A stretch of 47,912 nucleotides of DNA, taken from contig JANXUC010000168.1 of NCBI GenBank assembly GCA_025352065.1, positions 1 to 47,912 of the forward strand, given 5' to 3'. The DNA comes from Acidobacteriaceae bacterium. Its GTDB lineage: Bacteria > Acidobacteriota > Terriglobia > Terriglobales > Acidobacteriaceae. The position numbers and the translations under genes are program-made. Of this stretch, positions 1 to 47,912 are shown piece after piece; positions within the stretch are counted from its first letter, which is position 1; the number at the start of each line of letters is the position of its first letter. The notes under the pieces were generated by a model. That model saw only the letters and a list, made by a program, of their open reading frames with translations. It did no database searches and was not told the origin of the DNA.

Positions 1-1
1 C

Positions 2-385
2 CCGGAGATGGCCCTGGAAGTGGCCGAAGCGTGCAGCGGCATCCGTTCCCTGATGTCATTGGTAACATTGGCGGTTATGTACGGATATCTTCTGGAGCGG
101 CGCTGGCTGGTCCGATGGGTGTTAGCCCTGGCCGCAGTTCCGATTGCGGTCGCCGCCAACAGCCTGCGCATTGTTGGAACTGGCCTGCTCGTACAGTACT
201 GGGACCCCGATAAAGCGGAAGGCTTTTTCCACATATTCTCGGGCTGGATGATCTTTGTCGTCTCTCTGTTGCTGCTTTTCGCAGTACGTCGACTTCTGCA
301 CTGGATTGCCGGGCGTGGGGATATATCAGCGGAAGATTCTGGCGGCGCGCTCCTCAAAAACAAGCCGGCGGAGTCGGCGAAGTGA
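2..385 (+). CDS. Exosortase, C-terminal part (gene truncated by left window edge)
   Basis: This is the C-terminal end of an exosortase/archaeosortase-family integral membrane cysteine transpeptidase. Its family sorts C-terminally tagged proteins to the cell surface, usually beside exopolysaccharide genes. The frame is open to the left edge, so the start and the first helices are missing. Numbering from the first visible Met at base 8, the triad is present: Cys9 in EACSGIRS, Arg54 in NSLRI and His75 in FFHIFSGW. Hydrophobic segments at about 15-30, 36-60 and 76-100 fit the last transmembrane helices. The stop overlaps the start of the EpsI gene by 4 bp (GTGA), so the two are translationally coupled. 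The triad context and EpsI neighbour make the family call secure; the subclass cannot be read from this fragment. Confidence 0.9.
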   Translation, partial: PEMALEVAEACSGIRSLMSLVTLAVMYGYLLERRWLVRWVLALAAVPIAVAANSLRIVGTGLLVQYWDPDKAEGFFHIFSGWMIFVVSLLLLFAVRRLLHWIAGRGDISAEDSGGALLKNKPAESAK

Positions 386-1032
386 GCCAACGAAGCCATC
401 TGCGTTTTTTTTTGGCCGCAACGCTTTTGGCGGCGACGGCGGGATTTCTCTATGCCCATGATTCCAAGGAAATGGAGCACCCGCGTGAGCCGCTGGCGAG
501 TTTTCCACGCTACCTGGCAACGCGCAGTGGAACGGACTACGCTCTGCCGCAAGATGTGCTTGATGTTCTGGGGCATGGAGACTTTCTGCTGCGCAACTAC
601 ACGGATAGTCTGGGAGTTCCAGATGTGGATCTTTTTGTGGCCTATTTCGCTTCGCAGCGCGCCGGAGATACTCTGCACTCTCCGAAGAACTGCCTCCCGG
701 GAGCGGGATGGTCTCCCGTGGAATCAAGACAAACGGAGATTCGAGTGCCCGGTTCGGCACCGTTTGTGGCCAACGAGTATCTAATTGCCAAAGGCTCGGA
801 GCGCAGACTCGTCTTCTACTGGTACCAGGCGCACAACCGCGCGATCGCCAATGAGTATTGGGCCAAGGTCTATCTGGTAGCGGACGCGATACGCTATAAC
901 CGCAGCGACGGATCATTGATTCGAATGACAACCGCGTTGAATCCGGGAGAGCATCCGGAGGGCGCTCGCGCTCGGTTGGTGCTGTTTGCAGGGCAGGTTG
1001 TGCCCTTGCTGGACCGCTATATTCCGCGCTGA
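382..1032 (+). CDS. epsI: EpsI family protein (exosortase-associated)
   Basis: EpsI-family proteins are encoded with, or fused to, exosortases in exopolysaccharide/PEP-CTERM type systems; their biochemical role is not established. The 216-residue product begins with a GTG that overlaps the exosortase stop and has GGAG 8 nt upstream. Residues 8-25 form one hydrophobic signal-anchor segment, with the rest predicted outside the cytoplasmic membrane. The block HSPKNCLPGAGW near residues 98-109 and the later FYWYQ are the conserved EpsI hallmarks, including the single conserved Cys. Length is normal for the stand-alone family. The TPR lipoprotein follows after 111 bp, consistent with one surface-assembly operon. 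Confident on family, no claim on activity. Confidence 0.9.
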   Translation: MSQRSHLRFFLAATLLAATAGFLYAHDSKEMEHPREPLASFPRYLATRSGTDYALPQDVLDVLGHGDFLLRNYTDSLGVPDVDLFVAYFASQRAGDTLHSPKNCLPGAGWSPVESRQTEIRVPGSAPFVANEYLIAKGSERRLVFYWYQAHNRAIANEYWAKVYLVADAIRYNRSDGSLIRMTTALNPGEHPEGARARLVLFAGQVVPLLDRYIPR

Positions 1033-1143
1033 GATGCTGGGCCGCGTTACTCTAGGAGTAGATTCCGTAGGCTAAAGCATTCCGCGGAACAATGGCCCAG
1101 AACTTATCACTTCGTTTTTAAGAAATTTGCTTGGGAGACTCCT

Positions 1144-3450
1144 GTGAAATATTCCTGGTTGAGAAACATTCGGATTGCCTTTATTTCATCGCTGGTGGTG
1201 CTTGCGCTCATGTTTCTGGCCGGTTGCTCACGCGACCCAAATGTCCGCAAACAGCGTTACTTTGAGAGTGGTCAACGCTATTTCGAAAAAGCGAAGTACC
1301 GTGAGGCCATCATTCAGTATGCCAATGCGATTCAGGTGGACCCGCAATTCGTCGATGCCCACTATCAACTGGCCCAGTCCTACCTGAAGTTGCAGGATTG
1401 GAACTCAGCCTATGAACAGCTGGAGCGTACCGTTGAGTTGCGTCCCGATCACTACAAGGCTCACATCGATATGGCGAATTTGCTGATTTCCAGCCGTGCC
1501 CTGGACAAGGCCAAGGAACACCTAGACGTATTGGCGGCGAAGGATCCGTCGGACCCACAGTTTCACGCAGCTATGGCCAACTACCTTTCCGCGCAAGACA
1601 ATCAGGCAGCCGCGCTGACGGAAATGCAGAAGGCAGTTGGCGGCGCACCGGACAGTGCAGATCTGTTGTTGAATTTAGCTTTCCTGCAAGTACGAGCCAA
1701 TCAGCCAGACGCTGCTGAGAGCAGCTTTCGGAAGGCGGTCGAACTCAATCCCAGAGCCGTCAATACTCAGATCGCTCTGGGCAATTTCTATCAATCCCGT
1801 TCACGCTGGACGGAAGCGGAACAAGTTTTTCGTCACTCCATACTTTCCAATCCAAACAATACCGACGCTCGCGCAGCATTAGCGCGGCTATTCATGGAAC
1901 AGGGTAAACGCGAAGAAGCTGAAGCGTCTCTGCTGAAAGTGAAAGAGGAGATTCCAGAGAATGGCGTCGCCTACAGAATGCTTGGAGACTTCTACTTCGC
2001 ATCCGGCGATCTCGACAAAGCCACCAAGGAGTACGAGTCTGTATTTCACTCGCATCCCAAGGATATCCAAGCCAAGAAGAACTACGTGCAGCTTTTGATT
2101 CTGAAGAATCGCCTGGACGAAGCGACGAAGCTCAATGACGAGCTCATCAAGGACAACGCAAAAGACACGGATTGCCTGATCTACCGGGGACAAATTCAGC
2201 TGCGACGAGGACAGCCTCGTGAAGCCTCCGGCACACTGCAGTCGGTAGTCTCTACCGAGCCTGACAACGGAGTTGCCCACTATCATCTGGGTTCTGCTTA
2301 TGATGCGCTCGGCAACGCAACTTCTGCGGAAAATGAGTGGCGCAATGCCGTTCGCCTGCGCCCGGATTTGTTCGAGGCGCATCATGCTCTGGCCGCCATT
2401 GAGCTGAAGAATTCCGACTATGCGGCTTTGGAAACCTCGGCCAACGAAATTATCAAACTGCAGCCGCTGCTACCAGACGGATATGTGCTGCTTGGGCTCT
2501 CCAAGCAGGGACGGAAGGACCAAAAAGGCGCCGAGGGGGATATGCGGAAGGCCATCGAAGTGGCTCCCGAGAGCCCGGTCGGCTACATCCATTTAGGCAA
2601 TCTATTTTTGGAACAGAAAAAATTTGCCGAGGCGGCGAAATATTACGAGCAAGCCCTAGTTCACGATCCGACCGCAGCAGACGCGCTCGTGGGGGTCGCC
2701 CGCGTGTACTCCCAGCAAAACCAATGGGACAAGGCGGTGGCCCGAGTGAATCAACAAATCGAGAAGGTCCCCAACAGTAGCAACTACTACTACCTGCTGG
2801 GTGTAATCCACTCCGACAAGGAGGACTACACGTCCGCCGAAACGGCGCTGAAGAAGGCTGTCGACCTCGACAAAACCAACTCCGAGGCTGCGCTAAAGCT
2901 GGGTCAAGTGCAAGTTGCCGCGGGGCATGTCGATCAAGCCATCGCTACCTATCAGCAGTCGGCAAAGGACAATCCGAACGATTCTCGTTTTTATGTTCTA
3001 GCCGGAGAAATGCTGGAATCGAAACAACAGTGGCAAGAAGCCAAAAACATGTACCAGAAGGCGTTACAAGTTCAGCCGGATAACGCTTTGGCGAAAAACA
3101 ACATGGCTTACCTGATGTTGCAGCAAGGCGGCAATCTGGACATCGCTCTGGGGATGGCGCAGGAAGCACGGCGCGGCATGCCTGACTCGCCCAACTCTGC
3201 GGATACGCTCGGCTGGGCTTTCTATCAAAAGGGAATTTACGCTTCCGCCATCAATCTTTTCAAGGAATCGATCAAGAACGCCGCTGATCAAGACCAGCCT
3301 GAAGATCCAGTCACTTTTTACCACCTGGGCATGGCGTATCAAAAGGATGGCAAGAAAGAGCTGGCGAAGGCCAATCTGCAAAAAGCACTGAAGCTCAACC
3401 CAAAGTTTGCGCACGCGGATGAGGCTCGGCAGGCGTTGACGCAACTGTAG
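1144..3450 (+). CDS. Large TPR-repeat lipoprotein, exosortase/PEP-CTERM-system type
   Basis: A 768-residue exported lipoprotein built almost wholly from tetratricopeptide repeats. The start is GTG with GGGAG just upstream. Residues 11-27 are a hydrophobic signal ending in the lipobox LAGC with Cys28 as the lipidation site; CSRDPN follows. From about residue 38 to the C-terminus roughly 20 TPR units of about 34 residues can be traced by their recurring A/G/Y/P positions (for example YREAIIQYANAIQVDP and FAEAAKYYEQALVHDP). TPR arrays scaffold protein-protein contacts; large TPR lipoproteins are a known companion of exosortase/EpsI loci, where they are thought to help polysaccharide or protein export. 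Its location 111 bp after EpsI supports that role. No enzymatic domain is visible. Confidence 0.85.
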   Translation: MKYSWLRNIRIAFISSLVVLALMFLAGCSRDPNVRKQRYFESGQRYFEKAKYREAIIQYANAIQVDPQFVDAHYQLAQSYLKLQDWNSAYEQLERTVELRPDHYKAHIDMANLLISSRALDKAKEHLDVLAAKDPSDPQFHAAMANYLSAQDNQAAALTEMQKAVGGAPDSADLLLNLAFLQVRANQPDAAESSFRKAVELNPRAVNTQIALGNFYQSRSRWTEAEQVFRHSILSNPNNTDARAALARLFMEQGKREEAEASLLKVKEEIPENGVAYRMLGDFYFASGDLDKATKEYESVFHSHPKDIQAKKNYVQLLILKNRLDEATKLNDELIKDNAKDTDCLIYRGQIQLRRGQPREASGTLQSVVSTEPDNGVAHYHLGSAYDALGNATSAENEWRNAVRLRPDLFEAHHALAAIELKNSDYAALETSANEIIKLQPLLPDGYVLLGLSKQGRKDQKGAEGDMRKAIEVAPESPVGYIHLGNLFLEQKKFAEAAKYYEQALVHDPTAADALVGVARVYSQQNQWDKAVARVNQQIEKVPNSSNYYYLLGVIHSDKEDYTSAETALKKAVDLDKTNSEAALKLGQVQVAAGHVDQAIATYQQSAKDNPNDSRFYVLAGEMLESKQQWQEAKNMYQKALQVQPDNALAKNNMAYLMLQQGGNLDIALGMAQEARRGMPDSPNSADTLGWAFYQKGIYASAINLFKESIKNAADQDQPEDPVTFYHLGMAYQKDGKKELAKANLQKALKLNPKFAHADEARQALTQL

Positions 3451-3478
3451 AACAGTCGGGCAAACGCTGTGACTGCCC

Positions 3479-4633
3479 TCAGTGGCCCACGTAGTAGTCG
3501 TAGCCGCGCTCATGCCAGTAGTCGTGCGGGCGCGTTTCTGAATACGTGATGCGGCCAATTTGCTTGAGCTGCTTGATGCCATACTTAAGCGGGGTTACCA
3601 GTCGCAGAGGCGCGCCATGGTCTGCGGACAGCGCAGTCCCGTTGATTTCGTAGGCCAGCAAGGTTTGCGGATGCAGGGCGACCTCACGCTCGATTCCTAC
3701 AAAATATTCGCCATCGGGTGTTTCAAATCCGACGTACTCGGGGATGTCGTCCGGTCGGGTGCTCGCGTCGAACGGACGTCCGCTACGAGTTGCCGGAGGA
3801 AATGCCGCAAGCAAATCCCGCAGGCGGACGCCGCCCCAATGTACAACTTCGCTCCAGCCCTCGACACACTTGAATTCGGTCACCATCTCGAAGTGCGGCA
3901 GTCGATGCACATCTTCCATCTTAAGCAGCAAGCCCGGCATCTTGGCTGGCGGCGACTGTGGCATTTCCATGGATTCAGGCTTCACGGCGGATCTCTTGGC
4001 GCCGTCCTCGTGAACCTTTTCCGCTTCGGGCGGCGTGTCACTTTCGTCGTCGGTTCCGTCACCGTCCGCGAGATCGGCGGGATCAAGGCCGTAGGTCCAA
4101 GCCGCAACGTTGTCGACAAATCTGGGATGCGAGCTTCCGTTCGCAGCGCCTACGAGTTGTAGACGCCAGTCTTTGAGTTCAATCTTAGCCAAGCCCACAT
4201 CGCCGTTGCGGCGGAAATCTTTTACCGCGTCTGCGGGGCTAAACTCAGGTGCCAGTATGCCATTTTGAAACAAAAGGCGACCCAGTTTTGCATTGAACTC
4301 GAGGGCTTTGCGGAAGGGTGCGGCGATCCCGGAAACCTCGGCCCGTGTATTCAGCCAGCGCCAGAATCCCAGCCCGGCGGCAGCTGCGACGCCTCCAACC
4401 AAGAATCCGCGGCGAGATTTTGTTCGCAGCCTGGCGAGAATTTCTCGATCATGTTCTTCAGCTTTCGCGCGCGCTTGAGCCTCTGCTGCGGCAAGGACCT
4501 GCATACTATTGTGTTCTGATACGGGAGTGTCTGGCACACTGCCCTTTTGTCCATTCGCTGGTGGCCCGTTCATGTTTGACTCGTTCGGGTTCGGATCACT
4601 ATTCAGATTGTCATTCATGATGTTGTCATCCAT
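3479..4633 (-). CDS. Membrane-anchored molybdopterin oxidoreductase (sulfite oxidase/MsrP-like fold)
   Basis: A 384-residue molybdenum-cofactor enzyme of the sulfite oxidase/MsrP superfamily. Cys256 in FKCVEGWSEVVHW corresponds to the conserved Mo-ligating Cys, and the following blocks (VGFETPDGEYF, GAPLRLVTPLKYG) are typical of the cofactor pocket. Residues 73-94 (SRRGFLVGG followed by an Ala/Gly-rich hydrophobic stretch) look like a Tat signal or anchor, but they sit behind an unusual 70-residue hydrophilic, partly coiled-coil N-terminus. A 45-residue acidic/proline insertion (about 186-231) interrupts the domain before the Cys. The start overlaps the cytochrome b gene by 8 bp and has AAGGTGG upstream. 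Together they should form a periplasmic oxidoreductase drawing on or feeding the quinone pool; the substrate cannot be told from sequence. Confidence 0.88.
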   Translation of the reverse strand: MDDNIMNDNLNSDPNPNESNMNGPPANGQKGSVPDTPVSEHNSMQVLAAAEAQARAKAEEHDREILARLRTKSRRGFLVGGVAAAAGLGFWRWLNTRAEVSGIAAPFRKALEFNAKLGRLLFQNGILAPEFSPADAVKDFRRNGDVGLAKIELKDWRLQLVGAANGSSHPRFVDNVAAWTYGLDPADLADGDGTDDESDTPPEAEKVHEDGAKRSAVKPESMEMPQSPPAKMPGLLLKMEDVHRLPHFEMVTEFKCVEGWSEVVHWGGVRLRDLLAAFPPATRSGRPFDASTRPDDIPEYVGFETPDGEYFVGIEREVALHPQTLLAYEINGTALSADHGAPLRLVTPLKYGIKQLKQIGRITYSETRPHDYWHERGYDYYVGH

Positions 4634-5486
4634 GGTCGGCCACCTTTCCCTGCGCTTCGGCCCCCAGCGGTTCGGCAGCGTACGGCACCAGTTCGTCTCC
4701 GATCACCATCGCGCGGAAATTATTCCAGCCAGCGCGAATAACTTGTGCCACGTGCACGAGAAAGAATCCTACGTAGGCCATAGTGAGCCAGAAATGCATC
4801 CAGCGCGCCATTTCGTATCCACCGAGCAAGCTGGCTAAGATGTGTGCCTGTGTAGGCTTGTAGATGGCGAGCCCTGTGACCAGCGAACCGAGTCCCATGA
4901 GAATTACGCTTGTATAGGCGATCTGCTGTCCACCGTTAAATTTTCGCTTAGGCGGATGATGCTTGCTCAATCCCAAATCGTGCAAAGTGACTTGCAGGGC
5001 TTCGCTGAAGGAGTGGCGGTTGGGAACTAGATATCGCCACTCGCCAGAGGCCAGCGTATAGAGGACGTAGATCAGCCCGTTGATGGCGAAAAACCACATG
5101 AAGAAGAAGTGGTAGCCCATGCCGCTGGCCAGGCCAAACTCCAGATGCAATTTCTTGTAGAACCAGTCCGGGAATAGTCGCACCAGCGTCCATCCACCCA
5201 CTCCGATGCGATAGACCTGGTGCGAGTTCAAATCGTTGTGCTGCGAATCCGCCCAGTAAATCAGCAGCCCGGAATAGATCATGATGGAGAGCACAGGGAA
5301 ATTAACCCAATGCATCCAGCGAATGGCCAGCGGATGTTTGTGCTCCAGAGCAAGTTTCGGAGTTGGGAGGAGGACCGCCGCAGCGGAGTCATCCGGAGGA
5401 ACAGCGTCCGATGCGACTATGCCCGGCTTGGGCTTAGGGTCCTTCATCGAACCTTCCTTCATGTCTTCCATATCTTCGGGACTCAT
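4626..5486 (-). CDS. Cytochrome b561-like membrane subunit of the Mo oxidoreductase
   Basis: A four-helix di-haem cytochrome b (prokaryotic b561/thiosulfate-reductase cytochrome b type) that would move electrons between quinol and the adjacent molybdenum enzyme. Numbered from the TTG-initiated longest frame (base 5522), the candidate haem ligands are His71 in IRWMHW, His138 in GYHFFFMW, His243 in ARWMHFW and His257 in FLVHVAQ, each inside or flanking a hydrophobic helix. The start at 5486 is preferred because its ATG has GGAG 7 nt upstream; the TTG/ATG at 5522/5519 have no ribosome site and would only add 11-12 residues. The first 45 residues are Met/Asp/Pro rich and cytoplasmic. Its stop overlaps the next gene by 8 bp, a tight two-gene operon. 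Confidence 0.87.
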   Translation of the reverse strand: MSPEDMEDMKEGSMKDPKPKPGIVASDAVPPDDSAAAVLLPTPKLALEHKHPLAIRWMHWVNFPVLSIMIYSGLLIYWADSQHNDLNSHQVYRIGVGGWTLVRLFPDWFYKKLHLEFGLASGMGYHFFFMWFFAINGLIYVLYTLASGEWRYLVPNRHSFSEALQVTLHDLGLSKHHPPKRKFNGGQQIAYTSVILMGLGSLVTGLAIYKPTQAHILASLLGGYEMARWMHFWLTMAYVGFFLVHVAQVIRAGWNNFRAMVIGDELVPYAAEPLGAEAQGKVADHG

Positions 5487-5646
5487 GTTGGTCTCCGGAC
5501 CTTGTCGCGCCGCAAACATCAAACGCTAGTCTAGACCCTATATCAAGAGTGCGATTCCGCAGATCCGGGTAAGTGACAGAAATCCACAGGGAATTCTCGA
5601 GACCGCGCTACACTTGATGTCAGCAGGCCGCGCACCAGGAGGCAAC

Positions 5647-5976
5647 ATGCCGCTTACCCAAGATGAAGTTCTAACCGCTCTGAAAGACTGTCATGACCCG
5701 GAGATTCCCGTCAACATCGTCGATCTCGGCCTGATCTATAACGTAGCAATTGACCCTGCCGAGCCTGTCGATGGCCAGCCTCAGGATGTGACGATCGACA
5801 TGAGCCTCACCTCACCCGGTTGCCCGTCGCACGTGCAGATCAGCGCCGATGTCATTAAGCGCCTGCAGGCTATGCCCGGCATTGGGAACGCAAAAGTCAA
5901 TATTGTGTGGGAACCGCAGTGGACTCCGGAACGCCTTAGCGCCGCGGCGAAGGAACAGTTGGGGATTGAAGTGTAG
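5647..5976 (+). CDS. sufT: MIP18/DUF59 Fe-S cluster assembly protein (SufT-like)
   Basis: A 109-residue DUF59 (MIP18) family protein, a group that takes part in Fe-S cluster maturation (SufT) or, as PaaD, in phenylacetate ring oxidation. The family core is present: DPEIPVNIVDLGLIY, then LTSPGCPSH with the conserved Cys, then a C-terminal NIVWEPQWTPERLS block typical of the stand-alone SufT type. The start at 5647 is chosen because AGGAGG lies four bases upstream (5637-5642); upstream in-frame TTG/ATG codons at 5614/5617 lack a site. No paa genes are nearby, so an Fe-S housekeeping role is favoured. The gene is monocistronic here, converging with a small membrane-protein gene 6 bp downstream. 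Confidence 0.88.
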   Translation: MPLTQDEVLTALKDCHDPEIPVNIVDLGLIYNVAIDPAEPVDGQPQDVTIDMSLTSPGCPSHVQISADVIKRLQAMPGIGNAKVNIVWEPQWTPERLSAAAKEQLGIEV

Positions 5977-5982
5977 TCAGGG

Positions 5983-6243
5983 CTAGAGTCCTCGGGCAGC
6001 CATCAGGCGTTCTCCCACCGACGCTATGGTCTCGATCACCTGCGACGTGGTCTCCAAATAGCGCGGCAGGTCGCGCGCTACCTTGCCAAGGATTTCCCGA
6101 TTCTCCGCGACGATTACTCCCACTCCAACACCGGCGATGGCGGCCCCTGCCAACCGTCGGCCAGAAAACGCCAATGCTACGCCCGCACCCAGCGACGAAA
6201 ATATGAGCGCCCGCTTCCACTGTGGAAGATTCCTAATCCGCAT
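5983..6243 (-). CDS. Small glycine/alanine-rich membrane protein of unknown function
   Basis: An 86-residue protein I do not recognise as a named family. Residues 10-46 form a continuous Ala/Gly/Val-rich hydrophobic stretch broken by GRR, so either one long or two short membrane helices. The C-terminal 40 residues are amphipathic (ILGKVARDLPRYLETTSQ) and likely cytoplasmic. The ATG at 6243 has GAGG about 10 nt upstream. The frame converges tail to tail with the SufT-like gene and shares the divergent 75 bp spacer with the P1 peptidase. Composition and ribosome site favour a real gene; no function is proposed. Confidence 0.6.
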   Translation of the reverse strand: MRIRNLPQWKRALIFSSLGAGVALAFSGRRLAGAAIAGVGVGVIVAENREILGKVARDLPRYLETTSQVIETIASVGERLMAARGL

Positions 6244-6318
6244 TTTTTTCGATCCTCGCTAGCTTGCACAATCACGATAGCGCTTCTGTCTTATACTGCC
6301 AAGTCTAAGGAATAACCT

Positions 6319-7488
6319 ATGCGAAAACTTGCATTCCGGCTCTCGACCTTCCTGATCCTCTTGGCTTCACCTACGCTCTTCGCGCAAATCAAGCCTCGGG
6401 CGCGCGATCTCGGCGTGCCATTTGACGGCGCTCCGGGACCCTTCAACGCTATCACGGATGTGAAAGGCGTTGAAGTTGGACACACAACGCTGATTTCGGG
6501 CAGTGGCCCGCTCAAAGTTGGCGTCGGCCCCGTGCGTACGGGGGTCACGGCCATCCTTCCGCGAGGCAAGAGCAACGTTGCCGATCCTGTTTTTGCGGGA
6601 TGGTTCAGCCTGAATGGCAATGGTGAAATGACGGGCACAACCTGGGTGGAGGAATCCGGCTTTCTGGACGGCCCGGTGATGATCACCAACACGCATAGCG
6701 TGGGAGTGGTGCGCGATGCGGTGATTCAATGGCGCATTCAACACGGGCCACCCGATGAATCCGGCTACTGGTGGTCGCTCCCGGTGGTTACGGAAACCTG
6801 GGATGGCGAACTCAACGATACCAACGGCTTCCACGTGAAGCCGGAACACGCTTTCCACGCGCTTGATTTGGCACATGGCGGCCCGGTGGAGGAAGGCAAC
6901 GTCGGCGGCGGTACTGGAATGATCTGCAGCGAATTCAAGGGCGGCATCGGAACGGCATCGCGAGTCGTGAAGATTAAGGACACAAACTACACCGTCGGTG
7001 TGCTCGTGCAATGCAACTACGGGGTGCGCAGCCAGCTTCGCATTGCAGGCGCTCCCGTGGGCAAGGAGATTCAGGATGGCGCTTCTCGCGAGCAATATCA
7101 GAACAAGGACATTGGCTCGATTATCATCGTTGTGGCCACCGATGTTCCACTTGTGGGGCAGCAATTGAAGCGGCTAGCTCGCCGCGCCGCCCTCGGACTT
7201 GGGCGCAATGGCAGCTTCTCCGGCGACGGTTCAGGAGACATCTTTATCGCCTTCTCTACGGCGAACCCAGGCGCAGGCAAGCCGACCGGCGTGCATCAGA
7301 TTTCGATGCTCGCGAATGATGAGCTTGACCCGGTATTCCTGGCAACCGTACAAGCCACGGAAGAAGCGATCATCAATGCTCTTGTTGCAGCAGAAGATAT
7401 GACGGGTATCAACGAAAAGAAAGTTCTCGCTTTGCCGCACGACCGCCTGCGCGAAGTGCTGACGAAGTACAATCGGCTGGCGAACTAG
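6319..7488 (+). CDS. P1 family (DmpA-like, S58) N-terminal nucleophile aminopeptidase, secreted
   Basis: A 389-residue exported peptidase of the DmpA/BapA family, self-cleaving Ntn-hydrolases that remove N-terminal residues (including D- or beta-amino acids) from peptides or amides. Residues 1-22 are a signal peptide ending in LFAQ. The start has AAGGA 7-8 nt upstream. The autocleavage site is visible as DIGSIIIVVATD, making Ser267 the new N-terminus and giving a 123-residue beta chain, close to the size known for DmpA. Other family blocks are GPFNAITDVKGVEVGH, GNVGGGTGM and NGSFSGDGSGDIFIAFST. It stands alone and ends 13 bp before the convergent aminotransferase gene. Beta-aminopeptidase activity would feed beta-alanine into the neighbouring pathway, but that link is inference. 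Confidence 0.9.
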   Translation: MRKLAFRLSTFLILLASPTLFAQIKPRARDLGVPFDGAPGPFNAITDVKGVEVGHTTLISGSGPLKVGVGPVRTGVTAILPRGKSNVADPVFAGWFSLNGNGEMTGTTWVEESGFLDGPVMITNTHSVGVVRDAVIQWRIQHGPPDESGYWWSLPVVTETWDGELNDTNGFHVKPEHAFHALDLAHGGPVEEGNVGGGTGMICSEFKGGIGTASRVVKIKDTNYTVGVLVQCNYGVRSQLRIAGAPVGKEIQDGASREQYQNKDIGSIIIVVATDVPLVGQQLKRLARRAALGLGRNGSFSGDGSGDIFIAFSTANPGAGKPTGVHQISMLANDELDPVFLATVQATEEAIINALVAAEDMTGINEKKVLALPHDRLREVLTKYNRLAN

Positions 7489-7500
7489 ACGCGCTCTGAC

Positions 7501-8796
7501 TTATACACGGACTGGCGAAGCTACTTCGCGCATCGCACCCGCAAACACGTCAACCGCCTTGTCGAGCTGCTGTTTCGTAATGACCAGCGGCGGTTGGAAA
7601 CGCACCACGTTTCCGTAGACGCCGCCCACGCCGACCAAGAGGCCATTTTCGCGGCAGACTTCTCGAATAGCCTCGGCTTCGGCTGTGGCTGGCGTCAACG
7701 CTGCGTCTTTGACCAGCTCAATGCCGATCATCAATCCAAGGCCACGTACTTCGCCGATCAGAGGATTGTCTCTTTGCAGGTCGTGCAGCTTAGCCATAAC
7801 GTACTTGCCATTTTCAGCAGACCGTTCCGCCAGCTTTTCGCGTTCCATAAACTGGATGTTAGCGAGGGCGGCGGCGCAAGCCACAGGATTGCCGCCGAAG
7901 GTCGAGAGGTGATCTCCTGGCTTGTAAGCATCCGCAATTTCCGGTCGCGTTGTGAATCCGCTGAGCGGGAACCCGTCGGCAATTCCCTTCGCGGTGACAA
8001 GAATATCCGGCGTGACGCCGAAATGCTCAATGGCGAACATCTTTCCGGTGCGCGCAAATCCAGATTGGACTTCGTCAGCGATAAAGAGAATGCCGTGCTT
8101 GTCGAGAACTTTCTTTACTTCCTGGAAATAGTTTGGCGGCGGAATCAGAATTCCACCTTCGCCCCAGACTGGCTCCGCGATAAATGCCGCCACGTCTCCT
8201 GCGGTAGCAAAACGCACTGCATCGTCGATGGCCTTGGCGCACTGGCGCGCGCATTCTTCGGGGTCGTTTCTCCAGTTGGAACGATACACATAAGGAACCG
8301 GAGCGAACGCAATGCCCGCCGCATAAGGCCCGCCGCGCTTCTTGCGGCCTTGATTGCCGGTGATGCTGAGCGCTCCCCAACTGCGCCCATGGAAACTGGC
8401 GTGGAGCGCGATGAATTCGTGCTTGCCCGAGTACAGACGGGCCAGCTTCATAGCGCCTTCAATCGCTTCCGCACCGCTGTTGCCGAAAAACGTTTTCGTT
8501 AGTCCCGGTGGCGTGATGTGTGCCAGCTTCTCAGCAAGATCCGCCGTAGGCTGACTGTAATAAATGTAGGAGCCGCAGTGGACCAGCTTATCCATTTGCG
8601 CTTTCGCCGCAGCAATCACTTCCGGATTGCAGTGGCCCGAATTCACCACTGAAATCCCAGCGAAGCAGTCAATGTACTGCTTGCCGTTCACGTCCGTGAT
8701 CACCGCGTCTTTAGCGGTCTCGACGACCACTGGCTGCACGGACTTCACAAACCCGGTCATTACGTAGTCTTTGTATTTTTGGATAGTGTTGTTCAT
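7501..8796 (-). CDS. Class III PLP aminotransferase (omega-amino acid/alanine-glyoxylate type)
   Basis: A 431-residue fold-type I, subgroup II aminotransferase that moves the terminal amino group of an omega-amino acid or amine to an oxo-acid. Visible motifs are FFGNSGAEAIEGA (phosphate cup, about 103-115), HASFHGRSWG, the cofactor-binding Asp241 in ADEVQSGFARTG and the Schiff-base Lys270 in VTAKGIADGFPLSG. Length is typical. ATG 8796 has AGGAG 7 nt upstream. It is the last gene of a minus-strand operon, 35 bp after the semialdehyde dehydrogenase gene; pairing with an MMSDH suggests beta-alanine or beta-aminoisobutyrate as amino donor, although GABA or putrescine are also possible. Substrate specificity cannot be read from sequence alone. 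Confidence 0.9.
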   Translation of the reverse strand: MNNTIQKYKDYVMTGFVKSVQPVVVETAKDAVITDVNGKQYIDCFAGISVVNSGHCNPEVIAAAKAQMDKLVHCGSYIYYSQPTADLAEKLAHITPPGLTKTFFGNSGAEAIEGAMKLARLYSGKHEFIALHASFHGRSWGALSITGNQGRKKRGGPYAAGIAFAPVPYVYRSNWRNDPEECARQCAKAIDDAVRFATAGDVAAFIAEPVWGEGGILIPPPNYFQEVKKVLDKHGILFIADEVQSGFARTGKMFAIEHFGVTPDILVTAKGIADGFPLSGFTTRPEIADAYKPGDHLSTFGGNPVACAAALANIQFMEREKLAERSAENGKYVMAKLHDLQRDNPLIGEVRGLGLMIGIELVKDAALTPATAEAEAIREVCRENGLLVGVGGVYGNVVRFQPPLVITKQQLDKAVDVFAGAMREVASPVRV

Positions 8797-8831
8797 GCTC
8801 TAGCTCCTCATTACTAGCTTCTAGCTTTGAG

Positions 8832-10322
8832 CTAGAATTTTCGGCTGTGCTCTTTCGCCCAGCGTTCGACAACTACTTTTTTCTCGGTATAAAACTCGAC
8901 TGCATCGCGACCCTGTCCATGCATCACTCCGAAAAAACTGTCCTTCCATCCGCTGAATGGGAAGTAGGCCATAGGAGCGGCGACGCCGATGTTGATGCCA
9001 ATATTTCCCGCCGGGGCTTCGTACCGAAACCGACGCGCGGCCGACCCACTCGATGTAAACAACGACGCCTGATTCCCGAACGGGCTATTCGACAGAAACT
9101 CCATTGCTTCATCCAGGTTGCTGGCGTGAACCATACTCAAAACCGGACCAAAGATTTCTGTATGGGTGAGTTCGCTTTCCGCCGGAACTCCATCCAGAAT
9201 CGTAGGCTTCAGAAAGTGCCCTGATTCATATTTCGAGATCTTCGGACTGCGGCCATCCACCAGAATCTTGGCTCCTTGCTTTTCGCCGAGCCCAATCAGC
9301 GACTCAATGCGATCCTTACTCTGCTTCGTGATCACCGGCCCCATCTGAGTTCCGTCGTCGAGGCCGTATCCGACACGAATTGAAGATGCCGCATCCGCGA
9401 TGGAGTCTCGAAATGTCTTCTGCGCTTCGCCAACCGTGACTGCAACAGAAACCGCCAGACAACGCTGCCCTGCGCAGCCAAACGCGCTGTCCGAGATGAT
9501 TTGAGTGGCCATACTCATGTCGGCGTCGGGGAGAATGACGACGGAGTTCTTCGCACCACCTTGGCACTGCGCTCGTTTCCCTTTTTCGCCAGCACGCGCA
9601 TAAATGTAGCGTGCTACAGGGGTAGAACCCACAAAACTAATTGCACGGACCTTGGGATGATCGATGAGAGTATCTACAGCTGTCTTGCCACCGTTCACAA
9701 GATTCACAACACCCTTCGGCAGACCAGTCTTGTCGAGAAGCTCAAACGCCAACTTCATAGTGAGCGGCACATGCTCGGATGGCTTCACGATCAGCGTGTT
9801 TCCGCAGGCGATTGCATAAGGCAGGAACCAGAACGGAATCATCCCGGGGAAATTAAATGGCGTAATGGCGGCAACCACACCCAACGGCTGCCGAATCATC
9901 ATCTCATCAATGCCGCGAGCCACATCTTCCAGGTTGTAGCCCTGCATCATCATGGGGATTCCGCAGGCTACTTCCACATTTTCGATGGCGCGGCGCAACT
10001 CACCTTTGGCTTCACCGAAAGTCTTGCCGTTCTCGCGCGTGATCACACGGGAAAGCTCGTCAATATGCTCTTCCAGCAAGAACTTCAGTTTGAACAGCGG
10101 CTGAATACGGTCCTCGGCGGGCGTACGCCGCCAATCCGGATAGGCAGCAGCCGCGGCTTCGACGGCCATAGAGACTTCCGCAGCTTCTACTTGCGGAACA
10201 CTGCCGAGAACTTCTCCGCTGGCCGGATTCATGACATCCTGCCAGTTGCTCGCGGTAGATTCGACCCATGCGCCATTGATGTAGTGCGGAACTTTAATTG
10301 CAGCAGCTGTCAACGTACTCAT
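8832..10322 (-). CDS. mmsA: CoA-acylating methylmalonate/malonate-semialdehyde dehydrogenase
   Basis: A 496-residue aldehyde dehydrogenase of the MMSDH class, which converts malonate semialdehyde to acetyl-CoA (or methylmalonate semialdehyde to propionyl-CoA) with NAD and CoA, releasing CO2. The nucleophile is Cys288 in [10 protein letters not shown]. The usual catalytic Glu motif (ELGGK) is replaced by CQGGAKNS at about 253-260, which is the diagnostic difference of CoA-dependent MMSDHs. [13 protein letters not shown] (153-165) is also characteristic. It lies 50 bp downstream of gabT and 35 bp upstream of a third aminotransferase in one minus-strand operon. In this context the likely substrate is malonate semialdehyde from beta-alanine transamination; valine or inositol degradation genes are not present. 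Confidence 0.93.
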
Positions 10323-10372
10323 TCAAATAGCCTCAGTATCGTGAAGAATAGAAACTCGTAGAATACGTCCTG

Positions 10373-11734
10373 CTAAACCAGAGTCGCAACCGTCGCCTTT
10401 GCTTCGCAAATAGATGCGATCGCAGCTTCCATCACATCCATGGCTTCGTTCATCTGATCGTCGGTGATCACAATCGGCATCAACAGTCGAATAATGTTGC
10501 TGTACGATCCAGCCGTAATCGTGATTAGTCCGTGCTCATAGCAGTATTGCGAAATCTTTCTCGCTTCGTCGGACGCAGGTTCGCGCATCTGCTTCGATTT
10601 CACAAGCTCCAGAGCTTGCATGGCTCCCAAGCCACGTACGTCACCAATCAACTCCCATCTTGACTGCCATGCTTTAGCCCGTTTCTGGAACATCGTGCCT
10701 AGATGATCGGCACGCGCACAAAGATTGTCCTTTTCGATCAAATCAAGGACAGCCAAAGCAGCCTGACAGGCCACCGGGTTTCCCGCAAAAGTTCCGCCCA
10801 GGCCACCAACGCCAGGCGCGTCCATGATGTCAGCACGCCCCGTAACCGCAGCCAACGGCAGGCCTCCAGTCAGGGATTTCGCCATAGTTACGAGATCAGG
10901 CTCCAGGCCTAAGCGCTCGCACGCAAACATTGACCCTGTACGCGCGAAGCCAGTCTGAATTTCATCTGCAATAACGAGGATGCCATATTTGCGGCAAATC
11001 TCCGTGAGTGCTGGATAGAACCCCGCAGGCGGCGTCACAAATCCGCCTTCTCCCAAAATCGGTTCTACGATGACCGCTGCAACGGACTCCGCAGCAACCA
11101 CTCGCTTGAACGTATCTTCCAAGTGCCGCGCGCAGAAAACATCGCACGACGGATACTCTTTCGAATACGAACAACGGTAGCAATACGCATAGGGAACACG
11201 GTAAACATCTCCTGGAAACGGCTCGAAGCCCGCCTTGTAAGGATGCGTTTTGCTGGTAAGCGAAAGCGCCATATATGTGCGCCCATGGAACGCATCTTCA
11301 AAAGCAATAATCGCTGGGCGCTTGGTGTAAGCGCGCGCAATTTTGACGGCATTCTCTACGGCTTCCGCGCCAGTACTAACAAGAATTGTCTTCTTCGGCC
11401 CTTTACCGGGAACAATCGCATTCAGCCGTTCCGATAAAGCAACATAGCTCTCATACGGAAGCACGTTGAAGCTGGTGTGCAGAAAACGATCCATCTGGTC
11501 GTGAATCGCCTTCATCACGGTAGGCGGCCGGTGCCCGGTATTCAGGCAGCCGATGCCGCCAGCGAAATCGATCATGCGGTTGCCGTCCACGTCTTCAATA
11601 ACGGCGCCTTCCGCTCTCTCGATAAATACGGGCGAGACGTGAAAAGCCCCTTGCGCCACCGCCGCGTTGCGCCGCTGCATTAATGCTTTGGAACGTGGTC
11701 CAGGAATTGCAGTTCGCAGTTGTATGCTGGCCAT
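10373..11734 (-). CDS. gabT: 4-aminobutyrate aminotransferase
   Basis: A 453-residue class III aminotransferase matching GabT: it would convert GABA plus 2-oxoglutarate to succinate semialdehyde plus glutamate. Numbered from ATG 11734, it shows VSTGAEAVENAVKIARAYT (119-137), FEDAFHGRTYMALSLTSK (145-162), Asp257 in ADEIQTGFARTG and the PLP Lys286 in TMAKSLTGGLPLAA. ATG 11734 is preferred over an in-frame TTG at 11749, since it starts one base after the upstream ALDH stop. An unusual Cys quartet (CYRC at 185-188, then C197 and C201) occurs before the PLP Asp; similar clusters occur in some GabT subfamilies. Its place between an aldehyde dehydrogenase and MMSDH fits the chain aminoaldehyde, amino acid, semialdehyde. 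Confidence 0.9.
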   Translation of the reverse strand: MASIQLRTAIPGPRSKALMQRRNAAVAQGAFHVSPVFIERAEGAVIEDVDGNRMIDFAGGIGCLNTGHRPPTVMKAIHDQMDRFLHTSFNVLPYESYVALSERLNAIVPGKGPKKTILVSTGAEAVENAVKIARAYTKRPAIIAFEDAFHGRTYMALSLTSKTHPYKAGFEPFPGDVYRVPYAYCYRCSYSKEYPSCDVFCARHLEDTFKRVVAAESVAAVIVEPILGEGGFVTPPAGFYPALTEICRKYGILVIADEIQTGFARTGSMFACERLGLEPDLVTMAKSLTGGLPLAAVTGRADIMDAPGVGGLGGTFAGNPVACQAALAVLDLIEKDNLCARADHLGTMFQKRAKAWQSRWELIGDVRGLGAMQALELVKSKQMREPASDEARKISQYCYEHGLITITAGSYSNIIRLLMPIVITDDQMNEAMDVMEAAIASICEAKATVATLV

Positions 11735-11735
11735 C

Positions 11736-13217
11736 TCAGTACCATCCAATTGGAGCTTCGTTCAGGTTGATGTGAACTTGTTTCGTTTCCAGATATTCTT
11801 CAATACCGTGCGGCCCTAGTTCACGACCGAAGCCAGACTGCTTATAGCCGCCCCAAGGGGCTTCTACGTAGGTCGGCTGCATGTGGTTCACCCACACAAT
11901 GCCGCAGCGCAGAGCCTTCACCGTGCGCATGGCCTTGAAGATGTCACGCGTCCAAACGGCTGCAGCGAGGCCATAAGGAGAGTCATTGGCGATTTTCAGT
12001 GCATCCTTTTCGTCTTCGAACGGAATCACCGTGGCGACCGGTCCAAAAATTTCCTCGCGAGCAATGCGGGCGCTGTTGTCCACGTCGTAAAAGATTGTCG
12101 GCTCTACATAGTAGCCCTTGGCGAACTTCTCAACGCGACCTCCGCCGGAGGCCAGCTTTGCCTCTTTCTTCCCAAGTTCTTGATAGGAACGCACGCGGTC
12201 GTATTGATCCTTGCTTACTAATGCGCCCATTTTCGTATCGCGGTCCAAAGGCGCGCCGACCTTAATCGTCTTCGCTTTCGCCGCCATGGCTTCAACAAAC
12301 TTCTTGTAGATGGATTTCTGGACCAGCACGCGGCTACCTGCGGAACAAACTTCTCCCTGATTGATGAAGACTCCAAACAAGGCGCCGTCGATAGCAGCTT
12401 CGAAATCCGCGTCGGCAAAGAAAATGTTGGGAGACTTACCGCCTAGTTCCAGGGTCACGCGCTTTACCGTGTCGGCGGCAGCTTTTACAATGATTTTCCC
12501 AACGGCTGCAGACCCAGTAAAGGCGATCTTGTTCACGTCGGGATGCGCAACCAGCGGCGCGCCGCAGGTCTCGCCGAAACCGGTGATGACGTTGACGACG
12601 CCTTTCGGTAATCCAATCTCGTCAAACCATTTCGCTACTTCCAACATGGTCAACGGCGTTTGTTCCGCAGGCTTCAGAATGCACGTACAACCCGCAGCCA
12701 GCGCGGGCGCCAACTTCCATGCCGCCATCACCAACGGATAGTTCCACGGAATAATTTGTCCGCAGACGCCTACCGGCTCCTTCAGAGAAAGGCTCAGTGC
12801 ATTATCTGGAACCGGGTTCACCTGTCCAGTAATCTTGGTAGCTAGTCCGCCGTAATACTCAAAGCACGTGGCCGCGTCCGTAATGTCGTACTCAGCTTCG
12901 ACGATTGGCTTGCCGCTGTTGCGGCACTCTAGCTCAGCCAGCATCGGCAGATTCTGCCGAATCTTGTCCGCGAGACGAAATAGAACACGCCCACGTTCCT
13001 GATGGGTCGATTGTCCCCATGGGCCATCTTCAAACGCAGCCTTCGCTGCAGCCACCGCGCGGCTCACATCGGCCGCGGAGGCATCCGGCACCTGCGCAAT
13101 GACTTCCTCCGTCGAGGGATCGTAGACGGGAAACATCTTATTCGACTTACTCGCGACCCATTCACCGTTAATCAACATCTGATAATTGCGCACTTCAGTT
13201 TGCACTCCACCTGGCAT
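11736..13217 (-). CDS. NAD(P)-dependent aldehyde dehydrogenase (aminobutyraldehyde/betaine-aldehyde type)
   Basis: A 493-residue non-acylating aldehyde dehydrogenase. Catalytic residues are Glu257 in VTLELGGKSPNI and Cys291 in NQGEVCSAGSR; IIPWNYPL (155-162) and the cofactor block IAFTGSAAVGK (231-241) are present, so the enzyme looks complete. The INQGEVCSAGSR style is closest to the betaine-aldehyde/4-aminobutyraldehyde group (BetB, PuuC, PatD). ATG 13217 has AGGAGG close upstream. It starts 45 bp after the permease gene and stops 1 bp before the gabT ATG, so it is probably translated in coupling with gabT. In a polyamine route it would oxidise 4-aminobutanal to GABA or 3-aminopropanal to beta-alanine; succinate semialdehyde is an alternative substrate, as no separate SSADH is seen. 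Confidence 0.9.
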   Translation of the reverse strand: MPGGVQTEVRNYQMLINGEWVASKSNKMFPVYDPSTEEVIAQVPDASAADVSRAVAAAKAAFEDGPWGQSTHQERGRVLFRLADKIRQNLPMLAELECRNSGKPIVEAEYDITDAATCFEYYGGLATKITGQVNPVPDNALSLSLKEPVGVCGQIIPWNYPLVMAAWKLAPALAAGCTCILKPAEQTPLTMLEVAKWFDEIGLPKGVVNVITGFGETCGAPLVAHPDVNKIAFTGSAAVGKIIVKAAADTVKRVTLELGGKSPNIFFADADFEAAIDGALFGVFINQGEVCSAGSRVLVQKSIYKKFVEAMAAKAKTIKVGAPLDRDTKMGALVSKDQYDRVRSYQELGKKEAKLASGGGRVEKFAKGYYVEPTIFYDVDNSARIAREEIFGPVATVIPFEDEKDALKIANDSPYGLAAAVWTRDIFKAMRTVKALRCGIVWVNHMQPTYVEAPWGGYKQSGFGRELGPHGIEEYLETKQVHINLNEAPIGWY

Positions 13218-13262
13218 GGCAACCTCCTCTTAACCCGTCACCGGCATTAGACCGGACTGCTT

Positions 13263-14687
13263 TCAAACTTGTGTAGCGGCTGCAAGTGCCGCCTTGCGTC
13301 GACCGTATACAAAAAAGAAGAAAACGGCTAGCCCGATAAAAAATGCTGTCCAGCCAAACATCTTGATTTCATACCACTTTAAGGACGTAATTTGCTGTGC
13401 CGGAAAGAACGCCAGCGCAATGCCCAGCATGGTGGTGACAAGTCCGCTCAGGCCCGCGAGAAACAATACTCCGCGACTATAGACTCCCTGCCCATCCTGA
13501 GCATGGAACGCAAACCGCAGCAACGCTCCAAACATGTAGAGGAACGGCACCAACTGCAGCACGACTGCTAGCGACAGCATGGTCTGGAACGTTTCCTGTA
13601 CGCCCGCGCCGCCCATAAAATTCATCACAACCAGCAACATCGAAACAACCGCATGCACGATCAAAGCTGCGTAGGGCGTGGCGTACTTCGGGTGTATCTT
13701 GCCCAGCCAGGACGGCATGTACGAGTCAAGTCCAGCGACAAACGGAATGCGCGCCGATCCTCCAAGCCACGCTGACCCAATGCCTGCAATCGACAAGCTC
13801 AGCAGGAATGCAAACGGCGCAACAATCCACGGCACTCCCACTTGCTCCGCCATGTGACTGACGGCTTGCACAATTCCCTGTAGAACGCTAATGCCGCCCT
13901 TACCAACCGCAACCAATAACGTCAAAGTAGCTGCAATGTAGAGCGCCCCGGAAATCAGGCCTCCCCAAGCTACTGCGCCCGGCAAAGTGCGGCGAGGGTC
14001 TTCAATCTCGTCCCCCATGACCGACGCCAGCTCGAGCCCGACTAACCCAAAACAGATGACTCCGAAAGAATTCAATACGAACTTCGGATCCGCAGGAAAC
14101 CGAAAATCCTCCGCAGCTATGTGTACTCCATTTCTGGATACTATGATGATACCGAGTCCAACTAGCACTCCAGCCGCAACAAACGTTCCGATACCACCAA
14201 GATTGTTGATCCACTTACCAACGCCGAGGCCCATGATGTTCAGAACCACCAAAACCGTTAGCAGCGACAGTGATGCAATCAGGGCGAACACCTTGTTATC
14301 GGCAAGCCCAGAATGCCCAGGTCCCAGTACGAATACTGACACTCCGACGAAATACAACATGACCGTTGGCACATACAGCATGTTATTCGTCCAGTAACAC
14401 CAGCCCGACAGAAAACCGTGGAAGTCGCCGAACACTTCCTTCGCCCAAAGATAGACGCCGCCTTCACCGGGATAACGGTGCGCCAACTCAATCACAGCTA
14501 TCCCTTGCGGCCAGAAAAACAAGACTAACGACACAATCCAGAGCCAGATGGTGACGCCGCCGTTCGCCGCAATCGACGGCACAACATTCAAGTTGAACAC
14601 CGCCACCACAAACAGAAGCACTAAGTCCCTTCGACCTAAAACACGCTTTAGGTGCGTGGATTCAGCCTCTGGTTCTTGAGCGGACAA
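13263..14687 (-). CDS. APC superfamily amino acid/amine permease
   Basis: A 474-residue integral membrane protein of the amino acid-polyamine-organocation superfamily with about 12 hydrophobic helices. The N-terminus carries the short cytoplasmic tail and the helix-1 break region (VAVFNLNVVPSIAANGG), and GEGGVYLWAKEVFGDFHGFL near residues 75-94 is a family hallmark. Translation starts at TTG 14687, supported by AAGAGGAGA five bases upstream. It lies second in the minus-strand catabolic operon, after a 92 bp gap that holds a strong hairpin. GABA, beta-alanine, an aminoalkane or glutamate are plausible substrates; sequence alone does not choose. The presence of both this carrier and a Pot-type ABC importer suggests uptake of two related amines or one substrate at two affinities. 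Confidence 0.88.
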   Translation of the reverse strand: MSAQEPEAESTHLKRVLGRRDLVLLFVVAVFNLNVVPSIAANGGVTIWLWIVSLVLFFWPQGIAVIELAHRYPGEGGVYLWAKEVFGDFHGFLSGWCYWTNNMLYVPTVMLYFVGVSVFVLGPGHSGLADNKVFALIASLSLLTVLVVLNIMGLGVGKWINNLGGIGTFVAAGVLVGLGIIIVSRNGVHIAAEDFRFPADPKFVLNSFGVICFGLVGLELASVMGDEIEDPRRTLPGAVAWGGLISGALYIAATLTLLVAVGKGGISVLQGIVQAVSHMAEQVGVPWIVAPFAFLLSLSIAGIGSAWLGGSARIPFVAGLDSYMPSWLGKIHPKYATPYAALIVHAVVSMLLVVMNFMGGAGVQETFQTMLSLAVVLQLVPFLYMFGALLRFAFHAQDGQGVYSRGVLFLAGLSGLVTTMLGIALAFFPAQQITSLKWYEIKMFGWTAFFIGLAVFFFFVYGRRKAALAAATQV

Positions 14688-14715
14688 GGATTCTCCTCTT
14701 GATTGCGATTGCAGG

Positions 14716-14753
14716 TTTGGGTAGCAACGCCGGGGGGTGGCGCGCTACCCAAA
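14716..14753. promoter_or_regulatory. Strong hairpin between aminotransferase and permease genes
   Basis: A perfect 10 bp inverted repeat, TTTGGGTAGC (14716-14725) and GCTACCCAAA (14744-14753), with a further inner GCC/GGC pairing around a G-rich loop. It sits in the 92 bp gap between the first aminotransferase gene and the TTG start of the permease on the minus strand. There is no U-tract on either strand, so it is more likely an mRNA processing/stability element or attenuator than an intrinsic terminator. A small mobile repeat is an alternative. Confidence 0.55.
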
Positions 14754-14779
14754 TCGTAGTGTGCAAGTTGCGTAAGGCT

Positions 14780-16162
14780 CTAGTGCGCTGCAGCCAATAC
14801 CGGATTCTTCAAACGCTCATGTTGAGCTTCCGCCAGTGAATCCGCAATATCTGCGAAAGCTGCGATGTGCGCGTCAATATCGGCTTCCGTGTGTTGCACG
14901 GAAATCGTCCACTGCTCGTCCCACCAATAGGGTTGACACATCACGCCGCGATTGACCATGCCAAACCAATAGTGCCGCCATAGATCAACGTCAATTGGCT
15001 CCCAGTCGCGGTAGTTCCGGATCTCTTTCGGGTAAAACATTAGCGCGCCATTCGCCCCAGCTTCAGCGATATAGCCTTGGATGCCGGACTTAGCTACGAT
15101 CTTCCGATAGCCGTCGACTAACTTCATGCTCAGCTTGCCCACGTGAGCATAGTTCTCGCGTGTAAGCACTTCGCGGAAAGTCGCCAGACCGGCCGCCATC
15201 GCAACTGGATTCGTGTTGTAAGTACCACCATGGAAGACTTTGTGTTGCGCGATCAAATCCATGACGGAAGTATGCGCACCGAAAGCAGCCAGTGAAAATC
15301 CCCCGCCAATCGACTTCGCGATACAAATCATGTCCGGAATAACGCCGAAGTATTCCGAGGCACCGCCCCAGCAGAGTTTTGCGCCAGTTTTAACTTCGTC
15401 AAAAATGAGCAGCGAGCCGTTCTTGGTGCAGATATCCCGCAGTCCTTGCAGGAAGCCAGGTTGCGGCATGCAGAGACCGACATTCATCAAAATCGGCTCA
15501 AGAATTATCGCCGCGATTTGACCGGGGTTCTCCTTGAAACGCCGCTCCACGGAAACAAGGTCATTGAAGGTAGCGATCACGACATTATCAATAGACGCTT
15601 TTGGAACACCCATGCCGCCAGGCACCGACGTGGGAGCGTTGATATCTCCGTAATCCGGCGCATGCGGCTTCACGCTCACCAATGCGGCATCGTGCAAGCC
15701 GTGGTAAGCGCCCTCGAACTTCACAATCTTGTCCCGCTTGGTCGCAGCGCGAGCAATACGGATCGCGTGCATGGTCGCTTCCGTACCGCTGTTGCCAAAG
15801 CGACACATTTCAATTGGGAAGCGCGTACAGACTTCTTCCGCGAGTTCCCATTCCATGTCGTGAGGCATCCCGTACATAGTGCCGGTGCTCAGACGTTTCT
15901 CGACAGCCTTCATCACCGCCGGATGGCAGTGTCCCGCCATCAACGCGCCGAAAGTCAGGTTGTGATCTATGTATTCATTGCCATCCAAGTCACGGAACTT
16001 ACTGCCGCTGGCGTCTTTTACAAAGATGGGATAAGGATCGTAAGCCCGGTAGTTACTAGCAACGCCTAGCGGAAGGCGTTTGAGATTACGTTTGTGAGCT
16101 TCCGCGGATTTAGGCGTGCGGCGTTCATAGGTGGAAAGTTCTTTTTCCAGTTCAGGGTACAT
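14780..16162 (-). CDS. Class III aminotransferase, glutamate-1-semialdehyde-aminomutase-like subgroup
   Basis: A 460-residue PLP enzyme of the class III family but closest in style to the GSA aminomutase/aspartate-aminotransferase-family subgroup. Motifs are FGNSGTEATMHAIRIARA (122-139), FEGAYHGLHDAALVS (149-163), Asp255 in IFDEVKTG and the PLP Lys283 in CIAKSIGGGFSLAAFG. It is not HemL: the early segment and C-terminus are longer, and the locus lacks haem genes. ATG 16162 has GGAG 8 nt upstream. It is the first gene of the catabolic block after the TonB receptor, and one of three class III aminotransferases within 9 kb, none closely similar to the others. It may act on an amine (putrescine, diaminopropane) or an omega-amino acid. 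Confidence 0.87.
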   Translation of the reverse strand: MYPELEKELSTYERRTPKSAEAHKRNLKRLPLGVASNYRAYDPYPIFVKDASGSKFRDLDGNEYIDHNLTFGALMAGHCHPAVMKAVEKRLSTGTMYGMPHDMEWELAEEVCTRFPIEMCRFGNSGTEATMHAIRIARAATKRDKIVKFEGAYHGLHDAALVSVKPHAPDYGDINAPTSVPGGMGVPKASIDNVVIATFNDLVSVERRFKENPGQIAAIILEPILMNVGLCMPQPGFLQGLRDICTKNGSLLIFDEVKTGAKLCWGGASEYFGVIPDMICIAKSIGGGFSLAAFGAHTSVMDLIAQHKVFHGGTYNTNPVAMAAGLATFREVLTRENYAHVGKLSMKLVDGYRKIVAKSGIQGYIAEAGANGALMFYPKEIRNYRDWEPIDVDLWRHYWFGMVNRGVMCQPYWWDEQWTISVQHTEADIDAHIAAFADIADSLAEAQHERLKNPVLAAAH

Positions 16163-16302
16163 CGAGTTGCTCCAGGTATCGCAGGCCGTAGGCCATTAGA
16201 GTATGCAGAATGCATGTGGTGCGCGGACGTGTTAGTCCCACTCGATCTTACGCTTTTAAGGGCGCACCCGGGCAACCGATACGGCCACCCGGGCTTACAT
16301 AA

Positions 16303-19300
16303 TTAGAAGAACAACTTCAATGCCACCTGCATCAACCGCGGATCAGCGGCTCGCTTGACCAGACCGAAATCTGAGCCGTCGCTGAAGATGCCGTCGGGGT
16401 TGAGGAACTTGGTGTGGTTGAACGCGTTAAAAACATCCAGCCGAAATTCTGTGCGAAAACGTTCGTTAATCGCCGTGTTCTTTTGAATGGAGATATCCGT
16501 GTTGTCAAGTCCGGATCCACAGCAAACGGAGCGGGGTGAAGTTCCTTGCACGCCCAAGGCTGGCGTCGAGAACTGCGCCGGATCAAAACCGTAGCCGGCG
16601 TGCTTGCGTGGATCCTGAGAATGAAACTTACCGCTCAAATTCGGGAATGTGGGGGACGAGAATCCAGACGAGTTGCCCGTAAGATTTTCGTCTCCGTAGG
16701 AGAAGATGTGGATCGGAAAACCCGATTGGAACTGCGTGATACCGGAAATAGCCCATCCATTCAAAGCCTTACCGGTGAAGCCGGAATATTTCGGGACCGG
16801 CAGTTCCCAGTAATAACTGGCCACAAAGCGGTGCCGCGCGTCGAACAAGGACACGGAGCGGGTACGTCGCGGGTTGGTGGGATCAAGGAAGTCCTCGAAG
16901 CTGGACGCCTGGTCAATCGACTTGCTCCAAGTGTAGGCGATCTGGGTTTGGAACCCTTTGCCAAAACGCTTGTCCAGACTCGCTTGGAAGGAGTTGTAGT
17001 TCGAAGCTCCTCGGGTGTCTTCAGCGAAAATGTTCGAGAAGACCGGAGCTCCATCCGTCGGACATCCAACACCGGTCGTCGGAACACAGTTCGGAGAAGA
17101 ATATGGCCGCAAACCAACGAGATCCAGATTCGTCCCGCCAGCGGCACCTGTTATCACCGTCCCGTTCGGCATGTGGAACGGCTGCCCGCTCGGCACCAAG
17201 ACGTTGTACTGGGAGTCTTCTCCAAACACTCCGCAAGAGTTGGGCCCACTGTACGTGTTGATGTCCAAACAGGTTTGTGGGTTAGCGCGATTTACGTCAA
17301 AACTCGCCAGCAGCCGGTGCGACTGCGAACCAACATAGCCGACCTGAAGTTGGGTTCCTTTAGCGATTTCGCGCTGAATGGTCAGGTTGTATTGCGCTGC
17401 ATACTGCGTACGCATATGCGGCTGGAATTCACCGAACAGCAAGATCGGCTCGAACAGGGACCAGTCAATCGCAGTGCCTGGTTTCGGATCGAGAACGCCA
17501 TTGGCGCCGTTTGCCAGCACCCTGCCGCTCTGGTTAACGTAAGGCGTATTGAACAGCGTGCTGGCGGTCGTCAAACTAATGCCAAACGGAGGCTCTGCGC
17601 TGAACTGCTCGAGCACGAGCTGCTCGATCGGGTTGTAGAACAGGCCCCAACCTCCGCGAATGCTGGTCTTGCCATCCCCTTTCGGATCCCAAGCCAAGCC
17701 AATACGGGGAGCAAAGGCCTTGTAATAAGTGGTCGTAAGTCCGTCCGGAACACCTTTCTCTCCCGGAAATACTAGGCCTGTCGGGAAGGCCGAAGCGCAA
17801 TCGTTTGTGCCGGTCTGCAGGCACGGGTAGCGCTGCGTCGATTGTCCGGGGCGGAAAGTCTGAACCCGCTTCCCAATATCTTTCTGAGGAGTGTTCAGTT
17901 CCCAACGCAAGCCATAATTCATGGTCAAGCGATTGCTGATTTTCCAACTATCCTGCCCGAAGAAGTAGAAGGATGATGTGCGCACGTGCTCCTGCTGCGC
18001 CGCACCCTGCTGGTATTGATCCGGCAACCCAAGGAGATAGTTCGGCAGCAGGCTCTGGGAAGCGCCGGAACCAGTACCGTTGAAGTATCCGGGATCATTG
18101 CCACTGCATATCTTCTTGATACCGGCAGGGTCGTTCGGATCGATCGTGCAGCTGCCAAAGTACTGGAAATAGCCGCTATTTTCGAAATAGAGAAACTGGT
18201 CAAACCGCATCCGCCGAACGTCGCCACCGAACTTAATGGTGTGTTTTCCCTTCACCAGCGTCATGCTGTCCGTAAATTGGAATGAATTCCCAACTTGCGG
18301 AAGCTCACCTTCAAAGTTATTGCCGATTACAAAACTACCGGAAACGGAAATGTCAGGGACACCTTCACGACCCGCTCCAAGACCAGGAGTAATGCCGTAT
18401 TTTGCATCGCTTGTTGCCAGACCATTCGCTGTAAACGCACCGGGAGCGTCCGTTGTCCCCGTAAAACAGAATGCCGCAGCGGCAGCACTGCAGGAATCAG
18501 TTACCAGATTGGTCTTCTGGGGGTGATTGAAAGTGCGCTGACCTTCGCGCATGTAAACTACGCGCGCTTCGTTCACGATGGAATTGGAGATAGTCCATGT
18601 GTGGCTGATATTCAGCTGTTGATCGCGGGTTGCGCTGTTGCCGCCGAAACCGGGAACATTGGCCCCGGCTGCCTGGAAGAAGTTGTAAGGATCGAACCTC
18701 GCCCCGTCCTGGTAATAATAGTAGCCGGAGAGGTTTTGTTTGTCGTTGATGCGATGATCGATCTTCAGCGTCGTTTGATCTGTGCGATTGCTCCCATTCA
18801 GGACGGCCTGGTAGGTGCTCGCGCCAACATTTGCGTTCGGCACGAACCTCAGCAGATCCGCAGCTACCGGATCTTGGCAGGCGGTCGGGATCTGGTTGTC
18901 AATTCCCGTCTTTGTGTTCGTGAAAATGCCAGGAACAACATTTGGACCCACCTGATGGGCGCCGTAAAAAGATCCTGATTGGATCACGGCACCAGGATTC
19001 TGCGCCAGCACGGCCGACTGGCATCCTGGTCTTGCATTGAAAATATCCGCCACAAACTGGTCGGAGATTTGACCACCAAAGTTCAGGCCTGAATTCAGGT
19101 CGGTAGCAAGAGCAGTTCCGCCCGCCGAGAAGTCTCCGCCCCGCTCGGCGTTGGTCGGTACAGTTACGTCGCCGCCCGACTGCCCCTTGCGAATACGGTC
19201 CCCTTCGTACGACGCGAAAAAGAAAGTCTTATTTTTTCGAATCGGCCCACCAAAAGTAGCGCCGAATTGATTCTGAACGTATTTCGCCCTGCTGGGATCG

Positions 19301-20118
19301 AAATATCCTTTCGAGTTCAAAACCTTGTTGCGGAGAAAGTCATAAGCGTTGCCGTGGAAGTTATTGCCGCCAGATTTCGTGACCACGTTAATGACAGAGC
19401 CAGAATTGCGTCCGGACTCAGCGTCAAACGCATTGGTCAGGACGCGGAACTCCTCGACTGCATCGGGACTGGGGTCAATGGTAGGAGTGTTGACGAACAA
19501 ATCGTTCGCGTCACCACCATTCACGCTGAAGTTATTCGCTCGGCCTCGACCGCCATTGACCGACACGCTTCCTGCATCCGAACTGCCCGTGTAGAGGTCC
19601 GCGCCAACGGTCGACTGCACACCAGGCTGCAACGCCAGGAACTGATACGTGTTGCGAGCGTTCAGTGGGAGCTGCGCAATCGAGCGATCGTTGATGACCG
19701 CTCCCAACTGCGTGCTGGTTGTATCCACGATCGGCGCTTCCGAGGTGACTTCGACAATATCCTTCCTCTCGCCGATCTGCATGGTCGTATTCAGCGTGAG
19801 GACCTGGTTGAGCTGCAGCAGGAGGTTGGCTTGTACATTCTTCTTGAACCCTGCGACGTCGAATTCGATCCGATAGGTGCCGACTGGCGCTTCCGGGAAA
19901 GAATAGGCTCCGGATTCGTTCGTGACTGTGTTGCGAATCACACCGCTTGCTTCATTAATGAGAGAGACCTGAACGGCAGCGAGTGAAGCGCCACTGGAAT
20001 CGATCACCTTACCCGCAATGCGGCCGCCCGTACTTTGAGCGGAAACTGCAGCTGTGGAGGTGAGTAAAAATGAGAAAACCAGCCACGCACAAGCGTGACG
20101 CATACGGGAAGCGCGCAT
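16303..20118 (-). CDS. Oar-like TonB-dependent receptor with carboxypeptidase-regulatory domain (1271 aa)
   Basis: A full-length outer-membrane receptor of the acidobacterial/Oar type. Residues 1-27 are a signal peptide ending VSA. Residues about 32-115 are a carboxypeptidase-regulatory/CNA-B-like beta sandwich (GRIAGKVIDSSGASLAAVQV, then GAYSFPEAPVGTYRIEF). The plug domain follows at about 120-245 (LNARNTYQFLALQPGV, SVNGGRGRANNFSVNGGDAND), and the rest is the beta barrel ending in the outer-membrane signal VALKLFF. ATG 20118 has GGAGGG upstream. It is divergent from the MerR-XRE-cupin regulator across 145 bp containing a perfect palindrome, and precedes the aminotransferase/dehydrogenase operon by 140 bp. 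This suggests it takes up the substrate of that pathway, but receptors of this family have no predictable ligand. Confidence 0.92.
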   Translation of the reverse strand: MRASRMRHACAWLVFSFLLTSTAAVSAQSTGGRIAGKVIDSSGASLAAVQVSLINEASGVIRNTVTNESGAYSFPEAPVGTYRIEFDVAGFKKNVQANLLLQLNQVLTLNTTMQIGERKDIVEVTSEAPIVDTTSTQLGAVINDRSIAQLPLNARNTYQFLALQPGVQSTVGADLYTGSSDAGSVSVNGGRGRANNFSVNGGDANDLFVNTPTIDPSPDAVEEFRVLTNAFDAESGRNSGSVINVVTKSGGNNFHGNAYDFLRNKVLNSKGYFDPSRAKYVQNQFGATFGGPIRKNKTFFFASYEGDRIRKGQSGGDVTVPTNAERGGDFSAGGTALATDLNSGLNFGGQISDQFVADIFNARPGCQSAVLAQNPGAVIQSGSFYGAHQVGPNVVPGIFTNTKTGIDNQIPTACQDPVAADLLRFVPNANVGASTYQAVLNGSNRTDQTTLKIDHRINDKQNLSGYYYYQDGARFDPYNFFQAAGANVPGFGGNSATRDQQLNISHTWTISNSIVNEARVVYMREGQRTFNHPQKTNLVTDSCSAAAAAFCFTGTTDAPGAFTANGLATSDAKYGITPGLGAGREGVPDISVSGSFVIGNNFEGELPQVGNSFQFTDSMTLVKGKHTIKFGGDVRRMRFDQFLYFENSGYFQYFGSCTIDPNDPAGIKKICSGNDPGYFNGTGSGASQSLLPNYLLGLPDQYQQGAAQQEHVRTSSFYFFGQDSWKISNRLTMNYGLRWELNTPQKDIGKRVQTFRPGQSTQRYPCLQTGTNDCASAFPTGLVFPGEKGVPDGLTTTYYKAFAPRIGLAWDPKGDGKTSIRGGWGLFYNPIEQLVLEQFSAEPPFGISLTTASTLFNTPYVNQSGRVLANGANGVLDPKPGTAIDWSLFEPILLFGEFQPHMRTQYAAQYNLTIQREIAKGTQLQVGYVGSQSHRLLASFDVNRANPQTCLDINTYSGPNSCGVFGEDSQYNVLVPSGQPFHMPNGTVITGAAGGTNLDLVGLRPYSSPNCVPTTGVGCPTDGAPVFSNIFAEDTRGASNYNSFQASLDKRFGKGFQTQIAYTWSKSIDQASSFEDFLDPTNPRRTRSVSLFDARHRFVASYYWELPVPKYSGFTGKALNGWAISGITQFQSGFPIHIFSYGDENLTGNSSGFSSPTFPNLSGKFHSQDPRKHAGYGFDPAQFSTPALGVQGTSPRSVCCGSGLDNTDISIQKNTAINERFRTEFRLDVFNAFNHTKFLNPDGIFSDGSDFGLVKRAADPRLMQVALKLFF

Positions 20119-20177
20119 CGAAACCCTCCGAGACGGAACTCAACTTTGCCGAACAACTAGCACTGGCAAGAGAAACA

Positions 20178-20202
20178 AACCTTGCTATAATCGTGCAAGG
20201 TT
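20178..20202. promoter_or_regulatory. Palindromic operator centred on a TATAAT -10 box
   Basis: AACCTTGC (20178-20185) and GCAAGGTT (20195-20202) are perfect inverted repeats around a 9 bp centre beginning TATAAT (20186-20191). It is the only strong palindrome in the 145 bp spacer between the divergent TonB receptor and the regulator gene. The ACCTTG...CAAGGT half-sites resemble those bound by MerR-family proteins, fitting the N-terminal domain of the neighbouring regulator. No good -35 hexamer lies 17 bp upstream of TATAAT on the plus strand. Such activator-dependent promoters are usual for the family, though overlap with the -10 would also allow repression. Confidence 0.7.
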
Positions 20203-20263
20203 ATTGAAAGTGTAGCGCCGTGTCAAGGAAAAACGCCATCCCCCTTGGCGAGATAGGGATCGA

Positions 20264-21079
20264 GTGTCTTCCAAAAATCATAGCGAGAATTCTTCTACCG
20301 ATTATCTGAAGATTGGGGACGTAGCGAAACTCGTCGGTGTTTCGCCTTCGGCTATCCGGGCCTGGGAGAGTCTTGGGCTTGCCCACCCGCAGCGCACCGA
20401 AAGCAAGTACCGGCTCTACACACGCGAAGACGTTAAGCTACTCAAACGCGCCCGCTATTTGCGAAAGGTGCGCGGTTTGAATGCGCCTGCCATCGTACAG
20501 TTATTGAAACGTCAAGGAGCGGTGCGCGCGCCAAAAAACGGGACATCCAGCGCCATCGGAGCGCGCTTGCGACAACTGCGCACAAAGCGCGGCCTGTCGC
20601 TGGCTGCTGTGGCCGAAAAGATCAATATCTCGGTCGGATTCCTGAGCGCCGTGGAACGCTCCCACATGAGCGCCTCCATCACTACGCTGCGCAAGCTGGC
20701 GCAATTCTATAAATCCAATATTTTGGAGTTCTTTGACCCGGGCGAATCGCATTCGCCGCTGGTCAGTCCGAAGACGCGCAAAGTGCTGGATGTTGCGCCG
20801 GGAATTTGCATGGAGCTGCTTGCCGTCGGCAACCCTGTTATGGAAGCCCACTTGTTCCGCATCGCTTCCGGTGCGGGCAGCGAAGAAAGTTATACGCACG
20901 AAGGCGAAGAATTCCTGTATGTTCTTCGAGGCGAGTTTGCTATCGCGCTGGAGAAGGAAGAATACCGGCTAAAACCGGGAGACAGTTTTTACTTTGAGAG
21001 CACCACGCCGCACCGGTGGTCGAACCCCGGCAAAGTTGAAACGCAAGTGTTGTGGATCAACACGCCGCCAACGTTCTAA
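20264..21079 (+). CDS. Three-domain transcription regulator: MerR HTH + XRE HTH + cupin
   Basis: A 271-residue regulator with an uncommon arrangement. Residues 14-84 are a MerR-type winged helix (LKIGDVAKLVGVSPSAIRAW, then ESKYRLYTREDVKLL). Residues 97-155 are an XRE/Cro-type HTH (IGARLRQLRTKRGLSLAAVA, then ISVGFLSAVER). Residues 190-266 are a cupin barrel with His212/Glu216 in THEGEEFLYVLRGEF and His250 in TTPHRW as likely metal or ligand contacts. The XRE-cupin part has the layout of PuuR, the E. coli putrescine-utilisation repressor. Start is GTG 20264 after an AGGGA-like site. It is divergent from the TonB receptor and heads the amidohydrolase/Pot/FAD-oxidase run 36 bp upstream of the next gene, so it is the obvious local regulator, probably sensing an amine through the cupin. 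Confidence 0.9.
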   Translation: MSSKNHSENSSTDYLKIGDVAKLVGVSPSAIRAWESLGLAHPQRTESKYRLYTREDVKLLKRARYLRKVRGLNAPAIVQLLKRQGAVRAPKNGTSSAIGARLRQLRTKRGLSLAAVAEKINISVGFLSAVERSHMSASITTLRKLAQFYKSNILEFFDPGESHSPLVSPKTRKVLDVAPGICMELLAVGNPVMEAHLFRIASGAGSEESYTHEGEEFLYVLRGEFAIALEKEEYRLKPGDSFYFESTTPHRWSNPGKVETQVLWINTPPTF

Positions 21080-21115
21080 GAATGAAGTGAGTGCGTCAAT
21101 CCTAACTTTAGGGGC

Positions 21116-22864
21116 ATGCCCGTGACACGAACGCAAGCAGCGAGCAGTTGGATCCTCAGTTTCTCGATCACACTCTTAGTCCTGTCTAGCATGGCCTTCG
21201 CCGCTGGCCAACAAAAGGCCACCATAATTCTAACGAACGCCCGGATTTATACCGTTAACTTGCATCAGCCGTGGGCGGAAGCGCTGGCTGTTTCCGAAGA
21301 CAGAATTATTGCGGTGGGCACAAAACAGCAGATCGACGAATACCGCGGCCCCAACACACAGGTCATTGATGCTCACGGTCAACTGGTGCTGCCTGGATTC
21401 ACCGATTGCCACATTCATTTCATGCAGGGGTCTTTAGGTTTGCAGCATGTCGACTTGAATGGCACGGAAAGTGTCGCCGAGATTCAGGAGCGCGTAAGAA
21501 CCTACGCCGCCGCACATCCGAAAGAACTCTGGATACTTGGCATGGGCTGGCAGTATCCCATATTTGGGCCGTCGGCATTACCCCACAAAAGATTGCTGGA
21601 TGAAATAGAACCGAATCGCCCCATCCTTCTCGATGCATACGACGGCCACACCACTTGGGCCAACAGCAAAGCTCTGGCTCTAGCCGGAATAACTAAGGAC
21701 ACGCCGAATCCACCGAACGGAACTATCGTCAAAGATGAAAATGGTGAACCAACTGGAGCGCTGAAGGAAAGCGCGGGCGACCTGGTGGGCAAACTCACGC
21801 CAAAACCGACGCGGGAAGAACGCATGGTGGCACTCCGCGCTGGACTCCGCGAAGCTAATCGTGTGGGCCTCACACGAGTGCATAGTGCCGGAGGTGACTT
21901 TGAATACCTTGACCTCTATGACGAACTTCGAAAGCAAGGCCAGCTCACGGTTCGGCAGTATATTGCATACTTCCTCGATCCACCCGAACTAACGAAGGAT
22001 GCACTCGGCAAAATAGAAGAAGCTCGACGCATCTACCACGATGACTGGATCGAAGGCGGATTGGTAAAGACCATGCTCGATGGCGTGGTCGAGTCGCACA
22101 CGGCCGCCATGCTCGAACCGTATTCGGATGACCCCACCCAAAGCGGCAAACTCTTTTGGGATCCCACAAAATACAAAGAAGCGGTTGCTGAACTCGACAA
22201 GCGTGGCATTCAGGTCATGACTCACTCCATCGGGACGAGTGCGGTACGACTGGCGCTGGATGCCTATGAAGGCGCTGCTCAGACCAATCACAGCCGCGAT
22301 CTCCGGCACAAAATCGAACATATCGAAACGATTACGGCGAACGATATTCCACGCTTTGGCACACTCGGCGTAGTGGCCAGCTTCCAGCCGCTACACGCTT
22401 ATCCGGACGACGACACACTGAAGGTGTGGGCGGTGAACGCCGGGCCAGATCGTGCCTCGCGCGCATGGGCGTGGCAGAGCGTCGCCAGGAGCGGAGGCCG
22501 CCTCGCATTCGGCAGCGATTGGCCCGTCGTCACCTTGAATCCATGGCATGGAATCCAGAATGCCGTCACGCGTCAGAAGCGGGACGGCACACCCGCAGGA
22601 GGATGGGTACCCAACGAGCGAGTAACTTTGGAACAAGCCATAGAAGGTTACACCCTGGGTGCGGCTTTCGCGGGCCATCGGGAAGCATCAGAGGGGTCCC
22701 TCGAAAAAGGCAAATTAGCAGACCTTCTTGTTCTGGATCGAGATCTCTTCAAGATCGCTCCGAGTGACATTCATAGAACCAACGTCCTCCTAACCATGGT
22801 TGGAGGCAAGATCGTGCACCAGGCGGCGGAGATGGCTGCCACGACTACGGGGAATTCCAAATGA
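21116..22864 (+). CDS. Exported amidohydrolase (YtcJ-like, amidohydrolase 3 family)
   Basis: A 582-residue metal-dependent amidohydrolase with a signal peptide (hydrophobic 11-30, AFAAG). The metal site is intact: His99 and His101 in GFTDCHIHF, the later His in HKIEHIETI and Asp in LAFGSDWPV. This is the YtcJ/Nfd-type subgroup that hydrolyses N-acyl, formamide or cyclic amide bonds. ATG 21116 lies close behind an AGGGG site; a GTG two codons on (21122) is better spaced from it, and sequence cannot decide between them. Its stop overlaps the start of the substrate-binding protein gene (ATGA), so it is translationally coupled to the Pot-type importer. That suggests it releases the imported amine from an acylated or amide precursor outside the cytoplasm. 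Confidence 0.88.
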   Translation: MPVTRTQAASSWILSFSITLLVLSSMAFAAGQQKATIILTNARIYTVNLHQPWAEALAVSEDRIIAVGTKQQIDEYRGPNTQVIDAHGQLVLPGFTDCHIHFMQGSLGLQHVDLNGTESVAEIQERVRTYAAAHPKELWILGMGWQYPIFGPSALPHKRLLDEIEPNRPILLDAYDGHTTWANSKALALAGITKDTPNPPNGTIVKDENGEPTGALKESAGDLVGKLTPKPTREERMVALRAGLREANRVGLTRVHSAGGDFEYLDLYDELRKQGQLTVRQYIAYFLDPPELTKDALGKIEEARRIYHDDWIEGGLVKTMLDGVVESHTAAMLEPYSDDPTQSGKLFWDPTKYKEAVAELDKRGIQVMTHSIGTSAVRLALDAYEGAAQTNHSRDLRHKIEHIETITANDIPRFGTLGVVASFQPLHAYPDDDTLKVWAVNAGPDRASRAWAWQSVARSGGRLAFGSDWPVVTLNPWHGIQNAVTRQKRDGTPAGGWVPNERVTLEQAIEGYTLGAAFAGHREASEGSLEKGKLADLLVLDRDLFKIAPSDIHRTNVLLTMVGGKIVHQAAEMAATTTGNSK

Positions 22865-23919
22865 AACGATGGCTCGCAATTCCGCCGCTGGTAGCAATTC
22901 TTGTTTTAGGATCCTGCGCAAAGAAAACGCCCACCTTGAATTTGCTGGTATGGGAGGGCTATGCCGATGCGTCATACGTAAAGGCGTTTGAGGAAGAGAA
23001 CGGCTGCAAGATCTCAGCCTCGTATATGGGGTCAAGCGATGAACTCGTAGCCAAACTGCGCGGCGGGAGTGCATCGAACTACGACGTAATTTCTCCCTCC
23101 AGCGACGTGGCCGCCATGATCGCTACGAATGGGTTGGCGGCTCCGCTCGACCTGACCAAACTTCCTTCTTACAACCAGCTCTCTCCGAAGCTTACTTCTC
23201 TGCCTCTTGTGCGGGTAAACGGGCAAGTATATGGCGTGCCGTTTATGTGGGGCCCGGATCCCCTTATCTACGATTCGACCGTGTTCCCAACGCCTCCAGA
23301 AAGCTGGAGCGTACTCTGGGACGCGAAGTACAAAGGCAAGATTGCGGTTTGGGACGATCTTTCCACTGTCTACATGGCGGCGCAGGTACTGGGCTACGAC
23401 AAGCCAAATCAAGAACAACTGTACAACTTGACCGACGAACAACTCGAAGCAGTCAAGAAGAAACTGCTGGAGTTGAAGCCCAACGTCCGCAAAATGTGGT
23501 CCACCGGCGGTGAACTCACAAATTTATTCCAAAACCATGAAGTCGTCGCCGCCATGGGGTGGCCGCTCATGACCAACCAGCTCCGTAAAAGCGGGTTCCC
23601 AGTCGGTGAAACGATCCCGAAAGAAAACACTACGGGATGGATCGATCATTTAATGATTACTTCAGCCAGCGAGAATAAAGAACTGGCACACAAGTTCCTG
23701 GAATTCATGATTCAAGCGCAAACGCAAAAGAAGATCACCGATGTGACCGGCTATACGCCAGCCAATCCACAAGCCGGGCAGCTCATGACCGCCAACGAAA
23801 AGAAGAATCTACACTTGGACGATGTCGACAAATACCAGCAACGCATCTACTTCTGGCAAAACGTTTCACGGCGCAGCAAGTACAACGAGATTTGGAACGA
23901 AGTGAAAGCAGCTCAGTAG
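22861..23919 (+). CDS. potD: Spermidine/putrescine-type ABC transporter substrate-binding lipoprotein
   Basis: A 352-residue periplasmic binding protein of the PotD/PotF family. Residues 5-18 form the hydrophobic signal and LGSC gives lipidation at Cys19. LNLLVWEGYAD (28-38) is the usual PotD/PotF opening, followed by FEEENGCKISASYMGSSDEL and the conserved YGVPFMWGPDPLIYD. ATG 22861 overlaps the amidohydrolase stop by 4 bp and has GGGGA upstream. It is the first of four contiguous transporter genes (binding protein, ATPase, two permeases). A polyamine or related amine is the best family-based ligand guess; the exact ligand-contact residues were not mapped, so the symbol denotes family rather than proven specificity. 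Confidence 0.87.
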   Translation: MKRWLAIPPLVAILVLGSCAKKTPTLNLLVWEGYADASYVKAFEEENGCKISASYMGSSDELVAKLRGGSASNYDVISPSSDVAAMIATNGLAAPLDLTKLPSYNQLSPKLTSLPLVRVNGQVYGVPFMWGPDPLIYDSTVFPTPPESWSVLWDAKYKGKIAVWDDLSTVYMAAQVLGYDKPNQEQLYNLTDEQLEAVKKKLLELKPNVRKMWSTGGELTNLFQNHEVVAAMGWPLMTNQLRKSGFPVGETIPKENTTGWIDHLMITSASENKELAHKFLEFMIQAQTQKKITDVTGYTPANPQAGQLMTANEKKNLHLDDVDKYQQRIYFWQNVSRRSKYNEIWNEVKAAQ

Positions 23920-23926
23920 GCCCCGC

Positions 23927-24970
23927 ATGGCGCTTCTCTCCGTTCGCAACGTCGCCAAAAGCTTCGGCAAGACGCAAGTCCTGCGCGACATTTCTCTCGA
24001 AGTCGCCGAGGGTGAATTCCTCACCATTCTGGGCGAATCCGGTTCTGGCAAAACCACGCTGCTGCGCATCGTCGCCGGATTCGAACAGGCTACGTCCGGC
24101 GAGCTTTGGATGGACGGCGAACGATTGGACGCGCTCCCTCCTTACAAACGGCGCGTCAATACAGTCTTCCAGCACTACGCCCTCTTCCCGCATATGACGA
24201 TTGAGGCAAACGTCGGCTATGGCCTGCACATCGCTGGCGTTCCTAAAGCCGAAACTACAACCCGTGTTGAAGAGGCGCTTGCGATGATCAAGATGACGGC
24301 GCACGCAAAGAAGAAACCCTCGAAGATTTCCGGCGGACAACAACAGCGGGTGGCACTGGCAAGAGCGTTAGTAAATCGGCCGAAGTTGCTACTACTCGAC
24401 GAGCCGCTTTCGGCGTTGGATGCCAACTTGCGGCGCCAGATGCAGATCGAGTTGAAGGCTCTCCAGCGTGAAGTCGGGATTGCTTTCGTCTTCATCACGC
24501 ACGATCAGGAAGAAGCCATGGTGATGTCGGACAGGATCGCTCTACTGCGGGGCGGGAACCTGGAACAGATCGCGGCGCCACGGGAAATCTACAATCGTCC
24601 GGCAACCGCCTATGTCGCACAGTTCATCGGGCACACCAACCTTCTCCGCGGACGCGTGGAGAAGGGCATCGCACATTGCGGCTCGATGTCGTGGCCCGTC
24701 AGCCTTGCCGATGGCCCGTGTGCCTTTTCAGTCCGCCCGGAAAACATTCGCGTCGCGACCAGCCCCGCAAATGGCGCGGTGGGCTTTGAAGGAAAGCTCC
24801 TGAATCAGGCTTTTCACGGGGCCACCGAACTCCTGCGCGTGGAGACATCCGACAAGTCTGTGTTCTCAGTGCGGGTAGCGGGAATGGGTACGCAAGGATT
24901 GGCGAACACGCTAAAACTGGAATTCTCTCCGCAGGATGCTATTCCAGTTCGCGACGCGGAGGCCACGTAA
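23927..24970 (+). CDS. potA: Polyamine-type ABC transporter ATPase
   Basis: A 347-residue ABC ATPase of the PotA/CysA-like group. Walker A is GESGSGKT (36-43), the signature SGGQQQRVALARAL begins at 135, Walker B LLLLDEP is 154-160 and the switch His is 192 in THDQEEA. The C-terminal 110 residues form the TOBE regulatory domain (FIGHTNLLRGRV, FSVRPENIRV). It lies 7 bp after the binding-protein gene and its stop overlaps the permease start by one base (TAATG). It energises the two downstream permeases. All catalytic motifs are complete. Confidence 0.93.
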   Translation: MALLSVRNVAKSFGKTQVLRDISLEVAEGEFLTILGESGSGKTTLLRIVAGFEQATSGELWMDGERLDALPPYKRRVNTVFQHYALFPHMTIEANVGYGLHIAGVPKAETTTRVEEALAMIKMTAHAKKKPSKISGGQQQRVALARALVNRPKLLLLDEPLSALDANLRRQMQIELKALQREVGIAFVFITHDQEEAMVMSDRIALLRGGNLEQIAAPREIYNRPATAYVAQFIGHTNLLRGRVEKGIAHCGSMSWPVSLADGPCAFSVRPENIRVATSPANGAVGFEGKLLNQAFHGATELLRVETSDKSVFSVRVAGMGTQGLANTLKLEFSPQDAIPVRDAEAT

Positions 24971-25815
24971 TGTTTTCACGCGCGTACAAGGCTGCGGTCA
25001 GCCTTCCTCCGTTAATATGGGTTACGCTCTTCCTGCTCGTACCCTACCTCCTAATGTTTTGCTACAGCTTCTGGACGGTAGCTGGCGGTAACGTCGTTCA
25101 TCAATGGAATCTGAGCAATTACGGCGACTTGATTACGAAAGATGTTTATAGAGCGACTCTCTTCCGCTCCATGAGGATTGCCGCCCGGGTCACGATCTTC
25201 GCACTGCTGCTCGGCTACCCTCTGGCCTATTTCTTATCATTTTATGCGGGGGCTCGCAAGAATCTGTTCTATCAACTCGTCATCATCCCTCTCTGGGTCA
25301 GCTACCTCGTCCGCGCCTACGCGTGGAAGACGATTCTAGGCACCGACGGTGTCCTGAACACGCTCCTGCAATTTCTGCACATCACGCAGCATCCTGTAGA
25401 TTCTCTTCTTTACAGCCCATTCGCAGTCGTTCTCACGCTCACGCATATCTATACGCCGTTTGTGGTATTGCCGATTTATGCGGCCTTGGAACACATACCG
25501 CGCACTCTGGTTGAGGCTTCCAATGACCTTGGCGCCTCACCCGCGCAGACATTCTGGCGAGTCATCTTCCCTCTTTCCGTTCCTGGAATGGTTGCCGGAG
25601 CGACGTTCGCATTCGTTCTCAGCCTTGGAGATTTTCTGGCCCCGCAGCTTCTGGGCGGACCCAGCGGCATCATGATTTCGAACATCGTAGTCAGTCTCTT
25701 TGGTGCGGCCTTCAACTGGCCATTGGGCGCGGCAATTTCGTTCTGCATTCTGGTACTAGTTGTTTCACTGTTGGCACTGACCGAGCGACTTGAAAAGAAA
25801 TGGAGCTACTCGTGA
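24970..25815 (+). CDS. potB: Polyamine-type ABC transporter permease, PotB-like
   Basis: A 281-residue inner-membrane permease with about six hydrophobic segments. The EAA loop that contacts the ATPase is EASNDLGASPAQTFWRVIFP near residues 182-201. Start ATG 24970 shares its first base with the stop codon of the ATPase gene and has GGAGG 8 nt upstream. The following permease starts inside its last codons, so the pair is translated in coupling. The first-permease position and the NVVHQWNLSNY segment are typical of PotB/PotH proteins. Confidence 0.92.
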   Translation: MFSRAYKAAVSLPPLIWVTLFLLVPYLLMFCYSFWTVAGGNVVHQWNLSNYGDLITKDVYRATLFRSMRIAARVTIFALLLGYPLAYFLSFYAGARKNLFYQLVIIPLWVSYLVRAYAWKTILGTDGVLNTLLQFLHITQHPVDSLLYSPFAVVLTLTHIYTPFVVLPIYAALEHIPRTLVEASNDLGASPAQTFWRVIFPLSVPGMVAGATFAFVLSLGDFLAPQLLGGPSGIMISNIVVSLFGAAFNWPLGAAISFCILVLVVSLLALTERLEKKWSYS

Positions 25816-26645
25816 GTACCGGCGCACACGCCTCCCGCAAATTGCGCTGGCTCTCCGTACATTCCGTCGCCGTCTATGCGTTTCTATATCTGCCCATCGT
25901 TACGCTGATCGTGTATTCGTTCAACGGCGCGGGTGTTGGAGGATTCCCTCCGCGCAATCTTACTCTGAACTGGTACCGCATTCTATGGCAGGACGATCCC
26001 ATCTGGGTCTCCGTGCAGAACAGTCTGATCGTCGCTGCATCCGCGGTCGGAATTGCTCTCGGTTTCGGAATTCCAGCGGCGCTAGCGTTGGATCGTGCCG
26101 ACTTCCCCGGTAAAGCCATTTTCCGAAGGCTGGTGCTGCTGCCGCTCATCCTGCCGGGAATCATTACAGGGCTATCGATTCTAATGCTGGTCAATGTCGC
26201 GCAGGTCAAGCTAAGCCTGTGGACAATTATCCTCGGCCACGGCACGGCGCTAATTTCCGTCGCAACAACCGAAGTCTTCGCTGGCTTGCAAAAGCTGGAC
26301 CGCGCTCAGGAAGAAGCCTCGCTCGATCTCGGAGCAAACTACTGGCAAACGTTTTGGCGAATCACTCTTCCGAATCTAAAGCTTCCCATCATTGGCGCTG
26401 CACTGCTGATCTTCACCCTGTCGATGGATGAAATAGCCGTCAGTTTTTTCCTCATCGGCCGCGACAATACACTGCCGCTTGAAATCTGGGGACGTTTGCG
26501 CCGCGGCATTACTCCAGAAATCAACGCTATTTCAACAGTCATTTTTGTCTTTTCGCTGGTCGCCATCGTTCTCTGGTACAGAATGAGGATGCCCGCAGAA
26601 ATACCTGCAGAAATGCCAGCGGAGAATTCCGTTTCCTATCTCTAA
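25812..26645 (+). CDS. potC: Polyamine-type ABC transporter permease, PotC-like
   Basis: The second permease of the importer, about 277 residues with six predicted helices. The EAA loop is EASLDLGANYWQTFWRITLP. The segment YLPIVTLIVYSFNGAG is the usual PotC opening, and MDEIAVSFFLIGRDNTLPLEIWG is its common C-terminal block. GTG 25812 is chosen because it overlaps the upstream stop by 4 bp and has GGAG 6 nt upstream; an in-frame ATG at 25800 would add four residues. It is followed after 26 bp by the FAD oxidase gene, which appears to belong to the same transcript. Confidence 0.9.
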   Translation: MSTGAHASRKLRWLSVHSVAVYAFLYLPIVTLIVYSFNGAGVGGFPPRNLTLNWYRILWQDDPIWVSVQNSLIVAASAVGIALGFGIPAALALDRADFPGKAIFRRLVLLPLILPGIITGLSILMLVNVAQVKLSLWTIILGHGTALISVATTEVFAGLQKLDRAQEEASLDLGANYWQTFWRITLPNLKLPIIGAALLIFTLSMDEIAVSFFLIGRDNTLPLEIWGRLRRGITPEINAISTVIFVFSLVAIVLWYRMRMPAEIPAEMPAENSVSYL

Positions 26646-26671
26646 AAGTTTTCGCAACCGAGGAGCAATGC

Positions 26672-28174
26672 ATGAGTGCCAATCGTAGAGACTTCATAAA
26701 ATACGTGGTCGCGGGCGCCGTGGCCAGTGGCTGCCCCATAGATCAAACGTTGCTGGCAGCTCCTAACGATACGGCGCCCCAAGTTGAGGGCGAAGAAAAC
26801 CGCATCTGCCATCAAGTACGCGATGGCCATACTTTCACACTGCCTCCCGCAACCAAACGGCACGATGTTGTGATCGTCGGCGGAGGCATCAGCGGCCTGA
26901 CCGCAGCACACTTACTGCAGCATCGCGATTGCCTTCTTCTGGAAAAGGAACCGCATTTTGGCGGCAATGCCTATGCGATGGAGCACGACGGCATGGCCTT
27001 CTCTACCGCGGCCGCTTATACGGAAGTTGAGGTGGCCGATTGGCTCGCCAGCGAAATCGGTATGGAAAAACTTCCGATTGCCAACTGGGATGGCACGATC
27101 ATCCAAGGTGAGTTTATCCCGGACACATGGGGTGACGGTCTCGATCACCTTCCGTATTCGCAAAGCATTCGTGAAAGCTTCAAGAAGTTCCGCCATGAAA
27201 TGCTCGGCATCGATGTGGAGAATCGCATCGCCGAACTTGACAATCAGCCGTTTTCCAACTTCATGAAGGGATACGCCCCTGAAATTCAGCAGTGGTGGGA
27301 TGGTTTCGGCCCCTCGAACTGGGGAGCAGTCAGCAACGAATCCTCGGCTGCGCTGGGCATATGGGCTGTGCAATTTGCAGGTGGAGAGAAGCGCGTCGAC
27401 AACCGTTACACCTGGCCGGGAGGTTTAGGCGCAATTTCCAAGCGCTACACCGAACTACTGCGACCAAAGATGGGCGAACGCATGGTGGGCGGCGCCACCA
27501 TCGTCAGCGTGGCGCAGCAAAAGCATGAGGCACACGTGACCTACATGCACGCTGGCGCACTACATACAGTCGCTGCCAAGGCAGTCATCATGGCCACTCC
27601 GAAGTTCATCACCCGACGAATCGTGCATGGACTCCCGCAAAAGCAGAATGACGCTATGGGAAAAATTCGCTACCAACCCTATCCAATTGTGAACCTGATT
27701 TTCGACCAGCCCATCTTCAATAAAGGCTACGATAACTGGTGCCCAGGCAACCGCTTTACTGACTTTATCGTAGCCGACTGGGTCGTGCGCAACAAGCCCG
27801 GATACAAGCAAAAGCACAACATCCTAACCTGCTACACGCCACTGCGGGAGCACGAGCGCGCACTCCTGCTGACCGAAGCAGGCGCGCAGAAGATTGCAGC
27901 TGAGGTCCTACACGATTTCCAAATGCTATTTCCAGGATCGGACGTCAACCCGAAAGAAGTCCACATCTACAGGCGAGGGCATCCTCTCTTTATGTCAACG
28001 CCAGGCCAATACACAAAGACCATGCCTTTGGTACGCGAACCGATGGAAAGAGTTTTCTTCGCGAATACCGACTCCGAAGGGCCGGAATCGACCACGGCAA
28101 TGGCCATCCAAGCCGCCCGGCGCGCAGTGAAACAAGCTGAAGCTCGGCTGGCGGGTAAACCTGTGGCAGCATAG
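26672..28174 (+). CDS. Tat-exported FAD-dependent amine-oxidase-like protein
   Basis: A 500-residue flavoprotein. NRRDFIK at 4-10 followed by a hydrophobic Ala/Val/Gly stretch is a Tat signal, and ASGC at 18-21 could be a lipobox, so it is probably folded with FAD and placed outside the cytoplasmic membrane. The Rossmann motif VGGGISG lies at 69-75, and the FAD-ribose Glu91 precedes PHFGGNAY. The C-terminal FFANTDSEGPESTTAMAIQA is the second FAD contact of the amine-oxidase/phytoene-desaturase superfamily. ATG 26672 has GAGGAG upstream. It ends the Pot-type operon. Spermidine dehydrogenase or another polyamine oxidase is the natural guess in this setting; the family is broad, so the substrate remains inferred. 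Confidence 0.82.
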   Translation: MSANRRDFIKYVVAGAVASGCPIDQTLLAAPNDTAPQVEGEENRICHQVRDGHTFTLPPATKRHDVVIVGGGISGLTAAHLLQHRDCLLLEKEPHFGGNAYAMEHDGMAFSTAAAYTEVEVADWLASEIGMEKLPIANWDGTIIQGEFIPDTWGDGLDHLPYSQSIRESFKKFRHEMLGIDVENRIAELDNQPFSNFMKGYAPEIQQWWDGFGPSNWGAVSNESSAALGIWAVQFAGGEKRVDNRYTWPGGLGAISKRYTELLRPKMGERMVGGATIVSVAQQKHEAHVTYMHAGALHTVAAKAVIMATPKFITRRIVHGLPQKQNDAMGKIRYQPYPIVNLIFDQPIFNKGYDNWCPGNRFTDFIVADWVVRNKPGYKQKHNILTCYTPLREHERALLLTEAGAQKIAAEVLHDFQMLFPGSDVNPKEVHIYRRGHPLFMSTPGQYTKTMPLVREPMERVFFANTDSEGPESTTAMAIQAARRAVKQAEARLAGKPVAA

Positions 28175-28207
28175 ACCTCAGGTCATTCGATAGGGGCACT
28201 CCTCCTC

Positions 28208-28233
28208 AAAAGGCAGCTCTCCTACCTGCTTTT
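28208..28233 (+). terminator. Possible intrinsic terminator after the FAD oxidase gene
   Basis: AAAAGGCAG and CTGCTTTT form an imperfect stem (one bulged G) with an 8-9 base loop, ending in four T residues, 34 bp after the oxidase stop and before typA. The stem is short, so termination may be partial. Confidence 0.35.
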
Positions 28234-28316
28234 CATCCCCGCATAGTAAACTAGAAACTGAAGACATTCAGGCTCCTGCTTTTCTTCCGTAGCATACCCG
28301 AGAGGAAACCAATACT

Positions 28317-30134
28317 TTGAGTTTGAACATTAGGAATATTGCCATTATTGCGCACGTCGACCACGGCAAAACCACGCTGGTGGACGCCATGTTGCGCCAG
28401 AGCGGAACCTTCCGCTCGAATGAGGCGGTTGTCGACCGCGTCATGGATTCGAATGATTTAGAGCGCGAACGCGGCATCACGATTCTCGCCAAGAACACCG
28501 CCGTCTTTTATCACGGCGTGAAGATCAACATTGTCGACACACCCGGCCACAGCGATTTCGGCGGCGAAGTCGAACGCGCACTCAAGATGGTGGATGGCGT
28601 CATGCTGTTGGTCGATGCCAGCGAAGGTCCTCTGCCGCAGACGCGCTACGTGCTGACCAAAGCCCTGGAAGCCCACATGCCGGTGATCGTGGTCGTCAAT
28701 AAGATCGACCGTCCCGACGCTCGCGCTCAGGAAGTCTTGAACGAGGTCTATGACCTGTTCATCGACCTCGATGCCAAAGAAACTCAACTCGACTTCCCTG
28801 TGCTCTACACCAATGCCAAAGCGGGTACGGCCGCGCTCGATGCCACGCAACAAGGTCCGGACCTGCAACCGCTGTTCGATGCCATCGTAAAAACCATTCC
28901 GCCGCCAAAAGGCGACCCCAAGGGGCCGCTGCAAATTCTGGTGGCCAATCTCGACTACAGCGATTATCTCGGTCGCATCGCCATCGCGCGTGTTTTCAAC
29001 GGCACCATGTTCACCGGCGAAGACGTCGCCATCGCGAAGCTCGACGGCACGTTCCACAAAACTAAAATTACCAAGCTGTTCTCGTTTTCCGGCCTCAAGC
29101 GAACCGATTGCACGGAAACCGAAATGGGCGACATCATTGCCGTGGCTGGCGTGGAAGGAATCACCATCGGCGAAACTATCACCGACGTGGAGAATCCAGC
29201 ACCGCTGCCGCCAATCGTCATCGACGAACCCACGATCGGAATGCTGTTCACCATCAACACCTCCCCCTTCGCCGGGCGCGAAGGCCAGTACGTAACCTCG
29301 CGCAATCTTCGCGACCGCCTCGCCAAAGAGCTGCTCACCAACGTTTCTCTCCGCGTGGAAGACACAGGCAGCACGGATTCTTTCAAAGTGCTGGGCCGCG
29401 GCGAATTACAGTTGTCGATCTTGCTCGAAATGATGCGCCGTGAAGGCTTCGAGCTCATGGTCGGCAAGCCGGAAATCGTCACCAAACGCGTCGATGGCAA
29501 ACTCATGGAACCGGTGGAACTCCTCACCATCGACGTACCCGAGGAATTTGTCGGCGTCGTGATGGAGCAGTTAGGCTCGCGCAAGAGTGAAGTCAAGAAC
29601 ATGCACAACCACGGCTACGGACGCGTCCGCATCGAGTTCCGCGTGCCCAGCCGCAGTCTGATCGGCCTCCGCAGCCAGTTGCTCACCGACACGCGCGGCA
29701 CCATCGTCATGAACGCGCTCTTCGATGGCTACATCGAGTGGCAAGGTGAAATCCCTCACCGTCTCACCGGCGCCCTGATTTCCGACCGCGACGGCGCCTC
29801 CACCGCCTACGCGCTCTGGGGTCTGCAGGAGCGTGGCAACATGTTTGTCGGCCCCGGCGCGGCCCTCTATGAGGGCATGATCGTCGGCGAAAACGCCAAG
29901 GACAATGACATGGACGTGAACGCCGTCCGCGAAAAGAAGCTCACCAACATGCGCTCCTCTTCCGCCGACGAAGCGCTCCGCCTGGTTCCCTACAAGAATC
30001 TAAGTTTGGAACAGGCCATCGAATTCATCACCGACGATGAATGGGTCGAAGTCACTCCTAAATCCTTGCGCATTCGCAAAAAAGTCTTGCAAGCCAACAA
30101 GCGGAAGCGCGGCCCTGTGGCGGTGGACGCCTAG
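28317..30134 (+). CDS. typA: Ribosome-associated GTPase TypA/BipA
   Basis: A 605-residue translational GTPase of the TypA/BipA family, which binds the ribosome and helps 50S assembly and stress adaptation. G-domain motifs are AHVDHGKT (12-19), RGITI (52-56), DTPGH (74-78) and NKID (128-131). After domain II come the EF-G-like blocks [16 protein letters not shown] and [18 protein letters not shown] and the BipA-specific C-terminal domain. Length is standard. Translation starts at TTG 28317 with GAGAGGAA upstream. It is a stand-alone housekeeping gene marking the end of the catabolic locus, followed by a hairpin 24 bp past its stop. Confidence 0.97.
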
Positions 30135-30157
30135 AAGTGCGGCGCGCCCTGAACTCA

Positions 30158-30189
30158 CACGACAATCCCTCCTGCCAGGGGTTGTCGTG
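30158..30189. terminator. Long hairpin between typA and the RRM gene
   Basis: CACGACAATCCCT pairs with AGGGGTTGTCGTG over 13 positions (one G-U) around a 6-base loop, starting 24 bp past the typA stop. There is no T-tract on the plus strand, so it is either a weak or factor-assisted terminator or an mRNA 3'-end stabiliser. It lies upstream of a TATACT box at 30241-30246, so it is probably not part of the RRM mRNA. Confidence 0.45.
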
Positions 30190-30349
30190 GGCCTGGTTCA
30201 CTATTCCAGCGGCCTGTCCCCTGCGCTCGAAATAACCTGCTATACTCGCTTCCTCGTTTGACTGTTCGCAACTCCGGTTCTGGAACCCTGCACGCTGGAC
30301 TCCCTCCGAAGCCGCCCACACTCAGACAAACCACCATCGTGAGGCACGC

Positions 30350-30760
30350 GTGAAGAATATTTTTGTAGGTAACTTGGATTTTCACACTACGGAAGAAGAA
30401 CTCCGCCAGGCTTTTGAACCGCACGGGCAAATTGACAAAGTAAGCATCATGACGGAGCGGGAAACCGGACGTTCACGCGGATTCGCGTTTGTGGAAATGA
30501 CCAACGCCGAGGAAGGCGACAAGGCCATCACGGCGTTGAACGGCTCTCAAATCGGAACCCGTACTGTCAACGTGAACGAAGCGCGCCCACGTGAAGAACG
30601 CCCTCGTGGCGGTGGTGGTGGAGGCGGCGGTGGCTTCCGTCCCGGCGGCGGCGGCGGGGGGGGCGGACGTGATCGCGGCAGCGGTGGGGGCGGTCGCAAA
30701 GGTGGCGGCGGAGGTGGTGGTGGTCGTGATCGCGGGAGCGGTGGCGAAGGCCGCTGGTAG
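30350..30760 (+). CDS. RRM-domain RNA-binding protein with glycine/RGG-like tail
   Basis: A 136-residue RNA-binding protein of the bacterial glycine-rich RRM type (as in cyanobacterial Rbp proteins). The single RRM occupies 1-80, with RNP2 IFVGNLDF (4-11) and RNP1 RGFAFVEM (43-50), both with the aromatic RNA-contact positions kept. Residues 84-136 are a glycine run with interspersed RDRGS and RKGG, a low-complexity tail like eukaryotic RGG boxes. GTG 30350 is preceded by GAGG five bases upstream. The G-rich DNA at 30605-30750 is the coding sequence of the tail, not an independent repeat. Likely role is RNA chaperone or mRNA stability control, perhaps in cold; this is family knowledge, not shown here. 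Confidence 0.93.
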   Translation: MKNIFVGNLDFHTTEEELRQAFEPHGQIDKVSIMTERETGRSRGFAFVEMTNAEEGDKAITALNGSQIGTRTVNVNEARPREERPRGGGGGGGGGFRPGGGGGGGGRDRGSGGGGRKGGGGGGGGRDRGSGGEGRW

Positions 30761-31019
30761 CCTTGCAGAAATCAGAACTTGCGGCGGCGGAGCCTGCTCT
30801 GCCGCCGTTTCCGTAAATACTTAAGACTCAGTTCTAATCGTTCACTCTTTTCATCATCGCCTCCGAGGAGCGGCACCCACTCGCCACTCCCTTGTCGCCA
30901 CTTCTTCCAAATGCTGAATCTCGGCAACGCTCATCTGGTTTACGCATCCTGGAGCCCTATCAGGCTCCACCCGAATTGAAGCCCATCGCACAGGCATGTA
31001 CACTAAAAGGGTCGCGAGC

Positions 31020-31096
31020 GCGCCCGTAGCTCAATTGGATAGAGCGCCGGCCTCCGGAGCCGTAGGTTGGGGGTTCAAGTCCCTCCGGGCGCACCA
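31020..31096 (+). tRNA. tRNA-Arg (anticodon CCG)
   Basis: A complete cloverleaf: acceptor GCGCCCG (31020-31026) pairs with CGGGCGC (31086-31092), followed by A and an encoded CCA (31094-31096). D-stem GCTC/GAGC and a TTCAAGT T-loop are present. The anticodon loop CTCCGGA gives CCG, reading Arg codon CGG. One mismatch (C-T) occurs at the top of the anticodon stem. It has an encoded CCA tail like the tRNA-Lys in this window. Confidence 0.96.
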
Positions 31097-31186
31097 CAGA
31101 TTCGCTATCGGCTACCAGCCATCGGCTCTCAGCTAAAACCACAAACTCCCGGGTTTCCGATAGCTGAGGGCCGACAGCCGCTTTTC

Positions 31187-33304
31187 TTAGAACTGCCTCT
31201 TCATCACTCCCACCAGCACCCGCGCGTTATCCAAATCCAGAACGAGCATCGTGTTGTTGTCCACCAGATAAACAGCGTGGCTAAACGTCGCGCCACCACC
31301 CGATAGTTGCACCGTCCCGCGACCATTGGCACCAACGCTCGGGACGCCTCCACTCACGGCTGTATTGGGATTGGTAGCCCCGACAGTTGAGCTGAGGGTA
31401 CTGATATCCAACGTTCCGATAATACCGCTGTTGGAGCCAGTCAATTGCCCAGAAATATCCTCTTCGGAACTCGGCGTTGTGAAGAGCAAGCCATTCCAGT
31501 TCAGGGCAAAACCTCCGACCAAATTGCTCGAACCAAAACCGCCCCCAGCTTGTGCAAACGCTACGCCGGACGCTACCAGCGAAGTATCCATATCAATAAT
31601 GGCAACACCGCCGTTTGCCTGGGGATAAAGAACAAGCTGCAGGGTGCGACCGATGTCGTCGTTGACAGAAAGTGTCGCAGCGAATCGTCCGAGATTCACG
31701 AGGTCTGGCTGGTAGGAACCACTGAGCAAGGTGAAGCTCGGCGTCACGACAGCATCATCATTCTCGTCAAACACGCTGCTGGCGCTGTTGAATCCCCCCG
31801 TGCCATTCGCGGTAAGAATGCCGCCGAGAGCAAATGGCCCATTCGCGGTACTACCGCCCAGGGTAAACGCGTAGCCCCCGTTGAGCGATCCGTTGCCAAA
31901 GGGACCTGCCGCCTGCTGGTTCAAGTCTCCTACCACCGAAGAACTTGCTCCCGCATCGGTTTCCACCAGTTTGAATTGTTTTGCACTCACCACGTAGAGT
32001 GCGAAATTCTGCGTTCCCCCTGAGGTCGTGAAAGCCAAAGTACCCCGACCCGTGGTTGCCATCGTGTATGTTCCAGTCACCGAAAGGCCCGACGACGGCG
32101 CGCCAGAGTCGTTTACATCCAGAACGCCGCTGGAAATTGTCCCGTTCCCATTGCTCGTTAACGCGCCCACTTGCAACAACAAGTTGGCGGTTGAATTAAT
32201 GCCTGAAAGATTTAGGACATAGTTCCCGTTCAAAGCAGCAGCGTTGAAAGCGGTCGTATCTTGGCGGTCGATGCTGCCGCTCGCTGTGACCGTCGCCGTA
32301 TCGAAACGGATCATGAGGCCGTGTTGGTCGTTCGCCATCGCGATCTGCCAGGTCGCCGCGTTGCTGCCGTTCACGGTCAGCACAGCCGTACCCCTGCCAT
32401 CCAACCCGATGGAATACGTTCCGGTAAACGTTAGATTGGTTGAGACAGAGGTCTGGCCTGACACATCTTCCAACCCGCCCGTGATCGCGCCCTTGCCATC
32501 CGCCGTAAAGCTGCCGGCCGCGGACAAGAATCCGCTCGTATTGCGGCCGGAGAACGAAAACGCGTAGGGGCCGTGCAGTGTCGCGTTCGAAAAGCCAATC
32601 GTCACAGGCGCAGTGCTGGAGCCGTTCCCGCCCTGATCCACCGCTGTGATCGTCACTGCGCCGGTAGGGGGAGGAGCAATCGGTGCCGTATAGACTCCAG
32701 ATGTCGTGATCATTCCGTGCGTCGCGTCGCCGCCCGTCACGCCGTTCACCTGCCAGGTAATTGCCGTGGTCGGCACACCATTCACATTCACCGTGAAAGT
32801 CAGCGGCGCACCCGCTGGCAGTGTCGCCGCCGACGGCGAGATACTCACCGCTGCAGTCGGCGCAATCGTAACTGCAGTAGAGGCTGAAATGCTTGTGTTT
32901 GCTTGTGAAACTGCGGTCACCGTCACAGCGGCTGGATTCGGTATGGCTGCTGGAGCTGTGTAGAGTCCGCCGGTTGAGATCATTCCGTGCGCAGCGTCGC
33001 CGCCGGTAACTCCGTTCACCTGCCACGTCACCGCCTGGTTGGAGCTGTTGGCCACGGAAGCCGCAAACTGCGTCAGCTGCCCCACCGGAACGCTCACTAC
33101 AGTCGGAGCGATGCTCACGCTCACGACAGGAGGCGGCGGGGGAGTCGTGCTGGACGAACTCCCGCAAGCGGCCATCGTCACGATCAGGAAAGCCAGGATC
33201 GACAACGAAAGAGCGTTTCTTAGTTTCAGCCAACGGTTTCCCGGCAATCCTTCGGAAGATGCGAAAAGCGACGAGCCATTAGGAGGTAGGGCGGTGGAAG
33301 ACAT
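31187..33304 (-). CDS. Surface lipoprotein with Ig-like and repeated beta domains
   Basis: A 705-residue exported lipoprotein of unknown function. The hydrophobic signal at 31-46 ends in MAAC with lipidation at Cys47, followed by a Ser/Thr/Pro spacer. Two Ig-like repeats share WQVNGVTGGDA.HGMI and a GLYTAP/GVYTAP end (about 60-150 and 150-240). The remaining 460 residues contain four diverged repeats of about 110-130 residues, each opening with a G.YAF/NYVL-like strand and carrying GRGT or similar (for example LDGRGTAVLT, TTGRGTLAF, NGRGTVQL). The ATG has GAGG upstream. The design fits a cell-surface adhesin or carbohydrate-contact protein common in Acidobacteriota; no catalytic motif is seen. 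It ends 91 bp from the tRNA-Arg gene. Confidence 0.85.
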   Translation of the reverse strand: MSSTALPPNGSSLFASSEGLPGNRWLKLRNALSLSILAFLIVTMAACGSSSSTTPPPPPVVSVSIAPTVVSVPVGQLTQFAASVANSSNQAVTWQVNGVTGGDAAHGMISTGGLYTAPAAIPNPAAVTVTAVSQANTSISASTAVTIAPTAAVSISPSAATLPAGAPLTFTVNVNGVPTTAITWQVNGVTGGDATHGMITTSGVYTAPIAPPPTGAVTITAVDQGGNGSSTAPVTIGFSNATLHGPYAFSFSGRNTSGFLSAAGSFTADGKGAITGGLEDVSGQTSVSTNLTFTGTYSIGLDGRGTAVLTVNGSNAATWQIAMANDQHGLMIRFDTATVTASGSIDRQDTTAFNAAALNGNYVLNLSGINSTANLLLQVGALTSNGNGTISSGVLDVNDSGAPSSGLSVTGTYTMATTGRGTLAFTTSGGTQNFALYVVSAKQFKLVETDAGASSSVVGDLNQQAAGPFGNGSLNGGYAFTLGGSTANGPFALGGILTANGTGGFNSASSVFDENDDAVVTPSFTLLSGSYQPDLVNLGRFAATLSVNDDIGRTLQLVLYPQANGGVAIIDMDTSLVASGVAFAQAGGGFGSSNLVGGFALNWNGLLFTTPSSEEDISGQLTGSNSGIIGTLDISTLSSTVGATNPNTAVSGGVPSVGANGRGTVQLSGGGATFSHAVYLVDNNTMLVLDLDNARVLVGVMKRQF

Positions 33305-33555
33305 GATTCACCTCAAGAGATTAGACAGGAACTCGAACGCAAATCTAGCACTTCACACACCCGAGAACTTCCCTGTATCGATTGGAACCCAACTTCACGC
33401 GGAGAGTTGCACCAAACTTAAGAGATGACGTGAAACTCTTGGTTCCAACCGGTCAAACCGCTTCTTCCCGGAGAGGCGCCCGCCCTCCGGCGGTTTATAT
33501 TTGAAGTTACTTCTGCGAGTGTCCCCACCAGCGCGGAGAAACGTCCTTACAAACT

Positions 33556-34449
33556 ATGACTCTTTTCGACGCGCCAAAGACCACGCGCCGCGATTTTCTC
33601 CGCACCGCTGCCAGACTTGGTGCCGGGGCCGCGGTCGCTGCGGGCAGCTATGGAGCCTTCTACGAACGCCAACATGTCGTCGTCCGCCATGTGGAGATCC
33701 CTCTAACTCGCCTGCCAGAGGCTCTGGATGGCCTCACAATCGCCCAAATCAGCGATCTCCACTACCATCCTCAATTTAGCGCCGGAGTCATCAGCAAGGC
33801 TGTCGAGCTAATTCGCCAGCTGAATCCGGACATTCTGGCGCTAACCGGCGATTACGTTACACTGTCCGAATTCCGCTCGGAAGATCCCGGAGCCGCCAAG
33901 GCCGCCAGCCCCTGCGCCAAACTGCTGGCATCTCTCCGTCCAAAATTGGGCGTTTTTGCCGTCTTGGGCAATCACGACACCTTCACCGACCCCGTTTACG
34001 TCGAAGGAGCTCTGACTGAGCACGGAATTCGCGTGCTAAGCAACCAGGCTACCCCAGTTGAAAAGGACGGTGAGCGAATCTGGATCGCCGGAACAGCCGA
34101 CGCGCTCGGTGGCTTCCCTGACCTGGACGCTGCTTTGCGAGGACTCCCCCAAAAAGAGCCCGTCGTGCTGCTTGCCCACGAACCTGACTTCGCCGACGAG
34201 GCTGCTAAGTATCCCGTGGATTTGCAGCTTTCCGGCCACTCGCATGGTGGGCAAATTCGACTTCCCTTTTTGCCGCCGCCGGTTCTGCCTAGGCTGGGCC
34301 GAAAGTATCCCATAGGCCTACGTAAAGTCGGTCCAATGGCCCTCTACACCAACATTGGCCTTGGCACCATTGGCGTCCCCATCCGCATACTGGCCCCGCC
34401 AGAAGTAACCCTCTTCACTCTGCGAACCAACCCGAAGAAAACCCCTTAA
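33556..34449 (+). CDS. Tat-exported metallophosphoesterase (YkuE-like)
   Basis: A 297-residue calcineurin-like phosphoesterase. TTRRDFLRTAARLGAG (9-24) is a Tat signal, so export in folded, metal-loaded form is expected. The dinuclear metal motifs are complete: ISDLHYH with Asp67 and His69, GDY with Asp99, GNHD (138-141), His208 in LLAHEPD, and GHSHGG with His228 and His230. The family includes YkuE and lipid-linked pyrophosphatases acting at the membrane outer face. The start has only a weak ribosome site. Genes on either side are unrelated, so the substrate is open. Confidence 0.9.
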   Translation: MTLFDAPKTTRRDFLRTAARLGAGAAVAAGSYGAFYERQHVVVRHVEIPLTRLPEALDGLTIAQISDLHYHPQFSAGVISKAVELIRQLNPDILALTGDYVTLSEFRSEDPGAAKAASPCAKLLASLRPKLGVFAVLGNHDTFTDPVYVEGALTEHGIRVLSNQATPVEKDGERIWIAGTADALGGFPDLDAALRGLPQKEPVVLLAHEPDFADEAAKYPVDLQLSGHSHGGQIRLPFLPPPVLPRLGRKYPIGLRKVGPMALYTNIGLGTIGVPIRILAPPEVTLFTLRTNPKKTP

Positions 34450-34581
34450 ATATGGGCTCCCAGAAGGGCCAGTGACTTCAGTCATCTTGTTGTCGAGCGC
34501 TGGATGGGTCAACCTAGCCCTTGGCGAAGGCGTGCGCAATGGGCTGCCGGGGCCAGGGTTTGCCATGGGTTTAACGCAGCT

Positions 34582-35403
34582 ATGAGTGCAACAAGAACAA
34601 GTGGACAGAAAGACTGGACGCATCTGCTGACTGACCCGGAGCTTGTGGGTCACATTGGTAAGCTTCTTCAGGCCTATCGCGAAGCTCCAGCGGACAAGCG
34701 CGAAGAAGCGCTGCTGCGTGCCATGCGCGAAATCCGCCAGCAGGCTGCTCCGGCTGCGCAATCGAGCGCTACAACTGGCGCAGCGGCAGGAACTAAGGCG
34801 GAATCGCTGAGCGGTCCGACAGCTGGGGCAGCGGTTGCCACGAAAACAGAAGAGCCTGCAAAGTCCGCCACGCAGACGCTGCAAGTCCAGCCAAACACGC
34901 CCCTTGCTGTGCCAGAAGTAACGCCGATTGCCGCGCAAACGGATACGAAACCGATAGAAGTAAAGTCGATGCCACCACCGGACATACAGCCTCCGTTTGT
35001 GCCCGATATCTTTACCCCCTCTTTTGGGCAGGACCGCCGACACTACCCGCGCATTCGCTGCTTCATCGCCATCGAACTCCGCTGCGAAGGCTGGGAGACT
35101 CCCGTTTGGGGCAATCTGGCGAATGTCAGCGCTGGCGGTTGCTACATTGAGACGGTCGAACCAATCCGCAAACACACCAAGCTAGAAGTTGGGCTTTGGG
35201 CCAACAATGGCAAGGTCTGGGTCAAGGGAATTGTCATCAACGGTGTGGTTACAGAAAACAATCCGACTTTCGGAGTCCGCCTGCAGTACACCAACATGGA
35301 TCCCGGCAGTCGTGAAACCCTGCGGTTCTTCCTGAAATTTGTGGAAGACACTTCCAAGAACTACGAGAAACAGAACGGCTACCTGGCACAGTTGAGGCGC
35401 TAG
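34582..35403 (+). CDS. PilZ-domain protein (c-di-GMP binding candidate)
   Basis: A roughly 273-residue cytoplasmic protein with a C-terminal PilZ domain. The c-di-GMP contacts are recognisable as RRHYPRIR and the later NVSAGGCYIE (a D/NxSxxG motif), followed by the barrel strands (KLEVGLWANNGKVWVKG). Residues about 50-170 are a low-complexity Ala/Thr/Pro linker, preceded by a short helical segment (WTHLLTDPELVGHIGKLLQA). ATG 34582 is preferred to an in-frame ATG at 34504, since the extra 26 residues are Trp/Arg/Cys-rich and unlike a start; neither has a good ribosome site. A role in surface-attachment or exopolysaccharide control by c-di-GMP is inferred from the domain. Confidence 0.85.
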   Translation: MSATRTSGQKDWTHLLTDPELVGHIGKLLQAYREAPADKREEALLRAMREIRQQAAPAAQSSATTGAAAGTKAESLSGPTAGAAVATKTEEPAKSATQTLQVQPNTPLAVPEVTPIAAQTDTKPIEVKSMPPPDIQPPFVPDIFTPSFGQDRRHYPRIRCFIAIELRCEGWETPVWGNLANVSAGGCYIETVEPIRKHTKLEVGLWANNGKVWVKGIVINGVVTENNPTFGVRLQYTNMDPGSRETLRFFLKFVEDTSKNYEKQNGYLAQLRR

Positions 35404-35487
35404 AGGAATCACGGAGGCGCAGGCGTAGGCGCCGTCCTGAACATCCGTATTCCCCTGAACCCCTATCCGCGCTAAGATGATCGCGCC

Positions 35488-36273
35488 ATGAATACGTCCC
35501 CCACGGCTCTCATCACCGGCGCGTCCGGCGGCATTGGATACGAGTTGGCCAAGCTCTTCGCCCGCGACAATTACAACCTCGTTCTGGTCGCTCGCAGCAC
35601 GGACAAGCTCGCCCAGCTGGCCGCTGAACTGGAGAAGGCTTACAAGATTCGGGCAACGGTCGTAACAGCCGATCTAGCACAATCGAGAGGACCCGACCAA
35701 GTCTTCGCCGCCACGCAGCAAGCTGGAATCGAAATTGATGTGCTGGTAAACAATGCCGGTTTTGGCCAGTTCGGCCTCTATGTGGATACTGATCTGAATG
35801 AAGAACTGCAGCAGCTCCAGCTCAACATCACTTCCCTTACGCATCTGACCAAGCTCTATCTCAAACCAATGGTCCAGCGGGGGCGAGGCCGCATCTTGAA
35901 TGTCGCATCCACTGCCGCGTTCCAACCCGGACCCCTGATGGCCGTCTACTACGCAACGAAGGCATACGTACTGTCGTTTTCGTCGGCACTCTCGAATGAA
36001 CTGCAAGGCACAGGTGTCACCGCAACATGCCTGTGCCCGGGACCGACAACGACAGAGTTCCATAAACGGGCCGCTATGGATGCCTCAACTATTATGAAAG
36101 CACCGTTCATGGACGCAAAATCCGTCGCTGAAATCGGTTATCGCGCGATGTTGAAGGGAAAACCGGTTGTGATCGCGGGCGCAATGAACTGGCTGGTCGC
36201 GCAGTCCACACGTTTCGCACCAAGAACTTGGGCTACGGCAATTGCAAGAAAAATTCAGGAAGACCGGCAGTAG
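35488..36273 (+). CDS. Short-chain dehydrogenase/reductase
   Basis: A 261-residue classical SDR. The dinucleotide motif is TGASGGIG (10-17), with NNAG at 88-91 and the catalytic Ser141, Tyr154 and Lys158 (Y-x3-K in VYYATK). Residue Arg36 after VLVA suggests NADP preference. The C-terminal PGPTTTEF block is typical of the DltE/YqjQ subgroup of general SDRs. No operon partners are present and it converges with guaA across a repeat element, so the substrate cannot be assigned. Confidence 0.9.
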   Translation: MNTSPTALITGASGGIGYELAKLFARDNYNLVLVARSTDKLAQLAAELEKAYKIRATVVTADLAQSRGPDQVFAATQQAGIEIDVLVNNAGFGQFGLYVDTDLNEELQQLQLNITSLTHLTKLYLKPMVQRGRGRILNVASTAAFQPGPLMAVYYATKAYVLSFSSALSNELQGTGVTATCLCPGPTTTEFHKRAAMDASTIMKAPFMDAKSVAEIGYRAMLKGKPVVIAGAMNWLVAQSTRFAPRTWATAIARKIQEDRQ

Positions 36274-36282
36274 CGTCGCACG

Positions 36283-36387
36283 TGTAGCGCTGGCGTCCCG
36301 CCGGCAGTCGCGGGGGCATCTTGCCCGCGCAGGGTTGAAATGAGAAGTGCAAGCGGGCGGGACGCCCGCCGAGATGGCAGCGCTACA
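36283..36387. repeat. REP-like element with 10 bp terminal inverted repeats
   Basis: A 105 bp intergenic element between the convergent SDR and guaA genes. It starts TGTAGCGCTG and ends with the exact complement CAGCGCTACA, with internal GC-rich inverted blocks. Its left 51 bp (36283-36333) match the reverse complement of 39419-39469 at about 88 percent by eye. It ends 6 bp from the guaA stop. Possible roles are dispersed repeat, bidirectional terminator or mRNA 3' stabiliser. Confidence 0.75.
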
Positions 36388-36393
36388 AGAAAA

Positions 36394-38010
36394 TCACTCC
36401 CACTCGATTGTCCCCGGCGGCTTTGACGTAACGTCATACACCACGCGGTTCACGCCTTTGACTTCGTTCACAATCCGGCTGGAAATATTCTTCAACACTT
36501 CGTGTGGCAGGTACACCCAGTCCGCTGTCATTCCATCTTCGGAATGAACGCATCGAATTGCGCAGGTGTATGCGTAAGTCCGCTGGTCGCCCATGACTCC
36601 AACCGACTTCACGGGCAGCAGTACCGCGAATGATTGCCATATCTTCGTATACAGTCCAGCCTGCTTGATTTCGTGAACCACAATTTCGTCGCACTCTCGA
36701 AGAATATCGCAGCGCTCTTTCGTCACTTCGCCCAACACGCGCACCGCCAAACCCGGCCCCGGAAACGGCTGCCGCTGCAGCATTTCTTCCGGCATCTTCA
36801 GATCGCGTCCAATGCGGCGTACTTCATCTTTGAACAAGTCTTTTAGCGGCTCGATCAACTTGAGCTGCATCTTGTCCGGCAATCCGCCGACGTTGTGGTG
36901 CGACTTGATGGTCTGCGAAGGGCCGCGCACAGATCGCGACTCAATCACATCTGGGTAGAGAGTCCCTTGCACCAGCCAGAAATTCTCCAGCTTGGCCTCT
37001 TCAACTTTTTCCTTGGCAAAAGGGCGGTGCGGAGTTGATTTGGTTGCGGCCTCCACAATCTTGTGCGCCTCTTCTTCGAACACGGCGATAAATTCATTGC
37101 CAATGATCTTCCGCTTCGCTTCCGGTTCGGTTATGCCACCCAGCCGACGCAGAAATCGTGAACTTGCGTCTATGGCATCCACTTGCAGTCCGAGCTTATC
37201 GCGCAGGTTTTGCTGAACTTTCGTGAACTCGTCTTTTCGCAGTACACCGTTGTCCACGAAAATGCAGGTCAGCCGCGAGTTCCCCTTCTCATCCCGCAAC
37301 GCACGATCCACTAGCACGGCCGCCACCGAAGAATCCACGCCGCCGGAGATGGCGCAAATCGCTCGCCCATCCCCAACTTGCTTCTTCACCTGGGCAATCG
37401 TCGTATCGATAAAATGCTGCGGCGTCCAATTCGGAGTAGCCCCGCAAATTCCAAATACAAAATTCTTCAGGATCTCCGGGCCGAGCGGCGTGTGATGCAC
37501 CTCAGGATGAAACTGCACCGCCCACATTCTTCTTTGCGCGTTTTCGATTCCCGCTAGAGCGTTCGGCGATTGCGCGATCCGGCGAAATCCGGTCGGCAGC
37601 GTTTCAGCTTCATCACCATGCGACATCCATACGGTGAGCTGCCTCGGTAGCCCCTGAAACAGCACCGACTCCTCAGTCACATCCACATTGGCGTGGCCAT
37701 ATTCGCGCTTCGATCCCGGACGCACTTTGCCGCCCAGCGTATGCACCATGTAGTGCAGGCCGTAGCAAATGCCCAGCACGGGAAGTCCTAACTGGAGAAC
37801 ACGCGCGTCCGAGGCAGGCGCATCCGCATCGTAGACGGAGCTTGGCCCTCCCGAGAGAATAATCCCGACAGGCTTATAGCTTTGAATTTCGTCGAGGCTG
37901 GCGTTGCAGGGAAGAACAGCGGAAAAAACGTTCTGTTCGCGGATGCGGCGCGCAATCAGCTGCGTATATTGCGAGCCGAAATCGAGGATGACGATTGATT
38001 GAGGTTCCAC
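36394..38010 (-). CDS. guaA: GMP synthase (glutamine-hydrolysing)
   Basis: A 538-residue complete GuaA, which aminates XMP to GMP using glutamine and ATP. The class I glutaminase domain has Cys82 in GICYGLHYM and His168/Glu170 in FHPEVHH. The ATP-pyrophosphatase domain opens with [14 protein letters not shown] (221-234), and the C-terminal dimerisation domain ends with the invariant KPPGTIEWE. Initiation is at GTG 38010 (GTG GAA CCT); no better codon is nearby. A stand-alone housekeeping gene, 45 bp downstream of a membrane-protein gene on the same strand. Confidence 0.97.
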
Positions 38011-38055
38011 GGAAGAGTTTCTCAGATTGGGGCGCAGGAGTAAATAGCCCGTCCG

Positions 38056-39351
38056 CTATTTCGGTCGTAGCGGCTCTCCCGGCGCAAATCCTGATACCGG
38101 GGAGTTATCCGGTCCCGCTGGATGCTGCCCTCCAGAGGAAAACAGAGGTTCGTCTTCCTGACTCGCCAAATCCAGCTTCATTACTTCCACGACTGGCAAA
38201 ACCAGGCTGGGAAGTTGGGCGTCGACCTTCGCGGCTGGCTCGGCTTCCCTTCCGTCAGACTCAATCGCCACCGACTCCGCCGCATCGACCGCAACTCCAT
38301 CTAGCTCAGAATGTTCTGTACTTGCCGTCGCCACCAGTGCCAGCGATTTTCGCACAATCGCCTCTTCCACAATCGGTGCCACGATCACTGGCTTCGGGCC
38401 GCGGTCCCACTCCACCAACGAAACATATCCCGCCAATCGCGCAACGTGAAGATAGTCCGCGACCGCGAAATACGCTAACGTCACTATCCCCATCAGGCTC
38501 AGCGTCACGCTGGCAGGTACCAGGTTAGCCAGTGATAGCGGATACATCACCACGGTCGACGCAACCACAAACGCGACCAGATGCATGGCTCCGAACCAGA
38601 AACCCGCGCCAGAAACCTTACCCGCGCAGCGACGGCAGAAATTCACTGCGGCGCTAATGGAACCGAACGTGTCCTCGGACTCACGCACCACGAATACCGA
38701 AGCGATCGAGAGAAACCAATTCACGCTAGACCAAATCGTCGAGACCACGATCACGAGTGGAATAAAAAATAGAAACGCCAGTCCCACGTGCGGATGTTTA
38801 GGGGTGCTCACCAACGAAGCAACAATCGCGGAGCCTACCAGCGACACCAACGCCGCCAACGCTAATCCGCTACGCAGAAAATTAAGTCCAATCAGTGATC
38901 GCAAAGGCCGCGAACGCACGGAGGATGACCGAATATTCAACGGGCGGAACGCGCTCGGATCCGCTTCTTCTTCAACACTGGGAGCAGGCGATTCAATCTT
39001 TAGCGATTCGAGCAAAGACCGCAGCGTAACCCATCGTCCCAGCGCCATCAGCACAACCCACAGAGCAGTCAGCGCCGGAATCAGCAGCACTAGGGTATGG
39101 AGAACCCGCGGCCAACTTCCGCGAAAAATATCGGCCAGCGCCCGCGAAACCGCCAACGGATGTTTCAGTCGCAGCAGAAACATATCGGTCGGCGTAACTA
39201 TGAGCGTGTGCAAGTACTCGAACAGCGCCAGCCCGACTAGAAGTAGCGCCGCACCTCCCCAACTCCAGCGCGCAGCAAGCTCTGCGAAAAAAATCGAGGG
39301 CTGCCGCCAGATGGTGCGCAATCCGTCGCGAACTGGAGTAGGGCTGGACAT
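38056..39351 (-). CDS. Multi-pass membrane protein of unknown function
   Basis: A 431-residue membrane protein I cannot place in a named family. Hydrophobic segments occur near 32-48, 92-112, 158-180, 190-210, 240-262 and 275-300. A cytoplasmic linker (about 112-140) carries charged and Pro-rich sequence, and a single Cys pair (FCRRC) lies near residue 240. The last 130 residues are acidic and hydrophilic. The segment DTFGSISAAVNFCRRCAGKV resembles the DUF-type membrane proteins with tandem helical halves found in Acidobacteriota. It lies between leuS and guaA on the same strand; no functional link to either is evident. Confidence 0.78.
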   Translation of the reverse strand: MSSPTPVRDGLRTIWRQPSIFFAELAARWSWGGAALLLVGLALFEYLHTLIVTPTDMFLLRLKHPLAVSRALADIFRGSWPRVLHTLVLLIPALTALWVVLMALGRWVTLRSLLESLKIESPAPSVEEEADPSAFRPLNIRSSSVRSRPLRSLIGLNFLRSGLALAALVSLVGSAIVASLVSTPKHPHVGLAFLFFIPLVIVVSTIWSSVNWFLSIASVFVVRESEDTFGSISAAVNFCRRCAGKVSGAGFWFGAMHLVAFVVASTVVMYPLSLANLVPASVTLSLMGIVTLAYFAVADYLHVARLAGYVSLVEWDRGPKPVIVAPIVEEAIVRKSLALVATASTEHSELDGVAVDAAESVAIESDGREAEPAAKVDAQLPSLVLPVVEVMKLDLASQEDEPLFSSGGQHPAGPDNSPVSGFAPGEPLRPK

Positions 39352-39418
39352 AGCGTCTGAGAACGTAGCGCCTTCAGCATAACTGAATTGCGGAAACTGC
39401 GATGGTGGGGAAACACCG

Positions 39419-39469
39419 CCTGCGAAGGCAGGATGCCTCCGCGACTGCCGCCGGGACGGCAGCGCTACA
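39419..39469 (-). repeat. Second copy of the REP-like element, inverted
   Basis: These 51 bp, read on the minus strand, start TGTAGCGCTGCCGTCCCG and follow the left half of the 36283 element with about six mismatches. The copy begins 5 bp past the leuS stop, the same position the first element has relative to guaA. The shared TTGTAGCGCTGCC runs directly away from both stop codons. Only half of the longer element is evident here, although a short GTAGCGC occurs at 39365. Confidence 0.7.
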
Positions 39470-39474
39470 ACGGC

Positions 39475-42024
39475 TCACTTCACAACAATGTTCACCAGTC
39501 GCCCAGGGATCACGCGAATCTGTACGATCTGTTTCCCTTCCATCGCGGCGCGGATTTTTTCATCGGCGAGGGCGACGGCCTTCACGTGCTCCTCAGACGA
39601 ATCCGCTGGCACAACAATGCGGCTGCGCACTTTTCCGTTGATCTGCACGGCGAGTTCGACTTCGTCGGCTTTGGCAAGCGTGGCGTCGTATTTCGGCCAC
39701 GGCGCGCGAAGCAAACTCCCCTTTTCGCCGAGCATCTCCCAAAGTTCATGCGCGAGATACGGCGCCATTGGAGCCATGAGCAACACAAGCTTTCGCTGCG
39801 CATCGGCCAACAACGCAAGCGGAACTTTGCCGGAATTCTCTCCGGACTTGCCCTCCGCCGCATGCATCTCATTGCTCAACTCCATGATCGCGGCAATGCA
39901 AGTATTAAAGTGCCACCGACCCTGAAAGTCATCGGTGACGCGCTTAATAGTCTGATGCAATTTGCGCTGCACGGCGCGAGCCTCGGGTGACAACTCCGCA
40001 GGAACTGGCTTGTTCCAATCCAGATGTTCCGGATGAGCGTTGCGCGTTACGTAACGGAACAAGCGTCCCAGAAAACGTTGAATACCCTCGATCCCAGATT
40101 CTTGCCAGTCCAAATCGCGGTCCGGAGGCGCGGCAAACAGGCTGTACATGCGTGCGGAATCCGCTCCGTATCGCGCAACCATATCATCCGGCGACACGAC
40201 ATTCCCCAAATTTTTCGACATCTTCGCGCCATCTTTAATAACCATCCCCTGTGTGAACAACCGCTCCGCCGGCTCATCATTCTTGACCAATCCGATGTCG
40301 CGCATGAACTTGGTCCAGAAACGCGAGTAGATCAAATGCAAGATCGCATGTTCCACGCCACCAATGTACTGGTCAATCGGGAACCAGTAATTCGCCTTCG
40401 CAGAGTCAAAGGGAGCCTTATCGTTCTTCGCGTCGGTGTAACGATAGAAATACCAGGACGAATCGACGAAAGTATCCATGGTGTCGGTTTCGCGGCGCGC
40501 CTGGCCACAGCACTTGGGACACGTCACATTGAGAAATTCCGGCACGCGGCTCAACGGCGATCCACCCGTGAGCGTGATGTCAACCTTATCCGGCAGAATC
40601 ACAGGCAAGTCGCGTTCCGGAACAGGTACGATCCCGCACTTCTCGCAGTAAAGCATCGGAATCGGCGTACCCCAGAAGCGCTGCCGCGAGATGCCCCAGT
40701 CCTTCAACCTATACGTGACAGTCGGCTTGCCGAAGCCATTCTTCTCCGCGTGCGCCGCCATCTTCTTCAAAGCGTCATGGCAACCAAGGCCGGTAAATTC
40801 GCCAGAATTTACCAGCACGCCTTCTATCGGAGTAAAGGCTATTTTCTGCACGTCGATAGCTTCGGCACCTTTACCACCCGAAGCCGCCTGAATCACCTGC
40901 CGAATTTCCAATCCATACTTCTTCGCAAACTCGTGATCCCGCTCATCATGCGCAGGCACGGACATAATCGCTCCCGTGCCGTAATCCATCAGAATGTAGT
41001 TTGCCACCCAGATCGGCACACGCTCACCGTTAAACGGATTGATGGCAAAGCGTCCAGTTGGAACGCCATGCTTCTCAATTGCGCCGATATCACCGACTTC
41101 ACGAGCTTTCTTTTGCTCCGCAATCAGCTCGTCAATCTTCGTCCGCAACTTCGAACCAGCAGGCGCTAAATCCGCCACGAGTGGATGCTGAGGCGCAAGC
41201 TGCACCGACGTCGCACCGTAAATGGTATCCACCCGCGTAGTAAAAACGGTAATCATTGCACCCGATGGCCCGGCCGCGCCATCGAGTTTGAAGTCCACCA
41301 GCGCGCCCTCACTGCGACCAATCCAGTTGCGCTGCATGGTCCGAACTTTTTCCGGCCAGCCATCCAGCTTGTCGAGATCGCGCAGCAACTCATCCGAGTA
41401 GTTGGTCGTGCGCACGAACCACTGTTCCAATTCCTTCTGGATGACCGGAGTCGTCTCATGCCGCCAGCAGCAGCCTCCCACCACCTGCTCGTTGGCCAGC
41501 ACCGTCGCGCATTCCGGACACCAGTTCACGCGGCTCTTCTTGCGATAGACCAAGCCGCGTTCGTGCATCTTCAAAAAGAACCACTGGTTCCAGCGGTAAT
41601 ATTCCGGCAAGCACGTCGTCACCTCGCGCTGCCAATCGTAGGCAAAGCCGAGGCGCTTCATCTGCGCCTTCATGTTCGCAATATTGGCCAGCGTCCAATC
41701 GCGCGGAGGCGTGTTGTTCTTAATGGCCGCATTTTCCGCTGGCAGGCCAAAGGAATCCCACCCCATGGGATGCAGCACGTTGTAATTGTTCATCCACATG
41801 TAGCGCGCCAGCGCATCGCCAATGGCGTAGTTGCGCACATGTCCCATGTGCAACGCGCCCGAAGGATACGGCAGCATCTCCAGCACGTAATACTTCTTCT
41901 TGGTAGAGTTCGCCTCGGCTTGGTACAAGGTGTCATCACTGGCCCAGCGCTCGAACCATTTTTTTTCAATCGCCTGCGCGTCGTAGCGCTCAGGAAGGGG
42001 TGTTTGTTGAGTCTCGTCAGACAT
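39475..42024 (-). CDS. leuS: Leucyl-tRNA synthetase
   Basis: An 849-residue class I aminoacyl-tRNA synthetase that charges tRNA-Leu. The HIGH-type motif is HMGH (59-62) in [14 protein letters not shown], and KMSKN is at 601-605. The large editing domain insertion lies between, with TTRVDTIYG and the AHDERD motif. Two CxxC pairs (CPEC near residue 169 and YCEKCG) fit the zinc-binding insertions. Length and domain order are complete for bacterial LeuRS. It is transcribed toward the adjacent membrane-protein gene with a REP-like element between. Confidence 0.97.
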
Positions 42025-42644
42025 AAGTTAATTGGTTTCTGAAAGGTAATCCTTTATTTTACAATGAGTACCGGGAAGACTTGAGACTGGTGAGATAACC
42101 GTGGCGGTTTGCCTCCCCTTACGCCGTTGATCCCTGTGATACGACCAAGGCAAAGGATGCCCCATCCTGTATCCGACTACAGCGAACTGGTAGCGCTTGT
42201 ATGTGTGTTCCAGAATGACGAGGAAGAGGTCGCGGCTCTTCGACAAACAGAGGCCCTGCCGCCTCTTGGAACAGGAACACGTGGTAAAGTGCAGGTGGTT
42301 CGCGCCATACTAGCGGTGGAGGTTGCGCGGCATGCTTCAGAGTATAGGTTTGGGGATGTTTGCTCCCACCCTCCAAGAAACGAAGGATGGGGCACCCTCT
42401 GCCCTGGTTATGTCAGAGAGGTCAAAGGCTGGGCCACCCTCTATAACCGTGTCGGCGTTGTCAAGGCACACGTAGAGTGTCCGGGATTCGCGAGGCTGTC
42501 GGCGCCACCGCCAGCGAAAAGTGCCGGGGATGTCGGGGAACGGAAGCCGGGTTCACGCTCGAAGACCCTGTGGACGAAAACCCAGTTAGCAGCACGGTGA
42601 TCACAGTAAAAAGCCTCGTGACTGAATACCGGAACGAAAAAATG
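42025..42644. other. Gene-poor segment with an 11 bp inverted repeat
   Basis: No convincing gene is seen here. Open frames on both strands have low-complexity, non-protein-like translations and no ribosome sites. TGCCCCATCCT (42158-42168) and AGGATGGGGCA (42384-42394) are exact inverted repeats bounding 237 bp, and related GGG.CACCCTCT blocks recur at about 42390 and 42440. This looks like a decayed small mobile repeat or miniature element inserted beside the tRNA-Lys integration scar. Confidence 0.45.
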
Positions 42645-42860
42645 CCGCAACGCATCGGTAAGGTCAGTACTCACGCGATGCGCCACAGCTATCGCTCGTG
42701 GATGGATGCGGTGGGGACTTCCCTGGCCGTTCAACAAAAGCTGATGCGGCATTCCGACATTCGCACGACCATGAACATCTATGGGGATGTGGTGGACGGA
42801 TGCGATGAGTCAAGCGAACTCGAAAATTGCTGGCTTGCATTGAAGGCATTCCAGAACTGA
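42645..42860 (+). pseudogene. Tyrosine recombinase (phage-type integrase) C-terminal remnant
   Basis: An isolated fragment of a tyrosine integrase catalytic domain. HAMR (H-x-x-R, codons at 42672-42683), RHSDIRTT with the following His and the catalytic Tyr in MNIYGDV (codon at 42780) are present in the right order. The sequence SYRSWMDAVGTSLAVQQKLM is typical of integrases from this phylum. The first catalytic Arg, the core N-terminal half and the arm-binding domain are missing and do not appear upstream in another frame, so it is a broken gene. Its 3' end lies 40 bp from the tRNA-Lys 3' end, the usual position for an integrase at a tRNA attachment site. An active small protein is unlikely. 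Confidence 0.75.
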
Positions 42861-42900
42861 TTGCCAACTGATTGCCAAGCCAGCTAAGTTGTTGAAAAAA

Positions 42901-42976
42901 TGGTGGGCGCGGTAGGAATCGAACCTACAACCTGTCGATTAAGAGTCGAATGCTCTGCCAATTGAGCTACGCGCCC
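42901..42976 (-). tRNA. tRNA-Lys (anticodon CTT)
   Basis: A complete tRNA on the minus strand with acceptor GGGCGCG/CGCGCCC, D-stem GCTC/GAGC, an ACTCTTAAT anticodon loop giving CTT (Lys AAG) and a GTTCGATTC T-loop. The CCA tail is encoded (42901-42903 on the plus strand). The integrase remnant lies just past its 3' end, marking it as a former phage or island attachment site. Confidence 0.97.
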
Positions 42977-43173
42977 CTGGGTGCTGGCTCCAGATTTCGG
43001 AGAGGGAGGGCTAGGAAGTGCATCAGCGGCTGGCGTACCCGGCTGACATCGCGATCAACGCAACTTAATGAGTGTAACAAAAGATGGTTTGGAGCGGCAA
43101 TGGCCAACGCTACTCTCTGAGGGCCGTTGGGGAAAAACCAAGTTGTTGAAAGAAAAACAAAGGCTTGTCATTC

Positions 43174-43206
43174 CGAACAGTTCTAGGGTGAGGAATCTGC
43201 TGTTCG
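43174..43206. repeat. Short hairpin/dispersed repeat
   Basis: CGAACAG (43174-43180) and CTGTTCG (43200-43206) bound a 19-base AT/G-rich loop. The surrounding text (TGTCATTCCGAACAG...GAGGAATCTGC) resembles dispersed intergenic repeats I associate with acidobacterial genomes. It abuts the stop codon of the small orphan gene at 43208. No T-tract, so a terminator role is doubtful. Confidence 0.4.
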
Positions 43207-43207
43207 C

Positions 43208-43564
43208 CTATGACTTGCGAGACCCATCCGCCGCGAACGGCGAAATATTCGGAACCTCTTCGATACGGCCAGCTGGGCGGCGCGGCGGCAGTTGTTCCCC
43301 TGGAAGAACTTTCGATTGATAGCGTTCAACGGTACCGATCACGGGAGCCTCTTCGGCGCCATGGGCAAATTGGACGAAAGACTGGCGCGCGCATAGACCC
43401 TCAATCCGGTTGACGGTGCCGCGCCCCAACACCTGTTGCGGCAAGGTTGAGAAATGGCGGAATATCCACAGGAAGTAAACACGCTGCCAAAATGTGAGCT
43501 GGAGGTAACGGGGCCCGATAGGGGTCAAGATTTCCACAACGCCGCGGTGCAACTTGTCGGTCAT
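43208..43564 (-). CDS. Small hypothetical protein, 118 aa
   Basis: A 118-residue protein that I do not recognise by name. The N-terminal half contains a compact aromatic/basic block (LTPIGPRYLQLTFWQRVYFL, then WIFRHFSTLPQQVLGR) that looks like a folded amphipathic segment; the rest is Pro/Arg-rich and probably flexible. ATG 43564 is preferred. A longer in-frame extension would run through the TonB-receptor terminator hairpin at 43728-43753, which makes it implausible. The ribosome site is weak (TAGGG-like). Composition argues for a real gene, perhaps a lineage-specific family or cargo of the adjacent integration scar. Confidence 0.55.
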   Translation of the reverse strand: MTDKLHRGVVEILTPIGPRYLQLTFWQRVYFLWIFRHFSTLPQQVLGRGTVNRIEGLCARQSFVQFAHGAEEAPVIGTVERYQSKVLPGEQLPPRRPAGRIEEVPNISPFAADGSRKS

Positions 43565-43727
43565 GCTAGCCCTACTTAAGTTACGGGGGATCTGCCGGTT
43601 AACCGGCAGTCGGCCAGAACGTGGGACATTATGGCATCCGACTTGAGGCAATTGCAACTCACAAAAGGACATACGAACGAGTTGCACAGGAAATGGTGCA
43701 ATTGGAGGAATCGAAGGGCTCGGCAAG

Positions 43728-43753
43728 AAAAAGGCTCCTCCGGAGGAGGAGCC
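43728..43753 (-). terminator. Intrinsic terminator of the second TonB receptor
   Basis: On the minus strand GGCTCCTCC, a 3-base loop (TCC) and GGAGGAGCC form a perfect 9 bp stem followed by TTTTTC. It begins 28 bp after the receptor stop codon. This is the clearest rho-independent terminator in the window. Confidence 0.88.
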
Positions 43754-43780
43754 TGAAATCAAAGCTAACCCCAAACCCGC

Positions 43781-46700
43781 CTAGAAAGTGATCTTCGCAG
43801 CAAACTGCACGCCGCGCGGACCGCCGCCACCCAGGAAGGGGTTGCCGATGCCTACGTCGCCGGTCACAACCGCCGGCAAAAAGCCTACTTGATGACCATT
43901 CGCCCCGGGCGTGCCTGCATCAGCGATAAAATTGGGCAGCTCGGGATTTGCGAAGTTTGGGTGATTCAAGATATTGAAAAATTCCGCCCGCAGATTCAAA
44001 TTCACCCGCTCCGATAAAGCAGTGGTCTTTGAAAGCGAGAAGTTCAATTCTTTGAATCCCGGTCCAACTAAGGAATTCCGGTGCATGTTCCCGAAATGCC
44101 GCGAGCCTGGCTGGCAAATTTGCTCTCCACTGCCGCTCGGGTTTGACACCGTGCAGGGCGCGGCGAAGGAACTCAAATCCAAGAAGTTAAACGGATTGCT
44201 GCTGTAATGAATCGGACCCACAACATCGGGGCGATCAAAGCCCTGGCCAGCACCCGAATAGTCGCCCTCAAAATTGTAATTTAGCTGGAAGGGCTGCCCC
44301 GTCTGTGACGACAGAACGCCGTCAACTCCCCAACCATCCGTTAGCTTAGCCAGACGGCCCTTTCGGTTCGGAAAAGCGTAAGCGAAGTTCCAGGTAAAGC
44401 GCTTACGAATATCAAAATTGGAGTTACCACGTTCCAAGTTCGGCAGAGTGCTGTTTTGTGGCTGGGCTGCGTTGGGAATAAAGTCTTCTCCGTCGCTGGC
44501 GTCGTCGATTGAATGCGACCACACGAAATTCACAGTCGATTGCAGGCCATGTAAATCATTCACGCGAAGGCTGCTTTGGAGAGCGTGGTACCTTGAGCTT
44601 GCCGTGCTCTCTTGCTGGTTGATGTAAAAGAAATTTGGAAAATTTCTCGGCACGCCATAGCTGTTGATGCAATTGCAGGCCAAGTCCGCCGCCGTGATCG
44701 CAGCCTGATTCGGCTGGTTGATGTCACGGAACCGGAACAAATTCGTGCCGCGCGCGCCTACGTATCCAACTTGAGCTACTACATGCTTGGAGATCTCTTG
44801 TTGTAGGTTCACGTTGAAGTTTTGGGTATACGGCGTTTTCAGTTTCGGATCGGCTCCAAAGAAATCACCGAGAGGCGATGCAGCACCATACACCGAGGAT
44901 GAAGAAGAAATCGGTCCCGAGTTCGCACCGGCGGCCGAAATTGCGGCTGGACCAGTTCCGGCATAGGCTGGACCTGGACAGAAGACGCAGTTGTATGGGA
45001 TATGACCCAGGAAGAAATCTTGTGAAAACGCGTCGTAAAACAAACCCCAGCCCGCACGCACTACCGTTTTACCTTTTCCAGTAATGTCGTAAACCGCAGC
45101 AAGGCGAGGCGCAAAATTCTTGTAGCTGGGCTCATATAGGCGAGACGTACGCACAACTGAATCTGTTGTGGGATCAAACTGATAGAAAAGTTTGTTCTTC
45201 TCGCCCACAACTCCGAAGTGATCCCAGCGCACACCAAAGTTGAATTGTAGCCGTGATGTCACTCGAAAACTGTCCTGGAGATAAAGTCCGTGGCTGTTTT
45301 CGTAGCTATGCCGATGTGAAAACCCTTGGGCAATACTCCCCCCCGATGGCAACCCTTCTAGGAAACTCTCGATAGGTGTCAGGTCCGGAAATGTTACAGG
45401 ATCAATCGGATCCGGAACACCGTTGAAACTCAGCTTGCCTCGGTAGTTCACATCCTGAATCAACTGGACCGTTGAGCGCCGAAACTCGTATCCAAACTTC
45501 ACGTCGTGTCTACCCAATTTCCACGAGTAGTTGTCGATAAAGTGCCAGTTACTGTCAACTCTGGATCGCGGAACTGACGCTGCTGCCCCGATTACAGAAG
45601 AACCGGACACTGAGATTTTTGGAAGTCCGAAATCGGAAGCCCCGGCACCAGTATTCAGGCCAATCGACGAAGGATTGAACGACTTATCCTCCGGGAAAAA
45701 GCCTTCCACGAAACGATTCCACCCAAGTCGAGCTTCATTCACCTGACTCGAGTTGACGACTTTCACATACGAGAGTGAGACTAACTGCACACGGGTAGGA
45801 GTCGTGGTATTAAATCCCGGCGTAATACCGCCAGCCTGAAGAGCGAGCGGGAAGCTCTGGTCGCTATCTCCGAAATAATAGCGACCCGTCACCAGGTTGT
45901 TGGGATTGAAGTTGTGATCAATTTTAGCGATAAGGCTATCCACACGATTCTTGAAACTCGTAACCGTTGAAATATTCGCACCGCTGCCTTGGCTCGGAGC
46001 GTGCCACGGATTCCGCGCCAACAGATCCAGTATTGGTTGGCTAAGCGATTCGCCCCGCGAAGCAATCACCGCTTCTGCAGCCGTAATTTCGTCGGGACCA
46101 GGCACGGAGTTGAACCCGCTCAGTCCACCCGTTTCCCGCTGGCCCTCGTAGTCCACATAAAAGAACGTTTTATCCTTTACGATTGGACCACCTAACGAGC
46201 CCCCGAACTGATTGTTGTGGAATCCTGCCTTAGGCTGGCCGACCTGGTTCAAATAGTTGCGCGCGCCCAGTTTGTCCGTCCGCAGGTACTCTAGCAACGA
46301 CCCGTGCAACTTGTTCGTACCGCTCTTGGTTACGATGTTCACGACGGCACCGCTGTTGCGACCGTATTCCGCTTCGTAGTTCGAGAGCACGTTCAACTGC
46401 TCGACCGCATCAATGGGCAGAATGGTTGCGGGATCACCAAAAACGCCCGCTTCGTTGATGGCTGGATCGTTGCGGTAGCCGTCGTTCATGTCGGTGCCGT
46501 CCAGCAGGAAATTATTCGCGCGGCCACGCGAACCGTTCATGGAGAACGTGCCGAACGAGCCTGGGGAATCTGTTATTTGATCGGGGGATCCCGCGACGCC
46601 GGGATTGAGATAGATGAGCTTGGTGTAGTCGCGGCCATTGACTGGCAGGTTCTCAATCATCTTAGAGGTCAGCACGCCTCCAAGGTCCGCAGAAGTCGTT

Positions 46701-47074
46701 TCGACCTGCGGCAGGGTATCCCCTGTAACTTCTACCTGCTGGCTCACTTCGCCGGGCTTCAGCGCTGAATCGACGCGGCGCTCTCCCGCGACGTCTACCG
46801 CCACACCTCTAGTCACGGCGGACTGGAAGCCTTTCAACATCACCGTCACGTCATAGGAGCCAATGGGAAGCTCTGGGACGGCGTAGCTGCCGTCGGCGCT
46901 AGTCTGCGTGGTGCGCTCGAGGCCTGTGTTGACGTTGCGGACCGTGACCTTCGCGCCCGCTACCACAGCACCGGACGTATCCGTGACTGTGCCTAGGATT
47001 GTGCCGCGGAAGGTTTGTGCGGAAACGGTGGCGGCTAGCGACAACAGGACTGCCAACAGCAGTCGTACTCTCAT
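43781..47074 (-). CDS. Oar-like TonB-dependent receptor with carboxypeptidase-regulatory domain (1097 aa)
   Basis: The second large acidobacterial-type outer-membrane receptor. From ATG 47074, residues 1-19 are a signal peptide (LLLAVLLSLAATVSA). The regulatory beta-sandwich follows at about 24-105 (GTILGTVTDTSGAVVAGAKV, PELPIGSYDVTVMLKGF), then the plug (LPVNGRDYTKLIYLNPGV, SMNGSRGRANNFLLDGTDMN) and a barrel ending in the outer-membrane signal FAAKITF. ATG 47074 is chosen because AGGAGA lies just upstream; an in-frame ATG at 47146 would add 24 residues ahead of the signal peptide. It ends in a strong terminator. Ligand unknown; no catabolic genes adjoin it except a partial amidase 256 bp upstream, transcribed the same way. 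Confidence 0.92.
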   Translation of the reverse strand: MRVRLLLAVLLSLAATVSAQTFRGTILGTVTDTSGAVVAGAKVTVRNVNTGLERTTQTSADGSYAVPELPIGSYDVTVMLKGFQSAVTRGVAVDVAGERRVDSALKPGEVSQQVEVTGDTLPQVETTSADLGGVLTSKMIENLPVNGRDYTKLIYLNPGVAGSPDQITDSPGSFGTFSMNGSRGRANNFLLDGTDMNDGYRNDPAINEAGVFGDPATILPIDAVEQLNVLSNYEAEYGRNSGAVVNIVTKSGTNKLHGSLLEYLRTDKLGARNYLNQVGQPKAGFHNNQFGGSLGGPIVKDKTFFYVDYEGQRETGGLSGFNSVPGPDEITAAEAVIASRGESLSQPILDLLARNPWHAPSQGSGANISTVTSFKNRVDSLIAKIDHNFNPNNLVTGRYYFGDSDQSFPLALQAGGITPGFNTTTPTRVQLVSLSYVKVVNSSQVNEARLGWNRFVEGFFPEDKSFNPSSIGLNTGAGASDFGLPKISVSGSSVIGAAASVPRSRVDSNWHFIDNYSWKLGRHDVKFGYEFRRSTVQLIQDVNYRGKLSFNGVPDPIDPVTFPDLTPIESFLEGLPSGGSIAQGFSHRHSYENSHGLYLQDSFRVTSRLQFNFGVRWDHFGVVGEKNKLFYQFDPTTDSVVRTSRLYEPSYKNFAPRLAAVYDITGKGKTVVRAGWGLFYDAFSQDFFLGHIPYNCVFCPGPAYAGTGPAAISAAGANSGPISSSSSVYGAASPLGDFFGADPKLKTPYTQNFNVNLQQEISKHVVAQVGYVGARGTNLFRFRDINQPNQAAITAADLACNCINSYGVPRNFPNFFYINQQESTASSRYHALQSSLRVNDLHGLQSTVNFVWSHSIDDASDGEDFIPNAAQPQNSTLPNLERGNSNFDIRKRFTWNFAYAFPNRKGRLAKLTDGWGVDGVLSSQTGQPFQLNYNFEGDYSGAGQGFDRPDVVGPIHYSSNPFNFLDLSSFAAPCTVSNPSGSGEQICQPGSRHFGNMHRNSLVGPGFKELNFSLSKTTALSERVNLNLRAEFFNILNHPNFANPELPNFIADAGTPGANGHQVGFLPAVVTGDVGIGNPFLGGGGPRGVQFAAKITF

Positions 47075-47329
47075 TGGGACTCTCCTTGAAAATGCAGGGT
47101 TTGAACCCGGATATAGGTTGGGACGAATGCGCATGGCGCCCATCATAGTGAATCCAACTGCACGGACCGTGCCACCGACTATGCCATTATGGAATCAATC
47201 ATTTACGTCTATTTTCTCGCGCAAAAAATTGCCTTGGGGCCAGATTAAACTATGAAAAACAGGACGAGCCTCCGAGAAATGGAATTTGCCGGAGAACTTC
47301 CATCTCGGCACTCGACCCCCTTCCGGCCC

Positions 47330-47912
47330 TCATGCCAACTTCGGATGGCGCTTATGCCAGTCGGTATTCCTCTGAAAAGCGTTCGCCGTTGCTACAAGTT
47401 CATGCTCGCCAAAGACGTTGCCTACCAACTGGAGGCCGATGGGTAGGCTCTCCTTCGTGAATCCACACGGAACGCTGATAGCGGGCAGCCCACAGAGGTT
47501 CCCGATGCCCCCTAGGGGATCGCCGAAGTCGAGAGACGGGTCATCCAAGGCAAGACTCAACGCTGTGGCCGGGGTAGGCAGGGTTGGCGTCGCCAAGATG
47601 TCAACCTGCCGAAAGACTTCCGGCAGTTTTGCCTGCAGAATGGCGCGGACCCGGAGAGAGCGAAGGTAGTCTGCGGCGGAAACTTGTTGGGCGGCATAGC
47701 CTCCAACTTGAGCCACTGGATCGGTAAGCTTGAGGGCATCGCCGGAGGTGAGCAGGCTTTCAAAAGCTGCGGCGGCTTCGGCGGCGATGACGACGCCTCC
47801 AGCAGCTTCCCAGGGGCCTTCGGGCAGAATGATTTCAGTAACGGTCGCGCCTGCTTTGCGCAACACTTCCAAGGCGGCGTTGGCAGCAGCGTCAATTTCG
47901 GAATTGCTTTTC
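47330..47912 (-). CDS. Amidase-signature enzyme, C-terminal part (truncated by right edge)
   Basis: The C-terminal about 194 residues of an amidase-signature family enzyme (GatA/aryl-acylamidase type). The frame stays open to the window edge (SEIDAAANAALEVLRKAGATV precedes the first visible TTG), so the start and the Ser-cisSer-Lys catalytic core lie outside. Recognisable family parts are EILATPTLPTPATALS-like (LATPTLPTPA), GNLCGLPAISVPCGF and GLQLVGNVFGEHELVATANAFQ near the end. It shares strand with the TonB receptor 256 bp downstream, so it may belong with it, for example in degrading an imported amide. Specificity cannot be inferred from this part. Confidence 0.85.
   Translation of the reverse strand, partial: KSNSEIDAAANAALEVLRKAGATVTEIILPEGPWEAAGGVVIAAEAAAAFESLLTSGDALKLTDPVAQVGGYAAQQVSAADYLRSLRVRAILQAKLPEVFRQVDILATPTLPTPATALSLALDDPSLDFGDPLGGIGNLCGLPAISVPCGFTKESLPIGLQLVGNVFGEHELVATANAFQRNTDWHKRHPKLA

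Follow-up and report, generated by a model that had tools for sequence, protein, structure and literature searches.

A MerR–XRE–cupin regulator and a conserved predicted operator at a GABA/polyamine-type gene cluster of Acidobacteriota

Eight XRE–cupin transcription factors (TFs) from Pseudomonas aeruginosa are described, in the available part of PMC7901475, as inhibitors of neighboring genes, and the same part reports that dimeric XRE–cupin TFs bind palindromes; palindrome binding by XRE regulators is likewise reported in the available part of PMC12565409. The term MerR does not occur in the main text of PMC7901475. Among MerR-type proteins, GlnR and TnrA bind a 17-bp box, TGTNAN7TNACA, through a MerR-like winged helix-turn-helix (wHTH), according to the available parts of PMC9948412 and PMC9249791. 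No paper on a three-domain MerR–XRE–cupin layout was found in a full-text literature search whose coverage left out most subscription papers; PMC7824862, matched by the words MerR, XRE and cupin, carries them in unrelated places in its available text.

Here we analyzed such a regulator in a 47,912-nt stretch of an Acidobacteriaceae contig (hereafter the window). Sequence comparisons indicate a real, conserved and amine-linked protein, a variant of the XRE–cupin repressors for which we found no characterized member and which is not a PuuR. Annotated plasmid records mostly call its relatives “MerR family”, hiding the XRE and cupin halves. The operator predicted below offers a concrete handle on how the work is split between the two HTH folds of a single chain and, if our reading is true, a regulator would be named for GABA/polyamine use in soil Acidobacteriota and for gabT–gabD in rhizobia.

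Table 1 Coordinates of the regulator, its domains, predicted regulatory elements and neighboring genes in the window
Feature	Position	Strand	Basis
Class III aminotransferase, third transaminase leftward	7501..8796	−	Two families listed, both below cut-off
(Methyl)malonate-semialdehyde dehydrogenase	8832..10322	−	TIGR01722, 569 bits vs 448.5
4-Aminobutyrate transaminase (GabT)	10373..11749	−	TIGR00700, 574 bits vs 506.65
Aldehyde dehydrogenase	11736..13217	−	43% identical to E. coli PuuC
APC amino-acid/amine permease	13263..14687	−	Domain search (Pfam)
Class III aminotransferase	14780..16162	−	Domain search (Pfam)
Outer-membrane beta-barrel protein with carboxypeptidase-regulatory-like domain, first gene leftward	16303..20118	−	Pfam OMP_b-brl_4, 657 bits
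Predicted regulator-operon promoter, CTGGCA-17-TATAAT	20163..20191	+	Scanner, 10/12; shuffle mean 0.1
Predicted operator, perfect 25-bp dyad AACCTTGC-TATAATCGT-GCAAGGTT	20178..20202		Inverted-repeat search
Predicted divergent promoter, TTGACA (20226–20221), 17 nt, TAACCT (20203–20198)	20198..20226	−	By eye
MerR–XRE–cupin regulator gene	20264..21079	+	ORF, 271 aa, GTG start; Pfam domains, AlphaFold2
MerR_1 winged HTH, aa 16–83	20309..20512	+	Pfam, 66 bits vs cut-off 21.6
XRE/HTH_3 domain, aa 102–155	20567..20728	+	Pfam, 59.6 bits vs cut-off 23
Cupin_2 domain, aa 197–265	20852..21058	+	Pfam, 72.9 bits vs cut-off 27.2
Amidohydro_3 hydrolase	21116..22864	+	Domain search (Pfam)
PotD/A/B/C-like ABC transporter, 4 genes	22861..26645	+	Best matches Pot/polyamine models, all below cut-off
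Flavin amine oxidase-like protein	26672..28174	+	Domain search (Pfam)

Architecture and distribution of the regulator

No alternative ATG, GTG or TTG lies between the GTG start of the regulator gene and the in-frame stop 5′ of it. The initial annotation had read MerR, XRE and cupin domains in a single chain, and both domain search and structure prediction bear this out. All three domains score far above their Pfam cut-offs (MerR_1, E = 3.4e-18; HTH_3, E = 3.1e-16; Cupin_2, E = 1.7e-20), and the Pfam MerR model (51 bits vs cut-off 28.2) and HTH_31 (49.5 bits vs cut-off 27) match as well. An N-terminal winged HTH above the Pfam gathering score places the protein in the MerR superfamily, and HTH_3 followed by Cupin_2 places it among the XRE–cupin TFs. 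The AlphaFold2 monomer model, built on a 48-row alignment of the window protein and 47 relatives (pLDDT 77.3, pTM 0.42), comprises a winged HTH (residues 17–83), a five-helix HTH (95–157) and a beta barrel (174–267), with low-confidence stretches at 90–96 and 159–166 between the folded units.

Identity to the window protein over the 47 relatives averages 72.7% in the MerR, 65.4% in the XRE and 69.6% in the cupin domain, and only 28.9% and 38.1% in linkers 84–96 and 158–172; from these high domain and low linker values the regulator appears to consist of three constrained domains on flexible tethers. Helix 3 of the XRE domain (123–131), 85.6% conserved in alignment A2 and 61.0% in 35 diverse members, is the best-conserved HTH segment among those measured, which argues that the XRE head is no relic. 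Within the cupin, Y210, H212, E215, E216 and H250 are invariant in 15 of 15 rows of alignment A1; going by the cupin motif, we take them to be pocket or metal ligands, a tyrosine standing in for the first histidine. All five are lost in the Arthrobacter protein L108, and L105 retains part of them.

The same layout recurs in many genomes, ruling out a lone gene fusion or an artefact. MerR_1, HTH_3/HTH_31 and Cupin_2 were found together in seven of seven relatives scanned with Pfam (L104, L108, L014, L130, L105, L009 and L015). A scan of a genome collection confirmed at least 564 relatives among at least 593 pattern matches; 80 were kept and checked for the MerR domain, and 79 of these match into the MerR part, the exception (L082) ending at a contig end. 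A similar truncation disposes of L133 as a MerR-less member, for its locus also ends at a contig end. The layout is represented in Acidobacteriota, Hyphomicrobiales and Arthrobacter. In an even phylum sample, 16 of 396 genomes match the regulator at E ≤ 1e-20; 15 of these matches begin at residue 17 or earlier, and G066 is XRE–cupin only. For the window's family, that sample lists 24 genomes, four of which carry the regulator. Class samples at E ≤ 1e-40 gave 18/193 (16 once the fragment L133 and the XRE-only G066 are set aside), 1/148 and 2/162 matching genomes. Matching plasmid records number 169, of which 83 are from Sinorhizobium, and 122 plasmid records cover at least 80% of the query at one place. 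These comparisons portray a layout that is widespread yet patchy. A tree of the XRE–cupin regions, in which the eight XRE-only rows require three changes and long branches meet, does not establish a single origin of the layout. One contig labeled Betaproteobacteria (L078) holds an acidobacterial cluster (regulator 59%, aminotransferase 77% identical) and is probably a mislabeled metagenome-assembled genome.

The amine gene neighborhood

The polyamine-type operon of the initial annotation is recovered here as a polyamine/GABA-type neighborhood that relatives conserve. Neighbor conservation was scored in the 80 kept acidobacterial-type loci, each gene being counted only where the flank suffices. 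The outer-membrane protein, presumably TonB-type/Oar-like, is matched by a counterpart of 40% identity or more at 65/65 loci, and the aminotransferase behind it (14780..16162) is kept at 51/51. The APC permease and the aldehyde dehydrogenase are each kept at 47/47 loci and the GABA transaminase at 46/47; rightward, the PotD-like gene is kept at 43/52, the Pot-like permeases at 41/49, the amidohydrolase at 26/58 and the amine oxidase-like gene at 23/48. The cluster aminotransferase (14780..16162) is 63–100% identical across the four regulator-bearing genomes of the family, and its best match in the other 20 of 24 reaches at most 40%. Judged by these comparisons, the link of the regulator to amine genes is strong. 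The initial annotation had also held that its view would fail if the architecture were commonplace and unrelated to amine genes elsewhere: commonplace it proved to be, unrelated to amine genes it did not.

Outside the acidobacterial-type loci, Hyphomicrobiales plasmids carry the same kind of regulator divergent from gabT, usually with gabD. Among annotated plasmid loci, L100 has gabT alone, and L103 and L104 are also annotated with the regulator divergent from gabT; tblastn placed gabT opposite the regulator at L101, L107, L140 and L142–L145 and detected none in the flank of L141. No gabT lies beside the regulator in Arthrobacter L105 and L108 or in S. sumterensis L106, where a different class III aminotransferase lies 0.9 kb from the regulator. 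Across the wider phylum, L015, L118, L121 and L123 each adjoin a GabT/PuuE-like protein (45% identity or more), and none was seen within the mere 1.5 kb of flank that most other such loci have.

Taken as a whole, the cluster looks like a transaminase route and not the gamma-glutamyl Puu route. Spermidine would feed two branches, one through GABA (GabT) and one through beta-alanine and malonate semialdehyde. The MMSDH-type enzyme (8832..10322) beside GabT hints at a beta-alanine branch besides the GABA branch, and on this two-branch reading it would serve the beta-alanine/malonate-semialdehyde branch. Two tRNA genes, at 31020–31093 (+) and 42904–42976 (−), are the window's only Rfam matches at gathering thresholds, and no riboswitch was seen in the window at those thresholds.

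A predicted operator over putative divergent promoters

How two HTH domains share operators had been posed as an open question by the initial annotation; a partial answer may lie in one dyad, the predicted operator, placed over both putative divergent promoters. The dyad, of general form AACCTTGC-N9-GCAAGGTT and core YTRY-N9-RYAR, is the sole inverted repeat of 6 bp or longer in the 145-bp intergenic region and the only match in the window at up to three mismatches (chance mean 0.20); exactly one exact copy occurs in the 4.25-Mb genome, at this locus. The rightward −10 TATAAT opens the dyad spacer and belongs to the only promoter that the scanner reported. On the opposite strand, a perfect TTGACA serves as the predicted −35, and the matching leftward −10, TAACCT, reaches into the dyad's right arm, scores only 3/6 and was missed by the scanner. 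In 57 aligned upstream regions, the TGTCAA columns of the leftward −35 are 98–100% conserved, and the mean majority base is 97% over the dyad (99% in its arms) vs 54% over the remaining intergenic region. Among 79 acidobacterial upstream regions (window included), the 8-bp dyad is exact in 53 and replaced by the AACCTTACTATAAT variant in 21; five show neither.

Within the window's family, the exact dyad is present in four of four regulator-bearing genomes vs none of the 20 listed without the regulator. At up to two mismatches, dyad sites occur in 17 of 24 family genomes vs 15 of 24 for a reversed control; 13 of the 20 regulator-less genomes have such a site, and two hold sites with a single mismatch. 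Only the exactness of the dyad discriminates between the two groups. A large dyad regulon was ruled out, since up to three mismatches return 29 sites in the genome vs 28 for the reversed control.

Elsewhere in the same genome, a 2-mismatch site, AACCTTACTATAAAGCAGCAAGCTT, precedes by 20 nt the start of a class III transaminase gene that is not linked to the cluster (L111:119–1525, contig C158) and whose product exceeds the NF005453 cut-off. No site of this type precedes the 74% orthologue in G023, where the best candidate has four mismatches, and in G084 a similar 2-mismatch site lies ahead of a short ORF that, judged by eye, does not encode an amine enzyme or transporter. We therefore regard AACCTTACTATAAAGCAGCAAGCTT as suggestive and do not claim it as a second operator. 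The G023 orthologue (L174, contig C97) has one TAA inside the open-frame column of the match.

The spacing of the dyad was examined in the 125 of 129 loci (window included) with at least 120 nt upstream, L133 and L134 having been excluded beforehand; the pairs L008/L138 and L015/L137 each represent the same site, and many of the rows are kin. Palindromic YTRY arms peak at a 9-nt spacer, with counts of 64/82 among near relatives and 17/43 among the rest. Other spacers give 0–19 for the near relatives, the runner-up being spacer 8 with 19, and 0–5 for the rest. A perfect dyad is absent from 26 of the 43 distant upstream regions; these include L008, L015 and L105 as well as a group of eight loci showing none (L118, L121, L123, L124, L126, L127, L128 and L135). 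Shinella has CTTGC-ATTTTTTCT-GCAAG and Allorhizobium CTAC-ATTTTTTCG-GTAG; in Arthrobacter, CTAC-N9-GTAG occurs in two copies upstream of L108 and not at L105. The region upstream of L014 contains TTGTAATTATATTACAA. At L130, L132 and L136, arms of the form AACCTT(G/A)C...GTAAGGTT lie within one or two mismatches of the window arms and flank an unrelated spacer.

Twenty loci had remained uninspected until the pattern was fixed, and their expectations come from first-order Markov resamplings, which are not exact dinucleotide shuffles. YTRY-N9-RYAR is present in seven of them (four of the seven being kin of earlier rhizobial loci) vs an expected mean of 0.43 and a maximum of 4 in 1000, and a degenerate form in 13 vs a mean of 2.3 and a maximum of 7. 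For the 14 loci from the window's phylum, the dyad occurs in three (mean 0.22; 2 of 1000 resamplings as high) and the degenerate form in eight (mean 1.2, none as high); the dyad also occurs in four of six loci on plasmids, a set made up mainly of kin of earlier loci. Paired dyads 26–35 bp apart, some imperfect, were noted upstream of L085, L073, L103, L145, L108, L140 and L129; at L085 the spacer of the second dyad lacks TATAAT.

Proposed mechanism, alternatives and known systems

The sequence supports the domains, the dyad, its conservation, its co-occurrence with the regulator and the gene neighborhood. From these we infer DNA binding, a dyad-reading HTH, dimerization, repression, operon extents and a ligand, and we consider it reasonably likely that the regulator acts locally, with its MerR HTHs on the dyad, to repress both itself and an omega-amine (polyamine/GABA) catabolic gene cluster until a ligand releases it. 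The cupin would keep the protein dimeric and sense a pathway metabolite; a GABA-pathway compound would be a likelier signal than putrescine, because a GabT-type transaminase and a semialdehyde dehydrogenase are the enzyme types that this cluster has in common with the loci of rhizobial relatives. Within the dimer, the pair of MerR-type winged HTHs would read the palindrome, and the XRE HTHs may add grip on DNA beside the dyad or tie dimers together. Since the dyad overlaps both predicted −10 regions, rightward (for regulator, hydrolase, Pot-like transporter and amine oxidase) and leftward (for outer-membrane protein, aminotransferases, permease and dehydrogenases), a single occupied dyad would block RNA polymerase in both directions. 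This overlap, at a normal 17-bp promoter spacing, argues for steric repression, the mode reported for XRE–cupin regulators of Pseudomonas (PMC7901475), over MerR-type activation, and the operator position suggests that repression would be released by ligand.

The MerR head is probably the dyad reader, in our estimate with fair assurance, because the 17-bp core has the size of the MerR-type GlnR/TnrA box. Under a different division of labor, the dyad would be read by the XRE HTHs, in the manner of PauR/PsdR-type XRE–cupin repressors, and the MerR domain would play an accessory part by contacting flanking DNA, RNA polymerase or some other protein. The XRE head remains compatible with the dyad, since XRE regulators also bind palindromes, and it contains the best-conserved helix noted above; one palindromic YTRY-N9-RYAR also lies between E. 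coli puuR and puuC. That palindrome may be a chance occurrence: the 12-kb E. coli puu stretch contains three vs 1.5 in first-order Markov resamplings. Against XRE reading stand the box size, a MerR domain conserved like the rest of the protein, and the lack of the palindrome in all eight regions of XRE–cupin-only relatives (upstream of L002, L134 and L146–L150, plus the puuA–puuD region for PuuR), a small control in which several genes are operon-internal. We accordingly rate XRE reading as doubtful, although a serious contender; the XRE site may instead be the conserved TGTCAAG block, which doubles as the −35 hexamer.

Other readings touch the mode of action and the identity of the protein. 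A MerR_1 domain and a dyad inside the promoter region would suit a classical MerR-type activator, bound to the promoter with or without ligand and distorting an over-long spacer. MerR activators work at promoter spacers of 19–20 bp and have a long dimerization helix after the HTH, whereas both predicted spacers here are 17 bp (the leftward one read by eye) and the moderately confident AlphaFold2 monomer model has no long helix at that point, helices 74–83 and 95–108 being split by a low-confidence stretch; activation of this kind is unlikely. It is quite unlikely, too, that the protein is a PuuR orthologue, that is, a putrescine-specific repressor with an added domain. The XRE–cupin half is PuuR-like, as the initial annotation proposed (over 179 aa it is 31% identical to PuuR of E. 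coli), and a Pot-like transporter adjoins the gene, but a close tie to PuuR itself did not hold up: the match to NCBIfam NF007408 reaches 84.9 bits vs a 211-bit cut-off. Comparison of 28 window proteins with PuuA, PuuB and PuuD of E. coli gave no match at E ≤ 1e-5, and the genome offers no good PuuA, its one match (32% over residues 123–394) lying on another contig; moreover, E. coli puuA–puuD lacks a YTRY-N9-RYAR site, and annotated rhizobial members adjoin gabT–gabD, not puu genes. The dyad might, finally, be a conserved feature of a bidirectional promoter or the site of another regulator. It contains TATAAT and adjoins TTGACA, so its conservation is partly promoter conservation; yet the near-invariance of its arms, their recurrence with other spacers and in other phyla beside the same protein family, and the split of the exact dyad between family genomes with and without the regulator make such independence very unlikely.

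Returning to ligand-released autorepression, a more far-reaching version is tentative and would not be our first expectation. Here a cupin dimer would carry four DNA-binding heads of two unrelated folds, with the MerR pair on the cross-phylum YTRY-N9-RYAR and the XRE pair on a second element, forming a ligand-controlled clamp that locks two divergent promoters; the proteins would then make up a widespread, uncharacterized one-component class. Candidates for the second element are the TGTCAAG...AAA block at ~20221–20233 or, where present, tandem dyads 26–35 bp apart.

Among the closest known systems are proteins recorded as “MerR family transcriptional regulator” beside gabT on Sinorhizobium, Shinella and Allorhizobium plasmids, 37.7–39.0% identical over 93–99% of the query. 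The S. meliloti protein has the three domains by Pfam, and the dyad geometry is that of the window. Their surroundings differ: gabT–gabD (S. meliloti, Shinella) or gabT (Allorhizobium) adjoins, and neither a Pot-like cluster nor an outer-membrane gene is annotated next door in the stretches seen.

The XRE–cupin repressors PuuR of E. coli and PauR, PsdR and ErfA of Pseudomonas share the XRE domain with C-terminal cupin and the local neighborhood. In the available part of PMC7901475, their predicted inhibition is lifted by a pathway metabolite, as we propose here, and PuuR and PauR are linked to polyamines. The present regulator differs in its extra N-terminal MerR winged HTH, and its dyad was not seen in the XRE-only regions scanned. 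The rows listed by fold searches consist chiefly of cupins, alongside two-domain enzymes of epoxidase/dioxygenase type and the HTH_3 regulator 1y9q, a PDB relative, and say little about the MerR part. For that part, HspR (NF047375) is the best MerR-type NCBIfam match, at 46.8 bits over residues 15–89 only and short of the cut-off of 105, and GlnR is among the PDB sequence matches (7tec, E = 5.4e-6). With GlnR/TnrA (and HspR) the regulator shares a MerR wHTH, which in the moderately confident monomer model shows no long coiled coil, and a 17-bp palindrome; the regulator differs from them in possessing its own XRE HTH and cupin sensor.
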